A stretch of DNA of 45,551 nucleotides from a virus. A program made the position numbers and the translations under genes. Each line of letters starts with the position of its first letter. Within the stretch, counting starts at the first letter, position 1. The stretch lies in the IMG/VR virus record IMGVR_UViG_3300026544_000007, positions 1-45,551 of that record. One strand, written 5' to 3'. Under the pieces are notes generated by a model. The model made no database searches and was not told the DNA's origin. It saw only the letters and a program-made list of their open reading frames with translations. This document shows, piece after piece, positions 1 through 45,551 of the stretch.

Positions 1-92
1 ATGTGGGTGGGGTGGGGGGGGGGGGGGGGGGGGGGCGGTCTTTTTCCCCAACCGACTCTAACTTTTTTTATTGGCGGTAAACCCCGCACTGC
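1..92. other. Left window end with G22 homopolymer
   Basis: A run of 22 G occupies 14-35, followed by CGGTC, five T and four C. The right end of the window has the same arrangement: GGTG, G run, C, T run, C run. The two ends therefore look like imprecise reads of one locus. No gene is seen here; the first gene stops at 93. The G tract is more likely a sequencing or assembly limit than a natural DNA end. Confidence 0.6.
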
Positions 93-440
93 TTATATTC
101 TTGAATAACCTTCTTCGAAAACATCTGACGGAGAAAAGGATTTGTACCCATCCTCGTACACAACATAATACCCACCGACAAAAGGTTTGTGTTTTACCAT
201 ATAAGCCTGGTCTACTTTGATCGGGGCATATCCCTTTTCTGCCGGGGTAATCATCGCGCTGCCATCTGTTTCTCTGTTTGTCTCTTTTGCCAAATCGCAG
301 TCCTTTTCGATCTCGGCAATTTTGAGGCCCCATACTTCTTTGTGGCATTTGTACTTGGGCAATTCCATTTGATCAGTAATTTTACGTACTCCTTTTCTTT
401 TGGTTCGCTCTGCGACTCGTCCGTACCGGATTAGAGCCAA
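93..440 (-). CDS. Small conserved-type phage protein of unknown function
   Basis: Up to 115 aa. The C-terminal half, with GGYYVVYEDGYKSFSP and an ending in FEEGYSRI, resembles a small protein common in tailed phages whose role is unknown. The start is unclear. The open frame begins at a TTG at 440 with no ribosome binding site. The only good Shine-Dalgarno, AAAAGGAG at 389-396, sits 8 nt before an in-frame ATT (378-380), and the first ATG (366-368) lies about 20 nt downstream of it. A shorter product starting near QMELPKYKCHKEVW is therefore likely. The gene is G+C-richer than most of the window. It follows a phage promoter at 570-587 and would be read before the capsid gene if the window ends join. 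Confidence 0.6.
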   Translation of the reverse strand: MALIRYGRVAERTKRKGVRKITDQMELPKYKCHKEVWGLKIAEIEKDCDLAKETNRETDGSAMITPAEKGYAPIKVDQAYMVKHKPFVGGYYVVYEDGYKSFSPSDVFEEGYSRI

Positions 441-444
441 TCAT

Positions 445-584
445 TAATTAGAGAGAACAAGAAGCACAGTAGTAGCTTCACTTGTAACTACTTAATGCTC
501 TAACACTGTTAGACTCTCTTATACTACTATACTCTCTTGTTATTTCTTTTTCTTTCTTTTCTCTCTGTCCTATACTGGTCCCTA
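445..584. repeat. Promoter cassette, copy 1 of a ~138 bp direct repeat
   Basis: This stretch is almost identical to 27040-27179; the clear difference is one extra T in the pyrimidine-rich run. On the minus strand it holds, in order, a phage promoter, a purine-only leader rich in GAGA and AAAGAA, the 15-bp dyad, and an AGTAGTTACAAG tract. Similarity ends abruptly on the capsid-proximal side, where the 27 kb copy carries a second promoter variant instead. Confidence 0.9.
499..513 (-). promoter_or_regulatory. 15-bp dyad TCTAACASTGTTAGA (promoter leader)
   Basis: A perfect inverted repeat that can form a 6-bp stem with a 3-nt loop in RNA, or act as a two-fold protein site in DNA. It lies about 57 bp downstream of the promoter start at 570. 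Confidence 0.7.
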
Positions 585-587
585 ATT
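570..587 (-). promoter_or_regulatory. Phage RNA polymerase promoter (consensus)
   Basis: Minus-strand AATTAGGGACCAGTATAG, the exact consensus of the ten sites, with a predicted initiating G at 570. It overlaps the scaffold stop codon and would drive the 93-440 gene and, across the window ends, the capsid gene. Confidence 0.85.
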
Positions 588-1401
588 AAATTCCCTTTAA
601 CATTCCAGCCTTACGCCTTGCATCCCAAGCTTGTGCATCTTTTCTATATTCTCCATTCTGAAAGGCTTCAAAGTATTCAGCCTGAGATATCGCAGATTTT
701 GTATCTGATACAGGTATATTTTCTCCTTTCTCTAAATCTAAAGATGCAGTAGGCTCAGGCTTTCCAGCAGATTCAAACTGATTCCATAGATCGTGAATCA
801 TTAGCTTCTGCATCTTCAAAGTACCATCCTTCATTACAGCATTAAATTCATCCAAATCCTCCTGAGATAGAGTATTAGTAGCAAAAGAATCTAAGTCAGC
901 CCATCTATCTTCCCCTCCCATAATCTCTAATGTTTCATTCCAGGCAGTCTCCTGAGCCTTAGCGTTGTTTTCTGTCTCTGTCTTAAATTGGGCTATATTC
1001 TCCCTATTAAGCGCATCCAGCCCTTTTAGATATGCGTCTACCTGCCACTTCCCAAACGCTTCATTTAGGGCATCTCTGGTCTCCTGAGAGAGTCCTTCTG
1101 GGCTATACAGTTCCTTAGTGATTGCTTCTGCATCTATCCCTTTTTCAGCTACGGCATTAGCCAGATCAGCCGGGATATTAACCGTTACGTCTTGGCCTTC
1201 ATATTTTAATCCTGTGAGCGATATATCCTCTGTGACTGTATTGGTATCAACAGTGGTGTTATTAGCCTTAGAATCGACAGCAGTGTCGTTCTGGGGTGTA
1301 TTCTGATCTGTAGTAGATCCTGTTTCGGTCTGTACGGAATCTGTTTGATTTGTTACTGAGGCATCTTCATTAATTGTATTGTCATTAATAACTTCGTCCA
1401 T
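586..1401 (-). CDS. Capsid assembly scaffolding protein (T7 gp9-like)
   Basis: 271 aa. The N-terminal ~80 residues are acidic and rich in Asn, Thr and Asp, followed by a helical segment with WQVDAYLKGLDALNRENIAQF and a basic C-terminus ending RRKAGMLKGI, as expected for a scaffold that binds capsid through its tail. Length is close to T7 gp9 (about 307 aa). The ATG is preceded by GGAGG. The gene sits directly after portal, the conserved T7 order portal-scaffold-capsid. It should direct procapsid assembly and be released before DNA packaging. Confidence 0.85.
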   Translation of the reverse strand: MDEVINDNTINEDASVTNQTDSVQTETGSTTDQNTPQNDTAVDSKANNTTVDTNTVTEDISLTGLKYEGQDVTVNIPADLANAVAEKGIDAEAITKELYSPEGLSQETRDALNEAFGKWQVDAYLKGLDALNRENIAQFKTETENNAKAQETAWNETLEIMGGEDRWADLDSFATNTLSQEDLDEFNAVMKDGTLKMQKLMIHDLWNQFESAGKPEPTASLDLEKGENIPVSDTKSAISQAEYFEAFQNGEYRKDAQAWDARRKAGMLKGI

Positions 1402-1431
1402 GTATCCTCCATTAAGCTTAAATTATCTTTG

Positions 1432-3009
1432 TTACTGCCCTTGCATAGCTTTATTAATAATCTCAGGTCCAGCTTTTTCAACCATACCTGTTCCAGCTTG
1501 CAACATAGCTGCTTGTTCTTGAGCTTTCTGTTGCTGCTTCATCTTCTCTTCCCACTCTTCTTGAGACATCATCCAAGGCATCTTCATACTAAGACCAGCA
1601 GCAACTTCACGAGCATAGACATCCCATTTAGTTCTTTCCTGCACTGGTCCTGGCCATGTCTGGGGTAGCTGCATAAGCTCAGTGAACTGTTTAATCTTAT
1701 CAAGATCACCTATTCTTCCTAATGCTGCTAAGCCTGTAACAATCTGTGGAATAACATCTTCTTTAGGTAGAGGAAAACCAACTTCCTTTAGATATCTATA
1801 TGCAAGTGGAGCTTGTAATGTCTGAGCTAAAAGTGAATATACACCACCAAGTGATGTTTCAAGCTCCTGAGCATCTATCCTGAGTTCTACAGTTGTAACT
1901 CTTTCAGCATCCCTGCGAACAGCAGAGTTGAGAAGAAACGCCTGACCAACTCTTCGTTCATACTTGTTAAGCACTTCACTAATAGGTGTAAAGTCTGCAT
2001 ACTTTTCAAGTTGCAAGACTCCTATATCTTCAATGTTACCATGAATCCACTCTCCTGTAGGTGAATTTACAACTGCATCAATATCAATTATACTACCTTC
2101 TCTCAAGAAGTATTTAATATCAGCCATTAAGACCATACCTTTAGCAATAGCCTCTGATAAGATTTCAATAACATAGAAGTCCCCAGCGTGATCTTCTACT
2201 AATCCACGACCATAATCTTCACCATTAGTATAGTTCCACATTAGTGGAATCCAAGGTAAGTCTTCTTCATTTATTTCCTGAAAAGGTTTAATCTGAACTC
2301 CAAGACAGGACTGAGCAACCCCAAACTTTTCTCTATCAATACGACAAATCCAAGTATAAAGAGTAACTTCTTCATCTCTCTTACATACACCTTCTCCTTT
2401 AAGTTTTTTTAATATAGATTGAATTTCATCAGACATAGATGAAAAGTGTTTCTTCTCTTCAATGATTAATTCAACCAAACCACCAGATGTATTTCTTCTA
2501 CAACAATAACGATTTAACTTAATAGCTTGTAGCTTCTCTTCTTTAGGAATATACATAAGCACATTACCTGAAATCAGTAGACTTTTAAAAGCATCTACAT
2601 AAGCTACTCTTGCAGCCATCTTGTTCTGTAGACTATCTACCCTATTCTCTGCTTCCACTAATAGCTCTGACAAAGAAGTAGGATCATAACCAGCAGCTTG
2701 TAAAGCTGCCTTAGCTTCTGATTCAAACTCTAATTTAAAGAAACTACGTTGAACTGGAAACAATGAGGTGGTTAGTTTATTTGCTAAATGATTAACAGAA
2801 CGAGCGCCAATACCTTGATATCCATGCTGATTAGCATCGGCTGCCTGTATTCCCTCTGTATCAGGCAGTATATAAGGTAATGTAAACCTACTGTATTCTC
2901 TACCTCTATCCAGGTACTGGTTCCTGGTTGAGGAAAGGGTTTTATATCTACCCTCCAAATCAACAGCAGTTCCAACTCCTCCCTTTACAGCTTTAAGTAT
3001 GCTTTGCAT
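1432..3009 (-). CDS. Portal (head-tail connector) protein, T7 gp8-like
   Basis: 525 aa, close to T7 gp8 (536 aa). The opening YKTLSSTRNQYLDRGREYSRFTLP and the later GQAFLLNSAVRRDAERVTTVELR stretch are typical of podophage head-tail connectors. The C-terminus is rich in Gln and Met (about residues 485-525). The product forms the dodecameric ring through which DNA enters and leaves and on which the tail is built. The start overlaps the stop of the upstream small gene by one base (TAATG), which implies translational coupling because no separate strong ribosome site is visible. Confidence 0.95.
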   Translation of the reverse strand: MQSILKAVKGGVGTAVDLEGRYKTLSSTRNQYLDRGREYSRFTLPYILPDTEGIQAADANQHGYQGIGARSVNHLANKLTTSLFPVQRSFFKLEFESEAKAALQAAGYDPTSLSELLVEAENRVDSLQNKMAARVAYVDAFKSLLISGNVLMYIPKEEKLQAIKLNRYCCRRNTSGGLVELIIEEKKHFSSMSDEIQSILKKLKGEGVCKRDEEVTLYTWICRIDREKFGVAQSCLGVQIKPFQEINEEDLPWIPLMWNYTNGEDYGRGLVEDHAGDFYVIEILSEAIAKGMVLMADIKYFLREGSIIDIDAVVNSPTGEWIHGNIEDIGVLQLEKYADFTPISEVLNKYERRVGQAFLLNSAVRRDAERVTTVELRIDAQELETSLGGVYSLLAQTLQAPLAYRYLKEVGFPLPKEDVIPQIVTGLAALGRIGDLDKIKQFTELMQLPQTWPGPVQERTKWDVYAREVAAGLSMKMPWMMSQEEWEEKMKQQQKAQEQAAMLQAGTGMVEKAGPEIINKAMQGQ

Positions 3010-3194
3010 TATACATTTAGACCAGAAGAACCAGCCTTAGCACCTCCAGATGGTTTAATTAAAGCCCTTTTACCCTGTACTTTAAGATCCCCAGGTTGAT
3101 CATCAGGGCTACCCAATACGATATCTTCTGCTTCTGTTTCAATAGTTCTTTCCGGTCTGCTTGCCGGATCTGCTACACTTGGACTTGATCCCAT
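3009..3194 (-). CDS. Small virion or tail-assembly protein (T7 gp7.3-like)
   Basis: 61 aa, low-complexity and Ser/Gly/Pro-rich. The ending KPSGGAKAGSSGLNV is the sort of C-terminal motif found in the short protein encoded just before portal in T7-like phages (gp7.3 or gp6.7, tail assembly). The identification rests on position and this C-terminus. Its ATG overlaps the stop of the acetyltransferase-like gene (TAATG) with AGGAG upstream, and its own stop overlaps the portal start, so three genes are chained by one-base overlaps. Confidence 0.65.
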   Translation of the reverse strand: MGSSPSVADPASRPERTIETEAEDIVLGSPDDQPGDLKVQGKRALIKPSGGAKAGSSGLNV

Positions 3195-3670
3195 TATTCA
3201 TCTCCTTTAAATTGTAGGTTAAAACATCTACCACCCGGTCCAAAACCGAGTGATCTATACATATTAACAGCAGGTGCATCATCTTGTATACCAGAGTTAG
3301 CACCGCATTGAACACCTTTACAACCACAAGCTTGACACCAATCAAGGAACATCTTAACCATTGACTTGGCGATATTATTACCACGGAACTTAGGTCTCAC
3401 ATACAAGAATACATCATGACCTACTGGATCATCTGACCATATCTGTCCTGTAATACAACCCCAAAGAAACCCAAGTATTTCGTTATCTTCACCGACTGCC
3501 ATGAAGATATTATGATCCTTATTTCTTATTGCAGCCATTGCACTTTTCATTACTTTCTCTGAGCTATATGTGAAATTAGTCCACCTGCTAATTTCAGAGA
3601 AGTATTCTTCACCTACAGTAATCAGTCGCATAAGATCAAGATCACAGGCTATCCTTGTTATATACTGCAT
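3194..3670 (-). CDS. GNAT-family N-acetyltransferase-like protein
   Basis: 158 aa. A GNAT fold is suggested by a beta4 strand (HDVFLYVRPKFRG), the acetyl-CoA loop RGNNIAKSMV (R/Q-x-x-G-x-A) near residues 95-104, and a late AVNMYRSLGF segment typical of the last GNAT helix and strand. Proteins of this kind lie just before portal in many marine-type T7-like phages. The substrate is unknown. A strong GAAGGAGG precedes the ATG. It could modify a host protein or act in virion assembly; only family membership is supported. Confidence 0.8.
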   Translation of the reverse strand: MQYITRIACDLDLMRLITVGEEYFSEISRWTNFTYSSEKVMKSAMAAIRNKDHNIFMAVGEDNEILGFLWGCITGQIWSDDPVGHDVFLYVRPKFRGNNIAKSMVKMFLDWCQACGCKGVQCGANSGIQDDAPAVNMYRSLGFGPGGRCFNLQFKGDE

Positions 3671-3875
3671 GTATCCTCCTTCTTAAATCCTCAAGAACTA
3701 CATTACGAATCATATCAGCATGACAAGCTGTATGCCCTAACTTACTTGGTTCTAACATTCTCATTAAGAAATCATAGACATCAGGTGTGAGCCTTGGGAT
3801 ACTTGAGCCATTCTTCTTCGTTGTAGTAATCATCCTTGCTGGACTCTGAGTTAATGTACTTAGCTTCTTTTTCAT
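3642..3875 (-). CDS. Small hypothetical protein
   Basis: Up to 77 aa. It overlaps the upstream gene by about 95 bp and the acetyltransferase start by 29 bp. The body, TPDVYDFLMRMLEPSKLG followed by a basic helix VLEDLRRRIHAVY, has normal protein composition and fills what would otherwise be a gene-free stretch at 3671-3780. Start choice is open: ATG at 3875 with weak AAGAGA, or ATG at 3833. No family recognised. Confidence 0.5.
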   Translation of the reverse strand: MKKKLSTLTQSPARMITTTKKNGSSIPRLTPDVYDFLMRMLEPSKLGHTACHADMIRNVVLEDLRRRIHAVYNKDSL

Positions 3876-4020
3876 TTATATCTCTTATAACCTCTCTTAC
3901 TTGTTCTATATTAATACCATAGTGATTAGCTTCATTTCTCAATGCAAAGGATATCTCTTCTCCTTCATCTAATGCAGATATAAGCTTTGATATAAGCAAC
4001 ATCTTAGACATATTAGACAT
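3781..4020 (-). CDS. Small hypothetical protein
   Basis: 79 aa, acidic, beginning MSNMSKMLLISKLISALDEG and ending EEEWLKYPKAHT. The frame extends further upstream, but the ATG at 4020 is chosen because GGAGG lies 7-8 nt before it, while the longer frame runs inside the ligase gene. It overlaps the ligase end by 8 bp. The N-terminal half looks alpha-helical. No family recognised. Confidence 0.7.
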   Translation of the reverse strand: MSNMSKMLLISKLISALDEGEEISFALRNEANHYGINIEQVREVIRDINEKEAKYINSESSKDDYYNEEEWLKYPKAHT

Positions 4021-4978
4021 CTGGAACCTCCTTATCAAAACGTAACTCTCCAACTTTAGGTAAACGTAATAATCCTTTACTGGATCTTTGTAGTGCGTAT
4101 ACACGAAAAATCTTACCAACCGGATCATTAGGATTAGTACCTACATTATCCATTTGACTATCTGTATAAGCAGAAAACATAGCAGAAGCATCTACATGAG
4201 TCCATCCCTTACCAAGCATAGCTTTGATCTGTTTTCCATCTTCCCATTTAAAGATAAGGTTAGCTATCTTTCCTTTATATTTTCCAGTACCCTCCTCTAC
4301 TCCAATACAAAGAAGATCAAAATCTACACCTCGTACAATTTTCATTTGCTTATTACCCCTATGTCCTGCTTTCCAAGTACACTCCCTTTTAATTACTACT
4401 CCCTCTTCTCCATTAGCAATATGATACTGTGCAAAATCTTTTATATCATCAATATGAAGAAGTGAGACATCAAGCAAATTAAAGACAGGAGGTAGCTTAG
4501 CCTTAAGGTAACGGTATCTCCAATCATAGGTTGTATCAGATTCACCACTGATAAAGTCATCTATAGTTAGATAATCATGATAGTAAAGCTGGGATCTAAG
4601 CATATAATTATACTGATCTTTACTTAAAAGTCGCTTCCGGTTAGGGTTAAATATACCAGACAGTTCTTCAAGACTACAGCTATCACAACAAAGCTCAGCT
4701 ATATAGACACCATCTCTCAACTCATCTCCCCATAGCTCAAGTTGGTGAATAAGTGCATAAGTATTAGTCAGCTCTGAACCAGTTCTTGAAAAGAATTTAA
4801 AGTCTTTACCCTTTTTAAGTACATGACAGAATATACCATCCTTCTTAATCTGTCCACAATAGATGCCTCTTCTTGGTTTTTTGGAGTCAGGTACTTCATC
4901 AAAGTGTTTGACCTTCATTGCCACCTTATCCTTACTACGGTGATTAGAAGGAAGACCAAGTGCTTCAAATATATTCAT
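4013..4978 (-). CDS. ATP-dependent DNA ligase (T7-like)
   Basis: 321 aa, shorter than T7 gp1.3 (359). The nucleotidyltransferase motifs are in order: motif I KKDG at 45-48 with Lys45 as the predicted adenylated residue, motif III in VYIAELCCD, motif IV EGVVIK, and motif V in KQMKIVRG. A C-terminal OB-fold region follows (IANLIFKWEDGKQIKAMLGKGW). It seals nicks during phage replication and recombination. Start supported by AAAGGAG before the ATG. Confidence 0.93.
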   Translation of the reverse strand: MNIFEALGLPSNHRSKDKVAMKVKHFDEVPDSKKPRRGIYCGQIKKDGIFCHVLKKGKDFKFFSRTGSELTNTYALIHQLELWGDELRDGVYIAELCCDSCSLEELSGIFNPNRKRLLSKDQYNYMLRSQLYYHDYLTIDDFISGESDTTYDWRYRYLKAKLPPVFNLLDVSLLHIDDIKDFAQYHIANGEEGVVIKRECTWKAGHRGNKQMKIVRGVDFDLLCIGVEEGTGKYKGKIANLIFKWEDGKQIKAMLGKGWTHVDASAMFSAYTDSQMDNVGTNPNDPVGKIFRVYALQRSSKGLLRLPKVGELRFDKEVPDV

Positions 4979-4994
4979 TAGTTTCTCCTTTTAA

Positions 4995-5165
4995 TTATTG
5001 TATAGCACCACAGCCAGCGCACATGTAGTATCCAAATTCAGGAATCCACTCCCATTCAGAATCAACACCATCTTTTATGCACTGGCACTCAATACCTTCA
5101 ACATCATACCAAGGTTTATAGTTATCTTCAACATCATACCAAGGTTTATAGTTATCTTCATACAT
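4995..5165 (-). CDS. Small Cys-rich protein with an in-frame tandem repeat
   Basis: 56 aa from the ATG at 5165, which has AAGGA 7 nt upstream; a longer frame from a TTG at 5201 would run through the dyad at 5178. Residues 3-12 and 13-22 are the same decapeptide, EDNYKPWYDV, encoded by a perfect 30-bp tandem duplication. The C-terminus carries CQC and CAGC pairs, consistent with one zinc site. Function unknown. Confidence 0.75.
   Translation of the reverse strand: MYEDNYKPWYDVEDNYKPWYDVEGIECQCIKDGVDSEWEWIPEFGYYMCAGCGAIQ
5101..5160. repeat. Perfect 30-bp tandem duplication
   Basis: 5101-5130 and 5131-5160 are identical. The length is a multiple of three and adds ten residues in frame to the small Cys-rich protein. 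Complete identity implies a recent event or an assembly duplication. Confidence 0.95.
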
Positions 5166-5177
5166 AATATATCCTTG

Positions 5178-5192
5178 TCTAACAGTGTTAGT
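5178..5192 (-). promoter_or_regulatory. 15-bp dyad, one mismatch
   Basis: TCTAACAGTGTTAGT; only the last base departs from the perfect dyad. It lies just before the AAGGA ribosome site of the gene starting at 5165, the same arrangement as at other copies. Confidence 0.6.
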
Positions 5193-5415
5193 CTGTTTCA
5201 ATTAACTGACGAATACGCTCTTTAGCAACATGAATAACCTTCTCATACTTTTCGATAGAATCTTCACCTGCCTTAGTTCTTAATATACGTTTAATGATAT
5301 CAGCATCCCATGGGTTAAGATCGTACTCTAACCATATATCCCAAGGTTGTATAGTTTTAGTTGCATAATTGGATAAACCAATATTATAAGATCTAACATC
5401 TTTACTTTCTTTCAC
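5188..5415 (-). CDS. DUF3310-like (SaV-like) small protein
   Basis: 75 aa. The pattern IQPWDIWLEYDLNPWDADIIKRILRT followed by a charged helix EKYEKVIHVAKERI matches the short phage DUF3310 type found in replication regions of many phages. The molecular role is unknown. The start is GTG at 5415 with AGGAGG upstream. Confidence 0.7.
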   Translation of the reverse strand: MKESKDVRSYNIGLSNYATKTIQPWDIWLEYDLNPWDADIIKRILRTKAGEDSIEKYEKVIHVAKERIRQLIETD

Positions 5416-5433
5416 TGTGCCTCCTTATAATTA

Positions 5434-6105
5434 TCATTTAAAAGGTATGAATCTCATACTGTCAGGTGCATAGACTATACCACAACCTAAAGACATTTCA
5501 GTCTTAAATATATTCTTAGCATACCTGGCTTGATACTTATCTTTATCTATTAATGCACCTACGTTCATTCCAGCAAATCTTGTCCTTGCTTGAACTATAT
5601 CAAAGACAGCAGCATGAGCATGAGTATGTCCTTGAACATAAGCTGATCCTAATTTCAAAGCTGTGTTCTTAGCACCATACATACCTGAACTACCTACTCC
5701 ATGTTCATAGATTACTTTATCTACATCCCATCTTGTTCGCCATCTCCACTCAGAAGGTAGATCATACACATCATTAATCTTTTTCAAATAGATATCTTCT
5801 GGTAGTCCAACAATTTTAGCTGCCCTTACATTACGTTCATCATGATTACCAGAGCAAAGCTTCATCTTTGGAAACGCTTTAACCCATCTCATAAGTTCAA
5901 GCTTTGCTTTTCTCCATTCATCAATTGGGTTATCTGCATCAAGCTCATTATTATGGAAACTAATATAATGATGATCTACCAAATCACCTATACAAATTAC
6001 ATCTGTTACTCTATGATCACTGAACGTATCTCTAATAAATTCTAAGGCATAGGATACCTGCCCTGGAATATGTAAATCAGGTATCACACCAATAATCTTT
6101 TCCAT
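5434..6105 (-). CDS. Calcineurin-like metallophosphoesterase
   Basis: 223 aa from the ATG at 6105, which AGGAGG precedes; the frame stays open a further 14 codons but there it overlaps the reductase gene without a ribosome site. Metal-binding motifs are in order: DLH near residue 10, GDLVDHH, GNHDE, and GHTHAH near 160. This is a metal-dependent phosphoesterase of the type found beside nucleotide-metabolism genes in marine podophages. The substrate could be a phosphodiester or nucleotide; it cannot be told from sequence. Confidence 0.9.
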   Translation of the reverse strand: MEKIIGVIPDLHIPGQVSYALEFIRDTFSDHRVTDVICIGDLVDHHYISFHNNELDADNPIDEWRKAKLELMRWVKAFPKMKLCSGNHDERNVRAAKIVGLPEDIYLKKINDVYDLPSEWRWRTRWDVDKVIYEHGVGSSGMYGAKNTALKLGSAYVQGHTHAHAAVFDIVQARTRFAGMNVGALIDKDKYQARYAKNIFKTEMSLGCGIVYAPDSMRFIPFK

Positions 6106-6119
6106 ATAACCTCCTTTAC

Positions 6120-7736
6120 TTAAATACCACACACACCTCCTGAACACTTCTCTTCTGTTTCATCAAAGACTACACCTGACAGTTTCTTTGCAGCATTATA
6201 AGATACAGCCGTTAATGGCTGTCCACCTCTACTACCATCTGGATAGCAAGTCATACCACGCAAAGCAGGTGCATGTTTCAATAGCATATCTCCAAACCAC
6301 TCCGGTGTAAATTCTTGCTCTTCAAATGCTGGCAGATTAAGAGTGCTTGAGATAGCCATATCAACATACTTCTGTACTTCTACTTGGAATTTAATCCTTC
6401 TTTCAGGATCGCTGGCAAGAGTACTGGAGGTCTCAATAGAATCAGGATCTAAATCATACTCTCTAATCATACGATCCGCTGTTGCATCTATCACATATTC
6501 ATAATTCCACTTTGTACCATTCGTAAGATAACGACGTTTATAAGCTATAGCAAAGAGTGGTTCAATTCCAGTTGTTGTGCTTGCAAGAATACCTATAGTA
6601 CCAGTAGGCGCAATTGCTCTATACTTCTTAGGTCTATTGATATTAAGCTTATCACTAATCTTATTAGCTCCAGCTTCACCTGCACCTACATAAGTAGTAA
6701 GCCACTCTTCAAGTTCTGGATTCATCTCATAACGATAGTTATTCTTTAACAACCATTCGTGCATACCCATTAATCCAAGGCCTATCTTTCGGTTCTTCTC
6801 TCTGGTCTCAATGACTTTATCATAAGGTAGTTCAGCTCTATATCCACCACAAACTAAGAACTTAGATGCAAGATAACATACTCTTGCAAACTCAATTCTA
6901 CTTTCAATGTTACCCATATTAACTGAACCTAAGTTACAGACATCACTGTCTTCTTCCGATGTAAATTCGGTACAAGCATTTCTTAGTGTGTCATTCTTAT
7001 TATCACCAAGATTAATAGACATACCAGGCTCAGCCGTTGATAGCATCTGCAATATATTATGCTTCCATACTTCTTTTGCTTGTGCATCTCCTGCCTTAAT
7101 AGCAGTAAAGAAATCATCATCATAGTTAACAGAAATGTTAGTCATATCCAGTCTGGCAGGGAAGTTAAAGTCTTGAGCCTTCATCTCTTTTACTGTATCA
7201 GACCAATCCTTGGCATGAATAAAATCCATAATATCAGGATGCTTCCAGCTAAGTGAAGCATACATAGCGGATCTTCTTGAACCTCCTTGCATTACATTCC
7301 TTCCTACCTCATTAATAACTTCCATTAGATTAATAGGACCAGATGCAATGCCTCCGGTTCTGCTTAGTAATGCCCCCTTCCCACGCAATAGACTATAATC
7401 AACACCAATACCACCACCAGACATAAGGCAAGACATAGCGTTATGGGTTAGTCTGGCCCACTCTTCTCTCGTATCTTCTTCTGCTCCAAGACAAAAACAA
7501 TTATTATAGAAGCTTGCTTCATGTCCTGCATAGTATAGGTATCTTCCAGCCGGTATGAACTTCATAGTGTATACTATGTCAATCAGTTCAAGAATCTCTG
7601 ACTCACTCAAGAGTCCTTCACATACCTCCCTTACCAGAACTTCTGCCTCTGCTTCCCATGTTGGTGTGTTAGGGTTAGCATACTTTGCATCAAAGATATT
7701 CTTAGCAAAAGAAGTTTTCCATATAGACTCTGTCAA
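6120..7736 (-). CDS. nrdJ: Class II (adenosylcobalamin-dependent) ribonucleotide reductase
   Basis: 538 aa, a compact single-chain reductase. Recognisable points are NNC at 78-80 and CNLGS with Cys267 (the likely redox cysteine pair), the N253-C255-E257 triad in NACTE (catalytic cysteine with partner Asn and Glu), SGGGIGVDYS near 106, PTGTIGILASTT, and a C-terminal CSGGVC that fits a thioredoxin-type shuttle. No small subunit or NrdG activase gene is seen, which agrees with class II. It makes deoxynucleotides from host ribonucleotides and would need host or environmental B12. It starts at TTG (7736) with GGAGG upstream; the ThyX stop is adjacent. Confidence 0.92.
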   Translation of the reverse strand: MTESIWKTSFAKNIFDAKYANPNTPTWEAEAEVLVREVCEGLLSESEILELIDIVYTMKFIPAGRYLYYAGHEASFYNNCFCLGAEEDTREEWARLTHNAMSCLMSGGGIGVDYSLLRGKGALLSRTGGIASGPINLMEVINEVGRNVMQGGSRRSAMYASLSWKHPDIMDFIHAKDWSDTVKEMKAQDFNFPARLDMTNISVNYDDDFFTAIKAGDAQAKEVWKHNILQMLSTAEPGMSINLGDNKNDTLRNACTEFTSEEDSDVCNLGSVNMGNIESRIEFARVCYLASKFLVCGGYRAELPYDKVIETREKNRKIGLGLMGMHEWLLKNNYRYEMNPELEEWLTTYVGAGEAGANKISDKLNINRPKKYRAIAPTGTIGILASTTTGIEPLFAIAYKRRYLTNGTKWNYEYVIDATADRMIREYDLDPDSIETSSTLASDPERRIKFQVEVQKYVDMAISSTLNLPAFEEQEFTPEWFGDMLLKHAPALRGMTCYPDGSRGGQPLTAVSYNAAKKLSGVVFDETEEKCSGGVCGI

Positions 7737-7737
7737 G

Positions 7738-8256
7738 CTAAACCTCCTTCCAATGTTTAATTAATTTCTGTTTACCACACATCTTATCTTCATAGCAAAC
7801 ACCTGATCTATATACACATTCTGGAACTAATAATCTTTCCAGATCTGGATCAACAATACCTATCTTTCTCTTTATCTCTAACATAATCTTTACAGTTTCT
7901 ATATGAGACTTAAAGCATAATCGTTTCCTTGCAATGTTTATGAGTGCTTGAGCATTACATAGTATACCATGATTAGTTGGAGTCCACCTATTCGGATTAT
8001 TAATATTAACCTTATCATCTCTTTGAGTCTTGCAATAGTGACCGATGATACCGATATTGTGCCTGACAAAATGAGTGCTGACAAAAGTAGGAATATTGTA
8101 CATACTGAGCTTAAACAACTGAGTACGCATAGGAGAGTGTTCATTACGATAGATGCGATCTAAAGTCATATGCGTTTCTGCATCTATAGTCATACTGCAA
8201 GCCCACTGCATTAGATCAATACCTGTTAGCTTTTCAACCTCTATCTTACTTTTCAT
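7738..8256 (-). CDS. thyX: ThyX-like flavin-dependent thymidylate synthase (divergent)
   Basis: 172 aa. The EHSPMRTQLFKLSMYNIPTF stretch and FVRHNIG with a trailing TQRDD correspond to the ThyX region, but the classical RHR-x7-S signature reads RHN with Tyr or Cys where the Ser usually stands. It fits a divergent phage ThyX making dTMP from dUMP. Position between a MazG-like gene and the ribonucleotide reductase supports this. The ATG overlaps the previous stop (TAATG). Activity is not certain given the altered motif. Confidence 0.75.
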   Translation of the reverse strand: MKSKIEVEKLTGIDLMQWACSMTIDAETHMTLDRIYRNEHSPMRTQLFKLSMYNIPTFVSTHFVRHNIGIIGHYCKTQRDDKVNINNPNRWTPTNHGILCNAQALINIARKRLCFKSHIETVKIMLEIKRKIGIVDPDLERLLVPECVYRSGVCYEDKMCGKQKLIKHWKEV

Positions 8257-8732
8257 TAAAAGCCAAGCCTATCTAATTCTTCTTGAATAAGAACAGCAGG
8301 ATCTGCATGATCAGTATTCTTTACAACCTTTCCATTTTCTTTCTTTGTACCTTTCAAATTATTACAACTAACTACAAAGGAAGATGCCATCTTTATTAAT
8401 CCACTTACTTCATTATAGTTTTCACCAAGCATACTGCATAGGTGTTCCTGCATATCCAACAAAACTACGTTAGCCCACTCTAATATCTCCTTATATTTCC
8501 TAAAGATATTAATCTGATCGCTATAAGACTCTGCAATATAACTACCAAACTTTGCCTGAGTACCATCAAGGACAAAGATGAAGTCAGCATATTCAGCCAG
8601 CATATGACTAAGAGTTTCTGCATTATAAAACTCCTTTGCTTCTTCACTCAACATACTTACTTCCAGCCCAGGGTTAAAAGTATCAAGCAATCCTCTATCA
8701 CGATTCCATTTAACAGTCAAAGCTTTACGCAT
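8256..8732 (-). CDS. MazG-like nucleotide pyrophosphohydrolase
   Basis: 158 aa from the ATG at 8732, which GGAGG precedes by about 10 nt; an ATG nine codons upstream has no ribosome site. The core LSEEAKEFYNAETLSHMLAEYADFIFVLDG shows the ExxE then ExxD pattern of all-alpha NTP pyrophosphohydrolases. Members clear NTPs, dNTPs or alarmones. The neighbours, ThyX and NrdJ, suggest a role in the nucleotide pool. Confidence 0.65.
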   Translation of the reverse strand: MRKALTVKWNRDRGLLDTFNPGLEVSMLSEEAKEFYNAETLSHMLAEYADFIFVLDGTQAKFGSYIAESYSDQINIFRKYKEILEWANVVLLDMQEHLCSMLGENYNEVSGLIKMASSFVVSCNNLKGTKKENGKVVKNTDHADPAVLIQEELDRLGF

Positions 8733-9117
8733 TCTTTCTTGCCCTCCTTCTCTTTGCATTATAAGCTACTCGTTTCTCAGCAGCAGTCTTATGATTATAA
8801 TAAATTATATTTGTTTGAGCTTCACTATATAGTTCCCAAAAGTTAATAAGCCTTTGCGCTGTCTTCATAACCTCACTCATGGAAGTAGCTTTACCCCATC
8901 GTTGGATGGTCTTCATAACAGAACCTTCTACCTTATTGCAGCCCCTATGAACTACTGCTCTAACATAACCAGTCTTATGATCATGATCAATCACTTGATT
9001 AACTGTCTTTGTTCTTGTTAAATCCTTTCCACAAATAGGGCAGATACCATTCTGTTTATTTAGAAGCATTCTCCTTACACTTGGTATCTCTTTTCTTTTC
9101 ATCTTAATTGGTTTCAT
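8725..9117 (-). CDS. Endonuclease VII-like Holliday junction resolvase
   Basis: 130 aa. A CPICGKDL zinc knuckle at about residues 26-33 pairs with a second cysteine in HRGCN, and the active-site stretch VIDHDHKTGYVRAVVHRGCNKVEG is the endonuclease VII (T4 gp49 family) signature. The C-terminus is basic (AKRRRARKNA). It replaces T7 gp3 functionally, resolving branched DNA before packaging. It overlaps the exonuclease stop by 4 bp (ATGA). Confidence 0.92.
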   Translation of the reverse strand: MKPIKMKRKEIPSVRRMLLNKQNGICPICGKDLTRTKTVNQVIDHDHKTGYVRAVVHRGCNKVEGSVMKTIQRWGKATSMSEVMKTAQRLINFWELYSEAQTNIIYYNHKTAAEKRVAYNAKRRRARKNA

Positions 9118-10346
9118 AAAGGATAAGATCCTTTCTCCTTAGTAGGTGGCTGCCATAACTCAAACTTCTCTGTCTGCATCCAAGCTAACTGAGCTTGTTC
9201 TATTAGCATATCTAAAGCTTTATCTTTATTTATATAATATTGAGTATAAGCTTTAAGAACACGACAATACATATCATATTCAGTCTTTGCACCTTCAAGT
9301 ATTTCATAGGCTCTCTTAGGTCCAGACCCTGGAATCCCTGGATAGTTATCTACAGAGTCTCCCATAATGATTTGAGCATAAAAGAATAATAGACCAGCTC
9401 CTTTAAGCTTAGTTATATTATTCTTAATCTTTGTTCCTACCTGTACCCGCTTATATTTTCCTTCACCCTTCCGTGGACCACGGGTAATAGTGTCTTGTTC
9501 CTGCGCCTTGGCTTTATCATCAAGGCAATACCAAGTATACTCTCTCTCCCATCCACTGTCTTCACACACCACTTCAAAATGAGAAACTGGATGAAGACTG
9601 CAAGGACGAAAAGTGAATAAGTCTCTTGGATCAAGTTCCTTGCCGTCAAACAAAGGCCAATACTCATAAGCATTAACCTCAACCTCTTTGTACTTAGGAT
9701 CAAGCCAACCTATTCTGTCTACCCATATCTCATTATCTTTATTGGTTAATTTGCCTACTGAATTATGTAAACCAGGAATCATATTTAAATCTTTATCTTG
9801 AGATAAGATGCAAAAGCCAGAGAACTTTCGATGCATATCACTAAATAGATTTTCTACTCCATTCTCTTTAGCAAAGATCTTATGTCTTCTCCAAGCTTCA
9901 ATACTTATTTCATCATCTGCCTCACACAGGTTAGATAGTTTAGCTGAATGATATGATCTAATCCAACTCTTAATTTCTTTAAAGAATGGAGGCTTATCTA
10001 ACTTACGCTGTCCTTTATATTTTTTAAGTGTACCAACTTCTAATCTAAAGTTCTTAAAGCTATCAGTAAGATAGAATAATGCAGCATCACAACCAGCTAC
10101 GGAAAGGGTTGAATTAATTATATGACTGACATGATTTATCTTTGCCTTCCAAATGCTGGTATCATATGGAGACTTTGCTCTCTTAAAAGAAAGATACTCT
10201 TGCTCAGTGCTGGTATATCCAACCAAATAAGGTATAGTATCTGCATCAAATAGTCCTACCAGCTCTCCATCTGTAGGCCACCTCTTAGTCTCTGAGTGAT
10301 CCGAGGCTATCATGAGATTAGGATCTACTCCATAATCAAAATTCAT
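9114..10346 (-). CDS. 5'-3' exonuclease (T7 gp6-like, FEN/RNase H fold)
   Basis: 410 aa, longer than T7 gp6 (about 300). Metal-binding acidic clusters are present in order: FDAD near 33-36, EADDEI, SQDKDL, and GDSVDNYPGIPGSGPKRA, the helix-hairpin-helix DNA-binding stretch. It removes RNA primers, takes part in recombination and can degrade host DNA. AAAGGAGG precedes the ATG, and the 15-bp dyad stands just upstream of that. Confidence 0.93.
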   Translation of the reverse strand: MNFDYGVDPNLMIASDHSETKRWPTDGELVGLFDADTIPYLVGYTSTEQEYLSFKRAKSPYDTSIWKAKINHVSHIINSTLSVAGCDAALFYLTDSFKNFRLEVGTLKKYKGQRKLDKPPFFKEIKSWIRSYHSAKLSNLCEADDEISIEAWRRHKIFAKENGVENLFSDMHRKFSGFCILSQDKDLNMIPGLHNSVGKLTNKDNEIWVDRIGWLDPKYKEVEVNAYEYWPLFDGKELDPRDLFTFRPCSLHPVSHFEVVCEDSGWEREYTWYCLDDKAKAQEQDTITRGPRKGEGKYKRVQVGTKIKNNITKLKGAGLLFFYAQIIMGDSVDNYPGIPGSGPKRAYEILEGAKTEYDMYCRVLKAYTQYYINKDKALDMLIEQAQLAWMQTEKFELWQPPTKEKGSYPL

Positions 10347-10359
10347 ACACCTCCTTTAG

Positions 10360-10374
10360 TCTAACACTGTTAGA
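10360..10374 (-). promoter_or_regulatory. 15-bp dyad before exonuclease
   Basis: Perfect TCTAACASTGTTAGA dyad. In the mRNA the hairpin ends a few bases before the AAAGGAGG of the exonuclease gene. Confidence 0.75.
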
Positions 10375-10385
10375 CTATTTAATGT

Positions 10386-10419
10386 AAGAAAAGAACCCCA
10401 TCCAAATTAATGGATGGGG
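10386..10419 (-). terminator. Rho-independent terminator
   Basis: Minus strand: CCCCATCC, loop ATTAATTT, GGATGGGG, then TTCTTTTCTT. The 8-bp G+C-rich stem plus T-rich tail is a good intrinsic terminator. It lies between the 10572 gene and the exonuclease and would end middle transcripts that start upstream. Confidence 0.88.
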
Positions 10420-10439
10420 CTATGTTACTTCTCTACTCT

Positions 10440-10571
10440 AATCAATAAAGTCTAACCATTCCTGCTCTTGCATATGAAGAAGTTACAACTTCATTTTTGC
10501 TGAAAGTCTTATTGCTCTTTCAAGAAAGTAAAAGACTGCTCTTGCATATGAAGCTGGTACTTCTTCATTTG
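10440..10571 (-). pseudogene. Decayed duplication of the neighbouring gene plus an RNA polymerase scrap
   Basis: 10462-10479 and 10536-10553 share the same 18 bp. The stretch around 10510-10560 closely follows 10710-10760 inside the adjacent gene; on the minus strand it reads ...ARAVFYFLERA, like ...SSAFLERAEA in that gene. 10440-10468 matches RNA polymerase codons at 19885-19913 with two differences in 29 bp (EQEW-DFID). The frames are short and broken. Confidence 0.6.
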
Positions 10572-10844
10572 CTAAAAGTCTTCTGCTTCTTCTTCTTCTG
10601 GTTCAGAATCAGCAACAGCTTCATATGCAAGAAAGTCAATGATAACATTAATCTTGCCTCTTGCCATCTTTGATTCAATATCAATTTCACGAGAAACACA
10701 ATAAGCCTCTGCTCGTTCAAGAAAAGCAGAAGACTGCTCTTCCATAATTGCAGCGGATTCAGCTTCTCCCTTGTTTGCAAATAGTTTAATCTTGTCATTC
10801 ACTCTTGTTGCGAACTGTCCGAATACTTCAATAACTTCTGCCAT
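10572..10844 (-). CDS. Small protein with acidic tail ending in Phe
   Basis: 90 aa, with GGAGG before the ATG and a phage promoter just upstream. Residues 1-75 appear helical (VIEVFGQFATRVNDKIKLFA). The last 11 residues, SEPEEEEAEDF, copy the character of the T7 gp2.5 tail: acidic run and terminal phenylalanine. It follows the SSB gene, which has the same ending. No family recognised; a replisome-associated role is an inference from the tail and the neighbourhood. Confidence 0.75.
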   Translation of the reverse strand: MAEVIEVFGQFATRVNDKIKLFANKGEAESAAIMEEQSSAFLERAEAYCVSREIDIESKMARGKINVIIDFLAYEAVADSEPEEEEAEDF

Positions 10845-10887
10845 AGCAGTTAACCTCCAAATTTAAATTATTATTATCTTGCTCTAT

Positions 10888-10905
10888 CTATACTGGTCCC
10901 TAATT
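10888..10905 (-). promoter_or_regulatory. Phage RNA polymerase promoter (consensus)
   Basis: Minus-strand AATTAGGGACCAGTATAG; predicted start G at 10888. It lies across the end of the SSB gene and drives the 90-aa acidic-tail gene. Confidence 0.85.
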
Positions 10906-11638
10906 AAAATTCTTCTTCTTCATTTAGATCAGGGTCTTTCTTCTCTATAATCTCTTTGGCTTTACTCTTAGTCTCTTCTGCATCTTCCTTCTTCTTTCTA
11001 ACCGCAAACTCTGGATTATCTTCTCTTATATTATTAATAATCTTTTCAGCTTTTGATCCCTTATAATTCTCTGACTTCATTAGCACCATATTAACTTCAC
11101 GGATAGGATTAAGCTCAAGCACTGCTTCCTTTGTAAGCTTATCAAAAGGAACATGACCTACTCCTTCCAAGATAAGTGGGTCCATCATAGCAGCAAACTT
11201 CTTAGGCAATCCAGAAACTCCACCAAAATTAATAAACTTAGGTGTTCCATCTTCATTCTTATCTTTGCTACCCTTGCAAGTAACTGTACAAGCAGCTCCA
11301 ATAATATCATCAAAACCTTTCGCTTTCTTTTCTGGATCTAATGCTGCAAGAAACTTAGTACAAAATGCCCGGTCTCCTTTCTTTAGTGGAAAGGATTTAG
11401 AAATAGTAAGTGGTGTGACAGTATCATCTTCAAAGTCATCATCTTCTTTCAATTCAAAGATAGCAATAACCTGGGGAAATGGTTTCTTCTTTTCACCTTT
11501 GAACTCTTCCCTATACATGCCTACATGAATCAGACTCCTAAGCCTTGCTGAGTGATCACCCTCTGTTGGATTCTTAAAATCTATTCCTGGTTCTTTAATC
11601 TCTTCTTTCGTTCCATAATCAAAATCATCATACGCCAT
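10904..11638 (-). CDS. Single-stranded DNA-binding protein (T7 gp2.5-like)
   Basis: 244 aa, close to T7 gp2.5 (232). The central beta-rich region (PQVIAIFELKEDD, ITISKSF-type strands, ACTVTCKGSKD) is consistent with an OB fold, and the C-terminus is highly charged, ending DPDLNEEEEF. A terminal Phe after an acidic tail is the gp2.5 feature that docks on polymerase and helicase. It sits between a small membrane gene and other replication genes and has its own phage promoter 31 bp upstream. Confidence 0.85.
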   Translation of the reverse strand: MAYDDFDYGTKEEIKEPGIDFKNPTEGDHSARLRSLIHVGMYREEFKGEKKKPFPQVIAIFELKEDDDFEDDTVTPLTISKSFPLKKGDRAFCTKFLAALDPEKKAKGFDDIIGAACTVTCKGSKDKNEDGTPKFINFGGVSGLPKKFAAMMDPLILEGVGHVPFDKLTKEAVLELNPIREVNMVLMKSENYKGSKAEKIINNIREDNPEFAVRKKKEDAEETKSKAKEIIEKKDPDLNEEEEF

Positions 11639-11668
11639 AGTGTTCTCCTTTTACTGTTAGTCTCTTAT

Positions 11669-11686
11669 CTATACTGGTCCCTAATT
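11669..11686 (-). promoter_or_regulatory. Phage RNA polymerase promoter (consensus)
   Basis: Exact consensus AATTAGGGACCAGTATAG on the minus strand, predicted start G at 11669. It gives the SSB gene its own transcript, fitting the high protein demand of SSB. Confidence 0.85.
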
Positions 11687-12005
11687 ATTTATAAATAGGC
11701 TTAGACTCTATTGTTATAGCCTTCATTAAGTCTCTCTTCTTAATACGAATATACCCTGGATTAGATCCCTGCTCCTTTAATACAATAAACTTCCAAGTCT
11801 TTGATACTATAAAACAAGGACCTAAAGATGCAGCATTAGTTAAGATGATATCCTTAAAAGACACACCTACGACCCAAGTAGGTTTATTGCTTGTCTTATT
11901 TCTTATCTCAATATAGATACCAGCTAAGGCATCCAAAAGTAAAGGTGCAAAGAATGGAATTATTACTGCCGTTGTAATAGCAGATATAATATAAGTTATT
12001 GTCAT
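11685..12005 (-). CDS. Small membrane protein, unknown
   Basis: 106 aa. The first ~35 residues are hydrophobic (YIISAITTAVIIPFFAPLLLDALAGIYI), one or two membrane segments, followed by a basic soluble part ending MKAITIESKPIYK. AAAGGAGG precedes the ATG. It lies between DNA polymerase and SSB. Membrane anchoring of a replication factor or a superinfection role are both possible; nothing in the sequence decides. Confidence 0.75.
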   Translation of the reverse strand: MTITYIISAITTAVIIPFFAPLLLDALAGIYIEIRNKTSNKPTWVVGVSFKDIILTNAASLGPCFIVSKTWKFIVLKEQGSNPGYIRIKKRDLMKAITIESKPIYK

Positions 12006-12014
12006 AAGCCTCCT

Positions 12015-14498
12015 TTAATGTGTGTCTGCCCAACTGTCACCAATCATGTACTCTCCTGCGGTTGGGCATCTTAGTCCTAAGTGTTTACCCGCCCACTCAA
12101 GTGCTTTACAATACTGCTCCCCAAGTGGATGATACAGACGCTGTATAGTATAGGTTAATCTTTCATCATCTTCCATCTCTCCTATGATCTTTGGTGCTGA
12201 GAACATACGACCAGCTTCATCATAATATATTCTCTTCTCTTCATCTTTCCAGTCTTGGATAGGTATCTGGTATGTGACTTCTTCTACTTCACACTCTTCA
12301 ACTTCACCTTGAAATTCATCGTGCATATGCACAACAATAGGAAAAGAATTAATATCATTAATGATTCCAAGTCTTGCACACTCATCTTCTGCATGAATAT
12401 GCGCCCACTTCATAACTAAACTACCTGTCATTTGAAGTAGTAAATTCAAAGCAGTATGCAATAGCAAAGAACCACCTTTTGATCTTATCCTACCCCAGCG
12501 ACCATCGACTGCAAGTAGATAACCAAACTTCTTACCTGCCTTCTCTACTCTTTCAAGTAGATCTGTAAGCTGAGGTAGCTCTCTCTTGAACTTAGATACT
12601 GCAACTTCTACTGTGTGCATATCAAGTCCAAGCTGTCTTGCAAGATTAGGTATACCAGACCCGTAAAGGAAAGCATAGATAAAAGTCTTAGCATAATCTC
12701 TCTTAGATAATCCAGCTAAGGTTTGATTATGTGTATGTATATCACCATGCAGTATGATCTTCTGATAGTCTGGATCATTCATGAAATGAGCTAACATTCT
12801 AAGCTCTAAACCAGATGCGTCACAACCAAGCATCATCTTTCCAGGTCCTGCTATAAATATCTTCCGCATCTCTTTACCATATAAACCACGGGAAGGTATA
12901 TTCACAACAACCTTATGACGCATCCTAAATGTATTAGTAGCTGCATGGAATGCTTTTGCTGGAACCCTCCAGTGTCCCTCAGTAGGCCAGTGTCCTTCTT
13001 CTGCATAGAAAGATTGAGCATTATGCTTATACCAAATAGACTCTTCATCAAAGTTAACTGCATTAGCTAATAGACCACGACATTCATTCTTACCACTGGC
13101 TTGTCTCGGCCAGCATTTATTCTTATCAAAGTATGCAGTGTCTTTCTTATTAAGAATTTGATTACGACGTGAGTTAATAACATACCATTCAGCAATACCT
13201 TTACACCAATCAGGTATACTTGAACCTGACTCTTCCCAGGCTTCAATGCTATCTGAATCTATTTTACCTGACCAAGGATATGGTAACTCTCCATTATTGT
13301 CTTCAATATAAGCCAGCTCTGTGTCATTGTAGTTAACCCCTTTCCATCCAAACTTATACAGCAATTGTTTAACCTGATCTCTATTACCTAATGGTATATC
13401 TTCCCATACAATGGGAGTAAAGGGACCATGAACTGGTAAATCTTCTGGACTAAATTCATGCTCAAATCCTCTTGCTTTAGGTATATACTTTGTAACATTC
13501 TTGAGATATTCTCCCTTTGCTGTTACAAGCTTCCAATAAGTAGTAGCATAAGATGCTTTGTAGTCACCTATCTCTAAGTCTTGTTCATATTGTAAGCTGG
13601 TCTTAACATCTACTGCATCTGATACTTTATTTACAAGACCTTGAATCTGAACTTGAGTTAGTTTCTTTTTCTTTATACGCTTAGGCATATTCGGTCTGAA
13701 AGCTTTCTCAACTGACAGTATTTTATCATCCATCTCAACTAATAGTTCATTCATTAGATTGACATCTACTGCAAAGGCCCGCTGTTCTTGTCTTGCAATT
13801 GAGAAAGCCATCCGTAGTTCACAGAAATAAGCATTCCTAATATCAAGGCCTGTCATTTTGTTAGGCCTTGATAGCTGCTCTCTCCACTCTGGAACAAGAA
13901 GTGATCTAAACATAGATTCACCTATCTCAACGTCCTCTATACACCTATGAATCATATCACCAGTTAAACAAGACCAGTCTTCATGATGCGGTTTGAATCT
14001 GCCCATACGGATGCCGTGTGATTCAATTGTATGTGGTCCCGGTAATTTGATACCCATACTATACACTTCACCTGGAAGCTGTCTCTCTGGGTTAAGAACA
14101 CGGCTCATTACCACTGTATCCATCGTCTTATATGGCATGATATCAGAATACTTTGCATTGACTCTTACTTCAAAGTGATTGCGCTTGAATGAGCCGTATG
14201 CTTTCTCAATTGCAAGGGCATCAAAGCCCGAAATATTGTGCATAATAAGCACTTCACAGGATCTGAGTAGTTCAACCCCATCCTGAATAGAACCAGCCTT
14301 AAATGAAGTGTCAGCATCATAATCATCCATCCATACTGGATTGATCCGCATATCAAAGTCATCAAAGAAAGTAAAGACTTCACCAGTCTCATAATCCTTA
14401 GCAACTATTACATGAATCTCATTCTCATATCCCTTCATATCCCATAATAAACCGATAGTCTCTATGTCAGCCGTTATGATTCTACCTTTACCATTCAT
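12015..14498 (-). CDS. Family A DNA polymerase with 3'-5' exonuclease (T7 gp5-like)
   Basis: 827 aa (T7 gp5: 704). Exo I is DIET with Asp11 and Glu13, Exo II is in IMHNISGFDALAI. Polymerase motif A is GCDASGLELR, motif B is KTFIYAFLYGSG, motif C is VHMHDEF. The extra length lies between the exonuclease and palm domains (about residues 230-520). It replicates the phage genome, in T7 with host thioredoxin as clamp; a thioredoxin-binding loop could not be identified here. GGGAG precedes the ATG. Confidence 0.96.
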   Translation of the reverse strand: MNGKGRIITADIETIGLLWDMKGYENEIHVIVAKDYETGEVFTFFDDFDMRINPVWMDDYDADTSFKAGSIQDGVELLRSCEVLIMHNISGFDALAIEKAYGSFKRNHFEVRVNAKYSDIMPYKTMDTVVMSRVLNPERQLPGEVYSMGIKLPGPHTIESHGIRMGRFKPHHEDWSCLTGDMIHRCIEDVEIGESMFRSLLVPEWREQLSRPNKMTGLDIRNAYFCELRMAFSIARQEQRAFAVDVNLMNELLVEMDDKILSVEKAFRPNMPKRIKKKKLTQVQIQGLVNKVSDAVDVKTSLQYEQDLEIGDYKASYATTYWKLVTAKGEYLKNVTKYIPKARGFEHEFSPEDLPVHGPFTPIVWEDIPLGNRDQVKQLLYKFGWKGVNYNDTELAYIEDNNGELPYPWSGKIDSDSIEAWEESGSSIPDWCKGIAEWYVINSRRNQILNKKDTAYFDKNKCWPRQASGKNECRGLLANAVNFDEESIWYKHNAQSFYAEEGHWPTEGHWRVPAKAFHAATNTFRMRHKVVVNIPSRGLYGKEMRKIFIAGPGKMMLGCDASGLELRMLAHFMNDPDYQKIILHGDIHTHNQTLAGLSKRDYAKTFIYAFLYGSGIPNLARQLGLDMHTVEVAVSKFKRELPQLTDLLERVEKAGKKFGYLLAVDGRWGRIRSKGGSLLLHTALNLLLQMTGSLVMKWAHIHAEDECARLGIINDINSFPIVVHMHDEFQGEVEECEVEEVTYQIPIQDWKDEEKRIYYDEAGRMFSAPKIIGEMEDDERLTYTIQRLYHPLGEQYCKALEWAGKHLGLRCPTAGEYMIGDSWADTH

Positions 14499-14499
14499 A

Positions 14500-14697
14500 T
14501 TAATTCTCCCAGGTGACGCATTCTATTCCAACAAAGTTAATAAGATTTCTACAATCAAAACAAGGATCATATACTTCATCTTTGAAATAAAAGTTAGAAC
14601 AATAACAGCAAGGTGAAGAGTCCGCTATAACAAGGATACCTTTGAAGTTTTCATTGCCAAGAATATCTTTTTGTTCTTTGGTTAACTCAGTAATCAT
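14500..14697 (-). CDS. Small Cys-rich (zinc-binding?) protein
   Basis: 65 aa with CCYC near residue 30 and CFDC near 46, then a single Cys near 59. The two CxxC pairs suggest one zinc ion. AGAAGGAG precedes the ATG and the 15-bp dyad stands immediately before that site. It ends two bases before the DNA polymerase start. Function unknown. Confidence 0.8.
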   Translation of the reverse strand: MITELTKEQKDILGNENFKGILVIADSSPCCYCSNFYFKDEVYDPCFDCRNLINFVGIECVTWEN

Positions 14698-14713
14698 ATC
14701 TAATCTCCTTCTG

Positions 14714-14728
14714 TCTAACAGTGTTAGA
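14714..14728 (-). promoter_or_regulatory. 15-bp dyad before small Cys-rich gene
   Basis: Perfect dyad. The hairpin is followed within about five bases by AAGGAG, the ribosome site of the 65-aa gene. Confidence 0.75.
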
Positions 14729-14731
14729 CTA

Positions 14732-14908
14732 TTAATTTGAATCAGCTATTAGATTAAGGCCAGTTAATCTATCTTGTACGATGCAGATGTAAGCAAGAGA
14801 ATCACCAATAGTTACGGTCTCCAACTCATAACCATCTATAGGCTTGCTGGTTGTAATAGAACCAACAACAGAATGATCCTCTCCTGATATAATAAATATA
14901 GTTTTCAT
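14732..14908 (-). CDS. Small hypothetical protein (58 aa)
   Basis: Begins MKTIFIISGEDHSVVGS and ends LNLIADSN. AAGGAG lies 6 nt before the ATG. It is the first gene after the promoter at 14947, and its stop is three bases from the dyad at 14714. It looks like a compact alpha-beta protein. No family recognised; coding is supported by the ribosome site and promoter placement. Confidence 0.75.
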   Translation of the reverse strand: MKTIFIISGEDHSVVGSITTSKPIDGYELETVTIGDSLAYICIVQDRLTGLNLIADSN

Positions 14909-14946
14909 TAAGTCTCCTTATTTATATTAACTCAAGTCTTTCTTAT

Positions 14947-14965
14947 CTATACTGGTCCCTTAATC
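14947..14965 (-). promoter_or_regulatory. Phage RNA polymerase promoter (one-base insertion)
   Basis: Minus strand reads TTAAGGGACCAGTATAG, one A longer than consensus upstream of the GGG. Predicted start G at 14947. It overlaps the stop of the 207-aa gene. Confidence 0.7.
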
Positions 14966-15583
14966 AAGGTAAACACCTTCAATAATTCCATTGCACATAC
15001 ACCTTTGTTCTGTTATGTAGGTTAGGTCATCATTAACTTGCATCCAGAATGTATCACCACGAGAACCATCCAGCCTGACCCTTGTTCCTACAAAATTAGA
15101 AACTCTGATATACAGGGAAACGAAGTCATCTCCTTGACCCCAAGCATGAAGCTCAAACCTACCACCAATTGAAACAAGATCGGTATGATTGATCCAAGGC
15201 AATGGAGTAAAATCATAATCTACACTATTAATCGTTACACCAACACGCATACCATTAGCTAAACTAACACCTCCATTGTTACCCCAGCCAGCGGCATCAA
15301 GAGTTTTTGAATCCCTTATGATAAACATAAAGTTAGCCATACTCCATATCTGAGTAGAGGGTACAGGCAAGAAGAACTTAACAGGAGTAACTGAACCATC
15401 TACTGCCATGTTTCTTGTAGTCCTATCATAAGGAGGTCCATTGTATAGACTTGTAAAGAATGGCATTAACTGTGGCCCTTCTTCTCCCGACTTGATTATC
15501 TGTTCATATGGAAAGACATCTTTAGTTCCGGCTGCTTCATAGAACTGTTTCCTTGATTCACCCTCTATCATTCTTAATGACAT
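14960..15583 (-). CDS. Beta-rich protein of virion-like character, unknown
   Basis: 207 aa. Alternating hydrophobic strands and many Gly, Asn and Trp residues (SLANGMRVGVTINSVDYDF, GRFELHAWGQGDDFVSLYIRVSNF) suggest a beta-sandwich or jelly-roll, such as a virion appendage or carbohydrate-binding domain. It is encoded between primase-helicase and DNA polymerase, where a structural protein is unexpected. AAAGGAG precedes the ATG. No family recognised. Confidence 0.75.
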   Translation of the reverse strand: MSLRMIEGESRKQFYEAAGTKDVFPYEQIIKSGEEGPQLMPFFTSLYNGPPYDRTTRNMAVDGSVTPVKFFLPVPSTQIWSMANFMFIIRDSKTLDAAGWGNNGGVSLANGMRVGVTINSVDYDFTPLPWINHTDLVSIGGRFELHAWGQGDDFVSLYIRVSNFVGTRVRLDGSRGDTFWMQVNDDLTYITEQRCMCNGIIEGVYLD

Positions 15584-15600
15584 ACTACATCTCCTTTAGA

Positions 15601-17547
15601 TTAAAAGTCTGTCTCTTCTTGTTTATCTACTCCATAGTCAAATCCTTTTCTGTCTTCATTTGGTTTCTTATCTGTGCTAATTAATCTTCCAGTCTTAAAA
15701 TCAAATGAAGCATACACCCTTGTTCCAACCTTATAGCCTACATCCCTGTTCTTAATACAGTGAAAACAAGTTAAGCATCTCTCTTCCATTGTCTCAGCAA
15801 TAGTATTTCTTTCAATACCTATAACAGCATTAGCCCAGAATGTTATAGAACCAGACCCTCTAAAGTCACTGATCTGTACCGCACCTCCTGCTTCATGAGC
15901 TTTCCTTTCACCATATGGTCTTTTAAGATGCGACAGTAGTATGAGACTAACAGGCTGTTCATCCTTAAAAGTTCCAAGTCTCTTCATAGTAGTATCTATA
16001 GCTTGAACTGAACCAGCTCTACCTTCTTTCTGATTGTGTTCAAAGGCTGTTAAATTATCAATGATAAAGTGCTTATAACCTAAAGCTAAAGCTTCTTCAC
16101 AAACCTCAAGTACAGAATCAACATCCTTTCTTCCTTCCAGGTCTCCTATCATTAACATATTATCGTCACATATTTTATCTATTGCTGCATCTGCTTGCTC
16201 CTTTGTATAATCACGCATTGATGTATAGTCTGGATCATCTGGATCATTAAGAGGTGGAGCTGTTAAATCCTTACCAATTAATTCACCAGCAAAAGACCGA
16301 ACTGTTTTCTCTGCTTGTTCTTCAAGATAGATAACAACCACGGGTTCTTTATGTTTATTAATAAGATGATCAACGATTGTCTTAGTTGTCTTAGTTTTTC
16401 CAACACCAGTGCCAGCACCAAAGACATACAGGCTATGCTCTCGTATGCCATAAGTTACTGCATCTAATTCAGGCCAAGGCCAAGACAGCCCCATTACAGG
16501 TTGTTCCTTTGCTTTATCTCTGTACTTACTTGCACCTGCTACGACTCCACCCTCAAAAGGATCTACTGGATTCCACCAAGAATCGACAAACTCTTTCTCC
16601 TTCCCTTGCATAAGACAATCATTAGGATCTTTGCATGTACTTGGCAGTGACAGCTTAAAAGCTTTAGAACGAAATAACTTAGCTACACCTCTTGTAAGTT
16701 TATGACCAACTTCATCATCATCAAAGCATAGTATTATCTTCTTGAATTTATTAATCTCTTCCTTCTGATCTATAATCTCTTGAAGCGCACACTCTCCCTT
16801 ATTAGGAGACCATACATGGAAAGGAATATCCTCCCACTTAGTACCCTTCCTTGACTCTTGAAGCATTTGCTGAGATGCCATAGCATCACATTCCCCTCCA
16901 ACAAGTAAGAGAGTATCCTTTCTGCCTCCCCTGCTTAGTATCTCAGACATAGTTATCTGACCAAACAGTAGTCCTTTACCCCACAACCAACCTAAGTGTC
17001 CATATCTAAAGTCTTTGGGTAGAGTTCTACATTTAGCTCCCTTCCAATTACCTGACCTGTCATACTGTGGATATAAGTGCTTGTCAACCTTTGCATCCTG
17101 GTCGTGTCCAACCCTAACGTCATAGAACTTGGCAATTTCTCCTTTAATATGTCTTGTAACCAAGTTCTTAATCTTGAGTCGCTTGAAGTATTCATAGTCT
17201 AATTCCTTCTCCTTGAGCATATGCTGCCGTTCTTCTTTTGTTGATACATCCCATCTATCCTGACCTCTCATACCTGAAAGGGCAAGATGCCGGAGAGCAG
17301 AGCTGTCTAACTTACCCTCCTTGCATAACTCTTTGAACTGCTCTATACTATACTTTATGTTTCCATTAATTTCCATATCAAGTATAGGATCGTCTGAATC
17401 AGGTGCAATATAATAAGTCTGATTATTCTTATGCCAATGCACTCTATTACAGAAACGACCACCATCTGAGAAGACCATTAAGTTGGTCCCCCTCTGATCA
17501 TGTCCTGTCTCCTGACACATAGGACAAGGCTGGTTCATTACTATCAT
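15601..17547 (-). CDS. Primase-helicase (T7 gp4-like)
   Basis: 648 aa (T7 gp4A: 566). The N-terminal zinc region has C8, C11 and C33 with His residues at 37 and 39. TOPRIM motifs are GGECDA near 217 and LCFDDDE near 273. The RecA-type helicase has Walker A GAGTGVGKT at 377-385 and Walker B HFIIDN. It ends KQEETDF, an acidic tail with terminal Phe like the SSB. It unwinds DNA and primes lagging-strand synthesis. AGGAG lies 7 nt before the ATG; the dyad lies just upstream. Confidence 0.95.
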   Translation of the reverse strand: MIVMNQPCPMCQETGHDQRGTNLMVFSDGGRFCNRVHWHKNNQTYYIAPDSDDPILDMEINGNIKYSIEQFKELCKEGKLDSSALRHLALSGMRGQDRWDVSTKEERQHMLKEKELDYEYFKRLKIKNLVTRHIKGEIAKFYDVRVGHDQDAKVDKHLYPQYDRSGNWKGAKCRTLPKDFRYGHLGWLWGKGLLFGQITMSEILSRGGRKDTLLLVGGECDAMASQQMLQESRKGTKWEDIPFHVWSPNKGECALQEIIDQKEEINKFKKIILCFDDDEVGHKLTRGVAKLFRSKAFKLSLPSTCKDPNDCLMQGKEKEFVDSWWNPVDPFEGGVVAGASKYRDKAKEQPVMGLSWPWPELDAVTYGIREHSLYVFGAGTGVGKTKTTKTIVDHLINKHKEPVVVIYLEEQAEKTVRSFAGELIGKDLTAPPLNDPDDPDYTSMRDYTKEQADAAIDKICDDNMLMIGDLEGRKDVDSVLEVCEEALALGYKHFIIDNLTAFEHNQKEGRAGSVQAIDTTMKRLGTFKDEQPVSLILLSHLKRPYGERKAHEAGGAVQISDFRGSGSITFWANAVIGIERNTIAETMEERCLTCFHCIKNRDVGYKVGTRVYASFDFKTGRLISTDKKPNEDRKGFDYGVDKQEETDF

Positions 17548-17561
17548 GTTATTCTCCTGAG

Positions 17562-17576
17562 TCTAACAGTGTTAGA
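17562..17576 (-). promoter_or_regulatory. 15-bp dyad before primase-helicase
   Basis: Perfect dyad, six bases before the AGGAG of primase-helicase. It also supplies the TAA stop of the preceding basic protein. Confidence 0.75.
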
Positions 17577-17784
17577 CTTTTGTTAATGCCTTTAGAAAGG
17601 CTTGAATATCACTCATAGGAGTTGAATCTTCCTGTCTAACACTGTTAGACTCTTTGTATTCTCCATGCTTGATTGCCCGTTCTATTCTACGATTCCGTCT
17701 TATTAGTTTCTTATCCTTTGACTTGCTGGTCTTTAAACCTTTTACCTTGCGTGACTTAATAGGGATAACAGAACTAATCTGCAT
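17572..17784 (-). CDS. Small, very basic protein
   Basis: 70 aa from the ATG at 17784, chosen for AAGGAGG 6 nt upstream. The middle (KSRKVKGLKTSKSKDKKLIRR) is densely basic and fits nucleic acid binding. A 15-bp dyad is read through in frame as SNSVR. The last 14 codons begin with an ATG that has its own dyad and AGGAAG upstream, so a 14-residue internal product (MSDIQAFLKALTKV) is possible. Function unknown. Confidence 0.65.
   Translation of the reverse strand: MQISSVIPIKSRKVKGLKTSKSKDKKLIRRNRRIERAIKHGEYKESNSVRQEDSTPMSDIQAFLKALTKV
17635..17649 (-). promoter_or_regulatory. 15-bp dyad inside the basic-protein gene
   Basis: Perfect dyad located within coding sequence, 59 bp from the next copy at 17562-17576. 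AGGAAG and an in-frame ATG follow, repeating the hairpin - ribosome site - start layout. Confidence 0.7.
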
Positions 17785-17944
17785 GTCTAACCTCCTTCTT
17801 ATTACAGTAATCACCAGGCTCTACATAAAACTTCTCAGAACAAGAGTCTCGATGCAAACAACCCATACAGGTATTTAATCTTATATTATAGTTGCAAACA
17901 ACTTCATGATGCCTAATACTTTCTACTCTAATTGATTCTGACAT
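17774..17944 (-). CDS. Small Cys-rich protein (56 aa)
   Basis: Begins MSESIRVESIRHHEVVC, with TCMGCLHRDSC in the middle and one more Cys near 47, suggesting a metal site. AAGGAG precedes the ATG, and its end overlaps the start of the basic-protein gene by 11 bp. It is the first gene after the triple promoter region at 18.07-18.29 kb. Function unknown. Confidence 0.75.
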   Translation of the reverse strand: MSESIRVESIRHHEVVCNYNIRLNTCMGCLHRDSCSEKFYVEPGDYCNKKEVRHAD

Positions 17945-18069
17945 ACTTAAACTCCTTGATAGTTGATAATGATTCTTGTTACTTCTTATACTATACTCTC
18001 TTATACTACTTATACTACTATAACTACTATACTCTCTTGTTATTTCTTTTCTCTCTCTTTCTCTCTATC

Positions 18070-18087
18070 CTATACTGGTCCCTAAAT
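18070..18087 (-). promoter_or_regulatory. Phage RNA polymerase promoter
   Basis: ATTTAGGGACCAGTATAG on the minus strand, one base from consensus near the 5' edge. It is followed by a purine-rich leader of about 80 nt. Confidence 0.82.
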
Positions 18088-18181
18088 AAATAACAAGAAA
18101 ACAAGAAGTAGTTTTACCTTGTACCGCTATAACTTATCTAATATTTCTTAGTTACCTTAACTACTATTCTCTCTCTCTTAT

Positions 18182-18199
18182 CTATACTGGTTCTTAATT
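18182..18199 (-). promoter_or_regulatory. Phage promoter variant (AATTAAGAACCAGTATAG)
   Basis: The GGG block is replaced by AGA (AATTAAGAACC). The same variant recurs at 27028, again beside a standard copy, so it may be a weaker or differently timed promoter. Confidence 0.65.
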
Positions 18200-18273
18200 A
18201 AGAATATGATCTTAACTTGTACTTACTCTTTACATTCCATGTTTCTGCATCTTAATTCTTCATACTCCCAGTC

Positions 18274-18291
18274 ATATACTGGTCCCTAAAT
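18274..18291 (-). promoter_or_regulatory. Phage promoter variant lacking the start G
   Basis: ATTTAGGGACCAGTATAT on the minus strand: the binding half is intact but the initiating G is T. It lies just after the RNA polymerase terminator. Possibly weak or inactive. Confidence 0.55.
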
Positions 18292-18295
18292 AAAT

Positions 18296-18329
18296 AACAA
18301 GAAAACCCTGACCTAATTAAAGGCCAGGG
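18296..18329 (-). terminator. Rho-independent terminator after RNA polymerase
   Basis: Minus strand: CCCTGGCC, loop TTTAATTA, GGTCAGGG (one G-T pair), then TTTTCTTGTT. It closes the early transcript immediately before the middle promoters. Confidence 0.88.
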
Positions 18330-18355
18330 CTTGAAGTTAGTTACTGTTAAGCTAA

Positions 18356-21004
18356 TTAACCAAAGGCATAATCAGACTCAAGTACCATTTTTATATCAAG
18401 ATCACCTGTATTTGGTACTTGAATATCTATCTCTTCCAATAAAATAGCTTCATTATATTCAAGTAACTGTTTAAGTACATCATTATCATTGTACATTTTA
18501 ACAAATGTTTCCCTAAGTAATATCCTTAGTTTAGGTGTATCACAAGCATGAGTCCCAAAATCATCATGAACAACTGCTATTCCGCTAAAACCTGCATCTT
18601 CAAAAGCATTAACAGCTAAGGTCAAGTGACTTGCATCCATACTGTGTACAAAATTAGGAGAACTTGAGCTTTTCATTTTGTTTAAGTCTAATGTCATAGT
18701 CTCTTCTGAAACAGAAAACCTGGTATTACCTAAGAGTTGGGTTTTAATTCTCCTTGCCTTACATTCAAATTCTTTTTGTTCAACTATAAATCCAGTTGGT
18801 GTTTCCCATTCTACATGACTTCCTGCTTTTGTCATATAACTGGATACATCTTTAATAAATTGCATAGCATCTACCGCCGAAGTTACTGTCTCATTCAGAG
18901 CTTCCCATATCATTTTAGCGCATACTGTTTGAGCAATCTTTAAACTGATTCCTTCTTCACCATAAGATGCAAAAGAATGAACCTTGATAGGCTCTCTCTT
19001 TTCTGCTTTAGCTTGTTTGTTCTCTTTTTCTTGTAGTTCCATAAAGTAATTTAAGGTGGTATCCATGCACCTAATAAAGGTAGAGCCATACGTTTTAGTC
19101 ATAACAGGTGGCTTGGTTAAACTTCTATTTATACCATTTTTAATTGACAGTAATGAACTTGCAATTTCTTTTAATGTAGCAGGGCTGATAGGTGTATTAT
19201 TGTCCTTTACTTCAAACTTAGTCTGTCCAGTCTCAGCTATTTCCTTTAATTTCACTATAACAAGATCAGAAACTTGTTTATATATATCCTTTGGTTTATT
19301 TCCTGGTACTAAGTTAACGGCTGAACCACCAATTAAATCACGAAGCATTGCTGAATAGTGTTGCAAACCAGAGCATGAACCATCTTGAGAACAAGCAATA
19401 TAAGATATAAAGTTAGCTTCATCCTTTTCACTATCAATCCAATCAGCAAGTGCAGCCCACTCAAAACACCAGTTAAGGAACTGCCAGGGTTTATCAGCAC
19501 CAGCCCATGCTGTATTAGTAAGTGGATCAACTACAAAGTCTCTTATATCATCTGTCATATCTTCAATGAACTGAACTCTTTCATCGAATGTACACTTATC
19601 ATTCCCAAACTTACCAGCACCATGTACTGCTAACCAGTACTTACCATCTTTACCTAATGCTTTACCTTTAGCAAATCTAATTAAACCCTTCTGAAAATCA
19701 TCACCTTGTGGAGAGATAGTATCAGACTTAGCATAAAATCTACCCCTTGAGTCCAGTGTATACACAAAGTAAAACTTATCAAAGTCTTTGTACATATCCG
19801 CTGTACTTAGTGTGCTATGAAAAGATATATATTTAGCTTTTCTTGTATTATCTGCTTGATATATACTTGTTGCTTCCCTTCTCCAATCAATAAAGTCTGA
19901 CCATTCCTGTTCTGTTAAAACTCTTTGTAGTTCCTTACCTTTAAAGTCTGAAAATTCAGTAGGTACAGGACATGCTGGTATTTGGTAAGGCTCTCTTTGT
20001 GGCATAGCTAAGTCAATACCTAATGCCTGAATATCCTTAGCAACTCCAAGCACATCCTTAGCTATGCACCAGGGTATACTTTGCAGTGTATTAACAGCTT
20101 TATAAACCAAAGGCATTTGCTTTTTAGTTAATTTTCTTAATTGAGACTTTCTACACTTAACAAGCGGTAACGTTTCACTAATCTCCGGTATATGATAACC
20201 ACCATTCACTGGACTAATCCAATCTTTTGGTTGAATAACGCATGGTCTATAAGCTGGAGCTTGTTCTTGCATTATAACTTTATATTCATCTATCCAACTA
20301 CATACTGTATTAGTAGGAACAAGTCTTGTAACTTCACTATATTTATTTGTTCCTTTCTTTTTAAAACTGTTAATCTTCTTAAATACAGGCTGCCCTTCAA
20401 ATGTAATATTATCCAGTATGATAGTAATAAGCATTGAACCAATATGTATATGAGCGTCTATACCCCATGGTTCCCATCTTGTAATTGGTTTAAAATCTTT
20501 AGTCTCTTTAGATAGTTTTCTTTCACCAGCCATTAAAGCTTTTTTCTTGTGATCATAAGATTTTGATCTTGCTTTATTATATGTTTTTTTTATCTTTGTA
20601 ACATAAGCTTTTGAATGTTTTTCTAAGGCTTCAAATCTCACTTGATCTTCAATCTTTTGTCCTATCTTAATGATAATAGCATCTAAGTTAGTCTCTTTAA
20701 CAGACTGGTCTATCGCTGTCTTTAAGGCAATAAAACTGGCTATTTCTGGTTTAACCAGTTTAATATAAGCAAGGGCTTTTACTGGCTTCCCTCTTCTACC
20801 AGTATAGTATTTAATATAAGCCTGGATAGCATCTGACATAGGTTCAATTAAGTTGTTTATGATACGTTTATTCCATTGTGTTTCTGAGCTTGAACCTTTC
20901 TTTATAGCATTATCATTCTTTTTATGAAAGCGCTCAGTTCCTGCCAGCTTCATACCTATTTCAAGTTTTACTTGAAGTTCTGTTAGTTCTTCAATAGTTT
21001 TCAT
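18356..21004 (-). CDS. Single-subunit DNA-directed RNA polymerase (T7 gp1-like)
   Basis: 882 aa, the T7 length. The palm motif DGSCSGLQHYSAMLRD places catalytic Asp541 (T7 D537); the fingers motif is KPPVMTKTYGS; the second catalytic Asp lies in VVHDDFGTHACD, where T7 has HDSFGT. FVHSMDASHLTLAV is also conserved. It should recognise the promoter set described here and take over transcription of middle and late genes. It lies in the early block behind the sigma70 promoter at 22955. AAGGA precedes the ATG. Confidence 0.97.
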   Translation of the reverse strand: MKTIEELTELQVKLEIGMKLAGTERFHKKNDNAIKKGSSSETQWNKRIINNLIEPMSDAIQAYIKYYTGRRGKPVKALAYIKLVKPEIASFIALKTAIDQSVKETNLDAIIIKIGQKIEDQVRFEALEKHSKAYVTKIKKTYNKARSKSYDHKKKALMAGERKLSKETKDFKPITRWEPWGIDAHIHIGSMLITIILDNITFEGQPVFKKINSFKKKGTNKYSEVTRLVPTNTVCSWIDEYKVIMQEQAPAYRPCVIQPKDWISPVNGGYHIPEISETLPLVKCRKSQLRKLTKKQMPLVYKAVNTLQSIPWCIAKDVLGVAKDIQALGIDLAMPQREPYQIPACPVPTEFSDFKGKELQRVLTEQEWSDFIDWRREATSIYQADNTRKAKYISFHSTLSTADMYKDFDKFYFVYTLDSRGRFYAKSDTISPQGDDFQKGLIRFAKGKALGKDGKYWLAVHGAGKFGNDKCTFDERVQFIEDMTDDIRDFVVDPLTNTAWAGADKPWQFLNWCFEWAALADWIDSEKDEANFISYIACSQDGSCSGLQHYSAMLRDLIGGSAVNLVPGNKPKDIYKQVSDLVIVKLKEIAETGQTKFEVKDNNTPISPATLKEIASSLLSIKNGINRSLTKPPVMTKTYGSTFIRCMDTTLNYFMELQEKENKQAKAEKREPIKVHSFASYGEEGISLKIAQTVCAKMIWEALNETVTSAVDAMQFIKDVSSYMTKAGSHVEWETPTGFIVEQKEFECKARRIKTQLLGNTRFSVSEETMTLDLNKMKSSSSPNFVHSMDASHLTLAVNAFEDAGFSGIAVVHDDFGTHACDTPKLRILLRETFVKMYNDNDVLKQLLEYNEAILLEEIDIQVPNTGDLDIKMVLESDYAFG

Positions 21005-21034
21005 TGCTATCCTTTATTAGTATCTTAATAGATT

Positions 21035-21061
21035 ATAGCCCGATAAAGTGTACCGGGCTAT
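21035..21061 (-). other. Hairpin between early genes
   Basis: ATAGCCCG and CGGGCTAT form an 8-bp stem. No T tract follows on either strand, so it is more likely an mRNA processing or stability element than an intrinsic terminator. Confidence 0.5.
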
Positions 21062-21074
21062 TAATAATCATAAC

Positions 21075-21452
21075 TTATCTTTCCATAAAAACTACATCGG
21101 CAGCACCAGCCGTCCAGTTTGCTTCTCTTCTTACTTCTTTAAACCCATGTCTTTCATAGAAAGAAACAAGATAACCATCAAAACAATCTAAGTTATTAGC
21201 TCCCAGTATAACAGCGTTAGACAATATCTTATCACCATTACCTTTAATAGCTGAGAAGACACTTGTTAGTTCACCGGATAGACTAACAGCAAATCCCATA
21301 AAAGCAGGATTACCGGATAAGTAATAGCTTGCAGTATCATCTTTAATTTCATTCCATGCAGTAGTATTATCTCTTATCACTTTATAGTTTTCCTGTACAA
21401 ACTTTAAAGCTTCAATAAATTCATTCTTTGATACTTTTCTAAAGTCTTTCAT
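21075..21452 (-). CDS. Small GNAT-like protein, early
   Basis: 125 aa. The end, LDCFDGYLVSFYERHGFKEV followed by NWTAGAADVVFM, matches small phage proteins usually labelled acetyltransferase: FYERHGF is the closing GNAT helix-strand motif, though the acetyl-CoA loop is weak (KGNGDK). Made before the phage polymerase acts, it may modify or inhibit a host factor; T3 and T7 early genes do this, but the target here is unknown. AAAGGAA precedes the ATG. Confidence 0.65.
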   Translation of the reverse strand: MKDFRKVSKNEFIEALKFVQENYKVIRDNTTAWNEIKDDTASYYLSGNPAFMGFAVSLSGELTSVFSAIKGNGDKILSNAVILGANNLDCFDGYLVSFYERHGFKEVRREANWTAGAADVVFMER

Positions 21453-21465
21453 GATAATTCCTTTA

Positions 21466-21645
21466 TTAAACTGATAGTATTGTAATGATTATAAGGTTAA
21501 CTAAAGCCAAAGCTGCTAAGTTAATCCAGTAACTGATACCTCGTTGTTGTTGTAATTGCTCAAGCTGTACAGGTTCAGGTTGTTCAAGTATCTGCATTAG
21601 CTTATCAGGATAAAGTCTTCCTATAATATCTAAGTATTCATCCAT
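21466..21645 (-). CDS. Small early membrane protein (59 aa)
   Basis: Starts MDEYLDIIGRLYPDKLMQIL, has a Gln-rich linker (EQLQQQ), and ends with one membrane segment (INLAALALVNLIIITILSV). It fits a C-tail-anchored inner membrane protein. AAGGAA lies before the ATG. Such early microproteins often exclude other phages or inhibit host enzymes; no specific role is supported. Confidence 0.7.
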   Translation of the reverse strand: MDEYLDIIGRLYPDKLMQILEQPEPVQLEQLQQQRGISYWINLAALALVNLIIITILSV

Positions 21646-21667
21646 TTTATTTTCCTTTAAAGCTTTA

Positions 21668-21691
21668 AGGGCTTAGCATAAACTAAGCCCT
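21668..21691 (-). terminator. Hairpin after the 275-aa early gene
   Basis: AGGGCTTAG, loop TTTATG, CTAAGCCCT: a perfect 9-bp stem directly after the stop codon. The tail (TAAAGCTTTAA) is only partly T-rich, so termination may be leaky, as suits genes downstream in the same early unit. Confidence 0.6.
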
Positions 21692-21699
21692 GGTTATAA

Positions 21700-22527
21700 T
21701 TATTTAAGTTTCAGAGCTTTAATCATAGCATCCTTAGCAGCTTTTAAGGCCTTAGCTCCTTTAGGACACGTTTTAGCATTAAAGATGATTGCCATAGTTC
21801 TGTATCTTTCATTGATCTTGCTTGCCGTTGCTGTCTCTTCAATACCTAATACAAGGTTAGGCTTATTTGCTTCAAACTGAGGTAAGTACACTGTATTAGC
21901 TACTTCCTTCTTAGGTGCTGCTTTTTCAGCTAACTTACTTTCCAGTTCAGATATCTTCTTTAAGAGTTTAACATTCTGTTTAATAAGCTTATCAAGCTGA
22001 TTTTCTGTATCAGTTTCGGAACCAGTATTAGGGCTGAGATTGGAAGCAGCATTAGAAGATGCAGTATCAGAGTTGGTAGTAGAAGATGCAGTATCTTTTA
22101 TAGTATCTTTCATTACCTTAGTAATAGGATCTGACTTATCTTTAATAGTTGGAAGTGCTGGAACAGAAACCTGTTTAATAGTTGCAGGTTTAGCAGTAGC
22201 AAGAAGGGCATTAACAGCCTTAGTAGTTAGTTTACCCTTAATTGCTAAGTCTTTGGCTTCTTCTTCAATCTTACTAAAGACCTCTTTAGATGCGTGAACC
22301 AAGAGGTTTAGGACTCTCATACTGCAACCTTTAAACTCTGATACTTCTCCAAAGTCATTATAGATTTTAACCAAGTTGTATGCTTGAGCTTTCCGAACCT
22401 GGCAAGCTGTATTAGCCCACTCAATCCAATCCTTAGCAGGTCTTGAATCTTTCTTAAACATTTCTAAAGCTTCGGACAATAGCTGTCCAGCTTTGAAGTG
22501 GGCATCTGTAGCAGCTTGGATGTGCAT
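21700..22527 (-). CDS. DUF3102-like protein with degenerate J-like C-terminus
   Basis: 275 aa. Residues 1-90 (AGQLLSEALEMF, WIEWANTACQVRKAQAYNLV) resemble the DUF3102 or helix-turn-helix style segment of phage and plasmid proteins. A Ser/Thr/Asn-rich linker (about 145-175) and a coiled coil (about 178-205) follow. The C-terminal 55 residues (LVLGIEETATASKINERYRTMAIIF...) follow a J-domain layout but have FNA where HPD is required. The start is uncertain: the ATG lacks a close ribosome site and the frame is open 22 codons upstream. Function unknown. Confidence 0.7.
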   Translation of the reverse strand: MHIQAATDAHFKAGQLLSEALEMFKKDSRPAKDWIEWANTACQVRKAQAYNLVKIYNDFGEVSEFKGCSMRVLNLLVHASKEVFSKIEEEAKDLAIKGKLTTKAVNALLATAKPATIKQVSVPALPTIKDKSDPITKVMKDTIKDTASSTTNSDTASSNAASNLSPNTGSETDTENQLDKLIKQNVKLLKKISELESKLAEKAAPKKEVANTVYLPQFEANKPNLVLGIEETATASKINERYRTMAIIFNAKTCPKGAKALKAAKDAMIKALKLK

Positions 22528-22583
22528 CTTTATAGCCGTTGCAATGCTATCCAGCTTTTCCTTATCTAATTTGTTATCATTTG

Positions 22584-22898
22584 TTAGGTATCCTTGATAG
22601 GCTTAGTAGGCTTAGGAGATGCAGTAGCTTTAGTAGGCTTAGTAGCTTTCAAGTCCTTAAAGTAAGTCTTGATGATGTTTTCTTTGATATGGCCTAATGC
22701 TTGTACATAAAGTGTCTTAGTTCTAATAGATGCAGTATCTTGTAAAGATACTTTGATTCCAAGTGGAAGACTTTTAGTATTCCATAGAACTAATTTAAGG
22801 GTGCTTTTAGCATCTTTTAATAAGCCATCTTTGTTAAGATCATCTGTAATCTGATTGATTGCTTTTCTGATTGCTTTCAAGTCTTCAAGTTCTGTCAT
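22584..22898 (-). CDS. First early gene, hypothetical
   Basis: 104 aa. N-terminal helices (MTELEDLKAIRKAINQITDDL), a middle beta part, and a Lys/Pro/Thr-rich tail with repeated KPTK (ATKPTKATASPKPTKPIKDT). It is the first gene behind the sigma70 promoter, with TAGGAGA before the ATG. First early genes of T7-like phages usually counter host defence or metabolism (T7 gp0.3); the sequence itself gives no family. Confidence 0.75.
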   Translation of the reverse strand: MTELEDLKAIRKAINQITDDLNKDGLLKDAKSTLKLVLWNTKSLPLGIKVSLQDTASIRTKTLYVQALGHIKENIIKTYFKDLKATKPTKATASPKPTKPIKDT

Positions 22899-22928
22899 GA
22901 TAAGTCTCCTATATGATTCAAGTAGTTG

Positions 22929-22945
22929 CCTGGATTTGTTCCAGG
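22929..22945 (-). other. 5' leader hairpin of the early transcript
   Basis: CCTGGA, loop ACAAA, TCCAGG (6-bp stem) just downstream of the -10 box. Being at the extreme 5' end, it may protect the early mRNA. Confidence 0.6.
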
Positions 22946-22954
22946 ATTAGCTAC

Positions 22955-22983
22955 AAGATACAGGAGTTAAAAAGCAATGTCAA
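22955..22983 (-). promoter_or_regulatory. Host sigma70 early promoter
   Basis: Minus strand TTGACA (22983-22978), 17-bp spacer, TATCTT (22960-22955). Perfect -35 and near-consensus -10 at ideal spacing. It starts about 50 bp before the first early gene and should be the entry promoter for the early block including the phage polymerase. Confidence 0.88.
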
Positions 22984-23254
22984 ACGATTTTTCAAGAAAG
23001 TTTAAATAAAGTTTTAAGTAGTTGGAATCATTAAGATAAAGAATTTAAGAATCAATTAGAATTGTCAACGAAGTTGGAACTAACTATTGATATTACCAAG
23101 GTATTAGATAGTAAGAACTAACAATTACTATTGTACTGACAAAGTCAGAACTACCGAGTATTAACAAGAACTTAAGCCAAGTCAGTCAAGGAAGGAATAG
23201 TAGTACCAACAAAGTTGGAGCTACCTGAGAGAGTTTGAGTAGGCTAACAGAGAA

Positions 23255-23299
23255 CAGTACTGGCAAGCAGGCTTAGCAGCCAAGCCAGTACTGGCAAGC
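23255..23299. repeat. Direct repeat CAGTACTGGCAAGCA
   Basis: Two copies 30 bp apart (start 23255 and about 23286); the second lies in the perfect 12-bp palindrome GCCAGTACTGGC at 23284-23295. Confidence 0.75.
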
Positions 23300-23439
23300 A
23301 CAGATGACTTTTCTTGCTTTTCCTTACTTTCTTAGTCTAACCTAACTCTTTCTGTCACTCTCCAAGGTTATTGCTGTAACTTACCAAGGTAGCTCAAGCT
23401 CAAGCTATTAGCTCTGCCTAATATTATTACTAAAACGGA

Positions 23440-23483
23440 CAGACCTGGATACTTAATATGGTTAGGTTTATTAAGTTAGGTCT
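23440..23483. repeat. Imperfect inverted repeat
   Basis: AGACCT-ggat-ACTTAATA pairs with TATTAAGT-t-AGGTCT around a ~10-nt loop. This is the longest hairpin in the middle of the gene-free tract. Confidence 0.65.
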
Positions 23484-23544
23484 GGATTGCTTAGTTAGCT
23501 CCAACGAAGTTGGTATACCAAGGCTTGTACTGTAACGCTCCAAG

Positions 23545-23657
23545 GCAATTGTTAGTTATTGCTGTCTTATACTGTATCACAGCGATTGTTAGTTATTGCT
23601 GACTTCGTCATTAAGGATAGCAATTGTTAGTTATCCCTGACTTCGTCAGTAGCCCAA
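23545..23657. repeat. Three iteron-like direct repeats
   Basis: 20-bp units GCAATTGTTAGTTATTGCTG at 23545, 23582 (one change) and 23620 (two changes), spaced 37 and 38 bp. The second and third also share the following TGACTTCGTCA dyad. Regular spacing recalls replication iterons or packaging recognition arrays. Confidence 0.8.
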
Positions 23658-23821
23658 GGCTTTATCTGTCAGCTCCAACTTTGTCGGCAATGCCTAACTC
23701 TCTAAGGCCCAAGGGGGAAAGTTGGACAGAGCTTGAAGGGAGAAGTGCCGAACATAGCCAGATCAAAATTTCAATCTAAGATCCGCTCTGCTAAGATCTT
23801 AGTAGCTCTGACTTCGTCAGT

Positions 23822-23871
23822 CTAAGAACTCTCCAAGATAATCTCTTAGGACTACCAAGGAGAGTTCTTAG
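23822..23871 (-). other. 13-bp inverted repeat after the last late gene
   Basis: CTAAGAACTCTCC and GGAGAGTTCTTAG are perfect complements around a 24-nt loop, 8 bp after the stop of the secreted protein gene. No T tract follows, so it may be a processing or 3'-end protection element rather than an intrinsic terminator. Confidence 0.7.
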
Positions 23872-23878
23872 TAATTAC

Positions 23879-24424
23879 TTAATCAAGTAAACACACCTTA
23901 TTAGAACCCATAAAAATAGAAGCACTTGTAAGGGTAGGAAATAAATTCTTATCTATAGAGAATACCATCCATACAGTTGACTCACTTGCAGTTCCAGTTA
24001 CAGCATTAACAAAAGAAGATGTAGTTTCCATCTTTACAGTCCTAATAGAGTAACCAGGATATTGTATATACTCACAACCTCCTGTCAGATATTTACCAAC
24101 TAATCCATTATATAATCTAATCTTAGTGTTAATTGAATCACCTACATTAAGATTACTACCAACAGCAATAATGACCCAAGCTGGTACTTGCCTATCTATA
24201 CCATTACTTGTATATAATCTATAGCCATCATAAACTCCTGCACTAATAGCACCAACAGTGAAGTTTTGAAATAGTACCTCAGTAGATGTAGTAACAGACG
24301 TAGTCTCACCACACACTATATCAAAAGCTGCCTCTGCATCTCCAATAGTTGTAAGCAAAGTAGCTAAAGCTATTAGTGTACCTGCAATTGCTGTCAATAC
24401 TTTCTTATTCTTCAATAATTTCAT
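23879..24424 (-). CDS. Secreted protein with signal peptide, unknown
   Basis: 181 aa. A classical signal peptide: MKLLKNKK, a hydrophobic core (VLTAIAGTLIALATLLTTIG), then AEAA, a good signal peptidase I site. The mature part is beta-rich with Cys near residues 38, 117 and 178 (a possible disulphide). The ATG at 24424 is 4 nt after GGAGG; a TTG one codon earlier is too close. It is the last gene before the gene-free tract. Export suggests action in the host envelope, for instance lysis or exclusion; no family recognised. Confidence 0.75.
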   Translation of the reverse strand: MKLLKNKKVLTAIAGTLIALATLLTTIGDAEAAFDIVCGETTSVTTSTEVLFQNFTVGAISAGVYDGYRLYTSNGIDRQVPAWVIIAVGSNLNVGDSINTKIRLYNGLVGKYLTGGCEYIQYPGYSIRTVKMETTSSFVNAVTGTASESTVWMVFSIDKNLFPTLTSASIFMGSNKVCLLD

Positions 24425-24434
24425 CAATCCTCCT

Positions 24435-24698
24435 TTACTTTAATTTAAAACTAGAACACCTATAGGACTTCTCAAATACATCCTTCTTAACCAGATACTG
24501 ATCTTCCTTACTTAATCTTACAATATAATCACCAACCTCTGCTTTCTTACCACCACAGTTGAATATCATAAGCTCCTGTATCGCTCCAACTTTGTTGGTA
24601 TACTTGAACTCATCTCCCTTTACTTTCTCAATCTTTGCATCTTTCTCAATCTTACAAGCAAGACGTTTCTGAGGGATTGAAACATATTCTCTTAACAT
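24435..24698 (-). CDS. Small conserved-type phage protein
   Basis: 87 aa. The C-terminal half, VGDYIVRLSKEDQYLVKKDVFEKSY, follows a pattern I associate with small phage proteins of unknown role (GDwivr ... ypvkpdiFekty). A dyad of the gene-free tract family (24586-24598) lies in the coding sequence and reads TNKVG. AAAGGAA precedes the ATG. Function unknown. Confidence 0.7.
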   Translation of the reverse strand: MLREYVSIPQKRLACKIEKDAKIEKVKGDEFKYTNKVGAIQELMIFNCGGKKAEVGDYIVRLSKEDQYLVKKDVFEKSYRCSSFKLK

Positions 24699-24711
24699 TA
24701 ATATTCCTTTC

Positions 24712-24990
24712 TTATACGTTTATATAAGCTACTGTTACATTAGTATCAGAGCTTGATGTACCTACAAGTTTAGCCTTAAAAGATACACCAGTAGCAAACT
24801 CAAGTCTGCATATACTAATATTATCTCCCGGTGCATAAGTAAAAGCTACTGCTTCTCCTGCACCTATATCAGCCGTAATAATTACCATTCCATTTACAAG
24901 CACTCCTGTAACAGAAACTATAACTGGACCTGTTGCTTCTACGATGCTTGATTCAGTATCTACTGTTGCATCTGTAATAAGTTCTGTCAT
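24712..24990 (-). CDS. Small beta-rich protein, possibly virion-associated
   Basis: 92 aa, acidic, Val/Thr/Gly-rich with alternating strands (VIVSVTGVLVNGMVIITADIG, TNVTVAYINV) and no lysine-rich segment. It looks like a single immunoglobulin-like or virion decoration domain. GGGAGG precedes the ATG. No family recognised. Confidence 0.65.
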   Translation of the reverse strand: MTELITDATVDTESSIVEATGPVIVSVTGVLVNGMVIITADIGAGEAVAFTYAPGDNISICRLEFATGVSFKAKLVGTSSSDTNVTVAYINV

Positions 24991-25002
24991 CTTACCTCCC
25001 TT

Positions 25003-25446
25003 TTATGGCCATCTTACTGTACTAACATAGCCTATTTCTTCTGTTATAATTCCTTCTTCTGTTTCTATCTCTATAGCTCTATTACCTTTAAGTTCAGGAA
25101 GAAACCAGAACAAACCCCATCCTTCTCTATCTGTTAGTTCTCTTCCTACATAAACAGCTTCAAGCCCAAGCTCTCTTATAGTTATAAGACTATCCCATCT
25201 CTCTTGCTCTACTATCTCTCTTAAATCTTTTTGCAACTCAGGTCCAATAATAGCATTTACTACTACTTTGTTAGGTAAAGAATCTAAGATGCCAGCAATA
25301 GTAGGATAAACAAGTACAGAGTTATCTAAGATATCTAAAGCCATAAGATCATTATCAGGTATAAGAATACTATTATAATCTTTGTGTTGATCACTATTTA
25401 AGAGAAAGTAAGCTTGCTGATTTAGTTCTTGCTTACTTAAATCCAT
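25003..25446 (-). CDS. Hypothetical protein
   Basis: 147 aa, acidic, with a mixed alpha-beta pattern and aromatic GWGLFWFLPEL near residue 110. It follows a broken virion-type gene with a 10-bp overlap and has AAGGAG before the ATG. It could be an accessory of that neighbour (chaperone or second subunit), but that is inference. No family recognised. Confidence 0.7.
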   Translation of the reverse strand: MDLSKQELNQQAYFLLNSDQHKDYNSILIPDNDLMALDILDNSVLVYPTIAGILDSLPNKVVVNAIIGPELQKDLREIVEQERWDSLITIRELGLEAVYVGRELTDREGWGLFWFLPELKGNRAIEIETEEGIITEEIGYVSTVRWP

Positions 25447-25751
25447 TCTGGCTCCTTCTTAAAACTTATATGTTTTATGTATTGGGCATGTGGATTGTAT
25501 CGGGATAAGAATAGAAAATCAACAGGATTAAAGCTACCTACAAAGTCTCTAAGACTACCTTGTACTGTTGTATCAGATTCTACTGTAATCTGTAGCTTAG
25601 GTACTGTATAATCAGGATGCTCACCATAGTTAGCTGTTATTATATATTCTTTACCTGTATTATAATTAATATCAGCAGCAGAAGATAAGTTAACAGCATC
25701 ATAGAACTTAAGCTTGCCAACTGAATCATGAAAAAAGAAATGAGTGTCCAC
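25437..25751 (-). pseudogene. 3' part of a frameshifted virion-type gene
   Basis: 104 codons with no ribosome site; the first start-like codon is a GTG inside the upstream gene. The text HFFFHDSVGKLKFYDAVNLSS continues the lectin-like C-terminus of the preceding frame. Removing one base from the A6 run at 25731-25736 joins both frames into about 404 aa. It is read here as the C-terminal quarter of one protein, displaced by one base. Confidence 0.75.
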
Positions 25752-26652
25752 TACTTAACATTTCTGAAGCTGTAGTAGAAAGCTGAGTATAATCAAACAT
25801 TGGTTTCCACAGAACTCGTAAAGAACCCTTAGCTGTACCAGCAACTTCACCTTCTAATGCTGTAACAAGACCTGGTAGATTATCTAAGTCCCACCTATAT
25901 CCGTAGGTTGGAGTTGAATAATTACTTGGGACAGCCACCGATGCACCTTCACTCTTAACGTATGGGAGTAAATATTCTTTATTAGTTAAGTTAGCTCCAA
26001 AGTGGTATGTTGTACCTAAGTCAGAAGGATTTATATATCTTTTTGGGTATATGCATATATAGGTACAACCTACAGGAGTTCTAAATGATACTGCTTCTCT
26101 GCTAAATTCCTCTGACATATCAGTATAAGTAGAAGATGAAACAATCCAAGCTGCATTAGTCTGATCATATATAGCATAAGATAAAGAACTTGATGTACCT
26201 AATCTTACCCACTGAGAGAATACATACTCAGTATCTTCTGTTACTGTAAATAAACCATAGCAATACTGTGTCCCACTTGTGAGTTCAATTGCATTAGCAC
26301 TATAACCTCCTTTAGGATCTGCATAAACAGGATCACTTGGAAGAAGACTTGCATCAAAGTCAAGTTTTAAGTTCTCACTATTTAGTAGTCTTTGTGTATA
26401 AGCGCCATAACATAACAATCCATCCTTCTCAATAACAGGTTCATTAATACCAAAAGTAGCTCCATCATATCCAACACGGCCAGCAGCTAATCCTGTAATT
26501 GACATCTTTTCACCAGATACTAAATCTGTAGGTGCAATACCTTCTTTGAAGTCACAATAGAAATTATACTTACTCTTATCAAACGCAGAGGCAGCACAGG
26601 TTAACTTATCTTTAAGTGTATTCTTTAAAGGTTTCTTTAGCAGTTTGAACAT
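25726..26652 (-). CDS. Virion-type protein, N-terminal part of a frameshifted gene
   Basis: 308 aa as written. It starts MFKLLKKPLKNTLKDKL and has beta-sandwich-like segments (YGAYTQRLLNSENLKLDF, YCYGLFTVTEDTEYVFSQWV, LRVLWKPMFDYTQLS), the layout of phage proteins with a carbohydrate-binding or concanavalin-like module placed near fibres. The frame ends at 25726 right after a T6 run, and the sequence continues in the next frame. AAGGA precedes the ATG. The role, perhaps receptor or glycan binding, is inferred. Confidence 0.7.
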   Translation of the reverse strand: MFKLLKKPLKNTLKDKLTCAASAFDKSKYNFYCDFKEGIAPTDLVSGEKMSITGLAAGRVGYDGATFGINEPVIEKDGLLCYGAYTQRLLNSENLKLDFDASLLPSDPVYADPKGGYSANAIELTSGTQYCYGLFTVTEDTEYVFSQWVRLGTSSSLSYAIYDQTNAAWIVSSSTYTDMSEEFSREAVSFRTPVGCTYICIYPKRYINPSDLGTTYHFGANLTNKEYLLPYVKSEGASVAVPSNYSTPTYGYRWDLDNLPGLVTALEGEVAGTAKGSLRVLWKPMFDYTQLSTTASEMLSSGHSFLFS

Positions 26653-26668
26653 ACAATCCTTTCTTGTA

Positions 26669-26688
26669 AGGGCCTACTTAAAGGCCCT
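26669..26688 (-). terminator. Hairpin after the 95-aa gene
   Basis: AGGGCC, loop TTTAAGTA, GGCCCT on the minus strand, 13 bp after the stop codon. The tail (TTACAAGAAA) is a weak T tract, so termination may be partial. Confidence 0.5.
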
Positions 26689-26701
26689 ATATTAGGTTGG
26701 T

Positions 26702-26989
26702 TTAAGCAGGTGTAATAGAATCCGATGCAGTATCCTCAGCAGCAGTATCCTGTCTCCACCATACATCATCCTTAGCTGATCCAGCAGCCACTACGAGAAC
26801 AAGCTTAGAACCTGTAGTTTCTTTCATCAAGTAAATAGAACCTTCTCTTTTACCAGATACATCTGCATCATTTACATCTGCATCAATGTCTGCAATCTCA
26901 GCCTGAGTTACTACAGAGACCGGCAGAGCTGCTACAGCTACTACCTTTGCTACCGGCTGAGAATCACCAATCTTGTTTGAATATGCCAT
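26702..26989 (-). CDS. Small head-fibre-like or decoration protein
   Basis: 95 aa, Ala/Val/Asp-rich. The second half, GSIYLMKETTGSKLVLVVAAGSAKDDVW, follows the pattern of short capsid fibre proteins in which a glycine-led strand, a value strand, and a serine/alanine-glycine-Trp turn alternate; the C-terminus is SITPA. GGAGG precedes the ATG, and two phage promoters at 27028 and 27165 lie just upstream, so it should be strongly expressed. The family call is tentative. Confidence 0.6.
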   Translation of the reverse strand: MAYSNKIGDSQPVAKVVAVAALPVSVVTQAEIADIDADVNDADVSGKREGSIYLMKETTGSKLVLVVAAGSAKDDVWWRQDTAAEDTASDSITPA

Positions 26990-27027
26990 CCATACCTCCT
27001 ATTATTATAATTATTAGTTTCTATTAT

Positions 27028-27045
27028 CTATACTGGTTCTTAATT
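27028..27045 (-). promoter_or_regulatory. Phage promoter variant (AATTAAGAACCAGTATAG)
   Basis: Same AAGAA variant as at 18182. Predicted start G at 27028, about 40 bp before the 95-aa gene. Confidence 0.65.
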
Positions 27046-27179
27046 AGAGAGAACAAGAAGCACAGTAGTAGCTTCACTTGTAACTACTTAATGCTCTAAC
27101 ACTGTTAGACTCTCTTATACTACTATACTCTCTTGTTATTTCTTTTCTTTCTTTTCTCTCTGTCCTATACTGGTCCCTA
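27040..27179. repeat. Promoter cassette, copy 2 of a ~138 bp direct repeat
   Basis: Nearly identical to 445-584 (one base shorter in the pyrimidine-rich run). It holds a promoter, purine leader and dyad in the same order. The two copies lie about 26.6 kb apart and could recombine. Confidence 0.9.
27095..27109 (-). promoter_or_regulatory. 15-bp dyad in promoter leader
   Basis: Perfect dyad, same position in the cassette as 499-513. Confidence 0.7.
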
Positions 27180-27182
27180 AAT
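27165..27182 (-). promoter_or_regulatory. Phage RNA polymerase promoter
   Basis: ATTTAGGGACCAGTATAG, predicted start G at 27165. First promoter after the large terminase gene, feeding the last late genes. Confidence 0.82.
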
Positions 27183-27206
27183 ACTTGCACCTTTAATTTC
27201 AGTAAC

Positions 27207-29042
27207 TTACAGTGGACTTCTTTTACGCATCGAACCGAACTTGTTTCGGCCTTTATTTGGTTTGTAAGAAGAAGTACAAACCTCAGTCATCCAAGCTCTT
27301 CTGCTTACTGGATCTTTCCAAGCATTGATACCAGCTATTTGTTCCTTGCGTCTTCTGGCTTCCATCAGCACTTTAGTATCAAAGTCAAGCTTTTCAACTA
27401 CGTACCGGACAGCACTTGCCAGAGCGTCCAGTCTATCATCGTGCCTCAAACAGCCCCTATCTCTCGTTATTAGGGTCATTTGATGGAGAAGGCGATACGT
27501 ACCCTTCATTTCTGCTGGATATGCTTGTATCGAAGTATAATCATCCTCTATCACATCAGGAGATATAATCAATCTGTGCGATGTTAGTAGTGGTTCCAGT
27601 GTGTCAATAATCCTTAATTCCTTTTGACCTGATTCCCAGGTCTCTTCAATGTTAACTGGCCACTCTTCCCGATTAAATAAAGGTTTAAGCATACTTGTGA
27701 ATGCTCCATTACCAAAGTTCTTTTCTATCAATACTGTCTTTGCTTTAGTGTTTCGTGCGATTCTTACCAGTTTTAATAGCGATTCTTCTTCAAAGCCACC
27801 CCTTACCCCTCCTATCCTTAGAATGTACACGTATGCACCAATTAAGCCTATTACAGCGTATCCTGTTTCATCACCATTCTTTCCGCCACCAGCCGGGTCA
27901 ATATACATAACCCGCTTTTCAAAAGCCCTGAATTCATACTCTTGCAGCATACCCCTGTAGAGTTTGTATTTTCCATTAACAGAGACGCTCTGATATAGAT
28001 TTGAGGGCTGATTAGTCCAGACGGGTAGTACGGGTCCCGTTTCAGTAGAATAGTCCTGTACGATTAAATTTCGTAGTTTTAAAGGGTATCTCTCTTCATC
28101 CGTTAGTTTAGTGTTAAGCATAAACTGTAATTGAAATTTAGCAGCACCCATGCTTAGTTCTTTATTTAAGAGTGTTTCTTCATCAAACATTTCAGGACAA
28201 GTACACTTACCTTGTAAGCCATCAAGCCCAGCTCCAACTCTTAGATCAGGATTAAGTATCATATCCTGTTGCAACATAGGTGCAAGCATATCCCCATAAC
28301 TACTTTCTTGCTCATACGTTGGGTATCTTCCTGTCCAGATACGAATTACATATCCACGTCCAGGCAGATTATTATAAATTGATTCAGTTGTCTGAGGTGT
28401 ACCAAGGTAAATAATCTCACCTTTAGAGCATACTGATTCAAACTCTCTTGTCAAGTCTTCAAGTATTTCTCTTGTTGTTACGGATCTTGAGTTCTTAGTG
28501 GATTCTATATCATCGGCTATCAGAATATCAGCCCTTGAACCCTGTATATTAGAGTCTACACCTAAGCATTTAATGCTTGGAGACTTATTAACACCTTTTA
28601 GAACCCAATGTATATCGTACCCCTCTATAGAGCTTCTATCTCCATTGCTCTTATCTGCTCTTAACATCCACAGAATATCCAAACCTTCAATGATTTGAAT
28701 AACAAAACTGGCAATATCTTTAGACATTTTACCACCAGCAGACACAATTAAGATAATTAATTTTGGATTATGTATAAGCATAAACACAGCATATATGGCA
28801 GTTAAAGTTGTTTTAGCCTGTCCTCTCTGTGCTTGTACCATACGAAATTGTGGTCCAACCAATAACCATTTGCAGATATCAGCTTGAACTCTATTAAGAT
28901 CAGGAGAGCCTGGTATCAAAGAACTGATACATGTTTGTGAAAAAAGCAGGAAACCCTCTATATTAAGCGGGAAGGTTTCCTGTACTTCTTTTAATGCTGC
29001 CCATCTTTCAAGCTGTCTGTCTTCTGACATAACTCTGGGCAT
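27207..29042 (-). CDS. terL: Terminase large subunit (T7 gp19-like)
   Basis: 611 aa (T7 gp19: 586). The ATPase has a deviant Walker A, AQRGQAKTT at 71-79, and Walker B ILIADDIES. The RNase H-type nuclease shows MYIDPAGGGKNGDETGYAVIGL, then TVLIEKNFGNGAF, then HDDRLDALASAVRYV. It pumps DNA into proheads and cuts concatemers. The gene order small terminase - microprotein - terL resembles T7 genes 18-18.5-19. AAGGAAG precedes the ATG. Confidence 0.95.
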   Translation of the reverse strand: MPRVMSEDRQLERWAALKEVQETFPLNIEGFLLFSQTCISSLIPGSPDLNRVQADICKWLLVGPQFRMVQAQRGQAKTTLTAIYAVFMLIHNPKLIILIVSAGGKMSKDIASFVIQIIEGLDILWMLRADKSNGDRSSIEGYDIHWVLKGVNKSPSIKCLGVDSNIQGSRADILIADDIESTKNSRSVTTREILEDLTREFESVCSKGEIIYLGTPQTTESIYNNLPGRGYVIRIWTGRYPTYEQESSYGDMLAPMLQQDMILNPDLRVGAGLDGLQGKCTCPEMFDEETLLNKELSMGAAKFQLQFMLNTKLTDEERYPLKLRNLIVQDYSTETGPVLPVWTNQPSNLYQSVSVNGKYKLYRGMLQEYEFRAFEKRVMYIDPAGGGKNGDETGYAVIGLIGAYVYILRIGGVRGGFEEESLLKLVRIARNTKAKTVLIEKNFGNGAFTSMLKPLFNREEWPVNIEETWESGQKELRIIDTLEPLLTSHRLIISPDVIEDDYTSIQAYPAEMKGTYRLLHQMTLITRDRGCLRHDDRLDALASAVRYVVEKLDFDTKVLMEARRRKEQIAGINAWKDPVSRRAWMTEVCTSSYKPNKGRNKFGSMRKRSPL

Positions 29043-29044
29043 TC

Positions 29045-29128
29045 TTATTCTTCCTTAGAGTATCTGTCATAAAGAGAGTACCAACATAGGAATCCCCATA
29101 TACCAAACATAATATACCATAGTATCAT
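29045..29128 (-). CDS. 27-aa single-pass membrane microprotein
   Basis: Sequence starts MILWYIMFGIWGFLCWYSLY and ends DRYSKEE: one Trp-rich membrane helix plus a short charged tail. Its ATG overlaps the small terminase stop (ATGA) and GGAGGAGA lies upstream; its stop is just before the terL ribosome site. The space would otherwise be empty. In T7 this interval holds spanin genes 18.5 and 18.7, so a lysis role is possible but not shown. Confidence 0.6.
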   Translation of the reverse strand: MILWYIMFGIWGFLCWYSLYDRYSKEE

Positions 29129-29442
29129 CCTGTCTCCTCCTCTTCTTTAAAAGGTATTAACTTACCTTTTTGAGCTTCTTTAATTAACCTTAACTTCTTA
29201 CCAAGCTCTGTCTCTCCATTCTCAGATGCAGCAATAGCAGAAACTCCATTATACTCTACCCATTTCTGAATTGAAACTAAATCTCGTGAGTTAATAACTT
29301 CTAAGATTGTTTCTAATGCACCTAACTTTTGAAATTCTTCTGCCATTTTAAGCATAGCATCAAGTTTCATATTATGACAAGTTGTGATTAGTTTATGCAA
29401 TTCACTTATATCTTCTTCAGTTGCTGCTAATCGCTTGCTCAT
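29125..29442 (-). CDS. Terminase small subunit (T7 gp18-like)
   Basis: 105 aa from the ATG at 29442, which AAAGGAGG precedes; the frame begins five codons earlier. All-helical, with LAATEEDISELHKLITTCHN and a charged C-terminus (IPFKEEEETG). Length and position just before terL match small terminases of T7-like phages (T7 gp18: 89 aa). It would bind phage DNA and regulate the large subunit. Confidence 0.75.
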   Translation of the reverse strand: MSKRLAATEEDISELHKLITTCHNMKLDAMLKMAEEFQKLGALETILEVINSRDLVSIQKWVEYNGVSAIAASENGETELGKKLRLIKEAQKGKLIPFKEEEETG

Positions 29443-29453
29443 ACACCCTCCTT

Positions 29454-29681
29454 TCATTTAAGCTCTTTTCTTATTAGTTTTAATGTTTCATTTAAGGCTT
29501 CAATAGCTCCTGTATTTTTAGTCATTTGTTTTGTAAATTGTACCTTTAACTCTAACATGTCATATGTATCAGCTTTAGCTAACTTGAGAGACTGAACATC
29601 AGAATACAAGAGAACTAAAGCTGTACATATTGGAATCAGAACCGCTAAGATACAACTAATCCAAGCAGAACTTAGTTTCAT
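29454..29681 (-). CDS. Putative class II holin or membrane lysis protein
   Basis: 75 aa: one membrane segment at about residues 8-27 (ISCILAVLIPICTALVLLY) and then a charged coiled-coil-like region ending RKELK. Size and location match T7 gp17.5 holin (67 aa). An i-spanin-like protein is the alternative, as its C-terminal helix is long. It overlaps the small terminase frame start by 4 bp. Confidence 0.65.
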   Translation of the reverse strand: MKLSSAWISCILAVLIPICTALVLLYSDVQSLKLAKADTYDMLELKVQFTKQMTKNTGAIEALNETLKLIRKELK

Positions 29682-29683
29682 TA

Positions 29684-30661
29684 TTAGAAGTGAATACTTA
29701 GAGCAGCTTGGACATCACCAAATTCATTAGCGAAACTTGCAGTTTCACTTCCAGCAAAGCATAAACCAATAACTGGAGCTGTTCCTTTATAATCAATAAG
29801 AACTGATCCGCTGTCACCAGGTTCTACTATTGGATCTGTTTTTATCTGATTAATAAAAGTCTGAGTAATAGAAGTTCCATCACATTTAGTATATGCTACG
29901 TTAACAGCAGCATCAAGACCAGTAATATAACCATGAGTTACATTTGTGGTTCTTCCACTCTTTACAACTAAATCACCAATTAAAGCATAATTAGGTGTAT
30001 AATGTAATGGAGAAGCACCAGGGATATCATTAACATCTGAATCAAGAGTAGGGCAAACAAAGATTGCTGCATCTACTTTCTGATAAGAAGTTGCACCAAT
30101 ACCTACATAAGAATCAAGAATACCAATTACAGAAGCATTAGGATCATCAATGATTGAAGGTTGTAGTACAATATTGTGAGTTTGACATCTCCCCCAAGGC
30201 TGTGTACTTGAATCCACACCAGAGCAATAAGGTAGCACATGTGCGTTGGTCAACCCACATCTTGTATTACAACCATCTTTAAGAACATAACAACCAACTG
30301 TTCCTGCGCTTAAAGAACCATAAGGACCAATACTGATACCACCAGTGGGCGGTGTAAACTTCTCTCTTGGGTTATGCCACATAGCCTTTGCTGTATCTTC
30401 AACAACAATATCTGTTTTTACACCATTGATCATTTTAGGGATTCTATCTAATTTGGAGACATCTTCTTTCTTTTTAACAGCGACTGTAATACAGGGTTCA
30501 CCAGTGTTAATACCTCGAATAATCTTATTACCTACACATACAGAGGTTACATTTTCATTAGTCAACAGGTCAAGCTGATATTCTTTGTTAACATTTCTTG
30601 CTTTTTTAATCCTATCAAGTCCTTTTGTAATCTGTTCACTTACATTCATTTCTTTTCTCAT
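29684..30661 (-). CDS. Trypsin-like serine protease
   Basis: 325 aa. A chymotrypsin-fold catalytic triad is visible: His141 in TNAHVL, Asp197 in KVDAAIF, Ser284 in EPGDSGSVL. No signal peptide. The N-terminal ~100 residues carry an accessory region with GKIIRGINTGEPCITVAVKKK, like the leader of Nal1-type bacterial proteases. It lies alone behind a phage promoter, between tailspike and holin, a place normally given to fibre or lysis genes. It could process virion proteins, attack envelope or capsule-linked proteins, or aid lysis. GGAGGG stands 13 nt before the first ATG; a second ATG is at codon 5. Confidence 0.88.
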   Translation of the reverse strand: MRKEMNVSEQITKGLDRIKKARNVNKEYQLDLLTNENVTSVCVGNKIIRGINTGEPCITVAVKKKEDVSKLDRIPKMINGVKTDIVVEDTAKAMWHNPREKFTPPTGGISIGPYGSLSAGTVGCYVLKDGCNTRCGLTNAHVLPYCSGVDSSTQPWGRCQTHNIVLQPSIIDDPNASVIGILDSYVGIGATSYQKVDAAIFVCPTLDSDVNDIPGASPLHYTPNYALIGDLVVKSGRTTNVTHGYITGLDAAVNVAYTKCDGTSITQTFINQIKTDPIVEPGDSGSVLIDYKGTAPVIGLCFAGSETASFANEFGDVQAALSIHF

Positions 30662-30695
30662 AATAATAATAACCCTCCATCTTAATGTTAATTAT

Positions 30696-30771
30696 GCACT
30701 TGATACTATTAATATAACAAATCATAATCTTTTCAAGTGCATAGTGAATCTATAAAAGCCATCTTTTATAG
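30696..30771 (-). other. Two hairpins in the protease leader
   Basis: CTATAAAAG/CTTTTATAG (30750-30771, 4-nt loop) and GCACTTGA/TCAAGTGC (30696-30703 with 30733-30740). Both are in the 5' leader between promoter and protease ATG; no T tract, so structure in the untranslated leader is more likely than termination. Confidence 0.6.
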
Positions 30772-30782
30772 GTTTTAGTTAT

Positions 30783-30800
30783 CTATACTGGTCCCTAATT
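30783..30800 (-). promoter_or_regulatory. Phage RNA polymerase promoter (consensus)
   Basis: Exact consensus, predicted start G at 30783. It overlaps the tailspike stop and gives the protease, lysis and packaging genes their own transcript. Confidence 0.85.
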
Positions 30801-32356
30801 TACCTCGTCTGAACTTTCCAATAAATCCAGCACTGAGATACCATAGGTGCAGATGTATTAATAACAAAAGTTGTAGCTGTCATATTAGTAACCCACATAA
30901 AGAAACCACCTGAAACAGAACCTGTAGGATCTGTAGCATGTACTAAGCTTACATCATTTAGGTCTGGTGTGCTTGCAAGATTATGAGTAACTGTAACTGT
31001 TGAATTACCAGCAGTTATTGTAGCTGTCCCTGAATCTTCTGTATTATGCCCCCTGCAAGATGTTATCTTGAGTTGATTACCACTACCTACCAAGTAGTCA
31101 TCTATACCAGCTGTAAGATTACCAGTAACATTTACCCCAACTATTGAAATGTTAGTGCATGTTCCAAGGAATTGTATACCGTACTTCTGATCATTACTAA
31201 ATAAGCCACCATCTCCAAAGACTCCATTAGTTATGGTTAGGCCATCTATTCCATCACCTAATGTAAGTCCAGAGTATGTATTAGATGTTAGTTTGCTATT
31301 ACCCATACACTGAGTATTTGATATACTTAATGCTTCTATCTTATTACTAATAAGTATACCATGTGCATCATTATTTATAAATCTACCAGTAGTTATAGAG
31401 TTGCCAGATATTAGATCATCTGCTTGAGTATTTGTAATGTGCATACCATGTGTACCACAAGAAGCACCCCAACATCCCATAAATATATTTTCTTGTATTA
31501 GTCCTGTAGTAGATCCTGGCTGTATTAGCCAACCCTCAGCTACACATGAATCACATATAATAGTATCAAACCAATTAGCAACAACACGACCAGTGCTTGC
31601 TTCACTTGGATTCATATGAACACCAATCTGACAACTAAAAATATCAATTGTCCTAAAGAAGCATCCTGAGCAGTGTTTTAACAAAATACCAGCACCTGTA
31701 GTGTTTGCTATATTACCGTCAGAAATATAGATACCTTGAGCAATACCTCCTTCTGAAAAGTCTTCACCAATGATAATACCATTTACACCTGAGTTTATTT
31801 CAAAGTGGTGCATGTGATATAAGTATTGTCCACCACCAAAAGAACCTGCTTCAAATTGAACACCATAATATAAATTAGAACCAAGTGTTATGTTATCTAT
31901 ATTTATTTGATGTCCATTCATAACTTTAATTGCAGCCCCAGATGTCTTAGCTATACTACTTAATACCTGAATCTCACATAATCTACATCCATTAGTATTT
32001 GTTGTATATGAACCCAACTCTATGATATTACCGGCTGCAAAGGAGCAGTATATCTTTGTAGCATCTGCACCTTCACCTCTAAGTGTTACTCCATTACTTG
32101 TAAGTTTTAATGTTGCTGTTGTCTTGTATACACCTTTTGGCAAATAAACTGTACCACCAGTGCTGGATAAAGAGTCGATAGCATTCTGTATAGCTACTGT
32201 GTCATCTGTAGTAGCATCACCAACAGCACCATACTCTTTAGCATTAACACCGAAATCCGCTTTAATATATAGCTCATCAAAGTTATCATCAATTGCTTGC
32301 ATCATTTTCTGAGGTGAAGTATGTGTTGCTACATCATCAATTAGTATTTGTGACAT
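30800..32356 (-). CDS. Tailspike with pectate-lyase-like beta-helix
   Basis: 518 aa. Residues 1-30 (MSQILIDDVATHTSPQKMMQ...) nearly copy the start of the next upstream gene and look like a docking segment. Then KEYGAVGDATTDDTVAIQNAID and GGTVYLPKGVYK give the entry of a right-handed beta-helix of the pectate lyase 3 type, with repeated short strands to about residue 430, and a beta-rich C-terminal cap. Such spikes bind and often cleave capsular or O-antigen polysaccharide; the substrate and active site cannot be read. GGAGG precedes the ATG. Confidence 0.88.
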   Translation of the reverse strand: MSQILIDDVATHTSPQKMMQAIDDNFDELYIKADFGVNAKEYGAVGDATTDDTVAIQNAIDSLSSTGGTVYLPKGVYKTTATLKLTSNGVTLRGEGADATKIYCSFAAGNIIELGSYTTNTNGCRLCEIQVLSSIAKTSGAAIKVMNGHQINIDNITLGSNLYYGVQFEAGSFGGGQYLYHMHHFEINSGVNGIIIGEDFSEGGIAQGIYISDGNIANTTGAGILLKHCSGCFFRTIDIFSCQIGVHMNPSEASTGRVVANWFDTIICDSCVAEGWLIQPGSTTGLIQENIFMGCWGASCGTHGMHITNTQADDLISGNSITTGRFINNDAHGILISNKIEALSISNTQCMGNSKLTSNTYSGLTLGDGIDGLTITNGVFGDGGLFSNDQKYGIQFLGTCTNISIVGVNVTGNLTAGIDDYLVGSGNQLKITSCRGHNTEDSGTATITAGNSTVTVTHNLASTPDLNDVSLVHATDPTGSVSGGFFMWVTNMTATTFVINTSAPMVSQCWIYWKVQTR

Positions 32357-32368
32357 TATACCTCCTTA
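32269..32368. repeat. Duplicated gene start (copy 1)
   Basis: Closely similar to 32683-32784, covering the ribosome site and the first ~30 codons of both receptor-binding genes. A duplication kept for a shared docking peptide. Confidence 0.85.
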
Positions 32369-32773
32369 GAGTTTCCATTCTTTAGTGTATGATGCTCTAC
32401 CATCTGTTAGTTCATTTACCTGTGATGATGACATTACACCAGCAGCAGATGCTGTAGCCTCTGTGATAACTGCATCTGTTCCATCAGAGCTAACTACTGT
32501 AACAGAAGATACTGTATTTGTGACTGATAAGTCTGTTGATACATTCCCCTCTTTTGCTGTATTTGCAAGAACAGAGGCATTATTAGTTATTGCTGTATCA
32601 AGATCAGATATAGTTGAAGCTGTTTGTGTTCCAGTGTGATTTGCTCTATTTACTGCTGCTGTTAAATTTGTGATATCTGCTAAATATAGTTCATCAAAGT
32701 TATCATCAATTGCTTGCATCATCAGTTTAGGCGTTGTATGTGTTGCTACATCATCAATTAATATTTGTGACAT
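32366..32773 (-). CDS. Short tail fibre or spike-adaptor protein
   Basis: 135 aa. Starts MSQILIDDVATHTTPKLMMQ, the same segment as the tailspike, then NHTGTQTASTISDLDTAI, a tail-fibre repeat motif. It ends ASYTKEWKL, similar to the KWIL end of the next upstream protein. It probably forms a middle link or a second receptor-binding branch between the anchor and the spike. GGAGG precedes the ATG. Confidence 0.75.
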   Translation of the reverse strand: MSQILIDDVATHTTPKLMMQAIDDNFDELYLADITNLTAAVNRANHTGTQTASTISDLDTAITNNASVLANTAKEGNVSTDLSVTNTVSSVTVVSSDGTDAVITEATASAAGVMSSSQVNELTDGRASYTKEWKL

Positions 32774-32784
32774 TATACCTCCTT
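32683..32784. repeat. Duplicated gene start (copy 2)
   Basis: Partner of 32269-32368. Differences cluster around the codons for TSPQK versus TTPKL. Confidence 0.85.
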
Positions 32785-33286
32785 ATAGTATCCATTTTCT
32801 ATTATACATATCTGAAATATTAGCTACTGTGTTAAGTTGTTCAACTGTAGCTGCATCTGACTGATCAATACCATCTGCTAAATTAGTAAGTCTTCTATTC
32901 CCTGCATTAATATTATCTTTCCAATAATGATCATCTTGCAAGAATCCATCAGCAAGTTGTTGCATTTGATATAATGCTTTCAGGAAAGAGTTATTTAAAT
33001 TATCTGATCCAAAAGCATTACCTCTTGTAAAATCAGAATAAGTGCTTTCACTTCCTATACTTCTTCTTATTCTTACATAGTAGTCACTTGTAGGTGCTGT
33101 ATTAAATACAACATTATTATCACTTATTGTGTAGTCTGTATCAAGAATCTGAGTAGTAGACTCACCAGTAACTACATTTATAAGCTCAACAACAATATCT
33201 TCATCTTCAAAGTATCCACTCTCTGCTACGATAACATAGCTTAGTGTTACACCATTACCTTGAGTCTGACTAAAAGTTAACGACAT
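32783..33286 (-). CDS. Tail fibre anchor (T7 gp17 N-terminal domain only)
   Basis: 167 aa. It matches the N-terminal ~150 residues of T7 gp17: FSQTQGNGVTLSYVIVAESGYFEDEDIVVELI, then DYYVRIRRSIGSES, then DNLNNSFLKALYQMQQLADG. The long fibre shaft and tip are absent; the chain ends NISDMYNRKWIL. It should fix the receptor-binding proteins to the tail and leave binding to the two downstream proteins, as in modular klebsiella phages. AGGAGG precedes the ATG. Confidence 0.88.
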   Translation of the reverse strand: MSLTFSQTQGNGVTLSYVIVAESGYFEDEDIVVELINVVTGESTTQILDTDYTISDNNVVFNTAPTSDYYVRIRRSIGSESTYSDFTRGNAFGSDNLNNSFLKALYQMQQLADGFLQDDHYWKDNINAGNRRLTNLADGIDQSDAATVEQLNTVANISDMYNRKWIL

Positions 33287-33298
33287 TAAACCTCCTTT

Positions 33299-36200
33299 CT
33301 ATTCTAATGAACCAGAGATTGCATTTAATGCTTGATGTATCCCAAAAGCTTTACCAAAAGGGGCCACTCTCTGTATATCTTTAAAAGTTTTACTTGGATT
33401 TAAATCCCACTTCACTGCATCTACTGCATCCTTTCCTATATTCATCATATCAGATCCCATACCAACTACAGGTATAGAGCTTGGAGTCATTGACCGGAAG
33501 CCACGCTTCCCTGGTGCTGCCATCCAATCACTTGGTAATGCACCCATCGTTGCCATTATGTCACCAGCTATACCAACAGAGGCAAGCTGTCCCATATTAT
33601 TAATTAATCCAAATGTTAATCCAGTAGGACTGAATGCTTGCTTAAAATATTTATCTTGATCTTTTCTTCCTGCTCCACTGTTGAGTGTCTTTAATCCATA
33701 AGCAACATAAGATAAGAATATTGAGTGCATAGCTATCAAAGCACCAGCCATCTGATCATGTCTAATATCATGGATTAATTGTTTATTTAATGAAAGCAAT
33801 GAAAAGTTCCTAAACTGGGTCAGTGTTGAACCAAACCATTTATTCATCCAAGTAGGCATCTCACCTATCATTGGACGTTGCATATCTCGCATAGTTAGTT
33901 GGTGCAATCCAAGAACTAATCTTTCTCTCATTTCCAATGGCATCTTACATACATTAAATAATCTGACCTCTTTTCCTTCATACATCTCTGATTTAGGATT
34001 AGCTTGCATCCACTCTTTAACTCTATCCAGGAATCCATCATGCCAACCCGCATCATTAATATCAGCTTCATTTAAGAACTTACCAAGATCAATTTCATCA
34101 TCTGCCCACCTCTTCATCTTATTTGCCAGAGCATTTAAACTTAATCTTTCTCCTGATCCCTGCATCATACGAAAAGCTGATACTACTTCCTGGACTCTTC
34201 TGCCTCTTGCAAGACAGTTATCAACATATGATCCTAAGCTTTTATATGTAGCTGATTCTTCTATATTATCTATTCTAAGATAGCCTGGATATAGAATATG
34301 ATCTTCTCCTGTAATATAGAACATCTCTTCCATCTCTCGTAGTTTAGGGTTAGTAAGTTCTCCAGACCATTTCTTACCAGCTCTCATACCCTTAGTGCTA
34401 AAGATGCCTACCTCTGGTACTGCATCTAAGACTGTACCTAATCCACGCTTTCCAGTTACTCTGGCAATTTCAGGTATAGTAGATAGCCCCATAGTTTGAA
34501 GTCTCATAAGCGAAGTAAAGTCCCTAACTCTACTCATATTTTTAATAAAAGCAGAACCTGGATCTTTCTCAATAGAGCGACCATAAATCATATCTATGCA
34601 GTCAGATAAGATTTGTATCTCTTCATCTATATCTTTCTTAGAATACCCTTGATTATAGGAATCCTTCTTAACTTCTGTTAGGAACTCTTTAGCCTCTCTT
34701 CTTGTTTTAAACCCAAGTCTGGCCATAGCTGAACTGCCAGAAGCTTCCCTTGTATAAGATTCAAGTAACTTTGGAACATCTGATTCAATCATGTCAATCA
34801 TCTTTAAACCATTTAATTCAACTTGTAGATCAGGTCTAAGAGACTTCTTAGCTCTATTTGACATTCCTTGAACAAGATTACTTTCAGCAGCTTCTGATAT
34901 AAAAGACTCAATCACATCCTCTGGAACCTTAGCATCTTTTAATCCTTGAACCATTCTATCTATATCTACATTCTTAACCTTTGTTGGGAACTCTGTCATC
35001 TTTAAAGTGTGATCTAAAGCTCTTGCAACATAGCCTCTTGCAACATAATCAGCAGTAGCTTTAGGTAATTCAAAATCACCAAGCTGATAAGATTCCGATA
35101 ATAGAGCTTCAACCTTATTTATTCCATGCTCATGACAAGCAGTAGCTATCCTTGTTTCATCTATAATAGTTGAGAAATAATTTCTATCTAATTCAAGATT
35201 CTCAAAACCTTTAACTCCCTTACTCTTCATACTACTTCCAGCAACTTCAAATAAATCTCTACAACCATCAGCAGCAAGCTTTACACCATCATCAGCTATA
35301 GATCCTGGGTATTTAACCTCAAGTATTACATCTTTATAGAACTGATGAGTCACTTCTGGTTTAAACATTATCTGCATACGACCTATATTATTTGCTTTCC
35401 TATAGGTTTCCATGCCCTCTGCTATTCTGTTACGAACAGCAGATCTAAATTGTTTACTGTAGATATCAGACCATACAGCAGCCGCACCAGCAGGATTAGC
35501 TGGACCACCTTGTCCAGCAGATAGTAGATGATAGTTTAATCCGCGTATAGTCATATTATCAGATTTAGACAACCTTGTAAAAGCTGAGTGTGTCCACTTT
35601 GTAAACTTAGGAAAGATAGACCAGCCTTCAAGTGCTTTAGGTACTTTACCTCCATCATACGCAAACCGTTGAATAGATTGTTTAACTGGATCTGCAATAT
35701 TATACAAGCGATGCAAAAGCTTAAAACCTGCTTCTGCTGAACCTGCTGAACCTAAAGGAGCTGTCTTTGCTTCAATTATAATACCTTCATCATCTATACC
35801 TTTAGTTTCATCTATCTTAACTTTAACATCTGAATTTAAATCAACTCTTTCCTTTGCTTGCCTTTTCATCTCACTACTTACACTTGGAAGTTCATCACCA
35901 AAAATATGTTCTATCTTTTGAGTATAGGTCATATTGTTCCAGGCTTTTAACTCCTTCCCAACTCTTCTTGATTTAACAGCAAGGCTTATACCTTTTTGTA
36001 ATTGTATTCTTTCAGCCTTCAAGCTATTCCTTTTATCCATATTATTCCTTGCAGCACGATTCATAGCCTTACGAAGTTTCCACTCAGCTTTGTTAATATT
36101 AGCTTTAAGTTTAGTCTCAAGCTGGCTAATCTTACTTGTAACCTCTGCTTGCATCTCTCTCAGTTTTAACTCTTCTTTCCAAAGTTTAGCCTGTTGTTTT

Positions 36201-37270
36201 AACGTATCTTTCTTAGATAGTTTCTTTTCTATCTTAGCAATTCTTTCTTGCTGTTTATCTATTTTATCACGGTACTGTTCTTTTATCTTCTGTCTCTCTG
36301 GTTCTGCTTTTTCAATAAATGATCTTTGTTCTTTTCTTACTCTATCCCTGTGTAGTTCCGGTGATTCTGCTCTATTTGCTTCAATTTCAAGCTCTCTATC
36401 AATCTCTTTTATTCTTCTTTTAGCATCTCTAAACTTTGACTTATCCCAAGAAGTACCAGATTTATAAGCTCTTTTTAATTCAATATCTCTTGTATTAACA
36501 TATCTGTTAATCTTATAGGTATCAATATCAGTCTGTTGTCTGGGGGCATTCTTGAGTACATCATCAGCTACAAAGTTCTCAGCATCTACTCTAAATGCGT
36601 CATCAGCTTCATCCGCTAAAGCTGCCTTCCTTCCAGCCCTGGATCTTACAATGGGTGATAAAGCAGCTCCAATAGTAGCACCAGAACCAAAGGCAATTAC
36701 TGTATCTATTAGTTCATGCTGTGTATCGCCTTGAGCTAATATACTTTCCAGGATAGCATTCTCTGCCCCTGCCATTGTAGCCACCTGAGCTGCTTTAGCT
36801 AATCCGGTTGCCTTAGCACCAATACCAATCATACCAGTTCCAGCACCAAGAACCCAAGCAGTTGGATCAAACATAGAAAAAACTAAATCAGCTACAACAC
36901 CACTCAAACCTAAAGCTGACTTTGCGTATAGTCTATCCCTATCTTCTTGAATATATCGTTTCTTAGCTAAGAACTCAGATTCAGACCCTGCCTTCTCAAG
37001 CTCTTCTACTTCACTCTTATTATACTCTTTCATTAGATCCGGTAGTATCTCATCTATCTTCCAATTAGGATCTTCTTGAAACTGAGAAGACCTTCTGTCC
37101 CATGCCCTCTTCATAGCAAACGGTGTCATCACAGAAGATGCAGAAGCAGACAAGCCTTTCATTATTACATCAGGCCCCATCGCTTCCTGTCTTTCTTTCT
37201 CAGCTTGGAAGCGTTCATAATTAGTGATAGGTTGTTCAGCAAGCCCTATATTCTCATAGTATTCTCCCAT
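33299..37270 (-). CDS. Internal virion core protein (T7 gp16-like)
   Basis: 1323 aa, the size of T7 gp16 (1318). A long, charged coiled coil spans about residues 280-450. There are Gly/Ala-rich hydrophobic segments near 125-205 (VVADLVFSMFDPTAWVLGAGTGMIGIG, IAFGSGATIGAAL), and the end has DKYFKQAFSPTGLTFGLI and a Pro/Gly-rich tail. It should be ejected with the DNA to help form the channel across the envelope. The transglycosylase domain of T7 gp16 is not evident here; a lysozyme-like domain is encoded separately upstream. AAGGAG precedes the ATG. Confidence 0.88.
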   Translation of the reverse strand: MGEYYENIGLAEQPITNYERFQAEKERQEAMGPDVIMKGLSASASSVMTPFAMKRAWDRRSSQFQEDPNWKIDEILPDLMKEYNKSEVEELEKAGSESEFLAKKRYIQEDRDRLYAKSALGLSGVVADLVFSMFDPTAWVLGAGTGMIGIGAKATGLAKAAQVATMAGAENAILESILAQGDTQHELIDTVIAFGSGATIGAALSPIVRSRAGRKAALADEADDAFRVDAENFVADDVLKNAPRQQTDIDTYKINRYVNTRDIELKRAYKSGTSWDKSKFRDAKRRIKEIDRELEIEANRAESPELHRDRVRKEQRSFIEKAEPERQKIKEQYRDKIDKQQERIAKIEKKLSKKDTLKQQAKLWKEELKLREMQAEVTSKISQLETKLKANINKAEWKLRKAMNRAARNNMDKRNSLKAERIQLQKGISLAVKSRRVGKELKAWNNMTYTQKIEHIFGDELPSVSSEMKRQAKERVDLNSDVKVKIDETKGIDDEGIIIEAKTAPLGSAGSAEAGFKLLHRLYNIADPVKQSIQRFAYDGGKVPKALEGWSIFPKFTKWTHSAFTRLSKSDNMTIRGLNYHLLSAGQGGPANPAGAAAVWSDIYSKQFRSAVRNRIAEGMETYRKANNIGRMQIMFKPEVTHQFYKDVILEVKYPGSIADDGVKLAADGCRDLFEVAGSSMKSKGVKGFENLELDRNYFSTIIDETRIATACHEHGINKVEALLSESYQLGDFELPKATADYVARGYVARALDHTLKMTEFPTKVKNVDIDRMVQGLKDAKVPEDVIESFISEAAESNLVQGMSNRAKKSLRPDLQVELNGLKMIDMIESDVPKLLESYTREASGSSAMARLGFKTRREAKEFLTEVKKDSYNQGYSKKDIDEEIQILSDCIDMIYGRSIEKDPGSAFIKNMSRVRDFTSLMRLQTMGLSTIPEIARVTGKRGLGTVLDAVPEVGIFSTKGMRAGKKWSGELTNPKLREMEEMFYITGEDHILYPGYLRIDNIEESATYKSLGSYVDNCLARGRRVQEVVSAFRMMQGSGERLSLNALANKMKRWADDEIDLGKFLNEADINDAGWHDGFLDRVKEWMQANPKSEMYEGKEVRLFNVCKMPLEMRERLVLGLHQLTMRDMQRPMIGEMPTWMNKWFGSTLTQFRNFSLLSLNKQLIHDIRHDQMAGALIAMHSIFLSYVAYGLKTLNSGAGRKDQDKYFKQAFSPTGLTFGLINNMGQLASVGIAGDIMATMGALPSDWMAAPGKRGFRSMTPSSIPVVGMGSDMMNIGKDAVDAVKWDLNPSKTFKDIQRVAPFGKAFGIHQALNAISGSLE

Positions 37271-37278
37271 ATATCTCC

Positions 37279-38385
37279 TTATTCAAATTGATATTCATCA
37301 TTAACTTTATAAAGTTTATCCTTTCCTTCTTTTACTTTACCTGGAACATTATACCAACCGTCATTTGAATTTACTCTCTTCTTGAAAGCATTACTAAACT
37401 TATCACCAATTAACTTAGAGCTAAATTTAATTCTCATACCTTTAGGTCCAAATTCGTACTTCTCAATAACAGGCGCACCTGGATTAGATAGAGCTGCATG
37501 ATTGTACAGGTTCAACCTTCGCTTTAATAATCCACGATATCTAACAGAGCCTGCCCTGGTAAAGTGAGTTAGTTTAACTAAGCCTTCCATTGTGTATCCT
37601 TTATTGGCTGCTGTCTTAGCCTCTGAGATACTCTTTAATAAACCAAGGCCTCCATTATAAGTTAGGTCTTGCCATCCCATCTTTTCTTCTTCTGTCATCT
37701 CAGACCATTTAGTTAGTTGTGTGCTTGTTGCATCTCTATTTTTAGTTATATTTTCTTTAAGTAGTGCATCTACTTGATCCTGTGTTAAGCCTTCTTTAAC
37801 ATTAACAGGGATATCATTTATATTCAACCACTTCCTATGATCATCTGAAAGCCAATCATCTTTAATCTTAATACCATACCCTATCTCAAATTCAGATATT
37901 CCTTTTTCTTTCTTCTCTGAGATAGATTTAAACGGCATAAATTTCTTCTCTCCATTAATTGTTGTTAATCCCTTTCTATCTTTATTCTCAGCATCTTTAA
38001 GCATATTCATATATAAGACATTAGCTTGACTCTTATTGCGAGTAAGACCACCCCTTCCTTGCGCTATAGTTTGTATAGCAGCATTCGTAGTATCCTCTTT
38101 ATTAGGTTTAGTTGCATTTATCTCAGCATTAGAACGAACATCTATTGGTTCAAAGTCTGATAATGTTTCGTCTATATTCTCTTCATAAAACCCTATATCA
38201 TCCATTGGATCAGGTGCATTTACTTGTATCTGATCTGGTATCATAGGTTGTTTTACAATAGGTTCTTGAGTAGTTTGTTCTACTGCATCAGGCTTTAGAT
38301 TACCTAATATACGTTCTCTAATACTATTCTGATTAGCACCTTGACCTAAGAACTCACCTATTGCATTCATTATATTATCTATCAT
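37279..38385 (-). CDS. Internal virion protein with lysozyme-like (GH24-type) domain
   Basis: 368 aa. An acidic, disordered N-terminus (1-110) precedes a muramidase-like region: LKDAENK with candidate catalytic Glu133, EFEIGYGIKI at 165-174 (compare TIGYGH of T4-type lysozymes), and RYRGLLKRRLNLYNHA near the end of the fold. A beta-rich tail follows. It lies between the gp15-like and gp16-like genes, so it is probably the virion peptidoglycan hydrolase used at entry. It may also serve lysis, since no other endolysin is seen. GGAGG precedes the ATG. Confidence 0.8.
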   Translation of the reverse strand: MIDNIMNAIGEFLGQGANQNSIRERILGNLKPDAVEQTTQEPIVKQPMIPDQIQVNAPDPMDDIGFYEENIDETLSDFEPIDVRSNAEINATKPNKEDTTNAAIQTIAQGRGGLTRNKSQANVLYMNMLKDAENKDRKGLTTINGEKKFMPFKSISEKKEKGISEFEIGYGIKIKDDWLSDDHRKWLNINDIPVNVKEGLTQDQVDALLKENITKNRDATSTQLTKWSEMTEEEKMGWQDLTYNGGLGLLKSISEAKTAANKGYTMEGLVKLTHFTRAGSVRYRGLLKRRLNLYNHAALSNPGAPVIEKYEFGPKGMRIKFSSKLIGDKFSNAFKKRVNSNDGWYNVPGKVKEGKDKLYKVNDEYQFE

Positions 38386-38397
38386 AAGCCTCCTTTG

Positions 38398-38412
38398 TCT
38401 AACACTGTTAGA
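38398..38412 (-). promoter_or_regulatory. 15-bp dyad before the lysozyme-like gene
   Basis: Perfect dyad between the gp15-like stop (at 38413) and AAAGGAGG of the next gene. The only copy in the long late operon. Confidence 0.75.
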
Positions 38413-40587
38413 CTACATATATTTACTTAGTCCTCTTTCTTCCATATATTTCTTATACTCAGCTTCGGCTTTTTCAATATTATCCGATGCTACCTTTTGA
38501 TCCTTTTCCTTCTTCTTAGCTATGTAACTTTTAAGTGTGGAGAGTGGGACTGGTTTAGTAAGATAAAGATTAGCCCTGAAAGCTTTATTCCTTGCAACTA
38601 TCCTAACTGTTCCTTTCTTATTATCAACTTCTGGAAATACATCATCATTTTCTAATCCATTACCAGCAAGCATAGGTTCCCAGATATCTTTTGTACCTTC
38701 TGTATAAGCATCAAAGGCATCTTTAATCCAACCATTATTCCCGCCTGATCTACCCTTCATAGCGCCTTCAACGCCTAACTGTTGTGCAAGATATCTTTGA
38801 CTACCCTTAATCCATAAGTCTCCAACTTGAGTCCATCCCTTCTTGAAGTATTCAGTTACCAAGTCTATATTACTTTTTGAATCCGCCTCTGAGGATAAAG
38901 CTATCTGATTTCTTATCTGTTCTTCTAAATATGGTACTTGCTTATCTTCGAAGTCAGGATTCCACAGAAACTCAAGATTATCTCTAACTTCATCAACACC
39001 AGCTTGAATCTGTTTAGCAGATGCAAGAGGTAGGTTCCTGAAATTAGCTTGAGCTTGAGCAAGTGCTTGTCCATCAGACATACCACGATCACGATAAGAC
39101 ATAAAGTCTCTTATTACTCTGGCTTCTTTTCCTCTACCACCAAGTGCTTCTAAGTGTTGAATCAATGCAATAGGAGACATAGCTTCAATTAGGCCAATAC
39201 CTTCTCTCTCAGTATTCCCAAGGACTGGCTTACCCTGCTCATCCTTTTCTTCTCTAAATGCAACATTTGAAGTTGCAAGATTGTGTAATATATTAACAAA
39301 TGGAACTACTGTATCATTGTTTCTTACTGCCATATCAGCAACTCTTGATTGAGACTGCTTAGTAAGGACAGCTAATTGTGATTGCTTCTGTCCATCTGGT
39401 AAACCTTTTACAGCTTCTTCTGCTCTATCAAGTTCATCCTGGTATATACTTCTGTATGCAGCTTTCCTTGTCTTCTCTCTTATATCACCTGGGTCTATAG
39501 TATTAGGATTAGAGAGGATAGTTTTAGCCGTAGTTAATTCTGCCTCAGACGATCTTGCTTTATAGTAGTCAGTCCATATTCCACTAATAAAACCACGGGA
39601 GGCTGCTTCACCATTAGTTGCTTTATTCATCTTATCGAGCATTGCCATGCCATCTGCTATAAGAATCTCTCCATTTAAGATACCCTGTTTAATAGAGACA
39701 AGCCTTGTTGTCATAGCTACTGCTTCTGTACTTAAAGCTTCATTTACAAGTTTCTTCTCAAGAGTTTGTAGTCTTGCTGATCTGTTAAATAGGCTTGCTT
39801 TACGATCACCTGTCCACACCTTAGCAGCTTCCAATAAAGCAGGAGACTTTGAAGTAATTATTGCATTCTCAATTACATCATCTTTCTCTTTAGATGTGAG
39901 TTTTAGTGCCTTTAGCTTAAAGTCAAACGTATTAGCAAGTTTATCAGGTTCAAGATCTACTCCATTCTCTTTCATGAGCTTTGCTTGTTGAATAAGATAA
40001 TCTGTAGTAGAGTTTTTACCCTTCTCTATCATAAGCTTAATCTGCTCTGATTGTCTTGTTGCACTAAGTTGTGGCATCATTTCACGAAAAGCTAAAGGAA
40101 GTAGTTTCTGCATCTCCCTATCTTCTTGATAAGTTGAGTAATTCTTATTTATATATTCATCAGTATCCCTATACCTCTTTCTTATTTCAGCATCCCATTC
40201 ATCTTCGGTAAGATCCTGTTTAGCAAGTTCATTTAGTTCAAGCTGATGCTGCATAATTTTATCCTGCATTATAACTGCTGCGTGCGCTCTATACCCTGCT
40301 ACAGTAGCATCATCCGATGGACCAGCACCAGCAGTAGCAAGGGCTGTCTGAACTATCTTATCTTCTGCAATCTTTTTACTCATTTCAGTTTTGTAGGTAT
40401 CAGCCCCTACCTCAGCAAAACCTAAGAGTGAATCAATAATTTGTAAGCCTTGGTTACTTTTCTGAAAAGCTGATTTAGGTTTAATAACCTGTTGTTTCAT
40501 CTGTCTTGCTGGCTTTTGAAAGCGTGTATTAGGTCCCATTTGAAAGGGATTAGGTACAGCTTCTCTTGTGAGATTATTTTCTACCAT
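38413..40587 (-). CDS. Internal virion protein (T7 gp15-like)
   Basis: 724 aa (T7 gp15: 747). Mostly helical and charged, with N-terminal PNPFQMGPNTRFQKPARQMKQQV, a LLGFAEVGADTYKTEM segment, and a Lys/Glu-rich C-terminus (KKKEKDQKVASDNIEKAEAEYKKYMEE). Identification rests on size and position between gp14-like and gp16-like genes. It should form part of the ejected periplasmic tunnel. GGAGG precedes the ATG. Confidence 0.85.
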   Translation of the reverse strand: MVENNLTREAVPNPFQMGPNTRFQKPARQMKQQVIKPKSAFQKSNQGLQIIDSLLGFAEVGADTYKTEMSKKIAEDKIVQTALATAGAGPSDDATVAGYRAHAAVIMQDKIMQHQLELNELAKQDLTEDEWDAEIRKRYRDTDEYINKNYSTYQEDREMQKLLPLAFREMMPQLSATRQSEQIKLMIEKGKNSTTDYLIQQAKLMKENGVDLEPDKLANTFDFKLKALKLTSKEKDDVIENAIITSKSPALLEAAKVWTGDRKASLFNRSARLQTLEKKLVNEALSTEAVAMTTRLVSIKQGILNGEILIADGMAMLDKMNKATNGEAASRGFISGIWTDYYKARSSEAELTTAKTILSNPNTIDPGDIREKTRKAAYRSIYQDELDRAEEAVKGLPDGQKQSQLAVLTKQSQSRVADMAVRNNDTVVPFVNILHNLATSNVAFREEKDEQGKPVLGNTEREGIGLIEAMSPIALIQHLEALGGRGKEARVIRDFMSYRDRGMSDGQALAQAQANFRNLPLASAKQIQAGVDEVRDNLEFLWNPDFEDKQVPYLEEQIRNQIALSSEADSKSNIDLVTEYFKKGWTQVGDLWIKGSQRYLAQQLGVEGAMKGRSGGNNGWIKDAFDAYTEGTKDIWEPMLAGNGLENDDVFPEVDNKKGTVRIVARNKAFRANLYLTKPVPLSTLKSYIAKKKEKDQKVASDNIEKAEAEYKKYMEERGLSKYM

Positions 40588-40599
40588 TAAGCCTCCTAT

Positions 40600-41142
40600 T
40601 TATTTTACTGTACTTGATTCAGAGTATGATCTACTAACAGAACTTGCTGTTTCATAAGTTCTAAGTCCAGAGCTAAGACCCGTACTAAGACCTGAATACC
40701 AAGCCGGTTGATTGATACTATAGTCAGAAGAACCTTTAGCTCCTGCCTGAATGTTCTTAGATTCTGTATCAATATTATCTAATTGCATCTCTCGTCTACT
40801 TGTAATATCTGACATTCTTTGTCCAAGTCCAGTTCCAAGATCCTGGATAGCAAGATCAATTGATTGTCCATAAGTACCAGTAGCAGCAGCTTGCAGCTCG
40901 ACTGAGCTTCTTGCTTTCATGTATTCCCTCTGTGCTTGCATACTTTCTTTATAACTTGATTCAATTACATCAGCTTCTTGTTTATCAAGTTCAGCATACT
41001 GAGCTATAGCTTGTTTTTCTAATTGTTCATTATACTGTTCTTGTGCTGCCTCTTGATCCTTAGATGCCTTATAAGACACACCAGCACTTGCAGCACCTAC
41101 GACGGCTGATACTACTGCTGCTACTACGGCTACTGTTCCCAT
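40600..41142 (-). CDS. Internal virion protein (T7 gp14-like)
   Basis: 180 aa (T7 gp14: 196). A hydrophobic Ala/Val N-terminus (VAVVAAVVSAVVGAASAGVSY) is followed by a Gln/Glu-rich coiled coil (KDQEAAQEQYNEQLEKQAIAQY) and a Ser/Gly-rich tail. In T7 this protein enters the outer membrane as the first part of the ejection channel. AAAGGAG precedes the ATG. Confidence 0.85.
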   Translation of the reverse strand: MGTVAVVAAVVSAVVGAASAGVSYKASKDQEAAQEQYNEQLEKQAIAQYAELDKQEADVIESSYKESMQAQREYMKARSSVELQAAATGTYGQSIDLAIQDLGTGLGQRMSDITSRREMQLDNIDTESKNIQAGAKGSSDYSINQPAWYSGLSTGLSSGLRTYETASSVSRSYSESSTVK

Positions 41143-41160
41143 GCGTTCTCCTTTCTTATC

Positions 41161-43587
41161 TTATATACGTTGACCCCTCCTATTAAGATTTCCATTAAAA
41201 CTAAAATCTCTTATAGTTAATGGTATATGACTATCTGTTTCTATTGTTAGAGTATATTTATCAGACTTAGCACGAATAGGTATTCTATGCTGTCCTTCTA
41301 CTAAAGTAGCAAATCCAATTATATTCTCTGGACCTCCTACAATCCTGTTATTGTATTCACTTGTTCTTTCTCTTCCGTAGATATCTTCTACAATAGCTGT
41401 AACTGCTCCTGTTGTATTATAGTTAACATAAAAAGCTCCAACTGTTAGATGATCTAAGTTCATAGCTTTATCATTCTGATCTTTTACTACAGGATTAGTT
41501 GGTGTAAAAGAACAGGTATATGGAACACCAATAATACAAGTACACTCTATTTCTGTACTTAGATTATCATAAGACCAAAGCTCAGAACCAACCCTTTCTA
41601 TGTTAACTAAAGCTCCAAGTTCTGCTTCATAACATCCTGTTGATCTTACTACTCTTATATTATTGATATCAACAGAAGCCAAAGTATCTGTAGTTTTCCA
41701 CACTTCATCTGTAGCATCCCATGTAAAAGTTGCATCAGATTGTCTATCCAGTCTAACAGGAAATGTAAGCCCTGTACTGTCTGCATCTCCAAGATCCACA
41801 GTCTCACACATCACAGCTAATGAATCTCGCTCAATGACAACTCTAAGCTTATCATCTACAAAAGCAAGATGCAGTATTTTATCACCCTCTGTAAATGTAA
41901 TCTTACCCCAAGCACTTTGAACTTTATCAGATCCCTGCCATAACCAATCATAAGAATATAGAACATTATCTTCTTGTGCTTTTATTAATAGAAGATTAAG
42001 ATTCGTACTGGCTACCATTATCTCTGGCTCTCCTGATATATATTCTTTTACATGGTCTGTTATAGGTCTTGCCATTTTTGTATCAGTAACAGAATCAGTA
42101 AAGTATTCTCTGATCCCTGTGTATCTACCATAGTTCAAAGCAAATAGAATGCTATCACCAGAAGCTACCGGTTTAACATTTAAATTAGTTTCAAAGTTAG
42201 TAGTCTTTCTAAGTACTGCATTAGCAGATGTTAGAGCTTTATCTCCTGGTAATAGAAACTGAGAAGACTTAGAGAAGAATACAGTATCTCCATCAAAAGA
42301 GATAGCAGCTTCTAAATAGTTAATCTGCTCTGAGTCTGCATAGATTGAAATAGGATCAGTATCAAGTGCATCTTGAGCAGTAGCTCTAAAGAAATTAAAG
42401 AAATAACCTGATCTTGATAATATAGTAGCTTCTCCCGCTGTAAAGTATAATCTATTCTGCATTGTACCTATTACTTTTATTTTAGAACCAATGAAGGATG
42501 GAAGTGGATTTGTTTCATCATTACCTACTTCTCTATCCTCCCATTCCCCTTCTCTTAATGTGAAGTTAGCCACCCCAGATATGATACTATCTCTTACAAG
42601 TACATGTGGCATAGAACTTGTTGTAGGTCCTAAGATCAAACCAGGCTCTATTGTTTCTTTCCATTGCAAAGTATTACCACTTGAACCATCAGTGCTTGTA
42701 GCTTTTAGCCAATAAGATGCGTTCTCTGTTGTTTCTCCACCGGGTGGATTAACTTTTATAGTGAAACCCTCTGGGGCTTTATTAGGTAGTAAAGTTACTT
42801 TCTCAATCTCTTTATAGAGAGCTATTGCATTTGCGTTATTTACATCATCATCTACAAATATATCATAATCGGTTCCATCCTTTTTAGATATAAAGATGCA
42901 ATTAGAATGTAACTCTATATCATAAGTAGCTGTGATATCAGTTCCACCCCAAGAACCCTCTGTTGTAGTAGGCCCTCCTGAACCACCCTGCAATCCATCA
43001 TATAGTTTAGATGCTACCATAGATGGATTAGTGCTTGAAATATCTTCTGCATTATCTCCTTTTTCAGCAAGATGCCAAGCTACTAAAGAACCATCTATAT
43101 ACAAGTTTGTATATTGAGTGTAATTCTTATACTGTATATACACAATACTCGTATTATCTAATTCCGGTGCTGTTGTAGTTCCTTCTAATACTGTTACATC
43201 TTTGTTAATAATAAAAGTGTAATCACCTATAGTTAAAAGCTCTAAAGAACTTGATGGATCTATACAAGCAAGATAGCTGGTTCCAGAATCTACAGTAATA
43301 GCACAAACAATTCCATCTGGTGTCCAAGCCTGTACTGTACCATTAGGTTGTATTTCAATAAAGTATTCTTCTTCATTTCTTTTATAATGATGCCACTTAC
43401 TTAATGGGTTCTTACTTGCACCTACAAATTTGCTTGTGCTTTGCGTACCTTGTCTTGTAGTTAAGCCTCGTACCACATCCGGTCTAAAGTTAGTAGATGC
43501 AGTACATTGACCTGGATGCCTATTCTTATCAGGCTGTTGAGAGACTCCTTGTATTGGTCTACCTTGATTACTTGTTATATATGTCAT
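41161..43587 (-). CDS. Tail tubular protein B (T7 gp12-like nozzle)
   Basis: 808 aa (T7 gp12: 794). It begins YITSNQGRPIQGVSQQPDKNR and carries RPDVVRGLTTRQGT, hallmark N-terminal motifs of the family. The remainder is beta-rich (NRLYFTAGEATILSRSGYFFNFF). It forms the nozzle of the short tail and contacts fibres. The ATG overlaps the previous stop; GGAGGG is 10 nt upstream. Confidence 0.95.
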   Translation of the reverse strand: MTYITSNQGRPIQGVSQQPDKNRHPGQCTASTNFRPDVVRGLTTRQGTQSTSKFVGASKNPLSKWHHYKRNEEEYFIEIQPNGTVQAWTPDGIVCAITVDSGTSYLACIDPSSSLELLTIGDYTFIINKDVTVLEGTTTAPELDNTSIVYIQYKNYTQYTNLYIDGSLVAWHLAEKGDNAEDISSTNPSMVASKLYDGLQGGSGGPTTTEGSWGGTDITATYDIELHSNCIFISKKDGTDYDIFVDDDVNNANAIALYKEIEKVTLLPNKAPEGFTIKVNPPGGETTENASYWLKATSTDGSSGNTLQWKETIEPGLILGPTTSSMPHVLVRDSIISGVANFTLREGEWEDREVGNDETNPLPSFIGSKIKVIGTMQNRLYFTAGEATILSRSGYFFNFFRATAQDALDTDPISIYADSEQINYLEAAISFDGDTVFFSKSSQFLLPGDKALTSANAVLRKTTNFETNLNVKPVASGDSILFALNYGRYTGIREYFTDSVTDTKMARPITDHVKEYISGEPEIMVASTNLNLLLIKAQEDNVLYSYDWLWQGSDKVQSAWGKITFTEGDKILHLAFVDDKLRVVIERDSLAVMCETVDLGDADSTGLTFPVRLDRQSDATFTWDATDEVWKTTDTLASVDINNIRVVRSTGCYEAELGALVNIERVGSELWSYDNLSTEIECTCIIGVPYTCSFTPTNPVVKDQNDKAMNLDHLTVGAFYVNYNTTGAVTAIVEDIYGRERTSEYNNRIVGGPENIIGFATLVEGQHRIPIRAKSDKYTLTIETDSHIPLTIRDFSFNGNLNRRGQRI

Positions 43588-44243
43588 TAATAACTATCCC
43601 TCCTTGGAAAGACAGAGAGTCCAGAAGATGTTGAATTTCTTCCACCAACTCTTGCTTGAAACAAAACAGCCGTTGGATTATCAGTTAGATAATTATGCTT
43701 TCTGTTTCTCATCTCTTCTCTATTTAATAAAGCCATTGCAGTTTCTTCATCTTCCTTTTGGAACTTCCAACGCTTTTCATCTACCTCTAAGTCCTGAGCA
43801 AACTGTCGTCTTGCTGTATACATTATAGCTGTCTGAGCTATAGGTGGTAAATTATTAAATTCAAGATAGAATATAAAAGCGGTTTGGATTGTCATAACAC
43901 CACCTACACTATAATTAGCAAGATCAGTTAAATCATAAGTGTGATTAACTAAGTCATATAGTTTTCCATCTCTTAAAGCAAGTGCTATATTTCTTGAATA
44001 AGCATCTGTTACAATAGACATTGCATTAGCTGGTGCTACTATCTGTCCTGTGTTACTATCTGGTACTAAGTTCCAATTAAACTCTTTATTAAAGAACCAA
44101 CCTCTTTGCTGAATCTCTTTTGATACTCTTTCAATTGTTCTTTTAGCTTGTGAAGCATCCAGGTCTGTATCCTCTTCATCTGACACAGGAGCAAGACCAA
44201 CACCAGCAAGACAAGTATTTATTGATTCAAGTAATGCAGACAT
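43587..44243 (-). CDS. Tail tubular protein A (T7 gp11-like gatekeeper)
   Basis: 218 aa (T7 gp11: 196). The opening ESINTCLAGVGLAPV and QRGWFFNKEFNWNLVPDSNTGQI are typical of the family, followed by helices with ARRQFAQDLEVDEKRWKFQKEDE. It forms the ring between portal and nozzle. It lies just after the capsid terminator, with GGAGG before its ATG. Confidence 0.95.
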   Translation of the reverse strand: MSALLESINTCLAGVGLAPVSDEEDTDLDASQAKRTIERVSKEIQQRGWFFNKEFNWNLVPDSNTGQIVAPANAMSIVTDAYSRNIALALRDGKLYDLVNHTYDLTDLANYSVGGVMTIQTAFIFYLEFNNLPPIAQTAIMYTARRQFAQDLEVDEKRWKFQKEDEETAMALLNREEMRNRKHNYLTDNPTAVLFQARVGGRNSTSSGLSVFPRRDSY

Positions 44244-44256
44244 AAACCTCCTTTAT

Positions 44257-44294
44257 AAAAAAAAAACCCTGCAATCCAAGAAAGGAAAGCAGGG
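44257..44294 (-). terminator. Rho-independent terminator after capsid
   Basis: CCCTGC and GCAGGG flank a loop containing a second small stem (TCC/GGA), followed on the minus strand by ten T. It corresponds in position to T7 T-phi after gene 10 and would limit read-through from capsid into the tail genes. Confidence 0.92.
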
Positions 44295-44330
44295 CGGTTA
44301 CGACTATGGCGTTAGTCGAACTAATAAAAT

Positions 44331-45443
44331 CTAAGAATAAGTCTTAGTAGCTTTAGCCTTTCCTTTCGCCTTTGTAAGGACAGGTGTATTAGTTGTTGTG
44401 GATGTACTCTGAACGATAGCACAATTATCATATCTTCCGGTTGTTGCTCCCTCTGCCAACCAAGAATCAATGAAGTATCCTTTAGTCTTTTTATCAAAGA
44501 AGATATCAGACTGCAAGGAGATAGTACGACCACATAGTAGCGCATCAGAGTTGTAAATGATAGCATTACCTTTCTTCATATCAGCGGTTACATCATACCT
44601 ATTTCCATTATTGACATTGGACAAAAGGTGGTGTGTTTCACCATCATGCGGGTTAATCTTCATCTGTGTAAACTCAACAGAACCCATTACCGGAAGGCCC
44701 CAACCTTTCAAGCGGCCAGACAGGTTGTTATCGAAGTTAGTTCCAGTTGATTCATTTGATCCACCCTCAGTCTGAGCAATAAACCCATAATCAACAAGAA
44801 GTCCAAACTCAGCGATAGGAATAATAACCTTCATACCACCAAGCGGACAACGCTGTGTAACCAAACCAAGTAGAGCAATCTCGATTGCGGATACAAGCTG
44901 ATAAGGGTCCTGCACCTGAGATAAATCATCTTTTAACTCTACATTAATTGCAACACCATGCCCTGTAACCCTTGAGATACCACCAGTTATAGTGTTAGCA
45001 AAGGGATCATAAACACCACCAGTTGCTCCAGTTGCAAGTAACTGCTGAATTACCATTTGGTCTTCAAGCGTCTTTAATTTACCCATCTGATTAGCTGCAA
45101 GCTTAGTCATAACATCAAAGTCATTCTGAATATCATGCAGAGTATGAACTGTATTTCTTCCAAGAACAATAGTATCTACTACCAATGCGTTCTTGTTGAA
45201 CTCAGTATCATTAGTTGCTTCCGGTTCTTGTCCAGGTGTCAGGGTTTGAAGTTTTGTCTCTCCCATATATTTGTCAGATACAATATTGGTTCCGACAACA
45301 TCCTGTACAGTGAAGCCTCCAAGTAAGTTTTCTCCTTTTAGATACTGCTCATGCACAGTTCCATTAAACTTCTCAATCAATAGAGAATCTACATCTGCAC
45401 CTACCGCAGGATTGACAAGTGTATTAGTTGTTGATCCAGCCAT
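44331..45443 (-). CDS. Major capsid protein (T7 gp10-like, HK97 fold)
   Basis: 370 aa (T7 gp10A: 345). Typical stretches are FNGTVHEQYLKGENLLGGF near the start, DTIVLGRNTVHTLHDIQNDFDVM, and LVTQRCPLGGMKVIIPI. It forms the icosahedral shell. It is unusually rich in G+C for this window, as are scaffold and terL, consistent with codon choice in abundant proteins. The Thr/Lys-rich end (TKAKGKAKATKTYS) is exposed-looking. No gp10B-type frameshift extension is open downstream. AAAGGAG precedes the ATG. Confidence 0.96.
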   Translation of the reverse strand: MAGSTTNTLVNPAVGADVDSLLIEKFNGTVHEQYLKGENLLGGFTVQDVVGTNIVSDKYMGETKLQTLTPGQEPEATNDTEFNKNALVVDTIVLGRNTVHTLHDIQNDFDVMTKLAANQMGKLKTLEDQMVIQQLLATGATGGVYDPFANTITGGISRVTGHGVAINVELKDDLSQVQDPYQLVSAIEIALLGLVTQRCPLGGMKVIIPIAEFGLLVDYGFIAQTEGGSNESTGTNFDNNLSGRLKGWGLPVMGSVEFTQMKINPHDGETHHLLSNVNNGNRYDVTADMKKGNAIIYNSDALLCGRTISLQSDIFFDKKTKGYFIDSWLAEGATTGRYDNCAIVQSTSTTTNTPVLTKAKGKAKATKTYS

Positions 45444-45470
45444 TTAAATCTCCTTTCGTATATGTTATTT

Positions 45471-45484
45471 ATAGCAATTGCTAT
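45471..45484. repeat. 14-bp perfect palindrome before capsid
   Basis: ATAGCAATTGCTAT, 28 bp upstream of the capsid ATG. It could be an operator or just AT-rich symmetry; seen once. Confidence 0.5.
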
Positions 45485-45519
45485 GATTTCTTATTAAGAC
45501 TAATGTAATGATGAGCGGT

Positions 45520-45551
45520 GGGGGGGGGGGGGGGGGCTTTTTTCCCCCCAC
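45520..45551. other. Right window end with G17 homopolymer
   Basis: G17 at 45520-45536, then C, six T and six C. It mirrors the left end (GGTG, G run, C, T run, C run). No gene between this and the capsid start. Confidence 0.6.

Follow-up and report, generated by a model that had tools for sequence, protein, structure and literature searches.

What does a phage gain from a trypsin-like serine protease whose gene stands between its tailspike and terminase genes? The question is raised by an IMG/VR virus record of 45,551 bases (hereafter, the window), which codes for a T7-type RNA polymerase, DNA polymerase, primase/helicase, head-tail adaptor, scaffold, nozzle, gp14- and gp16-like internal virion proteins and the small (TerS) and large (TerL) terminase subunits. 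The polymerase and the packaging genes bear out the label "T7-like" given in the original prediction, but the nearest isolates are Colwellvirinae or other SP6-like phages, and in its gene content the window phage is SP6/Colwellvirinae-like. Its TerL is at most ~54% identical to those of isolates (53–54% for the best), the top ones being mostly Vibrio phages. Given the order of scaffold and capsid genes across the contig ends, the genome appears to be circularly permuted and nearly complete, and poly-G runs at positions 1–52 and 45512–45551 are likely a sequencing or assembly artefact.

The protease and its fold

The protease is encoded on the minus strand by an open reading frame of 325 amino acids that starts with ATG at position 30661 and runs to 29684; the plus strand across 29684–30661 contains many stops. 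Translation confirmed the predicted catalytic triad and GDSGS motif, with His141 in TNAHVL, Asp197 in KVDAAI and Ser284 in PGDSGS. PHROG 20754, annotated "protease", matched residues 24–323, nearly the whole protein, with an E-value of 2.6e-38. To our knowledge, no member of this PHROG has been studied, and none was found in any Autographiviridae isolate. The Pfam profiles Trypsin_2, Nal1_C and NAL1_N all scored below cut-off against the window protease alone (12.4 bits for NAL1_N, cut-off 27), but NAL1_N was detected at E ≤ 0.01 in 13 of 19 aligned sequences, as was Nal1_C. The NAL1_N-positive relatives in this set align with the protease along their length, and on this basis we assign a NAL1_N-type N-terminal domain to the protease itself.

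An AlphaFold model built with the 19 aligned sequences (pLDDT 78, pTM 0.81) showed a trypsin-like double barrel, so the chymotrypsin fold held up. When the model was searched with Foldseek, ranks 1–33 in the PDB were chains of rice NAL1 (8hau, 8pmm, 7y77 and others; best E 1e-14), followed by streptogrisin B (9e-11) and alpha-lytic protease, and the match to the NAL1/trypsin fold spanned the full length of the protein. The match to rice NAL1 takes in both a NAL1_N-like N-terminal domain and a trypsin-like domain (15–18% identity, TM-score ~0.6); unlike the phage protease, NAL1 (NARROW LEAF 1) is a developmental regulator of leaf shape in plants. Streptogrisins, alpha-lytic protease and HtrA share the trypsin fold and the triad but are secreted or periplasmic and lack the NAL1_N domain. 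In the BFVD fold search, only two viral proteins matched most of the length, one of them from Virus NIOZ-UU157. An HtrA/DegP identity was rejected, as there was no PDZ match and no transmembrane (TM) helix and the NCBIfam HtrA scores were far below cut-off. A PADLOC search gave no match.

A simple hydropathy scan revealed no TM helix in the protease, and a reading of its sequence revealed no evident signal peptide. The protein contains 10 cysteines, the highest count among the 19 aligned sequences, and five of these are private to it. Two cysteines flank an inserted loop right behind the catalytic histidine.

Relatives in phages and bacteria

IMG/VR was scanned with the motif V-x-K-x-G-R-T-[TS]-x-x-T-x-G, a pattern that leaves the triad outside. 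One scan retrieved 62 stretches, 47 of them encoding relatives, and a second retrieved 97, with relatives encoded in 74; relatives are present in ~120 IMG/VR contigs. They are only ~25–38% identical to the window protease; neither two scans of IMG/VR with peptide patterns nor one with a stricter DNA pattern yielded a close relative. Among 50,697 phage records, the sole detectable relative was in LR756508, an uncultured 484-kb phage, and none was found in ~2,550 isolate records that have the terminase in common with the window. Twelve plasmids and bacterial genomes from several phyla also carry relatives. One bacterial genome, that of Clostridium tarantellae (L021), holds 27 family matches (e.g., G012:C38, C50, C94 and C152). 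Several stand in tandem and some contain internal stops; the family has undergone a large expansion specific to this lineage.

In an alignment of 108 sequences, whose rows are partly non-independent, the triad is essentially invariant, so that its conservation also held up: the histidine is found in 105 of 106 ungapped rows, the aspartate in 108/108 and the serine in 106/106. A 40-row tree does not separate phage from bacterial sequences but intermixes them, with six changes between the two, at least two of which are forced by well-supported branches. The window protease groups with the phage sequences L046/L057 (support 84/80), though its exact place is unsure because its end branch is long (2.39).

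That the triad was kept despite an identity of 26–38% and such a long branch argues for selection on catalysis. We regard it as virtually certain that this is a genuine NAL1-like peptidase gene and, judging from the conserved residues, as quite probable that its product would be catalytically active. It could instead be an inactive remnant or a decoy that mimics an immune-effector peptidase without cutting. The protein does evolve fast, and some bacterial relatives resemble immune effectors; however, it has retained the triad, Asn139, the GRTT motif and PGDSGS, and we consider a decoy very unlikely.

L046, an IMG/VR phage, is 32% identical to the window protease by BLASTP, and both L046 and L057 carry the peptidase gene just upstream of that for TerL; unlike the window phage, they showed no detectable T7-type structural genes. 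TerL lies within ~1.5 kb of the peptidase only in the L046/L054/L057 lineage and in L072, too few phage relatives for this adjacency to be taken as a family trait, and no fixed gene neighborhood was found among the phage relatives. In one of them (L058:12359-14443, plus strand), an intein-like insert that carries a LAGLIDADG domain splits the protease right behind the catalytic histidine motif.

The locus in the window and in protease-free kin

The closest counterpart of the window phage is another IMG/VR contig, L002 (TerL 87%, gp16-like protein 83%, TerS 82%, gp15-like protein 79% and lysozyme 70% identical). L002 does not have the protease, nor do ten further viral contigs with kinship to the window, so virion assembly in this lineage can do without it, and the protease is very probably an accessory insertion. 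A maturation protease processing capsid, core or spike proteins might be expected from the position in a late operon. However, L002 has the same core proteins and no protease, no head-maturation or prohead protease family matched the window protease, its gene lies in the spike/terminase region outside the head module, and unrelated phages hold relatives in varied contexts. We give this role a very slim chance, and among the roles originally offered, processing of conserved virion proteins is thereby disfavored, while cleavage of a host protein and action at the virion or cell surface still stand.

A phage RNA polymerase promoter motif, WWWAGGGACCAGTATAG, occurs 10 times in the window against 0.14 copies expected. 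One copy, ATTAGGGACCAGTATAG (30783–30799, minus strand), stands at the end of the spike gene and is recognized by its recurrence and by its presence at the same site in relatives. In L002, L009 and L010, which lack the protease, the motif, with one to a few differences, directly precedes the homologue of the 75-amino-acid gene that follows the protease in the window. Contrary to what had been proposed, the promoter is therefore not the protease's own; the simplest reading is that it belonged to the ancestral operon. Between it and the protease lies a 121-nt leader (30662–30782, minus strand) with two predicted hairpins and a Shine-Dalgarno sequence, GATGGAGGG. This leader is missing in the relatives, whose promoter stands ~45 nt ahead of the 75-amino-acid gene. 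As read from these sequences, the protease and its structured leader would most simply have been inserted behind the existing promoter, and the protease is now the first gene of the operon that continues with the 75-amino-acid gene, TerS (29125–29457, minus strand) and TerL (27207–29042, minus strand).

The stop codon TAA of the protease gene is followed after 2 nt by the ATG of the 75-amino-acid gene (TAATAATG, 29679–29686, minus strand). No Shine-Dalgarno sequence is evident ahead of the latter in the window, while the protease-free relatives have strong ones before its homologue; we infer that this gene is probably translated by coupling to the protease. Its product (29454–29681, minus strand) is conserved, has one N-terminal TM helix and matched, weakly, only PHROGs of unknown function. 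The protease had been placed "between tailspike and holin". The tailspike is indeed its neighbor, but the holin has no database support: the 75-amino-acid protein may be called holin-like by analogy with the position of T7 gp17.5, and in Proteus phage PM 116, an annotated SP6-like relative, endolysin and holin genes come after TerL.

On the other side of the promoter lie the tailspike gene (30800–32356, minus strand; 518 amino acids, a pectate-lyase-like beta helix) and two short tail-fibre/adaptor genes (32366–33286, minus strand; 135 and 167 amino acids). The spike is unlike the 997-amino-acid spike of L002, and the spike module and the protease may have been exchanged together. The spike and the 135-amino-acid protein (32366–32773) begin with the same sequence, MSQILIDDVATHT.P. 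A 123-nt repeat (87%) specifies this sequence, which is a duplicated attachment peptide.

Two further repeats were observed in the window. A palindrome near AGTCTAACANTGTTAGACT occurs in eight copies against 0.01 expected (497–515, 5176–5194, 10358–10376, 14712–14730, 17560–17578, 17633–17651, 27093–27111 and 38396–38414); some copies lie just upstream of ribosome-binding sites, and the element is possibly an mRNA hairpin or an operator. A 116-nt repeat (444–559 and 27040–27155, 97% identical) lies beside two copies of the phage promoter.

Possible roles of the protease

We tentatively favor, with somewhat less than even confidence, a late accessory peptidase that acts in the cytoplasm on host protein(s). 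The phage RNA polymerase would make the protease late; it would stay in the cytoplasm, since it has neither a signal peptide nor a TM helix; its His-Asp-Ser triad would cleave a single host protein or a small number of them; and this cleavage would serve an accessory function in host takeover or counter-defence. An intracellular accessory enzyme is favored by the patchy spread, the lack of a signal peptide and the insertion behind a phage promoter. The phage relatives are scattered over unrelated phages in varied contexts, and in the tree they are mixed with sequences from bacteria. Counter-defence genes are mostly early, which makes the late position unusual. A survey of jumbo phages argues that patchily distributed peptidases are deployed against the host, while those for virion maturation track virion type (PMC7824862).

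The main rival to a host-directed enzyme is a virion-borne or spike-associated one that would cut a surface or exopolymer-linked protein at adsorption or after lysis. The gene lies directly behind the tailspike genes, and some phage relatives are fused to other modules, suggesting extracellular or virion use: L045:1637-7615 encodes a 1992-amino-acid fusion of the peptidase with long beta-rich fibre-like repeats, on a contig that also encodes a head-tail-adaptor-like gene; in L043:620-3271, the peptidase is joined to SpoIID and a glycosidase-like stretch; and L048:3551-5035 and L079:10654-12135 carry an extra, unassigned C-terminal module. In L140, by sequence reading only, the peptidase stands among tail-like genes. 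The cysteine richness of the window protease would also suit an oxidizing environment. However, the window protease has no signal peptide and no fibre anchor like the MSQILIDDVATHT... of the spike and the 135-amino-acid protein, a promoter separates its gene from that of the spike, and similar split-spike architectures occur in L005 and L009, which lack the protease. We therefore judge a virion- or surface-borne enzyme somewhat unlikely.

A part in lysis is suggested by analogy with LypC, a trypsin-like peptidase whose activity is required for lysis in the release of Caulobacter gene transfer agents; host lysis is lost in the S296A mutant of LypC but not in nuclease mutants (PMC13236601). By this analogy, the window protease and the adjacent 75-amino-acid membrane protein would promote lysis together. 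The probable translational coupling of the two agrees with it, as does the functional precedent of LypC itself, and bacterial relatives of 632–657 amino acids that, in the manner of LypC, join a peptidase to a DNA/RNA non-specific endonuclease match the phage protein. Further, no endolysin or holin was recognized in the window region after TerL (21000–27200), the place of the lysis genes in annotated relatives. Against such a role, no endolysin is evident by sequence reading in L002 either, nor was an endolysin or holin recognized in its stretch after TerL (11150–16000), and yet L002 has no protease. In the 40-row tree, the LypC-like proteins branch apart, in a distant clade of their own, and a search with PHROG 20754 was silent in a Caulobacter vibrioides control genome; filing the protease under LypC is supported by neither. 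An enrichment of small neighbors with a TM helix (13/42 vs 22/212, p 0.001) in a first set did not replicate in a second, independent one (8/46 vs 35/237, p 0.66), and the link to lysis cassettes was dropped. A lysis-promoting peptidase thus appears unlikely.

The LypC-like L017 and L024 have a related peptidase domain, triad included, followed by a C-terminal DNA/RNA non-specific endonuclease, whereas the window protease ends after the peptidase; the LypC of C. endophyticus also lacks the endonuclease (PMC13236601). No genes for LypA or LypB (CARD-peptidase and NLR-like ATPase) were found among the window open reading frames scanned. A more specific version of the analogy, in which an immune-effector peptidase of the NAL1/LypC type was adopted by the phage and, with the coupled 75-amino-acid protein, would effect or time lysis late in infection, is quite improbable; if true, a cell-death protease would have been turned into a phage lysis factor.

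NAL1-like peptidases were already known from plants and bacteria, and no phage role for them was described in the literature that we found. Their presence in so many IMG/VR contigs makes the family a widespread mobile accessory in phages, and the window phage and its protease-free relative L002 form a simple natural pair for studying what benefit the protease brings.
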